Source: a virus. From it: DNA of 47,128 nucleotides. Position numbers and translations under genes: made by a program. How positions within the stretch are numbered: position 1 is the first letter of the stretch; the number at the start of each line of letters is the position of its first letter. The stretch lies in the IMG/VR virus record IMGVR_UViG_3300020430_000026, positions 1-47,128 of that record; one strand, written 5' to 3'. The notes under the pieces were generated by a model that saw only the letters and a program-made list of their open reading frames with translations, was not told where the DNA came from and did not search any database. Positions 1-47,128 of the stretch are shown here, piece by piece.

Positions 1-999
1 GGTGATTACACATTAAAAGTACAATCAGGAGGCACTATTACTCTTGACACAGGAGTATCTGCAGGTAGTGTAACAATCACAGGTGATTTGATTGTACAAG
101 GCGACCAAACAACTATTAACACTCAAGAACTTGATGTAGAAGATAGTATTATTAGAGTCAATAGAAATGATGCCACACCGGGTGGTGTTGCGTCTCCAGG
201 CGCTGGTATAGAAATTTACAATGGATTAGGTGGTGGTACAGCACAAGGTGATGATGACCAGACTGCGCCTATGTTCTTGTTTACAAAAGATTTTAACCAT
301 TCATATTGGGGATCATCTGGAAACTTATCACAAAGCGGAACATTTATTTTAAGAAGCAAAAGTGCTAATACAGATTTAATAGGTTTAAGAACACACAATA
401 TTAATTCAGATACAGGTATTGTTTTAGAGCCAGGCGGAAGCGGCACAGTCAGAATAGAAAAAGTTAACTATGAAACTTTTTTATCCAACGACAATGATAT
501 ACCAAATAAAAAATATGTAGATGATGAAATAAACGCAATAACACTTGGTGCGGCATTTCCTAGAATTGTTCAAGGTGACAGTGAAATACAAATTTATGAT
601 AATAGTACAACAGGTGTAGATTCAAGAATTGAAACAAAGGTTGATAATGTTTTAAAATCATTTATTAGTAAAGATTATTTTGATGTGTACAGCACAACAA
701 TTAACTTAAATGAAGTAAGAATAGAGCAGAATGAAATTTCTACTAATTCTTCAAATGAGGATTTAATCCTTTCAGCACCGGGCACAGGAAGTGTTAAGGT
801 GTCAGACAGTATGGTAATCAAACTGCGTCCAAACGTGTTAGATCCACTTGCTGACCCTGTATACAGCACAGAAGGTATAAAATTATATGCTAAAACGCCA
901 GGTGTGGGTGACTCAGGATTATTTTTTGTAAATACAAACGACGAAAGAGACGAATTGATCAGCAAACAACGTGCTTTGGTGTTCAGTCATATGTTTTAA
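1..999 (+). CDS. Tail-fibre protein, C-terminal part (5' end outside window)
   Basis: The frame is open from base 1, so this is the C-terminal 332 residues of a longer protein; the in-frame TTG at 88 is not a convincing start because coding continues upstream. The visible part has beta-rich, Gly/Thr/Asn-rich composition and the phrase VQGDQTTINTQELDVEDS, a repeat motif I associate with structural fibre proteins of marine T4-like phages. A second half-copy (RIVQGDSEIQIYD) follows about 120 residues later, and SAPGTGSVKVSD matches the SGTGxVxV phrase in the fibres at 2272 and 5611. It ends nine bases before the next start, so it heads or continues the late operon. Role inferred: a fibre or baseplate-attached adhesin shaft. 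No enzymatic motif is visible. Confidence 0.7.
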   Translation, partial: GDYTLKVQSGGTITLDTGVSAGSVTITGDLIVQGDQTTINTQELDVEDSIIRVNRNDATPGGVASPGAGIEIYNGLGGGTAQGDDDQTAPMFLFTKDFNHSYWGSSGNLSQSGTFILRSKSANTDLIGLRTHNINSDTGIVLEPGGSGTVRIEKVNYETFLSNDNDIPNKKYVDDEINAITLGAAFPRIVQGDSEIQIYDNSTTGVDSRIETKVDNVLKSFISKDYFDVYSTTINLNEVRIEQNEISTNSSNEDLILSAPGTGSVKVSDSMVIKLRPNVLDPLADPVYSTEGIKLYAKTPGVGDSGLFFVNTNDERDELISKQRALVFSHMF

Positions 1000-1008
1000 G
1001 GAGCAAAG

Positions 1009-1362
1009 ATGGCAATAAACAATGTAGTAGTAACTCAAGGTAGCAATGCTCAAGTGTTTTCGACTGGTACTGTACCTGCAGGAAAAACATACGGTGTATC
1101 AAATATGCTGATATGTAATAGTGCGGCAGAAGATCAAACAGGAGCCAATGACGCAACATTTAGAGTTTTTGTTGTACCTAACGGACAAACATTTAACGCC
1201 AACAGCAACATGATAATTAATGATGCCCTTTTACCAGGCGCAGAAACTTTTATCTTAGATACAGAGAAATTAATGTTGACTGCTGGTGATACAGTTGTGG
1301 TTGAAAACACAGCCGTAAACAATGTTACTTTGATTGCAACAGTAAGTTACCTAGAGGTATAA
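1009..1362 (+). CDS. Small beta-rich virion protein (117 aa)
   Basis: A 117-residue protein with a strong ribosome site (AGGAG, six bases before the ATG). It has no signal peptide or membrane segment and is mostly short hydrophobic strands separated by Asn/Gly/Thr turns. Its plan (a VPAGKTY strand, a CNSAAE turn, AGDTVVVEN, then a last strand) resembles the small proteins at 9966 (VPVELYTA, CFIAPNS, AGEKLIV) and 23393 (VPADTFTV, CNRGNQ, AGQKLVV). I read these as three members of one family that sits beside fibre genes. The stop overlaps the next start by one base (TAATG), suggesting translational coupling. Function unknown; a fibre adaptor, collar or decoration protein is plausible from context only. 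Confidence 0.6.
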   Translation: MAINNVVVTQGSNAQVFSTGTVPAGKTYGVSNMLICNSAAEDQTGANDATFRVFVVPNGQTFNANSNMIINDALLPGAETFILDTEKLMLTAGDTVVVENTAVNNVTLIATVSYLEV

Positions 1363-2228
1363 TGCGATATCTAAAAAGACAATCTACAAATACGAGACTA
1401 ATCGCCGGCAGAGGCGTGGTGTATGATCAATATGAACAATTGATTATTCCAGGCACAGGAGCAATTTTAGTTCCTAAAGGTGACACAGCAAGTAGACCTA
1501 ATCCAGCAGAAGTTGGACAATTAAGATACAACACAGACACAAGAAGTTTTGAATACTATGAAGGTGTTCCTAACGGTGGTAATGCATGGAAACAAGCAAG
1601 ATTTAGAGAACCAGTTACAGTAACGAAACAAAATTTAGGAAACGGAGATGATCAAGAAGTGAACTTCGGTCCACTGAATGCAAATGATGTAGACTTTTAC
1701 TATCCTGCGAATCCTGAGCAAGTTTTAGTAATGGTCGAAAACGTTTTACAAATACCTGACACGAACTATTCGATTGTGCAACAACCTTGTTACTACAACA
1801 CAACGCAAATAGGTTTTGCAAGTAATTACAATGGTTATGCAACTATTGTTGGCAGAGACAATTCATTAGTAAACTTTGTTACAAAAGGATACCATGCAGG
1901 GCAAACAGTTAGTGTAAGCGGTGCGGCTAATGGAAGTAATAATGGTAATTTCACAGTTGTAGACGTTGGAATAGATTTAAGTTTTCCTCTTCCTGGATAC
2001 AATGCACAAAATCAAGTATCGTATATCCAAGTGGCAGAAACTTTAGTAACTGAATCCAACGGTTCATCACCAAACACAATTACACTAGAAGGTTTCAATT
2101 CAGGTGGCCAATCATATGCTTCAACTATTACTATTAACAACGTGGCAGAACCAGCCTTTTATATTAACTTTGGAACGCCAGTACCAACTGGAAAACCTGT
2201 TAATGTGTTACACAACTTTGACAAATAA
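1362..2228 (+). CDS. Fibre-associated structural protein (288 aa)
   Basis: Starts at the ATG overlapping the previous stop. Residues 33-75 carry the phage-fibre phrase in which GTGAILVPKGDTASRP is followed by GQLRYNTDTRSFEYYEG and a Trp; the same element occurs near the ends of the 1056-aa (ELWWNESNSTLEVYTG) and 1448-aa (MLRYNTDTGFFEGYDG) fibres. The rest is beta-rich with no catalytic signature. Here the element is N-terminal, so the protein looks like a fibre tip or knob module encoded as a separate gene. It may join the partial fibre at 1-999, with the 117-aa protein between them. Function inferred from context. Confidence 0.55.
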   Translation: MRYLKRQSTNTRLIAGRGVVYDQYEQLIIPGTGAILVPKGDTASRPNPAEVGQLRYNTDTRSFEYYEGVPNGGNAWKQARFREPVTVTKQNLGNGDDQEVNFGPLNANDVDFYYPANPEQVLVMVENVLQIPDTNYSIVQQPCYYNTTQIGFASNYNGYATIVGRDNSLVNFVTKGYHAGQTVSVSGAANGSNNGNFTVVDVGIDLSFPLPGYNAQNQVSYIQVAETLVTESNGSSPNTITLEGFNSGGQSYASTITINNVAEPAFYINFGTPVPTGKPVNVLHNFDK

Positions 2229-2245
2229 AGTCAACTACAATTTTC

Positions 2246-2253
2246 AATAAATA
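2246..2253 (+). promoter_or_regulatory. Late promoter box AATAAATA
   Basis: AATAAATA in the 43-base gap before the fibre at 2272, ending 18 bases before its ATG with AGGAG between. It differs at one position from the T4 late (gp55-type) box TATAAATA, and identical octamers occur before five other start codons in the window. Confidence 0.6.
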
Positions 2254-2271
2254 CACAAAAAGGAGAAAACA

Positions 2272-5200
2272 ATGGCTCACGTAGCAGGGCACGAAGTAGG
2301 ACGTATATCAGGACCATTATTAAAGTCTAATCTACAAAGAACTAGTGATTTAGCGTTCGAAACAGATCTCCTTTACATTTCGCATACAAATGGTAAAATA
2401 GGTATTAAGGATGATGCGCCTGCATTTGAACTAACAGTTGACGGCACAACAAATACTCCTGCTAGTTTTATTGCAACTAATTCAGCACAATTAGGAAATT
2501 TTCAAGTAACTGGTACAGGTTTCTCAACACCAACAGGTGATATTACAATAGGTCTTGTAGATGGAAGTGGCAATCCAAAAGCAGGTGATATTGTAATGAA
2601 CGAATTAAGAACTGCAAGTTTAAGTTTTACAAATAGCACAATAAGTTCAAGCGATGATATTATTATTCAACCAGGACCTGGCACTGGTATATTTAGAATA
2701 CCTACAGATTTAAAATCTTATGGTGACATTCATGCTACTGGTGATATTACTTTTGACGGAAATCTTTTAATATCTGGAGATAATGCAAATGAAGACACAA
2801 TTACTATAGGTGGTGAATTAGACAGTAACCTTGTCCCGGATCAAACTTTAACTTACAACTTAGGAAGTAATACTCAAAGATGGGGTCACATTTACACAAA
2901 TAGAATTTTAGATTTGAATGATGTTTCTATTCAAGGAGATTTAAGTTTTAATGGAATTGCTGTAAACTTAGGCATAGTAAACAAATGGTACGTTAGTACA
3001 AATGGTTTAGATACATCTCCAGGTGATCATCCTAACTTTGCATTTGCAACACTACAAAAAGCAATCGAAACTGTAGAAGAAAGCACAGCAGGTCCTCATG
3101 AAATTCACTTGATGCCTGGCGATTACGAAGAAGTGTTTCCATTAGAAGTGCCGATGAACACTACAATTAAAGGTTCAGGAATAAGATCAGTTTCAATACG
3201 CCCAACAGTGGCAACACAAAGTAACGATGCATTTTTATTAAATGAAGGTTCGATGGTATCGGATTTAACTGTAAAAGATTTTTATTATGACAGCGGAAAT
3301 AATACAGGACATGGTTTAAGATTTGCACCAAATGCCAACTTAATTGGAAAAAGTCCATACATTCAAAACGTTACAGTTCTAACAAAAGGTTCAACAATCA
3401 CAGTTGCTGATCCAAGAGGATTTGATAGTGGTGATGCTGGAAAAGGTGTGTTGTTAGATGCATCAGTTGTAGACCCTTCAAGTTATGCGGCAAGTATGCT
3501 GTTGAATTCAGTTACATTCATTACACCAGGTGTCGATGCAGTAACAATCAAAAATGGTGCTAGAATGGAGTTTATAGATTGTTTTACATACTTTGCAAAC
3601 AGAGGTGTGTATATGGAACATACATTACCTCAATATACACCTACAGCAGGAACTTATGATCCAGTAACCGGTATAATGAATTTAACTATCGGCAATCACG
3701 CAATGAGAGTTGGGGAAACAATTACTATTGCTAACGACAGTTTAACTTTTACGTGTGCAATGGACAATCACCAAACTGATCATACTTACCCAAGATCAAC
3801 TGATCCATATTCAGGTAGAAAAGTTAAAATTACAGAAACTACTGCAACGTCAATTACTTGTAACGTTGGTGTATCAAGCAACACAACAGCACACTTATTC
3901 AAAAGTGCCACTGCGAATGCTGTTACTGAAGGCACATTAAATGAAGTTAGAAGTATTGCAAGTGCTAACATTTATGGTAACAAAGGTGTAGAAGCAGATG
4001 GAAACGGTTGTTTAGCATATCTAATCAGTCATAATTTTGCTTACATAGGTGTAGGAAAAGATGTCACAAATGATATTAGTCTAGTGAATCAATTTGCTGA
4101 AGTTTTAGAATTAAACGGTGCTCAAGTAAATTTTGTCAGTCAAGACCAAGGAAGTGATTTTAGAGTTGGTGATAACTTTTTTGTTGATGCATCTAAAGGA
4201 ACAACAACAATTGACGTGACAGGATCTGATCTTACAGGATCTAGTTTAACGATTGGAAGAAACAATATTACATTTATAGATGCTACCAAGATAGAAACAG
4301 GTAATTTTAGGATTTCAAACAACACAATACAATCCATTGTGAATGGTATTGATGTAACGTCTGCAGGTGGAACGATTAATTTCCTTGGCAACGTTAATAT
4401 GCAAAAAGATTTAACTGTATCAAACAATGTAACAATTGGTGGTTCGGCAATTAACTTTGGTAATGATAGCAATGATACTATAGATTTCAGTATGGATATT
4501 GACCAAGATTTAATTCCAAGTACTGATGGTGCAAGTAATTTAGGACAAATTAACAAACAATGGAAAAAGTTAAACAATTCTAAAACAGTAATTGAAGATA
4601 TAGAAATACATAACAATTACATTACAGCATTCAATACCAATCAGGATCTTACTTTACGTGGATCTGGAACTGGTTACGTAAAAATCGGTGACTTAGATTT
4701 TAAAACAAATATTTCGAATGCAGGTGGTGATGTTGCAATTAACAGTAATTCTGCAACAACAAGTATTACCTCGACTGGTGCATTTGAATTACCTGTTGGA
4801 ACATCAGGGCAAGATCCTGCAACAGCACAATCTTTAAGATTTAACACGTCTTTAGGAAACTTTGTTTCATACACTTCCGGACCAAGCATTATTAGTGGAG
4901 TAACTGACTTTGATAAAGATACCTACATTAGCACAGCAAGTAATCAATTTACTTTCTTTGCAGGTGGTGTCGCAACAGGACAAATCACTGGTGCTGGTTT
5001 TCTAGACGCTATTGCAGTAAGTTCTAATAATCAAACAAAATTAGATGGAAATACAATCTCTGTTGGCTCAAATGGTGGACAAGGTGGAGTTTCGGCAAAT
5101 GGCGCTGGTAGGGTATTATTCGATTCATCAAGTTTTGAAATAGGCAACAGTGATATCTTTGTAACAACTACAAACGATGACCTTGACTTTGGCTTTAATG

Positions 5201-5442
5201 GTACAGTAAGAAACACTTATTTGCACTTTGATACAACTAAAGCGGCAGTTATGCCATACGGTACCCAAGCAGTGCGTCCTGTGGTCGCTAGACAGGGTGA
5301 ATTATGGTGGAATGAAAGCAATAGCACATTAGAAGTATATACTGGTACAGAATGGGTAACTTCTGTTGGATCCCAAACAATCACTGTAACGCAGGATTAT
5401 GCTCAAGAACTTAACGTAATTTACGATCTTATTTTAGCATAA
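2272..5442 (+). CDS. Tail fibre with beta-helix domain (1056 aa)
   Basis: N-terminus carries EVGRISGPLLKSNLQR and FETDLLYI, shared with the fibre at 5611 and presumably its attachment domain. From residue 238 (KWYVSTNG) to about 620 there is a right-handed beta-helix of pectate-lyase type: ATLQKAIE, HLMPGDYEE, then turns of IRSVSIRP and IQNVTV type. After FTYFANRG (438-445) a roughly 100-residue module is inserted (457-556, starting PTAGTYDPVTG) before the helix resumes at RSIASANIYGN (560). SDFRVGD (628-634) marks the junction to a C-terminal shaft ending in a RQGELWWNESNS tip element. A strong AGGAG and late box precede the ATG. Role inferred: receptor-binding fibre. No acidic pectinolytic cluster could be identified, so binding is likelier than cleavage. 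Confidence 0.75.
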   Translation: MAHVAGHEVGRISGPLLKSNLQRTSDLAFETDLLYISHTNGKIGIKDDAPAFELTVDGTTNTPASFIATNSAQLGNFQVTGTGFSTPTGDITIGLVDGSGNPKAGDIVMNELRTASLSFTNSTISSSDDIIIQPGPGTGIFRIPTDLKSYGDIHATGDITFDGNLLISGDNANEDTITIGGELDSNLVPDQTLTYNLGSNTQRWGHIYTNRILDLNDVSIQGDLSFNGIAVNLGIVNKWYVSTNGLDTSPGDHPNFAFATLQKAIETVEESTAGPHEIHLMPGDYEEVFPLEVPMNTTIKGSGIRSVSIRPTVATQSNDAFLLNEGSMVSDLTVKDFYYDSGNNTGHGLRFAPNANLIGKSPYIQNVTVLTKGSTITVADPRGFDSGDAGKGVLLDASVVDPSSYAASMLLNSVTFITPGVDAVTIKNGARMEFIDCFTYFANRGVYMEHTLPQYTPTAGTYDPVTGIMNLTIGNHAMRVGETITIANDSLTFTCAMDNHQTDHTYPRSTDPYSGRKVKITETTATSITCNVGVSSNTTAHLFKSATANAVTEGTLNEVRSIASANIYGNKGVEADGNGCLAYLISHNFAYIGVGKDVTNDISLVNQFAEVLELNGAQVNFVSQDQGSDFRVGDNFFVDASKGTTTIDVTGSDLTGSSLTIGRNNITFIDATKIETGNFRISNNTIQSIVNGIDVTSAGGTINFLGNVNMQKDLTVSNNVTIGGSAINFGNDSNDTIDFSMDIDQDLIPSTDGASNLGQINKQWKKLNNSKTVIEDIEIHNNYITAFNTNQDLTLRGSGTGYVKIGDLDFKTNISNAGGDVAINSNSATTSITSTGAFELPVGTSGQDPATAQSLRFNTSLGNFVSYTSGPSIISGVTDFDKDTYISTASNQFTFFAGGVATGQITGAGFLDAIAVSSNNQTKLDGNTISVGSNGGQGGVSANGAGRVLFDSSSFEIGNSDIFVTTTNDDLDFGFNGTVRNTYLHFDTTKAAVMPYGTQAVRPVVARQGELWWNESNSTLEVYTGTEWVTSVGSQTITVTQDYAQELNVIYDLILA

Positions 5443-5459
5443 TTCTATTGTAATAGAAT
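5442..5459 (+). repeat. Perfect 8-bp inverted repeat after fibre stop
   Basis: ATTCTATT, two bases, AATAGAAT, beginning on the last base of the fibre stop codon. It could fold into a short hairpin but is AT-only and lacks a following T-run, so it is a weak terminator candidate; it may protect an mRNA 3' end instead. Confidence 0.45.
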
Positions 5460-5475
5460 CAAATACCAAAACGTG

Positions 5476-5483
5476 AATAAATA
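5476..5483 (+). promoter_or_regulatory. Late promoter box AATAAATA (leader of 5611 fibre)
   Basis: AATAAATA preceded by TG, as in the copy at 23730. It lies 127 bases upstream of the 5611 fibre but only 16 bases before the ATG at 5500, the same spacing as the box and ATG at 12437/12461. Confidence 0.55.
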
Positions 5484-5499
5484 GTATTAATGTTTTAGT

Positions 5500-5610
5500 A
5501 TGACCAATACTCTGACAGGACAAACCGTGGTTAACCGGCGAAGAGTCTTTAAACAGCAAAGAATGAAAATTGGGTTAGAGGCACAAGATGCCCGTTTAAA
5601 GGAGAGATAA
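5500..5610 (+). CDS. Possible 36-aa basic protein or leader peptide
   Basis: An ATG-initiated frame of 36 codons fills most of the 168-base gap between two large fibres. It begins MTNTLTGQTVVNRRRVFKQQ, is rich in Arg, Lys and Gln, and its second half (MKIGLEAQDARLKER) could be helical. Its TAA abuts the ATG of the 5611 fibre in the same frame, an arrangement that would couple translation; the fibre's AAAGGAGAG site lies inside its last codons. A late box sits 16 bases before its ATG, but no ribosome site is visible. It could be a real small protein, a leader peptide controlling the fibre, or chance. Confidence 0.4.
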   Translation: MTNTLTGQTVVNRRRVFKQQRMKIGLEAQDARLKER

Positions 5611-8600
5611 ATGGCCGTTGGTCGAATTTCAGGTCCGCTCTTAAAGGCAAATCTCGTTCGTTCCACGTTACCAGTGGAAAGACGAAACCTTGCGTTTGAG
5701 ACTGACTTATTATACATAGATGTTAATAATGACAGAATTGGGGTCAAGACAAGTAGTCCTCAATATCCTTTAGACGTTTCAGGAACAATCAGAACAACAG
5801 ATTTACAAGTTTCAAATAGCACACAAATTAATAATGTTACAATAAGTGCTAATAGCATTACAACAACTGGAAATCAATTAAACCTTGCTACACCTGATAG
5901 TGCTGTTTACAATAACAGATTATTAGTTGATGATTTAATTATAGATGGCAACACAATCACTGCAACAGACACTAATCAAAATTTTGAAATTATACCAAGT
6001 GGAACAGGGACTGTAGAAGTACGTGGTGACACAAGAGTCGAGGGTAATATCCACGCAACTGGAAATATTAGAGCAGACGGAAATATCCAAATTGGTGACC
6101 AAGATACTGATACTATTACAATTAATGCTGATGTGGCATCAAATTTAGTACCTGATGCGTCAAACACATACACTTTAGGTCTAGCAAACAAGAGATGGGA
6201 CGAAGTATTTGCAAATAACTTAACTGTTGATAACCTAACGTTGACAGGAAATATCACAGTAAATGGTCTAGATTTGACTGCAAGACCAGGAAAAACTTAT
6301 TATGTTGCAACAAACGGTGATGATTTACAGACAGGAACTCACCAAAATGATCCATACGCAAGTTTAACAAAAGCATTATCAGTTGCTGTATCAGGTGATC
6401 ATATTCACATATATCCAGGTACGTACACAGAAACTTTCCCAATGGTTGTGCCAGTGGGTGTATCAGTAAGAGGTGATGGATTAAGAGCAGTTACTATACA
6501 ACCGACAACTCCAACAAAAACTAATGATGGTTTTATTTTAAACGGTGAAGTTACAATTGAAGATTTAACAATAACAGGATTTAATTTTGATTCTGTAAAC
6601 AATACAGGACACGCATTTAGATTTAATTCTAATGGTGACAGTAGCGGGTACGCAGTAACATCTAGATCTCCATACATCAGAAACGTAACTGTCTTAACAC
6701 AAGGAACAACAACTAGTGCAAATGATCCAAGAGGTTTTGCTTCAGGAGATGCAGGTAAAGGTGCATTTTTAGATGGATCAATGGCAACTGCTTGGAGTAG
6801 AGAAGCAGGTGCATTATTCCAAAACGTCACTATGATTACACCGGGTGTTGATGCTTTAACTTTGACAAACGGAGTGAGAGTTGAATGGTTAAACTCATTT
6901 ACGTATTTTGCAAATAGATCAATTTATGCATATGATGGAGTATCAGGACTTGCTGGACAAGGACAAACAAATTTAAGAGTTGATGGAATAAGTGGTTCCA
7001 TTACTGCTGGAGAAACAATATTCTACTACAATGACAGTGGACAAGTAATAAGTTCTGCAACAATTGATTCAGTGGATGGCAATAGAATTACTATTAACGG
7101 GAAAGTAACAGGATTTGAATTGCCACCTGAATCAGGCGGAAAAACAATGGTTGCTAATGGCAACGCTCAATTGAATACAAGTATTAAAAAGTTTGGACAA
7201 AGTAGTTTGCAACTAGGTGGCACTGCTGATGGAACGAACACAGCAAATAGTGTAGACTTTGGCTTTGGTACAGATGATTTTACAATCGAAACTTGGGTAA
7301 GATCCAATCAAGCACAAACAACTGTACTGTTTGATACTAGAGCAAATCAAAGTAATGACAACGGAATACAAGTGTCTGTCAGCAATAGCACACCAAGAAT
7401 ATTATTAAATGGTTCGTATGTGCTAACAGGAACTAACGGATTCAATGATAACATTTGGACACACTTTGCAGTTTCTAGAAGAAACAGTTATACTAAAATT
7501 TTTATAGACGGTGTAAATTCAGGACAAACAAGAAATCCAAAAACTTTAACTTCGAATGACGGAGTCACAACTAATTCATCAATTAAAAAATATGGCGATA
7601 AGTCAGTGCAATTTGATGGTGCAGATGATTGCATAGATGTTGCAAACACAGCCGACTTTGGATTTGGCACAGGTGACTTTACTGCTGAAGCATGGATACA
7701 AACAAATTCTACTGCACAGCAAACTGTTTATGATTTTAGAACAACTGCAACTGAAAATAAAGTTTGGATGTATATTACTCCAACAAACAACAAATTACTT
7801 TTATATGTAAATGGTTCTGTAATTGCAGAACTTACTGGTATTACTCTTTCTAATTGGCATCATGTTGCTTTAACTAGACAGGCAGGCGTAGGAAGATTAT
7901 TCTTAGATGGTGTGTTAGGCGCTACATTTACTTTTGCAAATAATTTAGGTGCAACAACTCCATGTAGAATTGGAGCAAGGTACGATGCTATTGGCACAAA
8001 TGAATTTTCTGGATATATGGATGCTATTAGAGTAAGTTCTAGTGCAAAATACACTTCAGCATTTACGCCAGATAATTTAGTTAACACAACTGACACTTTA
8101 TTATTAATTGACGCAGAAGATGGTATAGTTGATAACACAAACTTGTACATGAATACAAATTTAGCAAGTGCAAAACCTTTAACAATAGGAAATAATTATT
8201 CTAATAACAACGGATTCAACGGATATCTAGATGATTTCAGAGTTATAAAAGGTTTTTCTTTATACAGCACAAACTTTACTCCACCGACAGCAGAATTAAC
8301 TAGAACAACGCAAACATCTTTACTTTTAAGATTTAATGGTGACAACGGCTCAACATCATTTACTGAAACATTAACACTTCCACAAGACATTAGATTTAGT
8401 GGTGGTGCAACTGCTGAAAGATTTACTCTTGTTGATTATGCAGACTTTGGTGCAGAAGTACGTGCGATTGCATCTGCTTCTATCTATGGAAATTATGGAG
8501 TATGGGGAGATGGTATTGGTGTAAGAATGTATTTGATATCTCACAACCTTGCTTACATAGGAAATGGAAAAGAAGTTTCAAATGATGCAAATACAGTGAT

Positions 8601-9957
8601 CCAAACAAATGAAATTGTAAAACAAAATGACGCAAGTATATTCTTTACGTCTGTTGACCACAAAGGTGATTTTAGAGTTGGTGATCAATTTTATGTTAAC
8701 CAGGAAACAGGACAAGTTGACTTTACTACATCAACATTAAACATAGACATTGATCAAGGTGTTACTTTTACAACTGGTGCTGACATCACAGTAATTAATG
8801 GTTCAAGTGTTGAAACAGGAAATATTAAAATAAGTGGTAATACTATTGAAAGTTTAACAGGTGATGTAAATTTCGATTCTAACACTGATTTAATGAACTT
8901 GCAAAATAATGTTGCAATTACAGGAAATTTAGATGTAACAGGTGACATAACAATTGGCGGTAATGTCACTATTGGTGATGAAACAACAGACTCAATTAAT
9001 ATTACAGCAGGTATAGGTTCGGATCTTAGACCAGCAGTTGATAATTTATATGATTTAGGAACTGCAACAAAAAGATGGAACACTGTATTCACTAGAGAAT
9101 TACAGACAGATAGTATTAAAATTGACAACAACGTTATCCAAACTATTGATTCTAATGCAGATTTAGAACTTAGAACTAATGGTACAGGAAATGTAAATGT
9201 TGAAAACTTTAGTATAAATGGTGATACTATTTCAAACACAAATGATATTACTATCAATCCATCAACAGGTGTATTTAGAGTTGATGGTACTGGAGCAGTA
9301 AAAGTTCCAGCAGGAACAACAGCAGAAAGACCTGGATCTCCGGCTCTTGGTATGTTGCGTTATAATACAGATACAGGATTCTTTGAAGGATATGATGGAA
9401 ATTGGATTCCGTTAGCAGGTGTATCGGATATTGACCAAGACACTTATATTACTGCGGAACTGAACCCAGGTGATGACGATGACACTTTAAGATTTTATGC
9501 GGCAGGTCAGTTAGTTGCAGATGTCAACTCAACTAGATTTGACGTGCAAAAATTGGTAGTAGATAATCTATTATTACAAGGAAATTCAATATCAACTACT
9601 GGAACTGACCAAGATTTAGTCTTAAATGCTAATGGTTTAGGTACAATCAAAGTAGAAGACTTTGTTTTTGAAGGAAATACGATAACTAATAGTGTACCCG
9701 ACAGTCCGACGGTTTTTAGGACCACAGGAGACGGTTATATCGACGTTTCACAGGCTGGTGGATTCGTTTTACCCACTGGAACAAGCGTAGATAGACCAAG
9801 TGTTGGTGTTACTGGTATGATCAGGTACAACACAAATGACCAAAGGGTTGAGTTGTATGATGGTACTAGTTGGGGATCAATTGCTGGAAGTTCTGGAGCA
9901 GTTAGTATTCTTGACGCAACAGAAATTGCAATTAAAATTGCATTAACATATGGATAA
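5611..9957 (+). CDS. Tail fibre with beta-helix and nested LamG domains (1448 aa)
   Basis: Paralogue of the fibre at 2272: AVGRISGPLLKANLVR and FETDLLYI at the N-terminus, beta-helix from KTYYVATNGDD (228) with FTYFANRS at 430-437, resumption at RAIASASIYGNYG (951), then GDFRVGD and two RP...RYNTD...W tip elements near the end. At the loop where the sister carries a 100-residue module, this protein carries about 500 residues that include LamG/concanavalin-type lectin domains: a first half (518-640, FTIETWVRS ... FIDGVNSG), a complete domain (655-838, FTAEAWIQT ... LFLDGVLG ... GYMDAIRVSS) and a second half (about 851-915, GYLDDFRVIKG). LamG folds usually bind glycans or proteins, so receptor recognition is likely. 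AAAGGAGAG precedes the ATG. Confidence 0.75.
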   Translation: MAVGRISGPLLKANLVRSTLPVERRNLAFETDLLYIDVNNDRIGVKTSSPQYPLDVSGTIRTTDLQVSNSTQINNVTISANSITTTGNQLNLATPDSAVYNNRLLVDDLIIDGNTITATDTNQNFEIIPSGTGTVEVRGDTRVEGNIHATGNIRADGNIQIGDQDTDTITINADVASNLVPDASNTYTLGLANKRWDEVFANNLTVDNLTLTGNITVNGLDLTARPGKTYYVATNGDDLQTGTHQNDPYASLTKALSVAVSGDHIHIYPGTYTETFPMVVPVGVSVRGDGLRAVTIQPTTPTKTNDGFILNGEVTIEDLTITGFNFDSVNNTGHAFRFNSNGDSSGYAVTSRSPYIRNVTVLTQGTTTSANDPRGFASGDAGKGAFLDGSMATAWSREAGALFQNVTMITPGVDALTLTNGVRVEWLNSFTYFANRSIYAYDGVSGLAGQGQTNLRVDGISGSITAGETIFYYNDSGQVISSATIDSVDGNRITINGKVTGFELPPESGGKTMVANGNAQLNTSIKKFGQSSLQLGGTADGTNTANSVDFGFGTDDFTIETWVRSNQAQTTVLFDTRANQSNDNGIQVSVSNSTPRILLNGSYVLTGTNGFNDNIWTHFAVSRRNSYTKIFIDGVNSGQTRNPKTLTSNDGVTTNSSIKKYGDKSVQFDGADDCIDVANTADFGFGTGDFTAEAWIQTNSTAQQTVYDFRTTATENKVWMYITPTNNKLLLYVNGSVIAELTGITLSNWHHVALTRQAGVGRLFLDGVLGATFTFANNLGATTPCRIGARYDAIGTNEFSGYMDAIRVSSSAKYTSAFTPDNLVNTTDTLLLIDAEDGIVDNTNLYMNTNLASAKPLTIGNNYSNNNGFNGYLDDFRVIKGFSLYSTNFTPPTAELTRTTQTSLLLRFNGDNGSTSFTETLTLPQDIRFSGGATAERFTLVDYADFGAEVRAIASASIYGNYGVWGDGIGVRMYLISHNLAYIGNGKEVSNDANTVIQTNEIVKQNDASIFFTSVDHKGDFRVGDQFYVNQETGQVDFTTSTLNIDIDQGVTFTTGADITVINGSSVETGNIKISGNTIESLTGDVNFDSNTDLMNLQNNVAITGNLDVTGDITIGGNVTIGDETTDSINITAGIGSDLRPAVDNLYDLGTATKRWNTVFTRELQTDSIKIDNNVIQTIDSNADLELRTNGTGNVNVENFSINGDTISNTNDITINPSTGVFRVDGTGAVKVPAGTTAERPGSPALGMLRYNTDTGFFEGYDGNWIPLAGVSDIDQDTYITAELNPGDDDDTLRFYAAGQLVADVNSTRFDVQKLVVDNLLLQGNSISTTGTDQDLVLNANGLGTIKVEDFVFEGNTITNSVPDSPTVFRTTGDGYIDVSQAGGFVLPTGTSVDRPSVGVTGMIRYNTNDQRVELYDGTSWGSIAGSSGAVSILDATEIAIKIALTYG

Positions 9958-9965
9958 GATTTGAG

Positions 9966-10295
9966 ATGGCAACGGCATTTAAAAACACAATAATCAAAAA
10001 CATAGGAACTGTTCCTGTTGAATTATACACAGCAGATCCTGGAACTAATACAACTTTTGTTGGATTAAGTCTTGCAAACTTAACTGATTCAGTAGTAAGA
10101 GCAAGTGTAACTTTAAAAGATACAACATCAGTTGAAGGTTTTATTATTAAAGATTGTTTTATAGCACCTAATTCAAGTTTAAGAGTTTTGAATGCAGGTG
10201 AAAAACTTATTGTTGCAGAAAACAATCAATTATTTTGCACAGCAAACATTAATGATTCTTTGGATGTTGTTGCAAGTTTTGTGGAGATAACATAA
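9966..10295 (+). CDS. Small beta-rich virion protein (109 aa)
   Basis: Starts eight bases after the 1448-aa fibre. It is short, beta-rich and lacks signal peptide or membrane segment. Strands TVPVELYTA, FIIKDCFIAPNSSLRVL and AGEKLIVAENNQLFCTA match in order the small proteins at 1009 and 23393, so I treat it as the same family. Two of the three members directly follow a long fibre, and all are in tight late operons, suggesting a fibre-linked adaptor, cap or assembly partner. The ribosome site is weak (GATTTGAG). Function unknown. Confidence 0.6.
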   Translation: MATAFKNTIIKNIGTVPVELYTADPGTNTTFVGLSLANLTDSVVRASVTLKDTTSVEGFIIKDCFIAPNSSLRVLNAGEKLIVAENNQLFCTANINDSLDVVASFVEIT

Positions 10296-10296
10296 G

Positions 10297-10758
10297 ATGA
10301 CACAGAGTGTTGGTCAAAGTGTAAACGTATATTTGAAAGAAGGAATCAAAGACAGATACTTCTATGGATTATATCGTACAGACGAAGGTATGTTGTACCT
10401 TGGTAGAGTTGACCAATTGGCTCGTAATGACAGTATTCAAGTGAACAATCCTGGAGCGGCGGCAAATGATTTTACCGAGTTTGATCAAGGATATGATTTC
10501 TTTGAAGGGCGTGATCTTAATCATGAAAAAGTTTTCTTGAATTTAAGATACGAACAATTCAGATGGGACGATGTCAATCTGGATTATTTTATAAACGATG
10601 ACGGCGAACTGTGCGTGAGAGTTAACAGTAAAAAAGGTGAAGGTGTGGTAACATACCCTGACGTTTCTGAAAGTGTAGATTCAGTCATATCACCATTTAC
10701 TTTTGACAAAGAAGCATACACATTTGACGACAGTGACATAACATTTGATAGAGGATAG
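10297..10758 (+). CDS. Fibre-associated RTDxG protein (153 aa)
   Basis: Paralogue of the 117-aa protein at 12085. Shared blocks in order are RYFYGLYRTDEGMLYLGRVD, a PGA turn, a DF...GxDFFEGRD segment, KVFLNLRYEQFRWDD and FINDDGELCVRVN. The Asp/Asn/Tyr-rich character resembles small structural proteins of marine T4-like phages, with no enzyme motif. It has a C-terminal extension (about residues 118-153, FDKEAYTFDDSDITFD) absent from its paralogue. The gene lies one base after its upstream neighbour and 14 bases before the 431-aa fibre, while the paralogue precedes the 1718-aa fibre, suggesting each is the partner of the fibre after it. Confidence 0.6.
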   Translation: MTQSVGQSVNVYLKEGIKDRYFYGLYRTDEGMLYLGRVDQLARNDSIQVNNPGAAANDFTEFDQGYDFFEGRDLNHEKVFLNLRYEQFRWDDVNLDYFINDDGELCVRVNSKKGEGVVTYPDVSESVDSVISPFTFDKEAYTFDDSDITFDRG

Positions 10759-10772
10759 GAGTAGTAGGAAAA

Positions 10773-12068
10773 ATGGCACGACAACTTATAAATGACGGTA
10801 TCCTACCTAATGATGGTCAAGGTGACACATTAAGGCAAGGTGCGTCGAAAATTAATAATAACTTCCAAGAGTTATATACAACTTTAGGAAATGGTACACA
10901 AATTACCTTAATAGAAAATGGCTTGTTAAATGTAACAGGTTCAAACAAAGTAACTTTTTTATACAATGCATTGGCTGATTTGCCAAGTCCGTCAACATAC
11001 CATGGTATGTTTGCTCATGTACACGGTGAGAACGCTTCCTACTACGCTCACGCAGGTGCTTGGGTAAAACTACTTGACACAAATAAGTCAATTGGTTTAC
11101 TTGCAGATGTTGATGTTACTACTGCGGCTCCACAAGATGGACAAGCATTAGTTTGGGACAATGGTAATGCTACTTGGAAACCTGGAACTGTACAAGCAGG
11201 TGGCGGTGGCGGTGGAAACCAAGGTGCAACAGACTTCTTAGGTTTAACTGATACACCATCAAGTTTTACAGGTAATTCAAATTATTTTGTAAAAGTAAAT
11301 GCACAAAGTAATGGACTTACTTTTACTGCATCACCAGGTAGTGTAAATGATTTATCAGATGTAGATACAGTCACAGTGGCTCCTACAGCAGGACAAGTAT
11401 TAAAATGGAACGGAAATAATTGGGTTCCTGCCAATGACGCAACAGCGGGTGGTGGATCAACAGATGCAGATACTTTAGATGGATTAGACAGCACATATTT
11501 CTTAAATTACAATAATTTGTCTAACAAACCATCTATTCCTTCAGAACTACAAGACTTAGGAATTGCTGATGGTAATGCAGATCAGGTACTAACCACTGAT
11601 GGTGCTGGTAACTTTACTTTCCAAGATGCCGCAAGTGGTGGCGGTGGTGCAACAACACTTGGTGCATTAACTGACGTAACAGTTTCAAGTCCAACAGTTG
11701 GTGACGTACTTTACTACAATGGCACAGGTTGGGTAGCACAAAACGGTCCAGTTATAAGATGGGAAGTAACGGCAAATGGTGCTTCTGACTATGTGTTTGA
11801 AGGTCCAGGTTTTGTATCAGGAACAAATGATCCAACATTATATTTGTCAAGAGGACACACATATATTTTTATTAACAACTCAGGCGGAAATCATCCATTT
11901 GAAATTAGAACAGGTTTCAACGGCTCTGCATATTCGTCTGGTGTAACAAACAATGGTGCAAACAGTGGTGCAATTACATTTACTGTGCCGATGAATGCTC
12001 CATCAACGTTGTATTACCAATGTACAAATCACCAAAACATGGGTAACACAATTAATATTGTAGCATAA
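10773..12068 (+). CDS. Tail fibre with C-terminal cupredoxin-like domain (431 aa)
   Basis: N-terminus (RQLINDGILPNDGQGDTLRQ, ASKINNNFQELY) is a fibre start I associate with marine T4-like phages. The middle has repeats of LxDVxVxxPxxGxVLxWN type with Trp (ALVWDNGNATW, VLKWNGNNW, VLYYNGTGW) alternating with Gly-rich linkers. Residues about 355-431 read as a cupredoxin: strand DPTLYLSRGHTYIF, then GNHPFEI (H374), GAITFTVP, and YYQCTNHQNMG with C417, H420 and M423. The C-x2-H-x2-M spacing with an upstream His is the amicyanin-type set of type-1 copper ligands, so metal binding is possible. A copper-stabilised receptor-binding tip is inferred; redox function is not shown. Confidence 0.7.
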   Translation: MARQLINDGILPNDGQGDTLRQGASKINNNFQELYTTLGNGTQITLIENGLLNVTGSNKVTFLYNALADLPSPSTYHGMFAHVHGENASYYAHAGAWVKLLDTNKSIGLLADVDVTTAAPQDGQALVWDNGNATWKPGTVQAGGGGGGNQGATDFLGLTDTPSSFTGNSNYFVKVNAQSNGLTFTASPGSVNDLSDVDTVTVAPTAGQVLKWNGNNWVPANDATAGGGSTDADTLDGLDSTYFLNYNNLSNKPSIPSELQDLGIADGNADQVLTTDGAGNFTFQDAASGGGGATTLGALTDVTVSSPTVGDVLYYNGTGWVAQNGPVIRWEVTANGASDYVFEGPGFVSGTNDPTLYLSRGHTYIFINNSGGNHPFEIRTGFNGSAYSSGVTNNGANSGAITFTVPMNAPSTLYYQCTNHQNMGNTINIVA

Positions 12069-12084
12069 GGAGTAAAAGGTTTAG

Positions 12085-12438
12085 ATGTCTGAAACTTTTG
12101 GAATTGGAATAGAAGATTTACAACAGTCACTTGGTAATGCTCGTTATTTTTACGGCTTAAGAAGAACTGATCAAGGCACTTTGTATCTTGTTAAAGCCGA
12201 TTTATTAGAGTTAGAAGACGGTGTAATTGTTAATAAACCAGGTGCTCCAAGTCAAAATTACAATGATTTTAGTAGAGGACAGGACTTTTTTGATGGAAAA
12301 GATACAGAACACAAGAAAGTTTTTGAAAATCTAGTGTATGAACAATTTAGATGGGATGGTAGAAATGTATTCTACTATATTAACGAACAGGGCGAATTAG
12401 TTCTAAAAGTGAATGAATCGCACACATACGAGGAATAA
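12085..12438 (+). CDS. Fibre-associated RTDxG protein (117 aa)
   Basis: Paralogue of the protein at 10297, sharing RYFYGLRRTDQGTLYLVKAD, NKPGAP, the GQDFFDGKD block, KVFENLVYEQFRWDG and YINEQGELVLKVN. It lacks the acidic C-terminal tail of its paralogue. An AGGAG lies in the short gap after the 431-aa fibre. Its stop overlaps the late box that drives the 1718-aa fibre. The repeated order (RTDxG protein then fibre) at two places suggests a partner, adaptor or chaperone function, though nothing in the sequence proves it. Confidence 0.6.
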   Translation: MSETFGIGIEDLQQSLGNARYFYGLRRTDQGTLYLVKADLLELEDGVIVNKPGAPSQNYNDFSRGQDFFDGKDTEHKKVFENLVYEQFRWDGRNVFYYINEQGELVLKVNESHTYEE

Positions 12439-12444
12439 TAAATA
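12437..12444 (+). promoter_or_regulatory. Late promoter box AATAAATA
   Basis: AATAAATA overlaps the end of the 117-aa gene and ends 16 bases before the ATG at 12461. Same octamer as at 2246, 5476, 23730 and 32162. Confidence 0.6.
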
Positions 12445-12460
12445 CAGGTAATAGAAGTCT

Positions 12461-15400
12461 ATGGCAGAATTTAAACTAGATAGGATACGTTTTAGATACA
12501 GAGGTGATTGGAATTCAGCAACCAATTACGTAAAAGATGATGTGATTCGTTACGGTGCAAAAGTATATGTTTGTATCGAAGTACACCAAGCAGATGCTAA
12601 TTTCTACAATGATTTGAATAATTCTACACCAAGATGGGTGCAGATGATGGATGGTCAGTCTTGGACTGGCGAATGGAAAGCGGCAACATTCTATAGAATA
12701 GGTGACCTTGTAAAATTAGGTGGAGTAATTTATAAATGTATTGAAGGACACACTTCTAATACAAGTGCTAATGATGGAATTTTAGGTGATGAACTTAAAT
12801 GGGTATACTTTGCAAGAGGTGAAAACTGGACAAGTGTTTGGCTTCCTAACACACTTTACAATGTAGATGACACAGTAATCTATGGTGGTACAGTTTACAA
12901 ATGTTTAACATCACACCAATCACAAAATGCTGATGCTGGTTTAGAATTTGATGCAGAAAAATGGGAATTCTATTCGCAGTCAGATAATTACAGAGGTGAG
13001 TGGGCACCAAACACACACTACTACATTGATGATATAGCAAGATACGGTGGTATCTTATACAGAGCAATTGGATCACACATCAGTACACCTAACATTGTGT
13101 ACACAAATCCAACAAACACTTATAACCAAGACAATGTAAACAATCCAACAGGCGGAACAAACGCAACATTCGAACTTTACAGAGATGGTGGAAACTATTA
13201 TGGTAAAATTTTAACTGCTGGTTCAGGATATGTCCAAGCAGAAACATTTACAGTATTAGGATCTAACTTAAATGGTGCAGACTCAACTAATGATTGTACA
13301 ATTACAATTACGACAGTTGATGGAACAGGAGCAATTACAGCCATAAGTGTGGCAGGAACGGCAGAAGCAACAGTAACATTTGGTTTAGAAACTGACGCGG
13401 CAAGATGGGAAACTGCTTTAGAAGGTATTGAATATAAAACTGCTTTTGCTCAATATACACACTACAAGAAAAATGAAATTGTAAAATGGTCTCCAGGTTT
13501 GTGGAAAGTAACAACTTCACACTTTGCATTTGGACCAAATTTAGATGAAACAAAATTTTCACTGTACGTTCCAGGATTAGAATATGAAACACAATGGTTA
13601 GACACACAATACTATCAAAAAGGTGACATTGTACTTTACGGTGGTTACTCTTACGTTGCATTACAATCAAACGTTGCTAGTAAACCAGCAGTAACAGATA
13701 GCACAGGAAATTGGGAACTTGTATTTCCAGGTTACAATTACAGAGGTGAATGGATTGGCACAGTTGAAAACAATGGAGTAGACGAGCCAGTTCCATATAA
13801 AACTGGAGATGTTGTACTTGCAGGTGGTAACTTATACATTGCTGTAAGAGATAATGAAAACTTAGGACCAGATACAGAATCAGTTTATGATCCAGGTTCT
13901 GATGATCCTTTCCCGTGGCAATTATTAGTAACTGGAAAACGTTGGAAAGGTCCTTGGACTGAAGCCACGTCGGCAGGAGCAGTTGAATATTATCCAGGTG
14001 ATGTTGTAACAGTTGCAGGAACACTTTGGGCTTGTATTGACAAGCACATGGCTAATTCATCAGATGCTAAACCACCACTAGACTTAGAATCAGAAAACGT
14101 TGGTCCTTATTGGGTACTATTGGCACAAGGTGCACCAGGTAACGTCTTAGAATATCCAGGTGACTTAAAAACACAAAATGATGATTCTACAAGATTAAGA
14201 ATTGGTATTGGAACGCCAGGACAAATTTCAAAAGTTTCAGCAACAGGTTTTCCAGGTTGGGGAGATTTTGAAAGAACAGCAAATGTATATTATGTGTCTC
14301 CTAAAGGTGCAGACACTCCAGATAATGGGCTACTTCCTAGTGCTCCATTTGCCTCAATAAAATATGCTTGTGAATATATTCAAGAATCACCAAGTACAAG
14401 AACACCAGCAACTGTGTTTATTAAAACAGGATTTTATGAAGAACAACTTCCAATTAAAGTGCCAAGAGATACTGCACTTGTTGGAGATGAATTAAGAAGT
14501 ACAAATGTAAGACCAGCAACAGGTTTTGAAACGCAAAATATGTTTTTGGTTAACAATGGTTCTGGAATAAGAAACATGACATTGCAAGGTTTATCAGGAA
14601 CTTTAGGTGATGTTAATGAATACGGAACAAGAAGACCAACTGGCGGTGCGTTTGTTTCCCTTGATCCAGGTACAGGTCCAACAGATGCAACTACATGGAT
14701 CACAAATAAATCTTGTTATGTACAAAATGTATCTACATTTGGTTCAGGTGCAATTGGTTTAAAAGTAGACGGAGATTTACACAACGGTGGAAACAAATCT
14801 GTTGTTGCAAATGACTTTACGCAAATTATTGACAACGGTATTGGATTCTGGGTAAACGGTGACGGTAAATCAGAACTTGTATCTGTGTTTACATACTACA
14901 ATCACATTGGTTATCTAGCAACAAACGGTGGTAAAGTTAGAGCAACTAACGGAAACAATTCATATGGAGACTTTGGTTCCGTTGCAGAAGGTGTTGCCGC
15001 AACAGAAACTCCAATTACTTGTAAAATAGATAACAGAACAGGTGAAGCAATAGTAAACAGTGTTTACAATGATGAAAACGAAATTTATGCTTTTGCATAC
15101 ACACATGGTGGAGAGAATTATACAACAGCAAACATAACAATTGAAGGTTCAGGTGAAGGTGCCGCGGCAAGTATCAAATACGAAAATACAAGAGACGGCG
15201 CAATAAAAGAAATAAGAATTAAAGGACCTGATGATTCATCACCGGCTGGTGGTGCTGGATACACACAAATTGATGGTACAGCAAGAAGTGGTACTTCAAC
15301 ACAAATTGAACTTGCGGCACAATTAGGAAGACCAGCATCTGAATTAGTTGGACAAAGAATTTATTTAAGAGAAGGTCGTGGTAGAGGACAGTATGCATAC

Positions 15401-17617
15401 ATTGATACTTTCAATGAAGTAACAAAAGTTGCAACAGTAAAAAGAGAATGGGATAATTTACCTGGATGGCAACATTTACTAGGTGGTTTCCCAATTGAAG
15501 AATTATTAGATGCATCTACAAAATATGTAATAGAACCAAGAATTACATTTAGTAATCCACCATACACTGCTAATTTAAGTAATGTAGGTAGTAGTGGTTC
15601 ATTCCTTGTAGGAGAATATGGCAGAGTTGGATCAACAAACGTTACAGTTGTTGTAGGAAATGGAACAGCAAGAAGAACATCTGATGGTACAAGTTGGACT
15701 ACTCATGGTGCACCTGCAGGAAATTATGTAGACACAGCGAGAAGTGATAACTGGTTCTTTGCAGTATCAAGTGATGGTAAAGTAATACGTTCACAAGATG
15801 GTGCAACATGGAATGATATATCAAACTCAGTTGGTACTGATGTATTCAGAGGTGTAGCGGCATATGGAACAAATGTTGTAATTGCTTCTGAAACAGGAGT
15901 AGTATATTACTCAACAGATGATGGTGCAAACTGGAGTAATTCACAAGTTGAACCATATGACGGATCAACTCCAGTGTTTACTCAAGCGGCAGGTGGAAAT
16001 GGAATGTTTTTATTAACTAACCAAGAAGGTGCAACTTGGGAAAGTTCAGATGACGGAGTGACTTGGAGACAAAGTACAAACATAGGTGGAAACAAATATA
16101 GAGTTACTGATTTAATTTATGGTGGCGGTAAATTTGTTGCGGCAGTACAAGATTCTCCATTAGATGATTCTACATCACCTAATAAATTTTATGTAACTAC
16201 GGCAACAAAAGCATCAATCCAAGATAGTGCATTAACAAGATGGCAAGAAAGTGCAACACCTCCTCACGCAGGACCATATTTTGTTGCATACAGTCAAGGT
16301 GTTTATGTTGCAATCACTTCATCAGGTGAATTAGCATACAGTCAAGATGCAATGGTTTGGTTAGAATTAGATAACCCATTAGGCGGAACGTTTAATGGAA
16401 TTTGTGCAGGTAGAGATAGCGGTGCTTTCTTTGTACCAATTGAATTTGGAAGTCAATCTAACTTGAATGTTATTAAGTATGGTGCAAGACCATTAGTAAG
16501 AGTTATAACAAACGCAGGTAGACTTTCTAGACTACAAATATTTGAACCAGGAAGTGGATACGCTACTGCTCCAACTGTTACTTTATTTGATAACAAAAAT
16601 ACTATCGACGCAGTAATAGAACCAAGAATGGCTTCGGGAGTATTAACACAACCTACATTTACAAATAGAGGTACAGGATTCTTAAACGTGTCTGCAACAA
16701 TAGACGGTGACGGTTTCAAAGATGAATATCAAACTGGAAAAGTAATTCAAGTTAAAGAACTATCAAGAGAACCTGGACCTGGTGATTTATTATTCATTAA
16801 TGGTATTGAAGATCAAGTTTATAGAGTAACACAAATTACAAACCTAACAGGAAGTGAACCAAACTTGACTGCAACATTTAGAATTTCGCCAAGTTTGAAA
16901 GCACAAGAAACACCTGACCATGAAACTGTGTTTACTATTAGACAACTTTACAGTCAGGTACGTTTAACAGGTCATGATTTCTTAGATATAGGTACAGGTG
17001 GATTTACAACAACTAACTATCCAGACCTTTACACTAATGAAGGATTTACAGAAGGATATGAAGCACAACCGAATAGAGAAGTTAAAGAAGGCGGTGGTGG
17101 TAGAGTATTCTACACTTCAACTGACCAAGATGGTAATTTCCGTGTTGGTGAATTGTTTGAAGTTGAGCAGGCAACTGGAATTGTTACACTAAACGCAGAT
17201 TTATTCAATCTTGCAGGATTATCAGAATTAAGTTTGGGTGGTGTAGTATTGGGTGGTACTGAAGTTGTAGTTAGAGAATTTAGTACAGATCCAACAATGG
17301 CGGCAAATTCAGACAATATTGTGCCAACACAAAAAGCAATAGTGTCTTTCATCAACTCTAGAGTATCTGGAGGTGGTTCAAATCTTAACGTTTCGCGTGT
17401 AAGAGCTGGTTCTATCAGAATTGAAACAAACCAAATCTTCAACGAAGCAGACCCAGTGAACGGAACAATAACTTTCCCTGTAACTGTGTTTATGAATAAA
17501 GGAATAAGTGGTAGTTTATTGGCACTTTCTTACTTCACAGGTGGTACAGCAAGTACTAATTTGGACGAAGGAGATGCGGTGTCCTCTATCGATAGTTCCA
17601 ATGGATATGGAAATTAA
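12461..17617 (+). CDS. Giant fibre: CBM5/12-like repeats, beta-helix, BNR-like insert (1718 aa)
   Basis: Begins AEFKLDRIRFRYRGDW, nearly the start of the 1907-aa paralogue at 17658. Residues about 12-560 hold eight units of the pattern W-x-Y-x-x-D-x-V-x-Y-G-G-x-x-Y-x-C-x-x-H-x(n)-W, resembling CBM5/12 (chitin-binding type 3) modules; unit 4 is split by a beta-repeat. A beta-helix starts at NVYYVSPKGAD (608) and includes GDELRSTNVRP, FVSLDPGTGP and ELVSVFTYYNHIGYLA. Residues about 1041-1345 are a set of short Trp-containing repeats (TSDGTSW, SQDGATW, STDDGANW, SSDDGVTW, SQDAMVW) resembling BNR/sialidase-type propeller blades, absent from the paralogue. Then come SQVRLTGHDFLDIGTG (1498) and TDQDGNFRVGELF (1554), where the paralogues align again. 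Likely a multivalent surface-glycan-binding fibre. Confidence 0.72.
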   Translation: MAEFKLDRIRFRYRGDWNSATNYVKDDVIRYGAKVYVCIEVHQADANFYNDLNNSTPRWVQMMDGQSWTGEWKAATFYRIGDLVKLGGVIYKCIEGHTSNTSANDGILGDELKWVYFARGENWTSVWLPNTLYNVDDTVIYGGTVYKCLTSHQSQNADAGLEFDAEKWEFYSQSDNYRGEWAPNTHYYIDDIARYGGILYRAIGSHISTPNIVYTNPTNTYNQDNVNNPTGGTNATFELYRDGGNYYGKILTAGSGYVQAETFTVLGSNLNGADSTNDCTITITTVDGTGAITAISVAGTAEATVTFGLETDAARWETALEGIEYKTAFAQYTHYKKNEIVKWSPGLWKVTTSHFAFGPNLDETKFSLYVPGLEYETQWLDTQYYQKGDIVLYGGYSYVALQSNVASKPAVTDSTGNWELVFPGYNYRGEWIGTVENNGVDEPVPYKTGDVVLAGGNLYIAVRDNENLGPDTESVYDPGSDDPFPWQLLVTGKRWKGPWTEATSAGAVEYYPGDVVTVAGTLWACIDKHMANSSDAKPPLDLESENVGPYWVLLAQGAPGNVLEYPGDLKTQNDDSTRLRIGIGTPGQISKVSATGFPGWGDFERTANVYYVSPKGADTPDNGLLPSAPFASIKYACEYIQESPSTRTPATVFIKTGFYEEQLPIKVPRDTALVGDELRSTNVRPATGFETQNMFLVNNGSGIRNMTLQGLSGTLGDVNEYGTRRPTGGAFVSLDPGTGPTDATTWITNKSCYVQNVSTFGSGAIGLKVDGDLHNGGNKSVVANDFTQIIDNGIGFWVNGDGKSELVSVFTYYNHIGYLATNGGKVRATNGNNSYGDFGSVAEGVAATETPITCKIDNRTGEAIVNSVYNDENEIYAFAYTHGGENYTTANITIEGSGEGAAASIKYENTRDGAIKEIRIKGPDDSSPAGGAGYTQIDGTARSGTSTQIELAAQLGRPASELVGQRIYLREGRGRGQYAYIDTFNEVTKVATVKREWDNLPGWQHLLGGFPIEELLDASTKYVIEPRITFSNPPYTANLSNVGSSGSFLVGEYGRVGSTNVTVVVGNGTARRTSDGTSWTTHGAPAGNYVDTARSDNWFFAVSSDGKVIRSQDGATWNDISNSVGTDVFRGVAAYGTNVVIASETGVVYYSTDDGANWSNSQVEPYDGSTPVFTQAAGGNGMFLLTNQEGATWESSDDGVTWRQSTNIGGNKYRVTDLIYGGGKFVAAVQDSPLDDSTSPNKFYVTTATKASIQDSALTRWQESATPPHAGPYFVAYSQGVYVAITSSGELAYSQDAMVWLELDNPLGGTFNGICAGRDSGAFFVPIEFGSQSNLNVIKYGARPLVRVITNAGRLSRLQIFEPGSGYATAPTVTLFDNKNTIDAVIEPRMASGVLTQPTFTNRGTGFLNVSATIDGDGFKDEYQTGKVIQVKELSREPGPGDLLFINGIEDQVYRVTQITNLTGSEPNLTATFRISPSLKAQETPDHETVFTIRQLYSQVRLTGHDFLDIGTGGFTTTNYPDLYTNEGFTEGYEAQPNREVKEGGGGRVFYTSTDQDGNFRVGELFEVEQATGIVTLNADLFNLAGLSELSLGGVVLGGTEVVVREFSTDPTMAANSDNIVPTQKAIVSFINSRVSGGGSNLNVSRVRAGSIRIETNQIFNEADPVNGTITFPVTVFMNKGISGSLLALSYFTGGTASTNLDEGDAVSSIDSSNGYGN
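12494..14140 (+). repeat. Eight CBM5/12-like coding repeats
   Basis: Eight units, mostly 48-55 residues, each with an opening Trp, D-x-V-x-Y-G-G, a Tyr-x-Cys/Ala strand and a closing Trp before a Gly/Tyr-Trp link. Units 2 and 3 are the clearest (GDLVKLGGVIYKCIEGH; DDTVIYGGTVYKCLTSH). Unit 4 is interrupted at about 13135-13385. Confidence 0.65.
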
Positions 17618-17623
17618 TAAAAT

Positions 17624-17631
17624 GCTAAATA
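17624..17631 (+). promoter_or_regulatory. Late promoter box GCTAAATA
   Basis: GCTAAATA preceded by AAT, ending 26 bases before the ATG at 17658; the same octamer occurs at 27149. It is a two-base variant of the T4 late box TATAAATA, followed by CGGAG. Confidence 0.55.
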
Positions 17632-17657
17632 ACACTAATACGGAGTTAAATTAATCA

Positions 17658-20600
17658 ATGGCTGAGTTTAAATTAGGTAGAATACGTTTTGTTTGGAAAG
17701 GTGCTTGGTTCACCGGTAATGAATATTTCATCGATGATGTCGTAAGATACGGTGGTAGAACATATATTGGTATCAAAGGACATACAGCATCTAGCGATTT
17801 CCAGGCAGATTTAACTGCCAACTATTGGGCATTGATGTCAGATGGTCAAGAATGGAAAGGTGATTGGAATGTTAACATCACTTACAAACCAAATGACGTT
17901 GTAAAATATGGTGGTTACATTTATCTATGTAACACAGGACACACTTCTGCAGAACAAGTTGCAGACGGATTAGAAGCAGATCAATCTAAATGGGATTTAT
18001 TTTCTGAAGGATTCAATTACTTAGGTGATTGGGGAACATCTACAAGATACAAAATTAATGATTTAGTAAGATACGGAAATTCAATTTACCTATGTACTAC
18101 TCAACACACTTCATCAGCAACAGCGGCTGGAGGTTTAGAAGGAGATGATGGTGCAGGTAACCAAGCAGATTTAGGAAAATGGGAATTGTTTGCAAAAGGT
18201 TTCGGATGGAACAATGCATGGCAAACTTCAACAAGATACAAACCAAATGACACTGTAAGATATGGTGGACAAGTTTATATTTGTATAACTGGTCACACAT
18301 CGGCGGCAACTGCGGCAAGTGGTTTAGAAAACGATCAAGCAAAATGGGAATACGTTCACAAAGGTATTGAATATTTAGGTGACTGGACAGGCACAACAAG
18401 ATACAAAGTTAATGACCTTGTAAAATATGGTGGTAACATTTGGATTTGTACAGCACATCACACTTCAACAAGTTCATTAGCAACTGATGAAGCGAACTGG
18501 TCAATCTTTGTTCCAGGTTTAGAGTTTGAAGATTCATGGAGTTCAGCAACACAATACCAACCAGGTGACTTTAGTACGTACGGTGGTTATTCTTATGTTG
18601 CAAAAACAAATAACCTAAACAAACAACCAAGTCAATATCCAGCAGACTGGGATTTATTTGTAACAGGATTTAGTTTAAAAGGTGACTACGACAATGCAAC
18701 GGCATACAAAACAGGTGACGTTGTAAGAGTTGGTGGTTTCACATACTTAAACATTGAAGATTCGACAGGAAATAGACCACCAAATGTAACTTATTGGAAT
18801 AAACTTAATGAAGGTTTATACTGGAAAGGTTCGTGGACTAATGCGGCTTACTATGATAAAGGTGACATTGTAAGAGGAACAATTAACACAGACACTTCTT
18901 ATATTTGTATTCAATCACACACAGCAAACAATGTTGGTCCAAGCACAATTAACCAACCAGATGCGGCGCCAGGTGCAGGTGTTGATTCAGGTTCTTACTG
19001 GCAACTTTTATCAGGTGGTCCAGAAAATGATGTAATTTCAGCACAAGGTGATTTATTAATTTACGGTCCGTCAGGTCCAACAAGATTACCAATCGGAAGA
19101 GCTGGTCAATCTTTAGTTGTTAACAACGCAGGTACGTTACCTGAATGGGGATACGTTGGACAAACAGATCAAGTTTATTATGTTGCACCAAATGGTCAAG
19201 ATATTGCGGCACCAGACGCTGGTGTAACTTTAGATAGACCATGGAAAAGTGTAAGATACGGATTATACAACATTGAAAAAGGTCCAAGATTTCCTTTCAG
19301 TACATATTTGTTAGAAAGAAACAAACAATTCATACAAGATGAAATTATTGCTTGGATAAATGACCAGATTGCAAACAATACTCCACCATTTACAAATGCA
19401 TTCACGTACAACGCAACTAAATGTAGAAGAGATATTGGATTATTAATTGACGCAACATTGTGGGATATGAGACATGGCGGCAATGAAAGATCAAGAAAAG
19501 CGGCTTTACAATACTTTACACCAGCAGGTGCTTCTTATGTAAGTGGACAAGAAGCAGAAACGGCGGCATCAATTGTAAGAGCAATTTACATTGCACAACA
19601 AGTAATTGCTAACAACACAGGTTACACAGCAGAACAAGGTGTAACTCCACAATACTCAAATACAAGTTATGTTTCAGAAGCAGATGCAGGAACAACTATT
19701 GAAACATACATGAAATTTTCATCAGATGCAATTACTGCCGGTAACTCCAACGGTGTTCCAGCATTAAGAATTGCAAACACAACTTTAAATGTTAAAACTG
19801 GAAGATATCAAGAAGTTGGTCCAATGATTATTGATGAATCAGTAGCATTGGTAGGTGACGAATTAAGATCAACAGCAATTAGTCCAGCAGGTTCTATAAC
19901 AAATTCAGGTGACACTCAATACAGTTTACAAGGTATTGATAGAATGATTGCAATTTTAAATGATGTTGTATTAAACAATGCAGTTTCAGTAACACCATCA
20001 GGTGGTGTAATTAGTGTTGACAATGATTCTGGACCAAATTTGAATTACAATGATGGTACAGGTACAGGTGTTGCTTCTACAACTACAGGTTCAGGTGTAG
20101 GTGCAACGTTTAACATTACAGTTGCTTCTTTCTCTGTAACATCAATCACTATAAACAATCCAGGACAAGGATATGCATCAGATGATAGAATTACAATTCC
20201 AGCAAACACAGTTATTGTTGGTGGAAGTGGTAACACAACACTTGGTGCTGATTTTAGTTTTGATGCTAATGAAGTAACAACTGGTAATAATATTTCACAA
20301 GATACTACTGCACCAGCAGGTTCGGCGGCGGCAGGATCACGTGCAGTTGTCGTTGCAACAGATATTAAAGAATATATTGACTTTAAAATTAATGCTAACG
20401 GTTCAGAACCAACTATGGCTGGATCAAACATACCTGAAACACTTGCAGGATATTCAGATGCACGTGGTAGATTATTAGCAAACAGAGAATTTATTGCTAA
20501 AGAGGCCGCAGAATTTGTAAAAAGAGCAAATCCAACAGTAACTTTCAGTCAAGGTGCTTGTGAAAGAGATATATCCGAGTACGTTGATGCAATTATACAT

Positions 20601-23381
20601 GATTTAGAATATCATCCGGGTAATTACAGAGCACTAAGAGCGGCTGAATGGTATGTAAACAGCGTTCAAGGTTCTACAACAAAAGATATGTTCTATATGA
20701 GAAACGGTTCTGGCTTAAGAAACTGTACTCTAACAGGATTATCAGGTTCACTAGGATCAGCAAATGCTTATGGAACAAAACGTCCAACAGCAGGTGCTTT
20801 TGTATCGCTTGATCCAGGATTTGGTCCACTTGATTACAAGGCATGGATCGCAACAACAACTGCTGGTACACAACAATTTACACCAACAAATGGTACATAT
20901 GATCCAGCAACAGGAACAACTGTTTTAACTATTGGCAGTCACAAATTACAACCAGGTGACACTGTAAGATTAACAACAGCAAGTTTAACTTTTGAATGTT
21001 CTCAGGACAATTATGCAACTCAACACGCATATCCAAGAGCAACAGACCCTGCGGCAGGAAAAGAAATATTAGTAGAAGCAGTAACTTCAACAACAATTAC
21101 AATTAATGTTGGTGCAAGTGGTGGTGGTGACCAATACGAACACAGATGGGTAAGTGCATCTGCTAACGCAGTACAAGAAGAAACTATAAACAGATTAGGT
21201 GGTAAATCACCATATGTACAAAACGTATCTAACTTTGGTACAGGTGCAACAGGATTAAAAATTGATGGAGATTTACACGCAGGTGGTAACGATTCAATTG
21301 TTGCAAACGACTTTACACAAATTATTTCCGATGGTATTGGTGCATGGGTAACAAACTTAGGTAGATCAGAACTTGTATCTGTGTTTGCTTACTACAATCA
21401 CATTGGATACCTTGCAGAAACAGGTGGAAAAATACGTGCTACAAACGGTAACAACTCTTATGGAGATTTTGGTTCAGTTGCAGAAGGCGTAGATCCAACT
21501 GAAATTCCTGTAACAGGTAGAGTTGATAACAGATCAACAGATGCTCTAGTAGAAAGAGTGTTTACAGATGGTGATCAAATTCTTGCTTTAGAGTTTAGCA
21601 ATGCAGGTAGAGAATATTCTAACGCAACTATTTCAATTGCAGGAACAGGTTATGGTTTATCTGGTGTTACTCCAACATACAACACAGGTGGAATATACAA
21701 AATCAGATTAACAGAAACAATTACTACCCCAGAATCCAACTTAGGTGGTAAAGGTTATGTAACAGCAACCAATGCCGCACAAACAGGTGACTTAACTTCT
21801 ATCACAATAGCAGTTACAGATACAAATCCTTCTAGTGCATACATTGGAATGGCAGTATGGATCTTAGAAGGTTTAGGCGCAGGTCAATTTGGATACATTG
21901 ACACATACAACGCGGCATCTAAAGTTGCAACAGTTAGAAAATATTCAGATGGAACTCCAGGTTGGGATCACTTACTAGGTGACTCTTCTGTAAGTTCATA
22001 TCTAGATGCAACTTCAATTTACGTAATTGAACCTAGAGTTTCAATTCCTGCTCCACAAAATGATGGATCTACTCCACCAAGAAATGCAATAGCGAGAGCG
22101 ATTGTAACAGCAGAACAAGTTTCATCAATTAGAATTTTAGATTGTGGTGCTTCTTATACAAGTGCTCCAACTATAACACTTGTTGATCCTAACAATACAA
22201 CAGATGCTCCGTTACAAGCGTATGTTGGCGATGGCGTATTAGGTCAACCAACTTACACTGTAAGAGGATTTGAATATGAAACTGCAGATGCTACAATTAC
22301 TGAGACAGGAACTCAAGCAACTGTAAGTGGAGTTACTCAAGCCAATCCGGCAGTCGTTACAACTTCTGCGGCACACAACTTTAATAACAATGACAAAGTT
22401 GTATTCACAGATGTTGGTGGTATGATAGAGTTAAACACAGGTGTATATTACTACGTAAAAGTTTTAACAACTGATACTTTTGAAATTTACAAAGATTTCC
22501 AATTAACTCAAGCAATAGATTCAACAAACTTTACTGCTTACTCAGTAAGTAATGGTAAAGCAACAACATTTGGTGGATTTAGAGATGAGTATCAATCAGG
22601 AAAATTCATACAAGTTGAAAATTTAAGTGACTTACCAAGAGCAGGATCAAACATAGAGTTTGGTCACTTGCCAGGAACTTTCTTCAAACTTGTTGCAGTG
22701 AACCAACAGTTAGGTACTCAAGCACCTTACACAGGATTATTACAAATATCTCCAGACTTAAAAGTTTCAGAATCACCAGAACATGGTCAATCACTTGAAA
22801 TGAGAATTAGATACTCACAAGTTAGATTAACAGGTCATGACTTCCTAGACATAGGAACTGGTAACTTTACTAATACAAATTATCCAGGAATACCTCTAAA
22901 CGATCCAGATGGAACAAAAGAAACTGTTGAATCAAATGGTGGAAGAGTATTCTTTACATCTACTGACCAAGATGGTAACTTTAGAGTTGGTGACTTGTTC
23001 AGTGTAGAACAGGCAACTGGTATTGCAACGTTGAATGCAGATGCATTTAACATTTCTGGATTACAAGAGTTGCAGTTGGGAGATTTAGCATTAGGTGGAA
23101 CAAGTGCATCTATTAATGAATTCTCAACTGATGGTACAATGTCCGCAAACAGCGATCAAATCGTACCAACTCAGAGGGCAATAAAGACTTATATCGCTTC
23201 ACAAATTGGTGGTGGTGCAAGTTCTTTGAACGTCAACTTGATTGTCGCAGGTTTCGTAGTAGTTACTGGGCAGACAATTTCAACAACAACTGATACAGGT
23301 ATTAACTTTAATTCTACTGTTAACTTCAATAAAGGAGTTAGTGGTGTACCTGTAGCAATGAACTACTTAATACATAGTTAA
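17658..23381 (+). CDS. Giant fibre: CBM5/12-like repeats, beta-helix with three inserts (1907 aa)
   Basis: Paralogue of the fibre at 12461. Starts AEFKLGRIRFVWKGAW; residues about 12-455 hold eight CBM5/12-like units (NDVVKYGGYIYLCNTGHTS, NDLVRYGNSIYLCTTQHTS). A beta-helix begins at QVYYVAPNGQD (505). Compared with the paralogue it has three extra blocks: a helical module at about 547-695 (LLERNKQFIQDE, CRRDIGLLIDATLWDMRHGG); a mixed block at about 753-1005 with a Gly-Asn beta-repeat and a second helical module (LLANREFIAKE, CERDISEYVDAIIHDLEYH); and the TYDPATG module at about 1074-1183, also found in the fibre at 2272. The scaffold then continues at SPYVQNVSNFGTGATGLK. The C-terminus has SQVRLTGHDFLDIGTG and TDQDGNFRVGDLF like its sister but no BNR-like block. 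Confidence 0.72.
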   Translation: MAEFKLGRIRFVWKGAWFTGNEYFIDDVVRYGGRTYIGIKGHTASSDFQADLTANYWALMSDGQEWKGDWNVNITYKPNDVVKYGGYIYLCNTGHTSAEQVADGLEADQSKWDLFSEGFNYLGDWGTSTRYKINDLVRYGNSIYLCTTQHTSSATAAGGLEGDDGAGNQADLGKWELFAKGFGWNNAWQTSTRYKPNDTVRYGGQVYICITGHTSAATAASGLENDQAKWEYVHKGIEYLGDWTGTTRYKVNDLVKYGGNIWICTAHHTSTSSLATDEANWSIFVPGLEFEDSWSSATQYQPGDFSTYGGYSYVAKTNNLNKQPSQYPADWDLFVTGFSLKGDYDNATAYKTGDVVRVGGFTYLNIEDSTGNRPPNVTYWNKLNEGLYWKGSWTNAAYYDKGDIVRGTINTDTSYICIQSHTANNVGPSTINQPDAAPGAGVDSGSYWQLLSGGPENDVISAQGDLLIYGPSGPTRLPIGRAGQSLVVNNAGTLPEWGYVGQTDQVYYVAPNGQDIAAPDAGVTLDRPWKSVRYGLYNIEKGPRFPFSTYLLERNKQFIQDEIIAWINDQIANNTPPFTNAFTYNATKCRRDIGLLIDATLWDMRHGGNERSRKAALQYFTPAGASYVSGQEAETAASIVRAIYIAQQVIANNTGYTAEQGVTPQYSNTSYVSEADAGTTIETYMKFSSDAITAGNSNGVPALRIANTTLNVKTGRYQEVGPMIIDESVALVGDELRSTAISPAGSITNSGDTQYSLQGIDRMIAILNDVVLNNAVSVTPSGGVISVDNDSGPNLNYNDGTGTGVASTTTGSGVGATFNITVASFSVTSITINNPGQGYASDDRITIPANTVIVGGSGNTTLGADFSFDANEVTTGNNISQDTTAPAGSAAAGSRAVVVATDIKEYIDFKINANGSEPTMAGSNIPETLAGYSDARGRLLANREFIAKEAAEFVKRANPTVTFSQGACERDISEYVDAIIHDLEYHPGNYRALRAAEWYVNSVQGSTTKDMFYMRNGSGLRNCTLTGLSGSLGSANAYGTKRPTAGAFVSLDPGFGPLDYKAWIATTTAGTQQFTPTNGTYDPATGTTVLTIGSHKLQPGDTVRLTTASLTFECSQDNYATQHAYPRATDPAAGKEILVEAVTSTTITINVGASGGGDQYEHRWVSASANAVQEETINRLGGKSPYVQNVSNFGTGATGLKIDGDLHAGGNDSIVANDFTQIISDGIGAWVTNLGRSELVSVFAYYNHIGYLAETGGKIRATNGNNSYGDFGSVAEGVDPTEIPVTGRVDNRSTDALVERVFTDGDQILALEFSNAGREYSNATISIAGTGYGLSGVTPTYNTGGIYKIRLTETITTPESNLGGKGYVTATNAAQTGDLTSITIAVTDTNPSSAYIGMAVWILEGLGAGQFGYIDTYNAASKVATVRKYSDGTPGWDHLLGDSSVSSYLDATSIYVIEPRVSIPAPQNDGSTPPRNAIARAIVTAEQVSSIRILDCGASYTSAPTITLVDPNNTTDAPLQAYVGDGVLGQPTYTVRGFEYETADATITETGTQATVSGVTQANPAVVTTSAAHNFNNNDKVVFTDVGGMIELNTGVYYYVKVLTTDTFEIYKDFQLTQAIDSTNFTAYSVSNGKATTFGGFRDEYQSGKFIQVENLSDLPRAGSNIEFGHLPGTFFKLVAVNQQLGTQAPYTGLLQISPDLKVSESPEHGQSLEMRIRYSQVRLTGHDFLDIGTGNFTNTNYPGIPLNDPDGTKETVESNGGRVFFTSTDQDGNFRVGDLFSVEQATGIATLNADAFNISGLQELQLGDLALGGTSASINEFSTDGTMSANSDQIVPTQRAIKTYIASQIGGGASSLNVNLIVAGFVVVTGQTISTTTDTGINFNSTVNFNKGVSGVPVAMNYLIHS
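17691..19020 (+). repeat. Eight CBM5/12-like coding repeats
   Basis: Eight units of about 50-60 residues with the same Trp / D-x-V-x-Y-G-G / Tyr-x-Cys / His-Thr-Ser / Trp pattern as at 12494. Units 2-5 are closely alike (W-G-T-S-T-R-Y-K-x-N-D style), pointing to recent internal duplication; units 6-8 have diverged and lost the Cys-His pair in places. Confidence 0.65.
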
Positions 23382-23392
23382 AGGAGGAAAAT

Positions 23393-23713
23393 ATGGCTTC
23401 AGGAAGACTTGGTACTGCAAACTTAACTGCCGCTACTAATACATCTGTATATACTGTGCCCGCTGATACATTTACTGTCGCTACGATATCTATCTGTAAC
23501 AGAGGAAATCAGGCGATTACAGTGCAAATGGCTGTGGCTGACTCGGCAACTCCGAATGCTTCAGAATACATTGAGTATGAAACAGAGGTTTTATCTCATG
23601 GTGTTTTGGAAAGAACGGGTGTTGTGATGAGTGCAGGTCAGAAATTGGTGGTTTACGCCAGTGCGGCTAACGTTAGTGCTGTTGTTATGGGCATTGAAAC
23701 GTCAACAGCGTAG
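23393..23713 (+). CDS. Small beta-rich virion protein (106 aa)
   Basis: Follows the 1907-aa fibre by 11 bases, with a near-perfect AGGAGG site. The sequence is beta-rich (SVYTVPADTFTVATISICNR, AGQKLVVYASAANV) and matches in layout the small proteins at 1009 and 9966. The ISICNRGNQAITVQMAV strand pair and closing hydrophobic strand suggest a compact beta-sandwich. No enzyme motif, signal peptide or membrane segment is present. Likely a virion adaptor or cap protein working with the adjacent fibre; function unproven. Confidence 0.6.
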   Translation: MASGRLGTANLTAATNTSVYTVPADTFTVATISICNRGNQAITVQMAVADSATPNASEYIEYETEVLSHGVLERTGVVMSAGQKLVVYASAANVSAVVMGIETSTA

Positions 23714-23729
23714 TAAATTAACAAAAATG

Positions 23730-23737
23730 AATAAATA
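23730..23737 (+). promoter_or_regulatory. Late promoter box AATAAATA
   Basis: TG-AATAAATA ends 23 bases before the ATG at 23761, followed by an AAAAAGGAAAC ribosome site. Confidence 0.6.
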
Positions 23738-23760
23738 ACATTGAAAAAGGAAACAAGACA

Positions 23761-24093
23761 ATGGGAAGATACATATCAACAACTGGAACAGCAGGAGTAG
23801 TTACTAGAGAAATCAATAGTGCCTATAATGCCGTTGTAAATGATAGAATACTTGCAGACAGTTCGTCAACAGGTTTTACTATTACTTTACCTGCCAACGC
23901 TTCTTTGTTAGTCAGTGATACAATTCAAATCATTGATGCAACATCAAGTGCTGGTACTAATGCTATCACAATAGATAGAAACGGTTCAAAAATTCAAGGT
24001 GCGGCAGAGGATCTTACTTTCGATATCACAGGTGGTATTGTTACTATGATCTACACTGGTACAACTTACGGTTGGATAGTTGGTGCTGTATAA
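23761..24093 (+). CDS. Small fibre-tip-like protein (110 aa)
   Basis: A 110-residue protein whose middle, FTITLPANASLLVSDTIQII, followed by NAITIDRNGSKIQGAAEDL and a closing GTTYGWIVG, is a familiar tail-fibre tip element: a short beta-prism with DTIxxxD, the IDRNGSKI turn and a terminal Tyr-Gly-Trp. In other phages this element usually ends a longer fibre; here it is a stand-alone gene with its own late box and ribosome site. It could be an add-on tip or the head of the cysteine-rich gene triplet behind it. The stop codon lies inside a 20-base palindrome. Confidence 0.6.
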   Translation: MGRYISTTGTAGVVTREINSAYNAVVNDRILADSSSTGFTITLPANASLLVSDTIQIIDATSSAGTNAITIDRNGSKIQGAAEDLTFDITGGIVTMIYTGTTYGWIVGAV

Positions 24094-24108
24094 TCAGTAC
24101 TGATTATA
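24089..24108. repeat. Perfect 20-base palindrome over the stop codon
   Basis: Each half reads TATAATCAGT/ACTGATTATA, so RNA could form an 8-bp stem with a GTAC loop. It contains the TAA of the 110-aa gene and precedes the cysteine-rich triplet, which has no recognisable late box of its own. A weaker inverted repeat (ATTAGT, A, ACTAAT) followed by four Ts comes right after. Possible attenuator, processing site or protein-binding operator. Confidence 0.5.
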
Positions 24109-24146
24109 ATCGTATTAGTAACTAATTTTGTAAAGGAAAAAGTAAC

Positions 24147-25112
24147 ATGGCAAGTTTAAAGTCGTTATTAGCAACTAAATCAGACGCATTCGCAACGCCT
24201 GAAGAAGAACAGAACTTGGAAAAAGGTAGAATCTTTACTTACAATCCAGGAACTAACTATTCAAGACTATGGTGTTGTTTTTGTTTCCATCCTGAGGAAT
24301 CAGGAATTGCAGTCGTAGACATTTGGGGTGCTGGTGGATCAGGCGCAGAGATGTGCTGTTGTGGTTTTGGACTAGCAGGTAACTCAGGTGCATACACAAG
24401 AAGAACAGTTGTAATGGCTCCAGGAGATTACATTGAAGGTCGTGTTGGTATTGCTTGTGGTAATGCCGATTCTTTATGTTTTAGAGGTTGTTCAGAAGCA
24501 ACCTGTGTAAGATATTGTATATCAGGAATTTGTACTTGTACTTGTACAGAAGGTGGAAGAGGAGGAATTTCTTTCTGTTCTACTAACTCATCATTTTATT
24601 GTTGTTACAGAGCAAATGGTTTCTGTTACACAAGAACAGACAACGATAACTGCGGAATTATTTGTAACAAATGTAATGGTTCTTTCGAAGGAAGATCATT
24701 CAACGGTGATATTAACTGTCCAAGTAGAATTTCATGTGTAAGTGCGTTTGGATGTTATCCAGCGTGTATTTGTATGTTTAACTACCACATACCTACTCCG
24801 TATGGACAGTTTTCATTATGTGGTAACAAACCAGTTTTTGCAAACGAAAACAGAACTCAGTCAGCAGATTGGTCAGGTCAAGGTAGACACCAACACGTTG
24901 CAACACTAGGATCTGGTAGATGGCCAACAGGAGGAATTCCATTCTCAACTTGTTGGGGTAAATCAGGTGCTTGTAACTGTTACAACAATGAAGGTTGTGT
25001 ACCAGTTATGCCTTATGGAACTGGCGGTATGGGACCTTTCCCATGTCCAGGTGTAAGGGATCACGCAACAAGAGGCGGACACGGAACTGTAAGAATTAAA
25101 TTTATAAGGTAA
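24147..25112 (+). CDS. Cysteine-rich Gly-rich adhesin-like protein A (321 aa)
   Basis: First of three tandem paralogues. By my count 32 of 321 residues are Cys, including a CCC triplet and several C-x-C and C-C pairs. The frame matches a glycine-rich phage adhesin: a strand with VDIWGAGGSGAEMCCCG (about 56-72), a GNSGAY turn, then Gly-rich loops and a closing GTGGMGPF ... RGGHGTVRIKFIR, where the sandwich-ending strand is expected. N-terminal ASLKSLLATK and NLEKGRIFTYNPG are shared with the other two. There is no signal peptide, CxxCH haem site or regular zinc finger. Role inferred: receptor-binding virion protein whose loops are stabilised by disulfides or metal. I recall similar proteins in marine T4-like phages but know no assigned function. 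Confidence 0.6.
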   Translation: MASLKSLLATKSDAFATPEEEQNLEKGRIFTYNPGTNYSRLWCCFCFHPEESGIAVVDIWGAGGSGAEMCCCGFGLAGNSGAYTRRTVVMAPGDYIEGRVGIACGNADSLCFRGCSEATCVRYCISGICTCTCTEGGRGGISFCSTNSSFYCCYRANGFCYTRTDNDNCGIICNKCNGSFEGRSFNGDINCPSRISCVSAFGCYPACICMFNYHIPTPYGQFSLCGNKPVFANENRTQSADWSGQGRHQHVATLGSGRWPTGGIPFSTCWGKSGACNCYNNEGCVPVMPYGTGGMGPFPCPGVRDHATRGGHGTVRIKFIR

Positions 25113-25121
25113 GGATAAGAT

Positions 25122-26153
25122 ATGGCAAGTTTAACAACACTACTTAAAAACAAATACTCGTTTTTCGTTGGTAACGAGCAAAACCTTGAAAGAGGTGAAA
25201 TATATTCTTACTATCCAGGTAACCACTACACAAACTTTAGATGTCATGTGTGTTGGGTTCCACCAAGAGCAGGTTGTGCCAGAATAGAAATTTGGGGTGC
25301 AGGCGGTTCAGGTGCAGAGATGTGCTGTTGTGGTGGAGGATTACCAGGAAATCCAGGTGCATATTCAACAAAATGTATTAGAATTGAACAAGCAGATATA
25401 GATGGTGGAGCATCATTTGTATGTGGTGTAATTGGTTTTAGTTGTGGTAACTCAAGTGATTTATGTCACAGAGGAAGATCAGAGCCAACACAAATTTGTT
25501 GGTTTGGTAACAATCAACAAGACGGTTGTATGTGTGCTCAAGGTGGTAAAGGTGGATACTCATATTGTTCAACTGGAACATCATTGTACTGTTGTTTTGT
25601 AGCAGGCGGATTCTGCGGAAACAGAGTAGGTAACGATGGTTGTGGAGTTGTATGTAATTACAAAGGTGCCGCTGATACTGATTGGTGTGCTCAAGCATAC
25701 GGTGGAGATATCAACTGTTATGGTGGTTTCTCTTGTGCAAGATTTGAAAGATGTCAACCAAACTGTAACTGTGGTAAGATAATGATTTTAAGAATACCAG
25801 CAGGTATGTGGTCAGAATGTGGTGGAGAAATTCACTATGCAGTTGACCAAAACGGTAGAAGATACAGACACTCAGGTGCAGGTGGACACATGGGAGCAAC
25901 TCACCCATTAAACTTAATGGGAAGAAATCCAACACAAGGTTCGGCTTACAGTGCTTGTTGGACAGGTAATACAAGTTGTGGATGTTATGAATGGAACGGC
26001 TGTACAGCATTTATGCCAGCAGGTATTCCAGGACAAGGACCAACACCATGTGATGGAGTAAGAGATCACGCACACAGAGGTGGACATGGAATGATTAGAA
26101 TAAGATTTATAGCGGATACGGATGAAGATCCAACATATCCGGAATACCAATAG
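25122..26153 (+). CDS. Cysteine-rich Gly-rich adhesin-like protein B (343 aa)
   Basis: Second tandem paralogue, nine bases after the first, with an AAGGATAAG ribosome site. I count 30 Cys in 343 residues. Conserved frame: ASLTTLLKNK, NLERGEIYSYYPG, IEIWGAGGSGAEMCCCGGG, GKGGYSYCSTGTSLYCC, GGFCGN, GGDINCYGG, a TSCGCYEWNGC cluster, and RDHAHRGGHGMIRIRFI near the end. It alone has an acidic tail (DTDEDPTYPEYQ). The regions between conserved cysteines differ strongly among the three, as expected for receptor-contacting loops on a common core. Confidence 0.6.
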   Translation: MASLTTLLKNKYSFFVGNEQNLERGEIYSYYPGNHYTNFRCHVCWVPPRAGCARIEIWGAGGSGAEMCCCGGGLPGNPGAYSTKCIRIEQADIDGGASFVCGVIGFSCGNSSDLCHRGRSEPTQICWFGNNQQDGCMCAQGGKGGYSYCSTGTSLYCCFVAGGFCGNRVGNDGCGVVCNYKGAADTDWCAQAYGGDINCYGGFSCARFERCQPNCNCGKIMILRIPAGMWSECGGEIHYAVDQNGRRYRHSGAGGHMGATHPLNLMGRNPTQGSAYSACWTGNTSCGCYEWNGCTAFMPAGIPGQGPTPCDGVRDHAHRGGHGMIRIRFIADTDEDPTYPEYQ

Positions 26154-26168
26154 GAGTAAATAGAGCAT

Positions 26169-27137
26169 ATGGCAACACTTAAAGGACTTTTAATACAAAG
26201 AAACACTGCTGTACCTCAGGAAGAAAACCTAGAAAAAGGTTATATCTGGTCGTGGACTCCTGGTTCAGATTTCACAAACTTTTGTAATGGTATTTGTTGG
26301 ACTGCTCCAGCAAACGGCGCCGCACTAATTGAAATATGGGGTGCTGGTGGATCAGGTTCAAGAATGTGTTGTTGTGGTGACGGATTACCAGGAAATGCTG
26401 GTGCATACGTTAAAAAATCTATTCAAGTAGAACAAGGTGACACAGTAACTGGCTGTACAGGAATGCCATGTTACGCTCACCCATTATGTTTTTCAGGATG
26501 TTCAAATGCAACAGGAATTTGTATTGTAACAGCGTCTAACGGTGACCTATGTATGTGTGCTGAAGGTGGAAGAGGTGGTACTTCTTTCTGTAACCCAAAT
26601 ACACACTCATTATTCTGTTGTTTCAGAGCAAACGGTTTCTGTGGTACAAGATGTAACGAAAACTATTGTGGAGTGATTTGTAATCACTGCTCAGGTGCAT
26701 GGTGTGCCTTTGGTTATGGTGGAGACGTATGTTGTTGTGGAAATGTTGGATGTGTAAGTTTCTTTGGATGTTATCCGCATTGTAAATGTCAATTCCAAAG
26801 ACACGTGCCAACTCCAGCAGGTTTATTTGCTGAAGAAGGCGCATTGATTACTTTCCAAACTGAATCAGATGGAACTCCGATGTCACAATGGTCAGGTAAC
26901 CAATTATTCCAGTTTTATGCGGCACTAAACTCAACTTCTAGAGCACCTAGAATGGGAACTCCAAACAGTTATTGTTGGAGATCGGACAGATCTTGTGGAT
27001 GTTATGAAATGCAAGGTTGTGCAAACTACCTACCAGTTGGTACAGGTGGTATTGGTCCGAATGCTTGTCCTGATGTTAGAGATCACGGTATCAGAGGTGG
27101 ATTCGGTGGCGTAAGAATTAAGTTTTTAGCAGACTAA
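26169..27137 (+). CDS. Cysteine-rich Gly-rich adhesin-like protein C (322 aa)
   Basis: Third tandem paralogue. I count 33 Cys in 322 residues, including two CCC runs (SRMCCCGDG and DVCCCGNVG). Shared frame: ATLKGLLIQR, NLEKGYIWSWTPG, IEIWGAGGSGSRMCCCG, GGRGGTSFCNPN, FRANGFCGT, SCGCYEMQGC, then RDHGIRGGFGGVRIKFL. It shares FRANGFC and FFGCYPHCKC-type segments more with copy A (YRANGFC, AFGCYPACIC) than with copy B. GGAG precedes the ATG; an AGTAAATA stretch there may simply be part of the ribosome-binding spacer. Confidence 0.6.
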   Translation: MATLKGLLIQRNTAVPQEENLEKGYIWSWTPGSDFTNFCNGICWTAPANGAALIEIWGAGGSGSRMCCCGDGLPGNAGAYVKKSIQVEQGDTVTGCTGMPCYAHPLCFSGCSNATGICIVTASNGDLCMCAEGGRGGTSFCNPNTHSLFCCFRANGFCGTRCNENYCGVICNHCSGAWCAFGYGGDVCCCGNVGCVSFFGCYPHCKCQFQRHVPTPAGLFAEEGALITFQTESDGTPMSQWSGNQLFQFYAALNSTSRAPRMGTPNSYCWRSDRSCGCYEMQGCANYLPVGTGGIGPNACPDVRDHGIRGGFGGVRIKFLAD

Positions 27138-27148
27138 TTAAGGAATCT

Positions 27149-27156
27149 GCTAAATA
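27149..27156 (+). promoter_or_regulatory. Late promoter box GCTAAATA
   Basis: GCTAAATA ends 27 bases before the ATG at 27184, followed by TAGGAG. No further late box is seen until 31613, so it may also drive the glycosyltransferase/carbamoyltransferase block. Confidence 0.55.
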
Positions 27157-27183
27157 GAAGTATAAAATATAGGAGCAAAACAA

Positions 27184-27831
27184 ATGGCAATTACAGTTAA
27201 CTTTGATATACCAATGCCAAACGAGCCATATGTGAATGACTTTAGCGATGGCAATACGCAATCGGCTACGTTCAAAGGTCCAAGATACTGGAAAGTAGAA
27301 AAATCGGACTCAGATGGAACGATTGGAGCCGTAATTGCTGAAGGCGACACAGAAGCGGAGTTGGATAATGGTATTCCAGCAAGAGAAGGAACTTCCTTCC
27401 ACGTGATAGACGCACAACAAAATCCATTACAAGCGGCATACATTACAGGATATTATGAAACAGGTGATGTTGCAGATTACGAAGAAGACATCGGAACAAC
27501 TGATGCAGAAGGTAATGCAGAAACATGGACGTACTATTGGAACGATAATACGGGTTGTATATCACAAATATACTTGCACGGAACTTTAAAGTTTGATGGT
27601 ACAAATTACACTGGTCCTGACTTCAGAGCTCATGCAATAGCAGATGATTCTTTCAATGATACATATGCTAATCAAAAAGCAATTATTCAAGCAGAAATAG
27701 ACAGTGGTAATCACCCTGCAGAAAAAGTTACAGAACTTAACGCCTACATAACATGGTTGGACAACGCACCAACAAAATATGCAGGTGTAAAACACTGGAA
27801 AATACCTTTTCCAGCATTCCCAGAACTTTAA
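27184..27831 (+). CDS. Uncharacterised acidic protein (215 aa)
   Basis: Acidic 215-residue protein with its own late box and a TAGGAG site. The N-terminal half is beta-rich (AITVNFDIPMPNEPYVNDFS, then YWKVEKSDSDGTIG); residues about 155-200 look helical (DTYANQKAIIQAEIDSG, AEKVTELNAYITWLDNAPTK), the kind of Gln/Asp-rich helix followed by a Trp seen at the end of some tail-fibre assembly or base proteins. No catalytic motif, signal peptide or membrane segment. Its place between the cysteine-rich adhesins and the glycosyltransferases suggests a late structural or assembly role. I do not recognise the family. Confidence 0.5.
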   Translation: MAITVNFDIPMPNEPYVNDFSDGNTQSATFKGPRYWKVEKSDSDGTIGAVIAEGDTEAELDNGIPAREGTSFHVIDAQQNPLQAAYITGYYETGDVADYEEDIGTTDAEGNAETWTYYWNDNTGCISQIYLHGTLKFDGTNYTGPDFRAHAIADDSFNDTYANQKAIIQAEIDSGNHPAEKVTELNAYITWLDNAPTKYAGVKHWKIPFPAFPEL

Positions 27832-27845
27832 GATCCAAGAATTAA

Positions 27846-27884
27846 TCATGTAACTGTGTGTTCTCGATACATACAGTTACATGA
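27846..27884 (+). promoter_or_regulatory. 16-bp hairpin burying a start codon
   Basis: Left arm 27846-27861 and right arm 27869-27884 pair over 16 bp with one G-T wobble around a seven-base loop (TCTCGAT). The ATG of the glycosyltransferase gene (27881-27883) lies in the right arm, and no ribosome site is visible upstream. No T-run follows, so it is not a canonical terminator. Occlusion of the start, opened by an upstream ribosome or RNA-binding protein, is inferred. Confidence 0.55.
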
Positions 27885-28834
27885 ACACTCAAAATAAAAG
27901 ATCCAAAGCAATATTTCTAAACGGTGGTATAGGAAGAATCTTATGTGCCATTCCTGCAATAGAAAAATATCAAAAAGAATCAGGTGACGAAGATTTTATT
28001 GTCGTCATTGAAGGCAAATGTAACATATTAGATGGGCATCCAACATTGGATAGTAAAGCCTATGATATGTATCATAAAAATTTATTCCATACACATATAA
28101 AAAAGAGAGATATAATAAGTCCAGAACCATACAGAGTGTATGAATACTTTTCACAGCAGTGTAACCTATCACAAGCATTTGATATCATATTAAATGATAA
28201 AGGCGTTAGAGAATTAGATAAACCTAAACTTTATCTTTCTAAAGAAGAAAAATTGAAAGCAACTGAAATTTTAAATGAATGCAAAGAAAAAATAAAAGCA
28301 GACAAGTATGTTGTATTTCAACCTTTTGGAAGAGCAATAAAACAAATCGATTCAAGTTTTGTTGACCCTAGTAATAGAAGTATAGAGTATACAAATTTCA
28401 AAAGTATTATTAAAAAATTACACAAAGAAAAGGTTGGTGTAATTGTAATGAGTGACTTTGGAATTGAACTTAAAAAAGAAAATTTTGAAATGGATATAGC
28501 ACAACCAGAAAATATAGATTTAAGAATATGGGCATCTATAATTGAACAAGTGGATCATTTTGTTGGTTGTGATTCTGTTGGACAACACTTTGCCTACAGT
28601 TTAGGAACACCGTCCACTGTTATAACAGGTGCAACATTTCCAAAAAATACATCTTATCCAGATACAAAAGATGTAAACATTATTGATCTTGGACAAAATG
28701 ATAGACAATATGATCCTATTAGAATTACATTCGATGAAAGAATAAGTCGTGTTAATGAAAACCTAATGTTTATGACGCCAGAAATAGAAGACTATGTCAT
28801 AGACACAATACAGGGAAGAGAAACTGATGAGTAA
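27881..28834 (+). CDS. GT9 (heptosyltransferase)-like glycosyltransferase 1
   Basis: A 317-residue soluble protein with the GT-B layout of family GT9 (ADP-heptose transferases). Residues 14-29 (LNGGIGRILCAIPAIE) match the N-terminal nucleotide-fold entry, and near 230 DHFVGCDSVGQHFAYSLGTP matches the family's D-(S/T)-G-x-x-H-x-A donor site, followed by VITGATFPKNTSYP. The Asp that serves as base in WaaC (GD in the first loop) aligns with Arg (GIGR), as in the paralogue at 30634. Expected reaction: sugar transfer from an ADP- or NDP-heptose-type donor to an unknown acceptor. The ORF overlaps the carbamoyltransferase by eight bases. Its start sits in a hairpin. Family confident; substrate inferred from hldE and hldD elsewhere in the window. 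Confidence 0.75.
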   Translation: MNTQNKRSKAIFLNGGIGRILCAIPAIEKYQKESGDEDFIVVIEGKCNILDGHPTLDSKAYDMYHKNLFHTHIKKRDIISPEPYRVYEYFSQQCNLSQAFDIILNDKGVRELDKPKLYLSKEEKLKATEILNECKEKIKADKYVVFQPFGRAIKQIDSSFVDPSNRSIEYTNFKSIIKKLHKEKVGVIVMSDFGIELKKENFEMDIAQPENIDLRIWASIIEQVDHFVGCDSVGQHFAYSLGTPSTVITGATFPKNTSYPDTKDVNIIDLGQNDRQYDPIRITFDERISRVNENLMFMTPEIEDYVIDTIQGRETDE

Positions 28835-30641
28835 GAAAACAGGATACATAGCCGCAATAGCCAGAGGGCATAATTCCGGAGTATGTTTATTAAAAGATGG
28901 AAAAATAGTTTTTTCTATGGAAGAAGAAAGATTAAGCCGTGTAAAATATGATGGTGGACCATATGCATCAATGGTTAAAATATTAGAATACACAGATAAA
29001 ATTGATTATCTAGTTATTGCACATACACAATCGCTTAAAGATAGAAGCACAGGTAGAGTAGATTACAATGGTGACGATGTATACACAGGACTAGCAAGAA
29101 AGTTAGGATTAATTGATAAAAAAGGAACAGCAAAATCTCCAGATCATCCACAAGTCATTGATCTTTCTCACATTCATCACAAATTGCACGCCGCTTTGGC
29201 TTTTTACAGATCAGGTTGGGACGATGCCGCGGCTTTGATCGTTGACGGTGCTGGAACTTTTATTCCTGCAACGCATAGTGCAGGTCATCAGATGACTGTT
29301 TTCGAAACAGAAACAATATTTGATTGTTCATATCCAAATGATTTTATTACAAAATACAAACACTATGGTACTAGTGAAAATTGTCAATGTGCATATATTC
29401 CTGCATATCCATCAGATTCCATGGGAGAACCAGGAAGCACACACGAAGCAGTATTTTCTGATAGAGCAGGAATTGTAAAAGTATACGAAGCAGTAACTCA
29501 ATACTGTGGATTCAGTGCCATTGAAGCAGGTAAAACAATGGGATTATTTCCATATGGAAAACCAAATAAAGAAATTCCTGAACTTTTTGTTCATAATGGA
29601 AAAGGTACGTTAAGTAACAGGAACGTTATTATTCCAACTTATCCTAATGCGGCTCTTGTAAATTATGACAACTACCACAGTTTAGAAGAAAAATTACAAG
29701 TTGACCAAAAAGATTTAACAACATTACAGAGTAGAAGAGATCTTGCTTATGCTTGTCAAACACAAACACAAGAAGAAGTTAGAAAATTAATTTACAAAGC
29801 AGTAGAAATGACAGGCAAGAAAAAAGTTGTTATATCAGGAGGATATGGATTAAACTGTGTTGCAAACTACTATTACTTAGACACTTTGCGTAAAGATGGT
29901 ATAGAAATATATGTAGAGCCAGTATCAAATGATGCAGGAACGGCTATGGGAGCGGCTTTATTGTACTACTACTCATTATCACAAAGCACAGATAAAGACA
30001 CAACAAAAACCCTTTATCTCGGCCCTAAGTATAATTTAACTAACGAAGACATAATGAAATACAATGACGAAAACGGTATTGAAGTTGTAGATTGCACTGA
30101 TGAAGAAGTAGCAAAACTTTTAACTGAAAAAAATATTGTTGCATTATGGCAAGGTCAATCTGAAAACGGTCCAAGAGCATTAGGGAATAGAAGTTTATTA
30201 TTTGATCCTCGTTTTAAAGACGGTAAAGATTATGTTAATAGAGTGAAAAGAAGAGAATACTTTAGACCATTTGCTGGTTCTATACTGCATGAATACACAC
30301 ATGAATGGTTTGATTTACGTGGTATGGAAGACACTCCACACATGATGTACGCAGTAAATTGTAAACCAGGAGTAGAAGAAAAAATACCAAGCATTATACA
30401 CGTCGACGGTACTTGTAGAATTCAAAGTGTTAAAAAAGAAGACAATGAATTGTATTACAGATTAATTAAAAAGTTCCATGAAATTACAGAATGTCCAATA
30501 GTGTTTAATACCTCATTTAATTTAGGTGGCGAACCTTTGGTAGAAACTGTAGATGATGCTGTAAGAACTTTACAAAACTCAGATATAGAGTATCTATATC
30601 TAATTGAATATGGAAAATTAGTGAAGGTGAAAAATGGATAG
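28827..30641 (+). CDS. NodU/CmcH/TobZ-family O-carbamoyltransferase
   Basis: 604 residues, about the family length. The N-terminal Kae1/YrdC-like part has GHNSGVCLLKDG (14-25), MEEERLSRVK (31-40), the metal-binding HHKLHA (117-122), VDGAG (139-143), SGGYGLNC (337-344) and SNDAGTAMGAAL (367-378). The C-terminal domain has GQSENGPRALGNRS (443-456), FRPFAG (479-484), VDGTCR (526-531) and NTSFNLGGEPLV (561-572). All are hallmarks of enzymes that make carbamoyl-AMP from carbamoyl phosphate and ATP and pass it to a sugar hydroxyl. It overlaps the glycosyltransferases on both sides by eight bases, so a product of these transferases, or a nucleotide sugar, is the likely acceptor. A GGGAAGAG site precedes the ATG. 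No key motif appears broken. Confidence 0.9.
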   Translation: MSKKTGYIAAIARGHNSGVCLLKDGKIVFSMEEERLSRVKYDGGPYASMVKILEYTDKIDYLVIAHTQSLKDRSTGRVDYNGDDVYTGLARKLGLIDKKGTAKSPDHPQVIDLSHIHHKLHAALAFYRSGWDDAAALIVDGAGTFIPATHSAGHQMTVFETETIFDCSYPNDFITKYKHYGTSENCQCAYIPAYPSDSMGEPGSTHEAVFSDRAGIVKVYEAVTQYCGFSAIEAGKTMGLFPYGKPNKEIPELFVHNGKGTLSNRNVIIPTYPNAALVNYDNYHSLEEKLQVDQKDLTTLQSRRDLAYACQTQTQEEVRKLIYKAVEMTGKKKVVISGGYGLNCVANYYYLDTLRKDGIEIYVEPVSNDAGTAMGAALLYYYSLSQSTDKDTTKTLYLGPKYNLTNEDIMKYNDENGIEVVDCTDEEVAKLLTEKNIVALWQGQSENGPRALGNRSLLFDPRFKDGKDYVNRVKRREYFRPFAGSILHEYTHEWFDLRGMEDTPHMMYAVNCKPGVEEKIPSIIHVDGTCRIQSVKKEDNELYYRLIKKFHEITECPIVFNTSFNLGGEPLVETVDDAVRTLQNSDIEYLYLIEYGKLVKVKNG

Positions 30642-31590
30642 ACAAAGTGCTTTTTTTATGAATGGCGGTGCTGGTAGGCATATCAGTTCAATACCTGCTT
30701 TAGAATTATATGCAAAAGAAAATCCTGATGATGATTTTATAATTGTATGTGAAGGTGGTACTGATGCTTATAAAGGACATCCATTACTACACTTCAGAGC
30801 ATATGATAATTGGCATAAAAATTTATTTCAAGATTTGTTAAAAGATCGAAACCTTATTTCACCTGAACCTTATAGAGTATGGGAATACTACAATCAAAAA
30901 TGTAGTCTTGCGGAAGCATATGATATAGCAATTAACAAAAAAGGACTTCGTGACTTGCCTAAACCAAGAATTTTCCTTTCAAAAGAAGAGATATTGATGG
31001 CAAGACAAATGCTAACTGAAGTAAAAGAGAAAACTAAGAAAAATAAAATTGTTTTAATACAACCTTTTGGAAGAGGTGCTGATAAAAAGTCAGAATCTGA
31101 GGTCATTGACCTTACAGGTAGAAGCATAGAATTAAAAAATTTATGGGCAATAATTAAAAAGTTAAGCAAAGATTACGGCGTAATGGTAATGAGTGAATTT
31201 CCATTAGAATTTAAAACACATGGTGGAATTAATCAACCAGTAGCACTTCCATTACAAACACATATAAGAATATGGGCCGCTTTAATTAAACAAGCAGATC
31301 ATTTTCTTGGATGCGACTCTGTAGGGCAACATATTGCATATTCATTTGGTAAGACTATGACAGTGCTAATAGGTAGTACTTTTCCTATTAACACATCTTT
31401 CCCAGAAAATGACAAAGTAGATATCATTGATTTGGGCAAAGACAGCCGTATATACAGTCCAATACGTATTACACAGGACGAATACTCCGACCGTTTAAAT
31501 GAAGGAATCATGGAAATGGACGAAAATCAAGAGCAAAAAGTGGTCAATTCAGTCAAGTTCATGATCAAGCACAAACACAAAAAAAAGTAG
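30634..31590 (+). CDS. GT9 (heptosyltransferase)-like glycosyltransferase 2
   Basis: Paralogue of the gene at 27881 throughout: MNGGAGRHISSIPALELYA at the start, then HLLxFRAYDNWHKNLFQDLL-like, LISPEPYRVWEYYNQKCSLA, IQPFGRG, and near 230 DHFLGCDSVGQHIAYSFGK with LIGSTFPINTSFP. Again the first loop reads GAGR where classical heptosyltransferases have GD. The tail is very basic (KHKHKKK), unlike its acidic-ended paralogue, perhaps contacting membrane or nucleic acid. An eight-base overlap with the carbamoyltransferase and an AAGGTG site indicate coupled translation. Two diverged copies may add sugars to different positions or acceptors. Confidence 0.75.
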   Translation: MDRQSAFFMNGGAGRHISSIPALELYAKENPDDDFIIVCEGGTDAYKGHPLLHFRAYDNWHKNLFQDLLKDRNLISPEPYRVWEYYNQKCSLAEAYDIAINKKGLRDLPKPRIFLSKEEILMARQMLTEVKEKTKKNKIVLIQPFGRGADKKSESEVIDLTGRSIELKNLWAIIKKLSKDYGVMVMSEFPLEFKTHGGINQPVALPLQTHIRIWAALIKQADHFLGCDSVGQHIAYSFGKTMTVLIGSTFPINTSFPENDKVDIIDLGKDSRIYSPIRITQDEYSDRLNEGIMEMDENQEQKVVNSVKFMIKHKHKKK

Positions 31591-31612
31591 TTTTTCAATT
31601 CCATTAAAAATA

Positions 31613-31620
31613 GGTAAATA
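31613..31620 (+). promoter_or_regulatory. Late promoter box GGTAAATA
   Basis: GGTAAATA ends 25 bases before the ATG at 31646, the same spacing as the boxes at 17624 and 27149. Confidence 0.5.
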
Positions 31621-31645
31621 CACGTAAAAGAAGTAGATTACACTT

Positions 31646-32143
31646 ATGTTTGACGTATCAAGACTATTTGGCAAGGGAATTAGGAACACATTATTGTTGA
31701 AAAATGGACTTCAATTGTCCTACAACGGCCCATATGTGGTTGTTGGCACTGACACAATAATGGACCAATTTCACGTGAATACATTTTGTACAGCAGAATA
31801 TACCATGTCTGTTGACTATGACACGAACAATAAAGAGATAATAAAAGTATTGGTAAGTGCTACACCATCTAACAGTTCAGTTACTGTATATGGTAGAAGT
31901 AATATGGGCAATGATTTAGTTAATATTACTAGCACTGTCAACAATTCTTACGTAAGAATTATATTAAATCCTGCACAGAAAACACCAACTACAACATATG
32001 CAGGAGCCAAAGTAATTTTTAGTGCAACTTATTTCCAAACACAGAATGCATTGCAGGGTGGAGATGCAGAATTAATTGGATCGGGAAATAACTATGACAA
32101 TACAAATGTAAATCAAGGAGAAGGTGGAGGAAGTGGTTATTAA
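31646..32143 (+). CDS. Beta-rich virion protein (165 aa)
   Basis: Starts FDVSRLFGKGIRNTLLLKNG; the middle alternates hydrophobic strands and Asn/Ser/Thr turns (EYTMSVDYDTNNKEIIKVLV, SVTVYGRSNMGNDLV) and ends in a low-complexity Asn/Gly tail (NNYDNTNVNQGEGGGSGY). No enzyme signature or membrane segment. A late box precedes it and it resumes the virion block after the carbohydrate genes. A small fibre-attached, collar or decoration protein is plausible. I do not recognise a named family. Confidence 0.5.
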   Translation: MFDVSRLFGKGIRNTLLLKNGLQLSYNGPYVVVGTDTIMDQFHVNTFCTAEYTMSVDYDTNNKEIIKVLVSATPSNSSVTVYGRSNMGNDLVNITSTVNNSYVRIILNPAQKTPTTTYAGAKVIFSATYFQTQNALQGGDAELIGSGNNYDNTNVNQGEGGGSGY

Positions 32144-32161
32144 AATTGCAAAATAAATTTT

Positions 32162-32169
32162 AATAAATA
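32162..32169 (+). promoter_or_regulatory. Late promoter box AATAAATA, close to the start
   Basis: AATAAATA ends only nine bases before the ATG at 32179. If initiation follows the usual offset from such a box, the message would have almost no leader, so either the box is fortuitous or this transcript is nearly leaderless. Confidence 0.45.
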
Positions 32170-32178
32170 TAGAAAAAG

Positions 32179-34056
32179 ATGGCTATCAACTACAAACAAT
32201 TCGAAACACAATCTGGTTTTAAAAGTCCTGGCTTTACAGTTGATACAGCAGGTAACGTTGTTGTTAGAACACTTACGCAGACTTTTATTCCCGAAGCGGC
32301 AACCACTCCGCCAGATTTTACTGTTACAGAAAGTGCAGGCGATTTTAATTTTGCTAATTTTGCCGGAAGCAATCCAACAATTACTCTAACAAGAGGCGAA
32401 TCAAAAACTTTATCTTTGAACTTAACAAGTTTAGGATTTAATTTCTTTTCACCATCAGATGCTAATCCAAATGTACCAGGAAATTTATTCAGCACTGGAT
32501 TAAGCCATGCTAATGTTGTTACTGGGAATACAATTACTAATGAAGAATGGACTTTTACACAATCTTGGATACAAGAAGCAGATTTTGATAGAAAAGTAAA
32601 AGTTACAGTACCGGATGTTGCAACAATTACAAAATTGAATGGAAAAAGAATACCTGTTGTAATTGCTTTACATGACGTTGGTGCTACAATGACATCTGTT
32701 ACAGATAATGTAAACTTTATTACAGACAAAATATTAATTGCTCCACAAGGATATAAAAATACTTGGAATGTTGGTTACAGTACAAGTCAAGCAGATGATC
32801 AGGCTTTAATAGATAGTATTTTAACAAAATTAGAAACTTATGATAACGTTGACACTAGAGACATTACGTTTATAGGGTATGGTGTTGGAGGTCAATTAGC
32901 ATCACAATATTTTATTCAAACACAAAAAACAAATGTAAAAAATTTAGTATTAATATCCAGTTTACTTCATTTTGATCAACACAAAGTTACGTTTGATTCC
33001 CAAAGTAACAGAGTTGACACGTTTTATTCGTTAACTTTAAATCCTTTACAAGCAGAAGATTCGACTCAAATGATTTGGACACCTGTCACTCCATTATCAG
33101 GCAGAAAATTTTTAATGTTTAATGGAACAAACAATTTAGATTGGCCTTACACAGGTGGAATAGCAAACGGTTTAGAGTTAAAAAGTGCTCAAGACACAAT
33201 TTACGCTTTTGCAAAAGCAGAAAATGATATCGCTGATCAATTAACAAGTGGTGCAATCCAACCTGGCGGAGAAACTTTGTACAGTTACAAAAATGGTGCT
33301 CTAAGATTATTTGCTTATGACGGTGTTGGAAGCAACTTTGGTGAATATTTAACAGGATTACAAAATTATATTACAACACAGATAGATGTTACATCATATC
33401 TAAACATTCCAGTAGCAACTACTTTAACAGGAGCAAATGCACAAAATCAAAGCACAGGAACAATTACAATTACAGTGCCTGTTGACACTCCAGATACTAT
33501 ATTCTACGGCGATGGAGATGGCAATCCTTTTGGTACTATAAGTGTTGCAGATCCAACATTTACAGGTATAGGAAGTTTCAGTGCAATTTTAAACACAGGA
33601 GATTTAATTAGTAATGGTCAAGATGCAGAAATTTCATTGCAACCAACAGGATCATACGGCACAGTTTCAATAAATCCAGCAGGTGGTGGATTTATTTCTA
33701 ACATGGACATAAACGCAAGTTCAATTACAAGTGTTGGACAGACTACTTTAACGCCTGTTAATGCAGATGTTGTTGTAAGTCCACAAGGCACAGGTAAATT
33801 AACTGTTAGTCCTATTAATTTAAGCACATTAGACAACGTAGATATTGGTCAAACCACTGCAAGAAAAGGTTCTTTTTCATTGTTGGAAACGACCCAAGGA
33901 ACGTTAAATAACACTACAATAGGAGCAAGTGTACCGGCAACTGGTGCTTTTACTAGTGCAACAGTAACAAGTGCCCCTACTGATGCTAATGATGTGAGTA
34001 ACAAAAATTATGTAGACAGCACGAGTACAGTGTTGGCTATTGCGTTAGGAGTTTAA
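32179..34056 (+). CDS. Fibre with degenerate alpha/beta-hydrolase domain (625 aa)
   Basis: N-terminus (AINYKQFETQSGFKSPGF) and C-terminus (GTGKLTVSPINL; DANDVSNKNYVDS) are fibre-like. Residues about 122-400 match the PHB-depolymerase/feruloyl-esterase (LpqC-type) alpha/beta-hydrolase fold: VPVVIALH-like strand (159-165), ILIAPQGYKNTWNVG (185-199), ADDQALIDSILTKL (205-218), VDTRDITFIGYGVGG (224-238) and FNGTNNLDWPYTGG (314-327). All three catalytic positions look lost: the elbow GxSxG is GYGVG (Gly235), the HGTxD site reads NGTNN (Asn319), and the GGGH position reads GVGS (Ser385). The domain seems to interrupt a cupredoxin-like fold (NPTITLTRGESKTLSL at 65-80; GTITITVPVDTPDTIFY at 427-443). 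Likely a binding, not cleaving, module. Confidence 0.65.
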   Translation: MAINYKQFETQSGFKSPGFTVDTAGNVVVRTLTQTFIPEAATTPPDFTVTESAGDFNFANFAGSNPTITLTRGESKTLSLNLTSLGFNFFSPSDANPNVPGNLFSTGLSHANVVTGNTITNEEWTFTQSWIQEADFDRKVKVTVPDVATITKLNGKRIPVVIALHDVGATMTSVTDNVNFITDKILIAPQGYKNTWNVGYSTSQADDQALIDSILTKLETYDNVDTRDITFIGYGVGGQLASQYFIQTQKTNVKNLVLISSLLHFDQHKVTFDSQSNRVDTFYSLTLNPLQAEDSTQMIWTPVTPLSGRKFLMFNGTNNLDWPYTGGIANGLELKSAQDTIYAFAKAENDIADQLTSGAIQPGGETLYSYKNGALRLFAYDGVGSNFGEYLTGLQNYITTQIDVTSYLNIPVATTLTGANAQNQSTGTITITVPVDTPDTIFYGDGDGNPFGTISVADPTFTGIGSFSAILNTGDLISNGQDAEISLQPTGSYGTVSINPAGGGFISNMDINASSITSVGQTTLTPVNADVVVSPQGTGKLTVSPINLSTLDNVDIGQTTARKGSFSLLETTQGTLNNTTIGASVPATGAFTSATVTSAPTDANDVSNKNYVDSTSTVLAIALGV

Positions 34057-34059
34057 TAA

Positions 34060-37000
34060 ATGGCAAAACGTAAGGTAGTAAATTATATATTTCAACCAGG
34101 AATACCAAAGTCTGGAAATCTATTTCCTAATGCATTCGATTTAATACAAAATAACTTAGAATTTTTAAAAGATGAATCTGTTGCGTATGTTTCAGACAGA
34201 GTAGCAACTGACACAGCGGCAAATAATTTTCCAAATGCTGTTGCTAGATTAGATAATAACAAAGAATTCATTAAAGACGAAGTAGCCGCTTACGTGGCGC
34301 AACAAGTTGGATCAGCAGTACCTCCATTCGCAGGATATGGTTATGATGTTTTAGCACTTGAAACTGTAATAGACGATTACATAACAAGATTAAGAAATGA
34401 TGTAAGATATGGTGGAAATGAAAACATGGTCGCTTTTGCACAAAGTTACTATACAGATGGATCACTTAACATACCGGGAGACGGTGAGCCAGAAGTAGCA
34501 TATTTTGAATTTGCAAGAGATCTTTGTAACAGTTACATTTTACCAGGAGTGAACTGGAGTAATTTACAAAGTGTAACAAGTCAAGATACATCAGGTGGCA
34601 GTGCAGAACCAACTGGCACAACAACATTTACAAACCTTGCAAATGGCTTTATCAACGTACTAGATAACGGTATTATAAACTTACCAACATTGGTAAGCAG
34701 TCCTTACATTTTTGCTGGATACACATACAATTCTGCAAAATGTGAAAGAGACATGGGATTCAACATCACAGGATTTTTAAATGATTTAAGATACAACGGT
34801 AACCAAGACACAAGATTCAATGCATCAAAATATTGGATTGGATCCACTCCGCAAATTGACGGAGATAGACAACCTGAAATACTTGTAAAAAATCATATAA
34901 GAGATGTAATAAACAATTTTATTTTAACAAGAACTGCTTATACTTCACAACAATCACCTGTAGTAACAACACAATATTTTGGTACTGCGGCTGGTGAAGC
35001 CGGTGCTTCTGCAAGAATAACAGCATTAACATTTATAATCACTGATGTAATTGATAATGGGTTAGATAATTTACCAGCATTGGAAAGAAATGAAATAAGT
35101 TCAATAAAAGCGCCAACAAAAATTGGATTAGAAGATATATTATTAATTACAAATACAACACGTAACAAAGTTTTATATAACTTTGCTGATGCAACGCTGG
35201 GTGCTGAAGTTTCTTATGAACAAGAAGACGATGCAGACTATCCTACATTTTTACAAAATACCGATACAATCACAACTGTATTTTTAAACTTTGATACAAG
35301 TACTTTTTCTTCAACTGATACAATACAAATGTTTGTTGAGGACAAAGTAATAAGAACAAGACCTTTTGATTTTGGAACAGATGCTATTGAAAGAATGAGA
35401 GTAGCACCTGCTCAATCAATGCTTGATGCTGACTTTGAATATGGTTTACAGCCTACGAAGTGGCAAGCCATTGGAACACAAAGAGGATATCCTTCAATTT
35501 ATGAAATTCCAGGAACTGATATTGATGTAGATGATGTAACTACAGACGCTTCTGCAGGAACTAATGGTATTGGTTCTTCTTTAATAACAGTAAACACAAC
35601 AGGTCCGCACAATTTTGAACCTGGTGATGCATTTACAATTATTGGTTTTACAAACGGTGTACCTGGAAGTGGAAGAGCACAAGGTTCTTTTGTAGTAAAC
35701 ACTATTCCTACAAATAGACAATTTACATATTACGCAAAAGCAAAAGTTGGTGTTTCTAACCCAACAACAATTAGTACAACATTCACACAATTAAGAGCGG
35801 CAGGATTTTATTCTGGTGCAACAATTGGTAGACCAACTTTTAGTGTATCATCAAACGGTGCAAACGGAAACTTTATTTTGCCTATAGGTGGACTTGCAGG
35901 AGTTTCTATTATTCCTTTCCAAGATGCACAAACTCCAGAGATAGGTGCACCTATAACTGGAAGTGGAATGGCAACTGGTGCACAAATTACTGCCGTTACA
36001 GGAACAGGTTCAACACTTGCTACACCTGAAATTGAAGGTGACTACACAGCAGGAGCAACAGAAATAAATGTTGTTGATTCCGCAGGAATATTACAAAACA
36101 GTATTATAGATAGAGGTGATGGATTTGGTGTTGCAATTACAAACGTATCAGGAAACTCTTTAACATTAAGTTCTGGACTAACAGGAAACTTAATTGGTGA
36201 TAGAACAACTTATGGAAACATTGGTGGATTTAATCAAAATCCAGCAGGACAAAATTTTGCTTGTGATGTTTTCAACAATGCTGGAGTTTACAGTATTACT
36301 GTTTCAAATTCTGGTGAAAATTATGCAGTAGGTGATGCGATTGTAATTACAGGAGACTTAATAGGTGGAGCGACTCCGGCTAATGATTTAACAATTAGTG
36401 TTGCTTCAATTGATACAGGCGGAGAAGTTTTAACATTTACATTAGATGGTGATGCATTTACTGGATCAGGTTCTAAAACAGCAATTACAGGAACGTATCA
36501 AAACGGAAATGGTACAGGTGGTGGCTGGGATATTACAAAAACTAATAACAGTTATTCCGCAAGTTTAAGAAATCCAAGTTTCACAGCAGTAGAAGGATCA
36601 GTTGCTGGAGGTTCAGGGTCAGGTTTAGAATTAGATGTAACAATTAACAACAACGCCTACTCTGCGGTACTAGGTGGAGATGATGCAAGTACAGGATACG
36701 TTGTAAATGATGTTATACAATTTGCTGGAGGAACATTCGGCGGTACATCAAATGAAAATTTATTTGTTAGAGTTACAGGAGTAAGCGGTTCAGGTGCAAT
36801 TACAACTTTTACAACTTCAGGAACGGCTCCAGATGCATTAGAAAGTTACAACATAGGCGTAAGTGATTATACAGCAAGTGCCTCAGGTGCAGGTGCAACG
36901 TTCACAGTAACAAGAACTGGAACAACATATTCTGCAACAACAACTGGATTAGGATCAGGATTTGTTATTAATGAAACATTATTAATAGCCGGCACACTGT

Positions 37001-40000
37001 TAGGTGGTACTAGTCCTGCAAATGATTGTACAATTACAGTTGACGCGATAGATGGTAGTGGTGGAATAATTGGGCAAACGCCAACAGGTACAGCAGTAAA
37101 CAGTAAAACATATTTAGATGTAGATTCAGGATCCAACTTAATTGGTAATGGTGCTTCATTTGACATTGCATTATCAGGAACTTCTTACAACACAATCACA
37201 GTAAACAATGCAGGACAAAACTATGGACAAGGTCAAGACATTGTAATTCCAGGAACTTCTTTAGGTGGTGTATCACCAACACATGATTTAACAATTAACA
37301 TTGCTTCTTTAACAACACCAGCAAGAGGAGTTGCAACGTTTACTAACAGTGGTACTGCCGCAAATGGTGGTACAGCAAATTATAAAGTTGGAGATATTAT
37401 AAAATCAGAAGGCGCAGGTTTAGGTGGCGTCACAGGAACTAACGATGCCATTATTAAAGTTGCATCTATAAATGGTGACTCTTCTATAAACACATTTACA
37501 GTAACAGGTACTGCCACAGATGCAGTAGTGGATTACACAAATCCAACCTACACAGGTGGTGATGGTATAGGTGCAAACTTTACTGTAACTAGAACAGGCA
37601 CAGTATACAGTGCAACAATAGATCCAGCAGGTACTGGATACAACGCAACAAATCAAATTGTAGTTGCTGGTACTGACTTAGGTGGAACATCTCCAGGAAA
37701 TGATTGTACAATTACAGTTGATTCTGTAGATGGTGCTGGTGGAATAGCAACTATCACAGTAACAGGTACAGCGGTAAATGTACAAGAATACACAAATGCG
37801 TCAGTAACAAATCAAGTTGGTCAAAATGCTTCTTTTGATGTAACATTGAATGCAGGATCATATTCAATTGCAGTAGCAAACACAGGTAATGATTACGGAA
37901 CTGATCAAACTTTTGTAATTCCAGGCACAGACTTATTTGGAACATCACCGACAAATGATGCAACAATAACAGTTACAGGTGTCAACGCATCAGGTGGTAT
38001 TACAGGTGCAAATATTTCAGGTACTGCTAACCAAGGTAGTGCAAGTACTTTAGGAGTTTCAGGAGCAAACAGACAACCACAAGGTGTTGGTGCAACTTTC
38101 AGTGTTCAAAGATCAACTACTGCTTCGTCAACGGATTATGTAGAAGTAATTGTATCAGGTACAGGTTCAAATTATCAAGTTGGTGATAGAATTACACTTC
38201 AAGGACAAAGTTTAGGTGGTAGTTCACCAGCAAATGATATCACTGTAACAGTGCAGGGCGTAAACACAACAGGTGGAATTTTAACAAATACACACTCAGG
38301 TGTTGCGGCAGGTGGTACTGGTATTTCAGTATATTCTAGTGTAACAATATCAGAACCAACGTCAAGCAGTATTCCACAAAGCACACAATTAGTTTACAGT
38401 GCATTGGCAACTATGCAGATTGATTTTGAAACACCACATGGACTTGTTCCAGGAGATGCTTTCTTGGTAACAATTCAATCAGATGATGGTAATAACAATC
38501 ACTTATTAGCATCAGGACCGTTTTTAGCAACGTCGATTCCTACATTAACACAATTACAATATCAAGTAAGAGCACCAGGAACAATTACTGACAGTGCTTG
38601 GCAAGGATTTATATATGTAAGACCAGACTCCTTCTTTGTTCACAGACCATTTGATGGTGGTGTTCAATTAGGTACAGGTGGTCCACAACACGGTGCACAG
38701 GCAATACGTCAATCTAAAAAATACATTAGATATCAATCAGGTAAAGGTATTATGTACACAACTGGTGCCTTGTTTGCACCAAGTTATGACTTACTAAATG
38801 TTACTGCTGACGCAACAGCAGTAGGTTCAACAATTACAGTAACAACAGATGATACTGATCACGGACTACAAGTTGGATCAAGAGTAAGACTGATTGGTAT
38901 TGGTACTTCAGGATACAACGGATTCTACACTGTTGCAAGTGTGGTAAGTGAAAGACAATTTACTGTATTAGCAGTGCAGTCTTTAGGAAGTACTGTTGCA
39001 GAATTTGAGGATCAACCTCAAGTATCATTGTCAAACTGGAACGGTGCAACTGTTCGTTCAGGAACGTTTGATGATCAAAACGGAATTTTCTGGCAGTATG
39101 ATGGTGGTAATTTAGCGGCTGTACAAAGAACTTCAACAAGACAAATTACAGGTACAGTAACAGCAACACCAGACTCTAACTCAATAACAGGTGAAGGAAC
39201 AAGATTTAGAGAACAATTAAAAGCAGGTGACAGAATTGTAGTAAGAGGAATGACACACGTTGTTGCTCAAGTAAATTCAAACACACAGATGTTTGTTACT
39301 CCAGATTACAGAGGAGTAAATGTTTCAGCAGGTGTCAAGGCTTGTTTAGTATTAGATAAAGTTGCAAAACAAAGCGAATTTAATTTAGATACAATTGACG
39401 GCAATGGTCCGAGTGGATACAATTTTGATCCAGGCAAAATGCAGATGATCGGGATACAGTTTTCATGGTACGGGGCTGGATTTATTGATTTCATGACTAG
39501 AGGATCAAATGGTGACTTTGTGTTTGCTCACAGAATGAGAAATTCAAACGTAAACACAGAAGCATTTATGAGAACAGGTAACCAACCTGTGCGTTATGAA
39601 GTTGCAAACGAAGGTCCTAGTGGAAAATTAGAATCTAACGTTAATGCAACTGCAACAGAATTACCATTAATAGATGCATCATTCTTTCCAACTACAGGTG
39701 GAACAGTTTATGTTGATAATGAAATTATTACGTTTACAGGTGTATCAGGAGATAAACTAACAGGATGTACACGTGCGGCACAGTTAACAAACTTTGCTTC
39801 AGGTGCCACAAGATCATATTCGGCTGGTCCGGCTTCAGAACACTTTAGAAATACAGGTGTTGTTTTAATATCTAACACAACATCACCTATTATATCACAC
39901 TGGGGATCAGCATTTATTACAGATGGTAACTTTGATGAAGATAGAGGATACTTATTCAGTTACTCAGCATCAGGTTTGGATATCACAACAACAAGACAAA

Positions 40001-41037
40001 CAGTGTTCCTATTAAGACTAGCACCGTCAGTATCAAATGCATTGACAGGAGATTTAGGCGATAGAGACTTGTTGAATAGAGCCCAGTTGCTATTGGACGG
40101 ACTAGAAATTACTTCTGATGAACCGGCTTCGGGCACTAATGGACAGATTGTAATTAATGGAATTTTAAATCCACAAAACTATCCAGTTGATCCAAGCGAT
40201 ATTGGTTGGACAGACTTGACTGGAGTTGCACAAGGTGGTCAGCCTTCATTTGCTCAAATTGCACCAGGTGGTTCGGTTGTATGGAACTCAGGTACAACAA
40301 CCACAACTGCAACAGCACTTACAACTAACGCAATGACTAGTTCTGCTAATCACTGGTTCAACCTAGGTGGTAACAGAAACTATGGTTACTTCTTACAAAA
40401 TGATTGGGAGAATAAAGGTCACGTAGTAGGTATGAAAGTTACATCGGGACAATTCCCAGCAGGGACTACTGTAACACAGATACAAGACAGGGGAAGTTAC
40501 TATCTTGTTTACTTCTCACAAAGACACACAGGTTTAAGTTCAGGACAAGCAGTAGACTTTGAATACGGTGGAGATATATCAAACTCTAACTACTTGTTCT
40601 TCCAAGAAGCATCTTGGTTGGCACTTGGTGCTACAACAGGAACAGAAGTAGACTTTGCAACAAGTACAGAGTTTCCGGCAGGTGCATCAATTGTATCTGT
40701 TGCATCATTGGCACAATTTGGAGCAACAAACTATTACAGGGTAACATTTAACCAATCCTTTAGTGGAACTATTGCAGGTGGTACAGCGATATCATTCCAA
40801 TTTGGTCAACCACCTTACGCACAACCAGGACAGAGTATTTTCTCTTTCGTTGCACAGCCAGGTGAAAGATCAACATTATCACTTTCATCAATCCAAGAGT
40901 TAACAAATACTACATTAGGTGGTAGAGGTACTTTCCCTAATGGTCCAGACGTATTAGCAATTAACGTTTATAGAACAGCAGGAACAGGTGGTGTTCCAGC
41001 AACAGTTACACTGCGTTGGTCAGAAGCACAAGCGTAA
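34060..41037 (+). CDS. Giant modular virion protein with eight beta-repeats (2325 aa)
   Basis: Largest gene here, three bases after the 625-aa fibre. Residues 1-430 are helical modules built on LxxNxEFIKDE and CERDMGFNITGFLNDLRYNG elements, each near a GGN/NGN turn; the same modules are inserted in the 1907-aa fibre. Residues about 741-1416 hold eight beta-repeats with a Y-x-x-G-D-x-I strand, G-x-x-LGG-x-SPxND, TITV and a closing SGTA. The C-terminal 900 residues contain FFVHRPFDGGVQLGTGG, FSWYGAGFIDFMTRG and FAHRMRNSNVNTEAFMRTG, a C-terminal region I associate with large structural proteins of marine T4-like phages, then a late beta region ending VTLRWSEAQA. No enzyme motif seen. Probably a long fibre or baseplate spike. 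It ends 12 bases before the convergent gene. Confidence 0.65.
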   Translation: MAKRKVVNYIFQPGIPKSGNLFPNAFDLIQNNLEFLKDESVAYVSDRVATDTAANNFPNAVARLDNNKEFIKDEVAAYVAQQVGSAVPPFAGYGYDVLALETVIDDYITRLRNDVRYGGNENMVAFAQSYYTDGSLNIPGDGEPEVAYFEFARDLCNSYILPGVNWSNLQSVTSQDTSGGSAEPTGTTTFTNLANGFINVLDNGIINLPTLVSSPYIFAGYTYNSAKCERDMGFNITGFLNDLRYNGNQDTRFNASKYWIGSTPQIDGDRQPEILVKNHIRDVINNFILTRTAYTSQQSPVVTTQYFGTAAGEAGASARITALTFIITDVIDNGLDNLPALERNEISSIKAPTKIGLEDILLITNTTRNKVLYNFADATLGAEVSYEQEDDADYPTFLQNTDTITTVFLNFDTSTFSSTDTIQMFVEDKVIRTRPFDFGTDAIERMRVAPAQSMLDADFEYGLQPTKWQAIGTQRGYPSIYEIPGTDIDVDDVTTDASAGTNGIGSSLITVNTTGPHNFEPGDAFTIIGFTNGVPGSGRAQGSFVVNTIPTNRQFTYYAKAKVGVSNPTTISTTFTQLRAAGFYSGATIGRPTFSVSSNGANGNFILPIGGLAGVSIIPFQDAQTPEIGAPITGSGMATGAQITAVTGTGSTLATPEIEGDYTAGATEINVVDSAGILQNSIIDRGDGFGVAITNVSGNSLTLSSGLTGNLIGDRTTYGNIGGFNQNPAGQNFACDVFNNAGVYSITVSNSGENYAVGDAIVITGDLIGGATPANDLTISVASIDTGGEVLTFTLDGDAFTGSGSKTAITGTYQNGNGTGGGWDITKTNNSYSASLRNPSFTAVEGSVAGGSGSGLELDVTINNNAYSAVLGGDDASTGYVVNDVIQFAGGTFGGTSNENLFVRVTGVSGSGAITTFTTSGTAPDALESYNIGVSDYTASASGAGATFTVTRTGTTYSATTTGLGSGFVINETLLIAGTLLGGTSPANDCTITVDAIDGSGGIIGQTPTGTAVNSKTYLDVDSGSNLIGNGASFDIALSGTSYNTITVNNAGQNYGQGQDIVIPGTSLGGVSPTHDLTINIASLTTPARGVATFTNSGTAANGGTANYKVGDIIKSEGAGLGGVTGTNDAIIKVASINGDSSINTFTVTGTATDAVVDYTNPTYTGGDGIGANFTVTRTGTVYSATIDPAGTGYNATNQIVVAGTDLGGTSPGNDCTITVDSVDGAGGIATITVTGTAVNVQEYTNASVTNQVGQNASFDVTLNAGSYSIAVANTGNDYGTDQTFVIPGTDLFGTSPTNDATITVTGVNASGGITGANISGTANQGSASTLGVSGANRQPQGVGATFSVQRSTTASSTDYVEVIVSGTGSNYQVGDRITLQGQSLGGSSPANDITVTVQGVNTTGGILTNTHSGVAAGGTGISVYSSVTISEPTSSSIPQSTQLVYSALATMQIDFETPHGLVPGDAFLVTIQSDDGNNNHLLASGPFLATSIPTLTQLQYQVRAPGTITDSAWQGFIYVRPDSFFVHRPFDGGVQLGTGGPQHGAQAIRQSKKYIRYQSGKGIMYTTGALFAPSYDLLNVTADATAVGSTITVTTDDTDHGLQVGSRVRLIGIGTSGYNGFYTVASVVSERQFTVLAVQSLGSTVAEFEDQPQVSLSNWNGATVRSGTFDDQNGIFWQYDGGNLAAVQRTSTRQITGTVTATPDSNSITGEGTRFREQLKAGDRIVVRGMTHVVAQVNSNTQMFVTPDYRGVNVSAGVKACLVLDKVAKQSEFNLDTIDGNGPSGYNFDPGKMQMIGIQFSWYGAGFIDFMTRGSNGDFVFAHRMRNSNVNTEAFMRTGNQPVRYEVANEGPSGKLESNVNATATELPLIDASFFPTTGGTVYVDNEIITFTGVSGDKLTGCTRAAQLTNFASGATRSYSAGPASEHFRNTGVVLISNTTSPIISHWGSAFITDGNFDEDRGYLFSYSASGLDITTTRQTVFLLRLAPSVSNALTGDLGDRDLLNRAQLLLDGLEITSDEPASGTNGQIVINGILNPQNYPVDPSDIGWTDLTGVAQGGQPSFAQIAPGGSVVWNSGTTTTTATALTTNAMTSSANHWFNLGGNRNYGYFLQNDWENKGHVVGMKVTSGQFPAGTTVTQIQDRGSYYLVYFSQRHTGLSSGQAVDFEYGGDISNSNYLFFQEASWLALGATTGTEVDFATSTEFPAGASIVSVASLAQFGATNYYRVTFNQSFSGTIAGGTAISFQFGQPPYAQPGQSIFSFVAQPGERSTLSLSSIQELTNTTLGGRGTFPNGPDVLAINVYRTAGTGGVPATVTLRWSEAQA
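36270..38320 (+). repeat. Eight-copy beta-repeat array
   Basis: Eight copies with anchor strands NYAVGDAIVITG, GYVVNDVIQFAG, GFVINETLLIAG, NYGQGQDIVIPG, NYKVGDIIKSEG, GYNATNQIVVAG, DYGTDQTFVIPG and NYQVGDRITLQG. Most anchors are roughly 255-280 bases apart; one gap is short (about 158) and one long (about 378). Copies 3 and 6 share NDCTITVD exactly. Confidence 0.7.
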
Positions 41038-41049
41038 TTCAATAATATT

Positions 41050-41481
41050 TTAAAGTAATTTTTTGGCTAAACTTTGTTGGTCAGTAGGACTTACTGGTGT
41101 CTTTTGTCCATCACCAGGAATAACTCTGTAATTGTCATCTGGATCATCCATTGTGCTAACTTCTGTCACACTACCTGTATCTGTTGTACAAATAAGTTGA
41201 TGTGGCATCAATGGAGGATTATGCCATGTAGCACCAGTTTTTAATGGCTTTTCATATAAAGTTGCTGTCTTTGTGTCAATATATCTTAATTTAAATTCGC
41301 CATCATTTACAAACCAAGTTTCATCTTTGTTTTTATGAAAATGCATTGAAAATTTTGCATCTTTTTTAGTGAATACTAAAAACTTACCACAGTAGTGTTC
41401 GTTGGATGCCCACACAACTTCATATCCCCAACCTTTTTCAATCTTACCTTCTTTATTAAAATTTTTCGACATATTGTTCAA
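41050..41481 (-). CDS. Cupin-fold sugar-metabolism-like protein (143 aa)
   Basis: A single-domain cupin. EKGWGYEVVW (15-24) is the entry motif of mannose-6-phosphate-isomerase-type cupins; HFH (47-49) with Glu54 and His94 in PPLMPHQL supply the usual metal ligands. The C-terminus has TEVSTMDDPDDNYRV, shared by small sugar-isomerase-like cupins. Two starts are possible: TTG at 41481, five bases after a GGAG, or ATG at 41472, 14 bases after it; I keep the first on spacing. The gene overlaps the end of hldD by 26 bases, so a role in nucleotide-sugar or heptose metabolism is likely, perhaps isomerising or epimerising a precursor. Exact reaction unknown. Confidence 0.7.
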   Translation of the reverse strand: MNNMSKNFNKEGKIEKGWGYEVVWASNEHYCGKFLVFTKKDAKFSMHFHKNKDETWFVNDGEFKLRYIDTKTATLYEKPLKTGATWHNPPLMPHQLICTTDTGSVTEVSTMDDPDDNYRVIPGDGQKTPVSPTDQQSLAKKLL

Positions 41482-42268
41482 TTGTACTCCAATCTACATT
41501 TACAAATTTATTTACTTTAGAATTATCAGCCCGTGTGTAACTTTGGTAATGCTTTTTGATATTTTCCGGCATTGGTATTTCTTCTATTTTGGCATTAAAT
41601 TTATTTGCTATTACCTCAGCCACGTGTTTAAAACTTATGTTGGTACCGGTGCCAACGTTGAACACACCAGAAGTATCTGCTAAGAGCATTTGTTTGTGGA
41701 CTTCACAAACATCATGTACACTAACAAAATCACGTGTGTAATTTTCACTTCCTTCAAATATTTTAATTACACCAGTTTGTTTTGCTTGATTTATAAACTT
41801 ACTTACAGGACTCATCTGATTGCCTTTATGATCTTCCATTGGGCCATAAACATTAAAATATCTAAATCCTTGCACTAATACATTAAACTCTCCTGCTTCT
41901 TTTACAAAACGGTCAAACAAATATTTGCTCCACGCATATGGAGATTGAGGTCCTACTGAATCTTCTTCATTGAAATTTTTTGTATCGCCATATACACTTG
42001 CGGAACTGGCATATTGAAAATTTGTACCCATCTGTTCGCACATCTGTAACAGACGCATACTGTATTCATAGTTTTGTGTAAGTATTTTGTCAACATTAGT
42101 TTCAGTAGTGGAACTAATTGCTCCTAAATGTATTACCCAATCATACTTGGATGGATCAGGATAAACATTTGGAGTATATTCAAATCCTTCAACTGTATGA
42201 TCTTTTTCTATATGCTGTATTAAATTTTGTCCTATAAAACCAGCGCCACCTGTAACTAATATTCTCAT
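41456..42268 (-). CDS. hldD: ADP-L-glycero-D-manno-heptose 6-epimerase
   Basis: Extended short-chain dehydrogenase/reductase. GGAGFIG (7-13) binds NAD(P); SSAS (88-91) and YAWSK (Tyr111, Lys115) form the catalytic set; FRYFNVYGPMEDHKGN carries the second HldD lysine (Lys148), and IKIFEGSENYTRDFVSVHDV plus NIKKHYQSYTRAD follow the HldD pattern closely. It epimerises ADP-D-glycero- to ADP-L-glycero-manno-heptose. At 270 residues it is shorter than the 310-residue E. coli enzyme, mostly between the Rossmann strands. It starts immediately after the SGNH gene's stop. With hldE in the same operon it completes the last steps of ADP-heptose synthesis; gmhA and gmhB are not in the window. Confidence 0.88.
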   Translation of the reverse strand: MRILVTGGAGFIGQNLIQHIEKDHTVEGFEYTPNVYPDPSKYDWVIHLGAISSTTETNVDKILTQNYEYSMRLLQMCEQMGTNFQYASSASVYGDTKNFNEEDSVGPQSPYAWSKYLFDRFVKEAGEFNVLVQGFRYFNVYGPMEDHKGNQMSPVSKFINQAKQTGVIKIFEGSENYTRDFVSVHDVCEVHKQMLLADTSGVFNVGTGTNISFKHVAEVIANKFNAKIEEIPMPENIKKHYQSYTRADNSKVNKFVNVDWSTIEQYVEKF

Positions 42269-43054
42269 TTAAAAACCAAAGTATTGAAAGTCACCTTTCC
42301 AATTAAATTTATTATAATAAGCATTGTCCATTTCAACCATGTTAACATCTAATTCATCATTTGTCAAATAGTGTTGTAAAAAAGTGTTATTGGTTATGTC
42401 TATATTAAGTTTTGGTGCAAGATTATCTTTAACCCAATTAGCATGAGTGTTAATTGATGGATGTTTATCTTTTTCAATTTTTTTCCTTTTAGTAAAAAAA
42501 CTTATTGGATCCTGATCTTTATAGGTAACATTAATGACTGGAGAGTGTTTTTGATCTGCATATGGTTGAATTGCTTGTACCCAACCATTATATATTTCTT
42601 TATTGTGTACAAACTTTTTATCTTTTATAAGAGAAGGCACATCAACACTGCTAGTAACAGCCCATTTACAAGGCAATGTTTTTAAAAAATTCATCGTCAT
42701 ACTAATATAGTTGTGACTCATATACATATAACTTTCTTCGTTCCAAGTCTGTTGTATCCAAGGTTCTTCAACACTTTTCATCCAAATGTTACCACCTGCT
42801 CGCCAATTTCCAAAAGGCAAAATACCAATTGAATGAATATCTAATCTATTAAAATCTGTGAATTGTACAACAACACAATCTTCTTCTGTTAAAGTATTTT
42901 TTGTGAGTGCTTCGTTGACACGTTGCATAATAGCATTATTACCCAGACCGCTAATTGCCCAATTTTGATGTTGTTCAAATTGATACCCTAGCAAATCACT
43001 CCAAGTGGGCCAATAGTAATTTGTATAACTACAACCAAATGTAAACAGTCTCAT
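42269..43054 (-). CDS. SGNH/GDSL hydrolase-like protein (261 aa)
   Basis: MRLFTFGCSYT (1-11) is the block-I entry of SGNH esterases with Ser9 as the presumed nucleophile; NWAISGLGNN (31-40) supplies the Gly and Asn oxyanion positions; and DKHPSINTHANW (196-207) supplies a late Asp/His pair. The family includes esterases and acetyl- or acyl-transfer enzymes acting on carbohydrates. No signal peptide is seen, so it would act in the cytoplasm or virion. One base separates it from the 2OG gene. In this operon it may remove or transfer acyl groups on the sugar product; this is inference. Similar proteins occur in marine T4-like phages without assigned function. Confidence 0.65.
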   Translation of the reverse strand: MRLFTFGCSYTNYYWPTWSDLLGYQFEQHQNWAISGLGNNAIMQRVNEALTKNTLTEEDCVVVQFTDFNRLDIHSIGILPFGNWRAGGNIWMKSVEEPWIQQTWNEESYMYMSHNYISMTMNFLKTLPCKWAVTSSVDVPSLIKDKKFVHNKEIYNGWVQAIQPYADQKHSPVINVTYKDQDPISFFTKRKKIEKDKHPSINTHANWVKDNLAPKLNIDITNNTFLQHYLTNDELDVNMVEMDNAYYNKFNWKGDFQYFGF

Positions 43055-43055
43055 C

Positions 43056-43673
43056 TTAGTCTATCTTATCACACCATTTTACTATTTCATTCCATTGTTC
43101 TGTGGTAAGAATTTCTTTGTACATAGATTCTTCAATGTATCTTGGAATAAAATTAATGTTTAATGCTACACGTGAATTAGCATTTGTGCAAGTAGAACCT
43201 GAATGTTCCATGTGACTAGGAAATAATACAATTCTATTTGCAACACTTTCTATTTTATCTCCGTCAGCAAAAGCAGTGTATCCATCATTTGTATTCATGT
43301 AATAGATACCTGTTATACTTAAAGGCACCATACAATCACAATGAAAGCCATGCACATAAATTTTTTCAGTTCTTGGAACTAAATTAGCCTTAATCCTCAC
43401 AAACGTATTAGGATGTATTCTATTAAAAATAGGAAACAACATCTGCCAATTGTCCTGTTCTGTAACTATGTTGCCATCTTCACGGAGTATATGATGAGTA
43501 AATTGATATTGATGCTTCTTGCTTTCTTCTACAACTTGAGACTCGTCTACAACATAGTTCTTGAAATACCAAGGAAAGTGTTCACCATAATAACGATCAA
43601 TTATAACTTTTGCTTCATGTTCAGGCAACAAGTTATCAATTATAATTTTATTATTTTGTATTTTTTTCTGCAT
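43056..43673 (-). CDS. 2OG-Fe(II) oxygenase (prolyl-hydroxylase-like, 205 aa)
   Basis: Double-stranded beta-helix dioxygenase. GFHCDCM gives the iron-binding His111-x-Asp113; FPSHMEHSGS supplies the distal His157; and NSRVALNINF supplies the 2-oxoglutarate-binding Arg168. TGIYYMNTNDGYTAF is the typical strand between them. The reaction would be hydroxylation of an unknown substrate with 2-oxoglutarate and O2. Such genes are frequent in marine T4-like phages. It overlaps the end of hldE by 23 bases and sits in the sugar operon, so the substrate could be a sugar, a lipid or a virion protein. No signal peptide. Confidence 0.8.
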   Translation of the reverse strand: MQKKIQNNKIIIDNLLPEHEAKVIIDRYYGEHFPWYFKNYVVDESQVVEESKKHQYQFTHHILREDGNIVTEQDNWQMLFPIFNRIHPNTFVRIKANLVPRTEKIYVHGFHCDCMVPLSITGIYYMNTNDGYTAFADGDKIESVANRIVLFPSHMEHSGSTCTNANSRVALNINFIPRYIEESMYKEILTTEQWNEIVKWCDKID

Positions 43674-44913
43674 TTTTTACTTTCTCCATTATTTTTGTTG
43701 TAGAAAAACCTTCTACGGTCGGAAAAATTTTTACTTCAGCAAGTTCGTTACCCACCGTTGTCTCTACTGTGTAATCTCCACCTTTTACAATAACATCAGG
43801 TTTATGTGCTTGTATTGACTGCAATGGAGTATCTTGATCAAACACAACTACTTTGTCTACCCATGGTAACTGTAAAAGTTGTTGTTCTCTTATTTTTTCA
43901 TCATTTAAAGGACGACCTTCACCTTTTAATCTTTTAACACTTGCATCTGAATTAATGCCAACAATTAATACATCTCCTTGCTGGCTTGCAAATTTTAACA
44001 ATTCTAAATGTCCATTGTGTAAAATATCAAATACACCATTTGTCCATACCAATGTGTCTTCGATATCTTTTTTAGAAATTATAGATACGCCTCTTTTTTG
44101 TATTATTTTTTGAGCACCTTTGACTGCAAGTTTACAACATGATACCATGTCATTGTCTTTTATATAATGTGCAATAACAGCCAGCACAGAATCTCCTGCT
44201 CCGCTAACATCTGCTATTTCAACTTCTTCACCTTTTATGTGTGTGTATGAATCTTTGTTTGTTAAATGAATTCCATTTGCTCCATCAGTTACTATAAGCC
44301 ATTGCCAACCATTTGCTTCGCAGTGTTGCTTTGCCAATTCTGGATCATAAACGCCAAACCATGATTCATATTCTTTCATGTTAGGTTTAACAGCAAACAC
44401 GCCAGAATATATCTTAAAATTTTGTTTGGGATCTACATAAACGTTTTTACATTTTTGTAAAATTTTTTGCACAGTGTCTTTTTTAATTACGCCTTTATTG
44501 TAATCGCTTATTATTACTGTATCGCTATCTGTTAAATCTTCTAACAATTTTTCTACCGGCACATTTCCTTGATATTGTTCCTCTTTGTCCACTCTAATCA
44601 AATGTTGACCGTTTTGTCCTATGATTCTAGTTTTGGTAGTGGTGTATTTGCTATCCAGTGATATGAATGATTTGACTTCCTTTTGCATTAAGATTTCACG
44701 TATTTTTGCCCCGGGGATGTCGCTACCCACGGATCCATAAAGAGACGTGTGTGTGCCCAAATTTGACAGGTTTAACGACAGGTTTCCAGCGCCTCCTACG
44801 TTGTATTCTTTGTTATTTTCTTTTACCACAAGTACAGGTGCTTCAGGACTGACTTTTTGGCAGTCGCCATTTATCCATGTGTCTAACATTATATCACCTA
44901 TAATTTTAATCAT
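43651..44913 (-). CDS. hldE: Bifunctional heptose-7-P kinase / heptose-1-P adenylyltransferase
   Basis: Two domains in the HldE (RfaE) order. Residues 1-280 are a PfkB-type sugar kinase: GDIMLDTWINGDCQKVSPEA, GGAGNLSLNLSNLG, and the catalytic DVSGAGDS with Asp241. Residues 288-415 are the nucleotidyltransferase: WTNGVFDILHNGH with HNGH at 299-302, NSDASVKRLKGEGRPLN, KPDVIVKGGDY and GFSTTKI. All key motifs are intact. It phosphorylates D-glycero-manno-heptose 7-phosphate at C1, then, after a phosphatase step (GmhB, not seen here), transfers AMP. At 420 residues it is shorter than E. coli HldE (477), mainly in the kinase. It overlaps the NUDIX gene by eight bases. Confidence 0.92.
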   Translation of the reverse strand: MIKIIGDIMLDTWINGDCQKVSPEAPVLVVKENNKEYNVGGAGNLSLNLSNLGTHTSLYGSVGSDIPGAKIREILMQKEVKSFISLDSKYTTTKTRIIGQNGQHLIRVDKEEQYQGNVPVEKLLEDLTDSDTVIISDYNKGVIKKDTVQKILQKCKNVYVDPKQNFKIYSGVFAVKPNMKEYESWFGVYDPELAKQHCEANGWQWLIVTDGANGIHLTNKDSYTHIKGEEVEIADVSGAGDSVLAVIAHYIKDNDMVSCCKLAVKGAQKIIQKRGVSIISKKDIEDTLVWTNGVFDILHNGHLELLKFASQQGDVLIVGINSDASVKRLKGEGRPLNDEKIREQQLLQLPWVDKVVVFDQDTPLQSIQAHKPDVIVKGGDYTVETTVGNELAEVKIFPTVEGFSTTKIMEKVKNAEKNTK

Positions 44914-45340
44914 CTAAAAATTTAAGTATTTTGAATACTGTTTCTAATTTTGTTTGATTTACTTTTGATTGTAAAGTTTTTCTTAAACCTTGGTGTAACG
45001 GTTTGGGCCAATGGTTAAATGTGCACCATGCGAACCCATCATGTTCTTTGTTTAACTTTGGTAAAAATTCTGGACCAACAACACAAAGGTAAGTGTGATA
45101 AAGAAAGGCTTCATCATTGCTAATAAACGTCTCCATTGGAATTGTTTTAAGGATTTTAACATCGCCAATTTCTTCTTTAATTTCTCTTTTTAGACCTTGC
45201 CAGGCTAATTCGTCGGTAGTGGTTCCTCCAACAAGTCCCCATACTCTATTTTGTTTGCTTTGTGTTCTGTGTAGCAGTAAAAATCTATTTGTTTCTTTAG
45301 AATAGAATAATGCACCGCACCCAATAATCTTCTCGGTCAT
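44906..45340 (-). CDS. NUDIX hydrolase (144 aa)
   Basis: Residues 38-60 fit the NUDIX box G-x5-E-x7-R-E-x2-E-E-x-G exactly (G38, E44, R52, E53, E56, E57, G59). LLLHRTQSKQNRVWGLVGG before it is typical. The likely reaction is hydrolysis of a nucleoside diphosphate linked to another group. ADP-sugars are common substrates in this superfamily, so it might tune ADP-heptose or clear by-products, but mRNA-decapping or Ap(n)A hydrolysis are equally open. It is the first gene of the sugar operon, 12 bases after gp15, behind a TCTAAATA box, and overlaps hldE by eight bases. Confidence 0.85.
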   Translation of the reverse strand: MTEKIIGCGALFYSKETNRFLLLHRTQSKQNRVWGLVGGTTTDELAWQGLKREIKEEIGDVKILKTIPMETFISNDEAFLYHTYLCVVGPEFLPKLNKEHDGFAWCTFNHWPKPLHQGLRKTLQSKVNQTKLETVFKILKFLDD

Positions 45341-45349
45341 ACAGTTAAT

Positions 45350-45357
45350 TATTTAGA
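45350..45357 (-). promoter_or_regulatory. Possible late promoter box TCTAAATA for the heptose operon
   Basis: On the minus strand TCTAAATA overlaps the gp15 stop codon and ends nine bases before the NUDIX ATG. It matches the TAAATA core of the plus-strand boxes. The spacing is short, as at 32162, so readthrough from gp15 may contribute. Confidence 0.4.
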
Positions 45358-46795
45358 GTTGAATTTGCCAGGTTCCTTTACGATATTCACCTTCAAACGA
45401 TAACAGCCATTGTTCACCTGTCCATTTGTATTGTATTCCGGTATTTAAATTGGTAATGAATTTGGTTGTAAATCCATCGCTGTCTTTTAAATTTGCACTT
45501 GCGTCAAACAGCACTTTCCATTCTGTGCCGTTCCATTCAATAATATCATTTTGTGACAATATAGAATTCTGTCCATTTGCATTTTTCCATGCATCAGCAT
45601 CATTGGCAACTGTATTCAACAGCAACAATCTAACTCCTGTCTGTTTGATATCAGTAGGATTAAATTTTGTTGGATCTATAATAAAGTCTACAGTACCTCT
45701 TGTAGTTACACCAGTGAATACTGTGTCAGTTGGTATTGTGTCTTCGTCCCAATTAACAATCAACTGATTTTCGTTCAATTCGTTTATAGCAAATGTTCCG
45801 CTTACTCTTTGATTTATATCTTGTCTATTAAGCAATATTCTACTTAAACCAGCATTGTATTTTCCTGGTAAACTTTCAATAACTTTATTCCAGTTTATCG
45901 CACCTGCAACACCTTTGTCAATAATTTGACCAACATTATTCATCACTAATAAGTCATATCCAATACCTGTTGTGGCAACAACAGCATCAGCATCTTCTTT
46001 TGTAGTTTTGCTTGTATCAATTGTGCCATCTGCACTTGTTGTAATTGTTGATTTAACACTTTTAGTATAATCATCTGAGTATGCTTGAAGTTCGGGCATA
46101 GTTTGTCCTAAGTCTATATTACCTGTTCTTTCATTGTATATACTTGCAATAATTTGTGTTACCACTCCTAATTTTTTTACTTTCGTAGGAGGAGAAATAT
46201 ATATTGGCGTTGAAAAATTTAATGTTGCTACATCTATTTCCGATTCAGTTCCTGTTGGAATGGTTCTACTACTAAAATTAATACTTGAAATCTCAACAAC
46301 ACTTAAACTTGTCCAGTCAACATAATTGTCCGTGGTCTGAATTTCTAAACTTGGATTGAATAACATTAATATTTGTTCTAATACTTGTAATTTTTGTTCA
46401 GTGTTTGTTGTCCACAAATCAACAGCGACGCTCAAAGTGTAAGGTGTCGGCATTAATCTTTCTACTGTAAAATTGTTTCCTTGTGTGTTCAGGTACTCTT
46501 TATTTTCACTATCGTAAGAACGTTCTCTCAAATGAACTTTCGAAATGTATGTTGCATCTGCTAATCTATTTCTATCTAATTCTAAATTTGTTACGTAGAC
46601 TCCCATACGTGGCGCACTCATGATTTTGTTTTCACTGTTATCTCTCATTATGTGAGCAACCTGTCTAGTAATATCACCATACATTACAGGAATAGTACGT
46701 AATCCACCATCGCCATCTTTGTAACTAAAGTTACTCATCAGTCTTACTATCTGAGTAATATATCTGCGTATCTGTCCATCATAAAAAAATTGCAT
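45353..46795 (-). CDS. 15: Proximal tail-sheath stabilisation protein (T4 gp15-like, 480 aa)
   Basis: Residues 1-215 match the gp15 pattern: FFYDGQIRRYITQIVRLMSN, TIPVMYGDITRQVAHIM, a PRMGVYVTNLELDRNRL segment, LMPTPYTLSVAVDLWTTNTE and QILMLFNPSLEIQ, then WTSLSVVEISSINF. In T4 gp15 is a hexamer that closes the top of the tail and locks the sheath for joining to the head. T4 gp15 is about 270 residues; this one has some 200 extra residues, ending in WNGTEWKV and KWTGEQWLLSFEGEYRKG, which recall Trp-rich fibre or capsid-binding modules. The ATG overlaps the stop of the 56-aa gene by one base and is preceded by AAAGGAAG. Long gp15 forms occur in marine T4-like phages as I recall. Confidence 0.75.
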   Translation of the reverse strand: MQFFYDGQIRRYITQIVRLMSNFSYKDGDGGLRTIPVMYGDITRQVAHIMRDNSENKIMSAPRMGVYVTNLELDRNRLADATYISKVHLRERSYDSENKEYLNTQGNNFTVERLMPTPYTLSVAVDLWTTNTEQKLQVLEQILMLFNPSLEIQTTDNYVDWTSLSVVEISSINFSSRTIPTGTESEIDVATLNFSTPIYISPPTKVKKLGVVTQIIASIYNERTGNIDLGQTMPELQAYSDDYTKSVKSTITTSADGTIDTSKTTKEDADAVVATTGIGYDLLVMNNVGQIIDKGVAGAINWNKVIESLPGKYNAGLSRILLNRQDINQRVSGTFAINELNENQLIVNWDEDTIPTDTVFTGVTTRGTVDFIIDPTKFNPTDIKQTGVRLLLLNTVANDADAWKNANGQNSILSQNDIIEWNGTEWKVLFDASANLKDSDGFTTKFITNLNTGIQYKWTGEQWLLSFEGEYRKGTWQIQL

Positions 46796-46965
46796 TAATT
46801 TCTTCCTTTTGCTTCTTTGTGTTTTTCATTAAATTTTTTACCAATTGGCTCATAATAAGTTCTTGTTTTACCCATGTATGATTTAGTGACTTTCTTCAAG
46901 CCTTGTGGCTTTGCAGTGTGTGCCATAGGTATGCCAGCAAATCCAAATAGTTCTCTTATCTTCAT
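46795..46965 (-). CDS. Small basic protein upstream of gp15 (56 aa)
   Basis: An ATG-initiated 56-codon frame, MKIRELFGFAGIPMAHTAKP to NEKHKEAKGRN, strongly basic in its second half. It overlaps the upstream gene by four bases (ATGA) and gp15 by one (TAATG), the tight coupling expected of a real gene, and an in-frame TAA just upstream fixes its start. No recognisable domain; Lys/Arg-rich composition suggests binding to nucleic acid or to an acidic partner in the neck or tail. Unassigned. Confidence 0.6.
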   Translation of the reverse strand: MKIRELFGFAGIPMAHTAKPQGLKKVTKSYMGKTRTYYEPIGKKFNEKHKEAKGRN

Positions 46966-47128
46966 GAGTTGTCCGCCTGTGGTCGTAACGCTTTAGAAAG
47001 GCTTTGTCTTTCTTCTTGACGTGTTTTGTATAATTCAACATTCCATTTACCATCAAATGGAATTTTTTCCTGCACATCATTTATAATTGGTAAAGTAATA
47101 AACACTTTATTGTTAGATGATGTTATTA
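46962..47128 (-). CDS. C-terminal end of an unidentified neck/tail gene
   Basis: The minus-strand frame is open to the window edge and ends at the TGA at 46964-46962. Visible residues include VFITLPIINDVQEKIPFDGK, WNVELYKTRQEERQSL and a final SKALRPQADNS. By T4 gene order the gene before gp15 would be gp14 (neck protein), but this stretch does not clearly match the end of T4 gp14, so the identity is open. It overlaps the 56-aa gene by four bases. Confidence 0.5.
   Translation of the reverse strand, partial: ITSSNNKVFITLPIINDVQEKIPFDGKWNVELYKTRQEERQSLSKALRPQADNS

Follow-up and report, generated by a model that had tools for sequence, protein, structure and literature searches.

Three adjacent cysteine-rich genes in a fragment of a marine T4-like myovirus probably encode receptor-binding tail-fibre tips with a TG (TNF-like plus glycine-rich) fold, accompanied by the gene of an assembly chaperone. 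The fragment is a 47 kb virus record, the whole of which was analysed and is called the window here. The three genes are separated by gaps of 9 and 15 bases, and about one in ten residues of each product is cysteine besides 14–17% glycine (Table 1). The initial annotation had described them as adjacent paralogues, which agrees with the 45–49% identity of the other two to paralogue 1; its positions and reading frames were exact, and of its cysteine counts (32, 30 and 33) the first and third were right while the second protein holds 31. It had also placed these counts far above those of any other gene in the window, and indeed the 26 remaining genes hold 77 cysteines in 14,212 residues (0.54% on average, 2.1% at most), so that chance can be excluded as the source of the cysteine content (binomial probability of about 1e-27 to 1e-30 for each count). 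Nearly all cysteine codons of the triplet are TGT, which fits an AT-rich genome. Among 1,475 open reading frames of at least 200 aa in the fetched loci the cysteine fraction is bimodal, with almost all values below 5% or above 8% and a single one between. Promoter and terminator scans stayed near chance level.

The triplet follows, in this order, baseplate wedge genes, a fibre connector, two large fibre genes and two small fibre-like genes. On its 3' side lie a 215 aa gene and then two similar genes (317 and 318 aa) that enclose one for a carbamoyltransferase, and farther downstream the minus strand carries an epimerase, a PfkB-cytidylyltransferase fusion, a NUDIX protein and a gp15-type tail sheath stabiliser. 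Several further features of the window were recorded. The second large fibre protein contains six CBM_5_12 carbohydrate-binding stretches (E 1e-30). The carbamoyltransferase (Carbam_trans N and C; 27881–31590 including the flanking genes, which gave no Pfam match) is likewise found 3' of the cysteine-rich genes in several cyanomyoviruses. A 2325 aa protein without Pfam match occupies 34060–41037, and the sugar-nucleotide genes at 41456–44913 (minus strand) comprise an NAD epimerase, a 2OG-Fe(II)-like protein below the cut-off and the fusion, which is of the HldE kind. The sheath stabiliser (45353–46795, minus strand) is nearest to those of the jumbo phages Phosso, Atu_ph07 and PA5oct and not to those of the cyanophages in the collection.

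Table 1. Baseplate, fibre, predicted adhesin and chaperone genes of the window.
Feature	Position	Strand	Remarks
Baseplate wedge genes	2272, 5611		
Fibre connector gene	10773		
Large fibre genes (two)	12461, 17658		
Product of the second large fibre gene, 1907 aa, possible tip carrier upstream of the triplet	17658..23381	+	phrog_9851 tail fiber, E 7e-200
Small fibre-like protein, 106 aa	23393..23713	+	phrog_11338 tail fiber, E 1e-10
Small fibre-like protein, 110 aa	23761..24093	+	phrog_9648 tail protein, E 1e-8; phrog_4302, E 3e-15
Cys-rich predicted TG-type adhesin, paralogue 1	24147..25112	+	321 aa, 32 Cys; phrog_4205, E 9e-9
Cys-rich predicted TG-type adhesin, paralogue 2	25122..26153	+	343 aa, 31 Cys; phrog_4205, E 9e-10
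Cys-rich predicted TG-type adhesin, paralogue 3 (modelled)	26169..27137	+	322 aa, 33 Cys; phrog_4205, E 2e-15; AlphaFold2 and Foldseek
Probable tail-fibre assembly chaperone, 215 aa	27184..27831	+	phrog_9740; profile link to PF16778-passing homologues

To identify the fold, paralogue 3 was modelled with AlphaFold2 from an alignment of 64 family members (mean pLDDT 80.9, pTM 0.80) and compared with the PDB using Foldseek. The best match was the tail fibre of cyanophage Pam3 (7ypx_A, E 1.8e-6, probability 1.00), and the leading 26 matches all belong to this fibre, to the Bxb1 tail tip or to the TG domains of ALK/LTK (probability 0.94–1.00), followed by a gap down to the next, unrelated match at 0.04; TM-scores are low to moderate (about 0.4–0.5 for Pam3). 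In the BFVD the best matches of the model were hypothetical proteins of S-CAM3 and P-SSM2 and glycine-rich phage proteins. At the sequence level, relatives from S-CAM1, S-CAM3 and S-SSM7 pass the gathering cut-off of the Pfam family Gly_rich_2 (PF21722) with 40.4, 33.9, 26.4 and 24.9 bits against 24.3, several of these cysteine-rich cyanophage proteins covering nearly the full model, while the window proteins stay below it (11.5 bits or no match), the sub-cut-off match of paralogue 1 being nearly full-length. A profile–profile comparison connects the passing cyanophage relatives with the window clade (E 1.4e-21 and 6.9e-9), so the predicted link of the window proteins to Gly_rich_2 is one that runs via relatives and structure. 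A search of the PDB by sequence returned nothing. On this model a TG fold is very likely for all three proteins, and a role as virion adhesin is predicted with good confidence. The initial annotation had called them glycine-rich and adhesin-like, a description supported by the Foldseek match to Pam3 gp24 and the TG fold, the Gly_rich_2 matches of the cyanophage relatives and the fibre and chaperone genes next to them. Composition, fold, relatives and gene neighbours together thus make receptor-binding tail-fibre tips the most likely identity.

The closest structural counterpart, Pam3 gp24 (PDB 7ypx, 7yfw), combines the same TNF-like and glycine-rich domains, and its distal glycine-rich part has been proposed to recognise the host (PMC9608196). 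The two systems also differ, since gp24 is a single gene forming a homotrimer with a long helical shaft whereas the triplet consists of three paralogues, for which the model shows just a short helix at the N terminus, and the glycine-rich domain of gp24 contains 39% glycine compared with about 15% glycine and 10% cysteine in the triplet proteins. Similarly, three canonical cyanophage frames of Gly_rich_2 that were examined hold 117–134 glycines and 1–2 cysteines, unlike the triplet; with hhalign, three canonical glycine-rich domains poor in cysteine gave local matches alone, and we therefore claim no residue-by-residue map of glycine replaced by cysteine. Tip adhesins of the gp38 type (Salmonella phage S16 gp38, PDB 6F45) likewise expose variable distal loops on a glycine-rich tip lattice (PMC9608196), but S16 gp38 has a three-layer lattice and a beta-helix middle domain, and it is absent among the Foldseek matches listed for the paralogue 3 model. 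The ALK/LTK domains (7nx1, 7mzy, 7nx3; E about 1e-4) have the TG fold in common with the model but are animal receptor ectodomains.

The gene on the 3' side of the triplet is conserved within the cassette and is probably a tail-fibre assembly chaperone. All seven S-SSM7-type homologues submitted pass the Phage_tail_APC family (PF16778), both of those scanned against PHROGs match tail-fibre-assembly families, and the window protein has phrog_9740 in common with them besides a profile–profile match (E 2.8e-9). Its AlphaFold2 model (pLDDT 96), a beta-rich N-terminal part followed by a C-terminal helical hairpin, found no match in the PDB with Foldseek. By analogy with Pam3 gp24, which has a known partner chaperone, gp25 (PMC9608196), and from the position of the window gene, we infer that its product would fold these particular tips. 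Between the window and two related loci (L004 and L005) the chaperone is 64–66% identical and the neighbouring adhesins 87–93%, so the chaperone diverges faster.

For the search of relatives tblastn was of little use, as paralogue 1 gave nothing at 1e-5 against phage records and paralogue 3 weak matches alone at E up to 10 (best 4e-4), the likely cause being low-complexity filtering and composition correction; loci and profiles were therefore used instead. A scan of IMG/VR yielded 77 loci with 43–98% identity, nearly all with three tandem cysteine-rich genes, and these relatives keep about 30 cysteines each. Two more scans seeded with S-CAM1 and S-SSM7 proteins led to other clades. In cultivated phages the equivalent slot is filled by hypothetical proteins, namely SXBG_00226-00224 in S-CAM1, T040910_100-102 in S-CAM3 and SSSM7_114-116 in S-SSM7 (28–30 cysteines in about 262 aa), and P-SSM2 has two cysteine-rich genes of this kind, PSSM2_304 and 306. 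The cassette of fibre, cysteine-rich paralogues and chaperone homologue is present in the window and in the isolates S-CAM1, S-CAM3 and S-SSM7. The PHROGs family phrog_4205 matches the window proteins weakly and those of the latter three isolates strongly, and phrog_35878 covers the P-SSM2 type, yet neither family has an assigned function there. Among open-licence PMC papers we found none on a cysteine-rich tail adhesin of cyanophages or marine phages. A search for psbA in 18 window-clade records, of which two exceed 350 kb and any may be a fragment, gave nothing, so cyanobacteria are probably not the hosts of this clade. Locus L083 is a contig assigned to a marine Euryarchaeota MAG (PAOW01000006.1); it carries copies 2 and 3 at 93–96% identity and is probably a misbinned phage contig, and an apparent swap of its paralogue 1 turned out to be caused by the contig end.

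By automatic count, exactly three copies are present in 127 of the 148 interior loci, and several of the exceptions are counting faults, as the loci L055–L059, L219 and L123 in fact hold three. Ten long records (69–364 kb) hold exactly three copies each and none further. True exceptions are a single-copy group (L208, L210 and L217), in which the gene stands in a different context after other small genes, and the two copies in P-SSM2 and AG-345-F15. Within the window clade each of the copies 1, 2 and 3 is a lineage of its own that extends across phages; the copy label changes 6 times, compared with 41.8 in shuffles. When all types are placed in a joint tree, each of them groups by itself, with a support of 99–100 for the window, S-SSM7 and P-SSM2 types and of 82 for the S-CAM1 type, which suggests that each type multiplied on its own. 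According to this topology tandem triplication would have arisen at least three times in aquatic phages, although gene conversion between neighbours could mimic the pattern. A speculative explanation, which we hold to be possible but rather doubtful, is that the paralogues form one asymmetric A:B:C heterotrimeric tip locked by interchain disulfides or metal, in which case the triplications in three lineages would be convergent conversions from homotrimer to heterotrimer. Three separate homotrimeric tips would be the simpler arrangement.

To judge the cysteines themselves, 65 sequences of the window clade were compared: 20 columns hold cysteine in at least 90% of them, and 12 of these columns do not vary at all. 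With a mean of 0.80 per column, cysteine is conserved more strongly than any other residue class, tryptophan and glycine included. About 16 cysteine columns are common to at least three of four divergent clades and the others are clade-specific. About ten cysteines per protein lie at variable positions. The variance of the cysteine count is 8.7 compared with 6.4 expected from independent columns; as the spread is no narrower, we claim no special rule on the total. Odd and even numbers occur 33 to 32 in the 65 sequences, and co-gain and co-loss of variable cysteines on the tree showed no clear excess, two pairs changing together three times, which equals the 95th percentile of the null (two). 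Random parity and the lack of paired change both argue against complete intrachain disulfide pairing; the latter test covers the variable cysteines and cannot address the invariant ones. These data are compatible with disulfides inside the invariant core, with bonds between chains or with metal sites of an unconventional kind, any of which may be present.

Our best guess, and a tentative one, is that the cysteines mainly serve to staple the glycine-rich lattice by disulfides once the host cell has lysed. The tips would fold inside the reducing host cytoplasm, helped by the downstream Tfa/APC-type chaperone, attach distally to the fibre encoded upstream and use loops of the glycine-rich half to bind the surface of the host. 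After lysis closely spaced thiols would oxidise to disulfides, which would staple the extended glycine strands so that the exposed tip stays rigid and protease-resistant. Disulfides forming after release had been among the options of the initial annotation and are still the likeliest of them, even if the random parity and the unpaired change of the variable cysteines speak against the idea. Its remark that virion proteins are seldom rich in cysteine is broadly right, with the exception of phage Milano, whose virion contains an extensive disulfide network and whose structural proteins hold 2.1% cysteine (PMC10811340). With Milano there is thus a case of a phage virion with numerous disulfides, but its bonds are interchain and occur in the sheath, the baseplate and the bases of the fibres instead of a glycine-rich tip (PMC10811340).

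Less probably, the cysteines of the same adhesin tip bind metal (Zn, Cu or Fe, possibly as clusters), being loaded in the cytoplasm and holding the lattice or aiding docking to metal-uptake receptors. About 30 cysteines are kept although some positions turn over, CC is modestly enriched (1.2–1.9 fold) and so is CxC (1.0–1.4 fold), random parity is the expectation for metal sites, and metal suits folding in a reducing cytoplasm. Against this, Zn ribbons, rubredoxin and many Fe-S sites are marked by CxxC, and this motif shows no enrichment in three clades (observed to expected 0.40, 0.94 and 1.01) and hardly any in the small P-SSM2-type set (1.19); histidine makes up just about 2%. The missing CxxC enrichment argues against classical Zn or Fe-S sites, and the metal or Fe-S loading offered by the initial annotation loses its usual signature. 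It is unlikely that cysteine merely serves as a small residue that packs well into a tight lattice of glycine, without special chemistry: changes of cysteine are indeed unpaired and the variable ones swap with many different residues, but the invariant columns show no substitution by alanine, serine or glycine, contrary to a rule of size only, and cysteine is conserved more than glycine on average. Free thiols reacting with thiols or disulfides of the host surface, giving a covalent and irreversible attachment of the same tip as in the third option of the initial annotation, seem a distinctly improbable use; the roughly ten cysteines at variable positions would resemble exposed loops and odd counts leave at least one cysteine without intrachain partner, yet about 20 of about 30 cysteines are nearly invariant like core rather than contact residues, and a reaction partner is not known. 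Finally, that the proteins are secreted or intracellular, metallothionein-like and not part of the virion is very unlikely given the TG adhesin fold of the model, the fibre and chaperone genes as neighbours, the many aromatic residues and the confidently folded model.

The triplet proteins resemble, in a form loaded with cysteine, the glycine-rich tips that let some phages grip their hosts. This gives a likely structural identity to a family of hypothetical proteins that is widespread in aquatic T4-like phages and includes the cultivable isolates S-CAM1, S-CAM3, S-SSM7 and P-SSM2, and its members become candidates for host recognition in phages with mostly unknown adhesins. Two questions follow, namely why one residue in ten should be cysteine in an adhesin that is assembled in a reducing cytoplasm, and why three tandem copies of it are so common.
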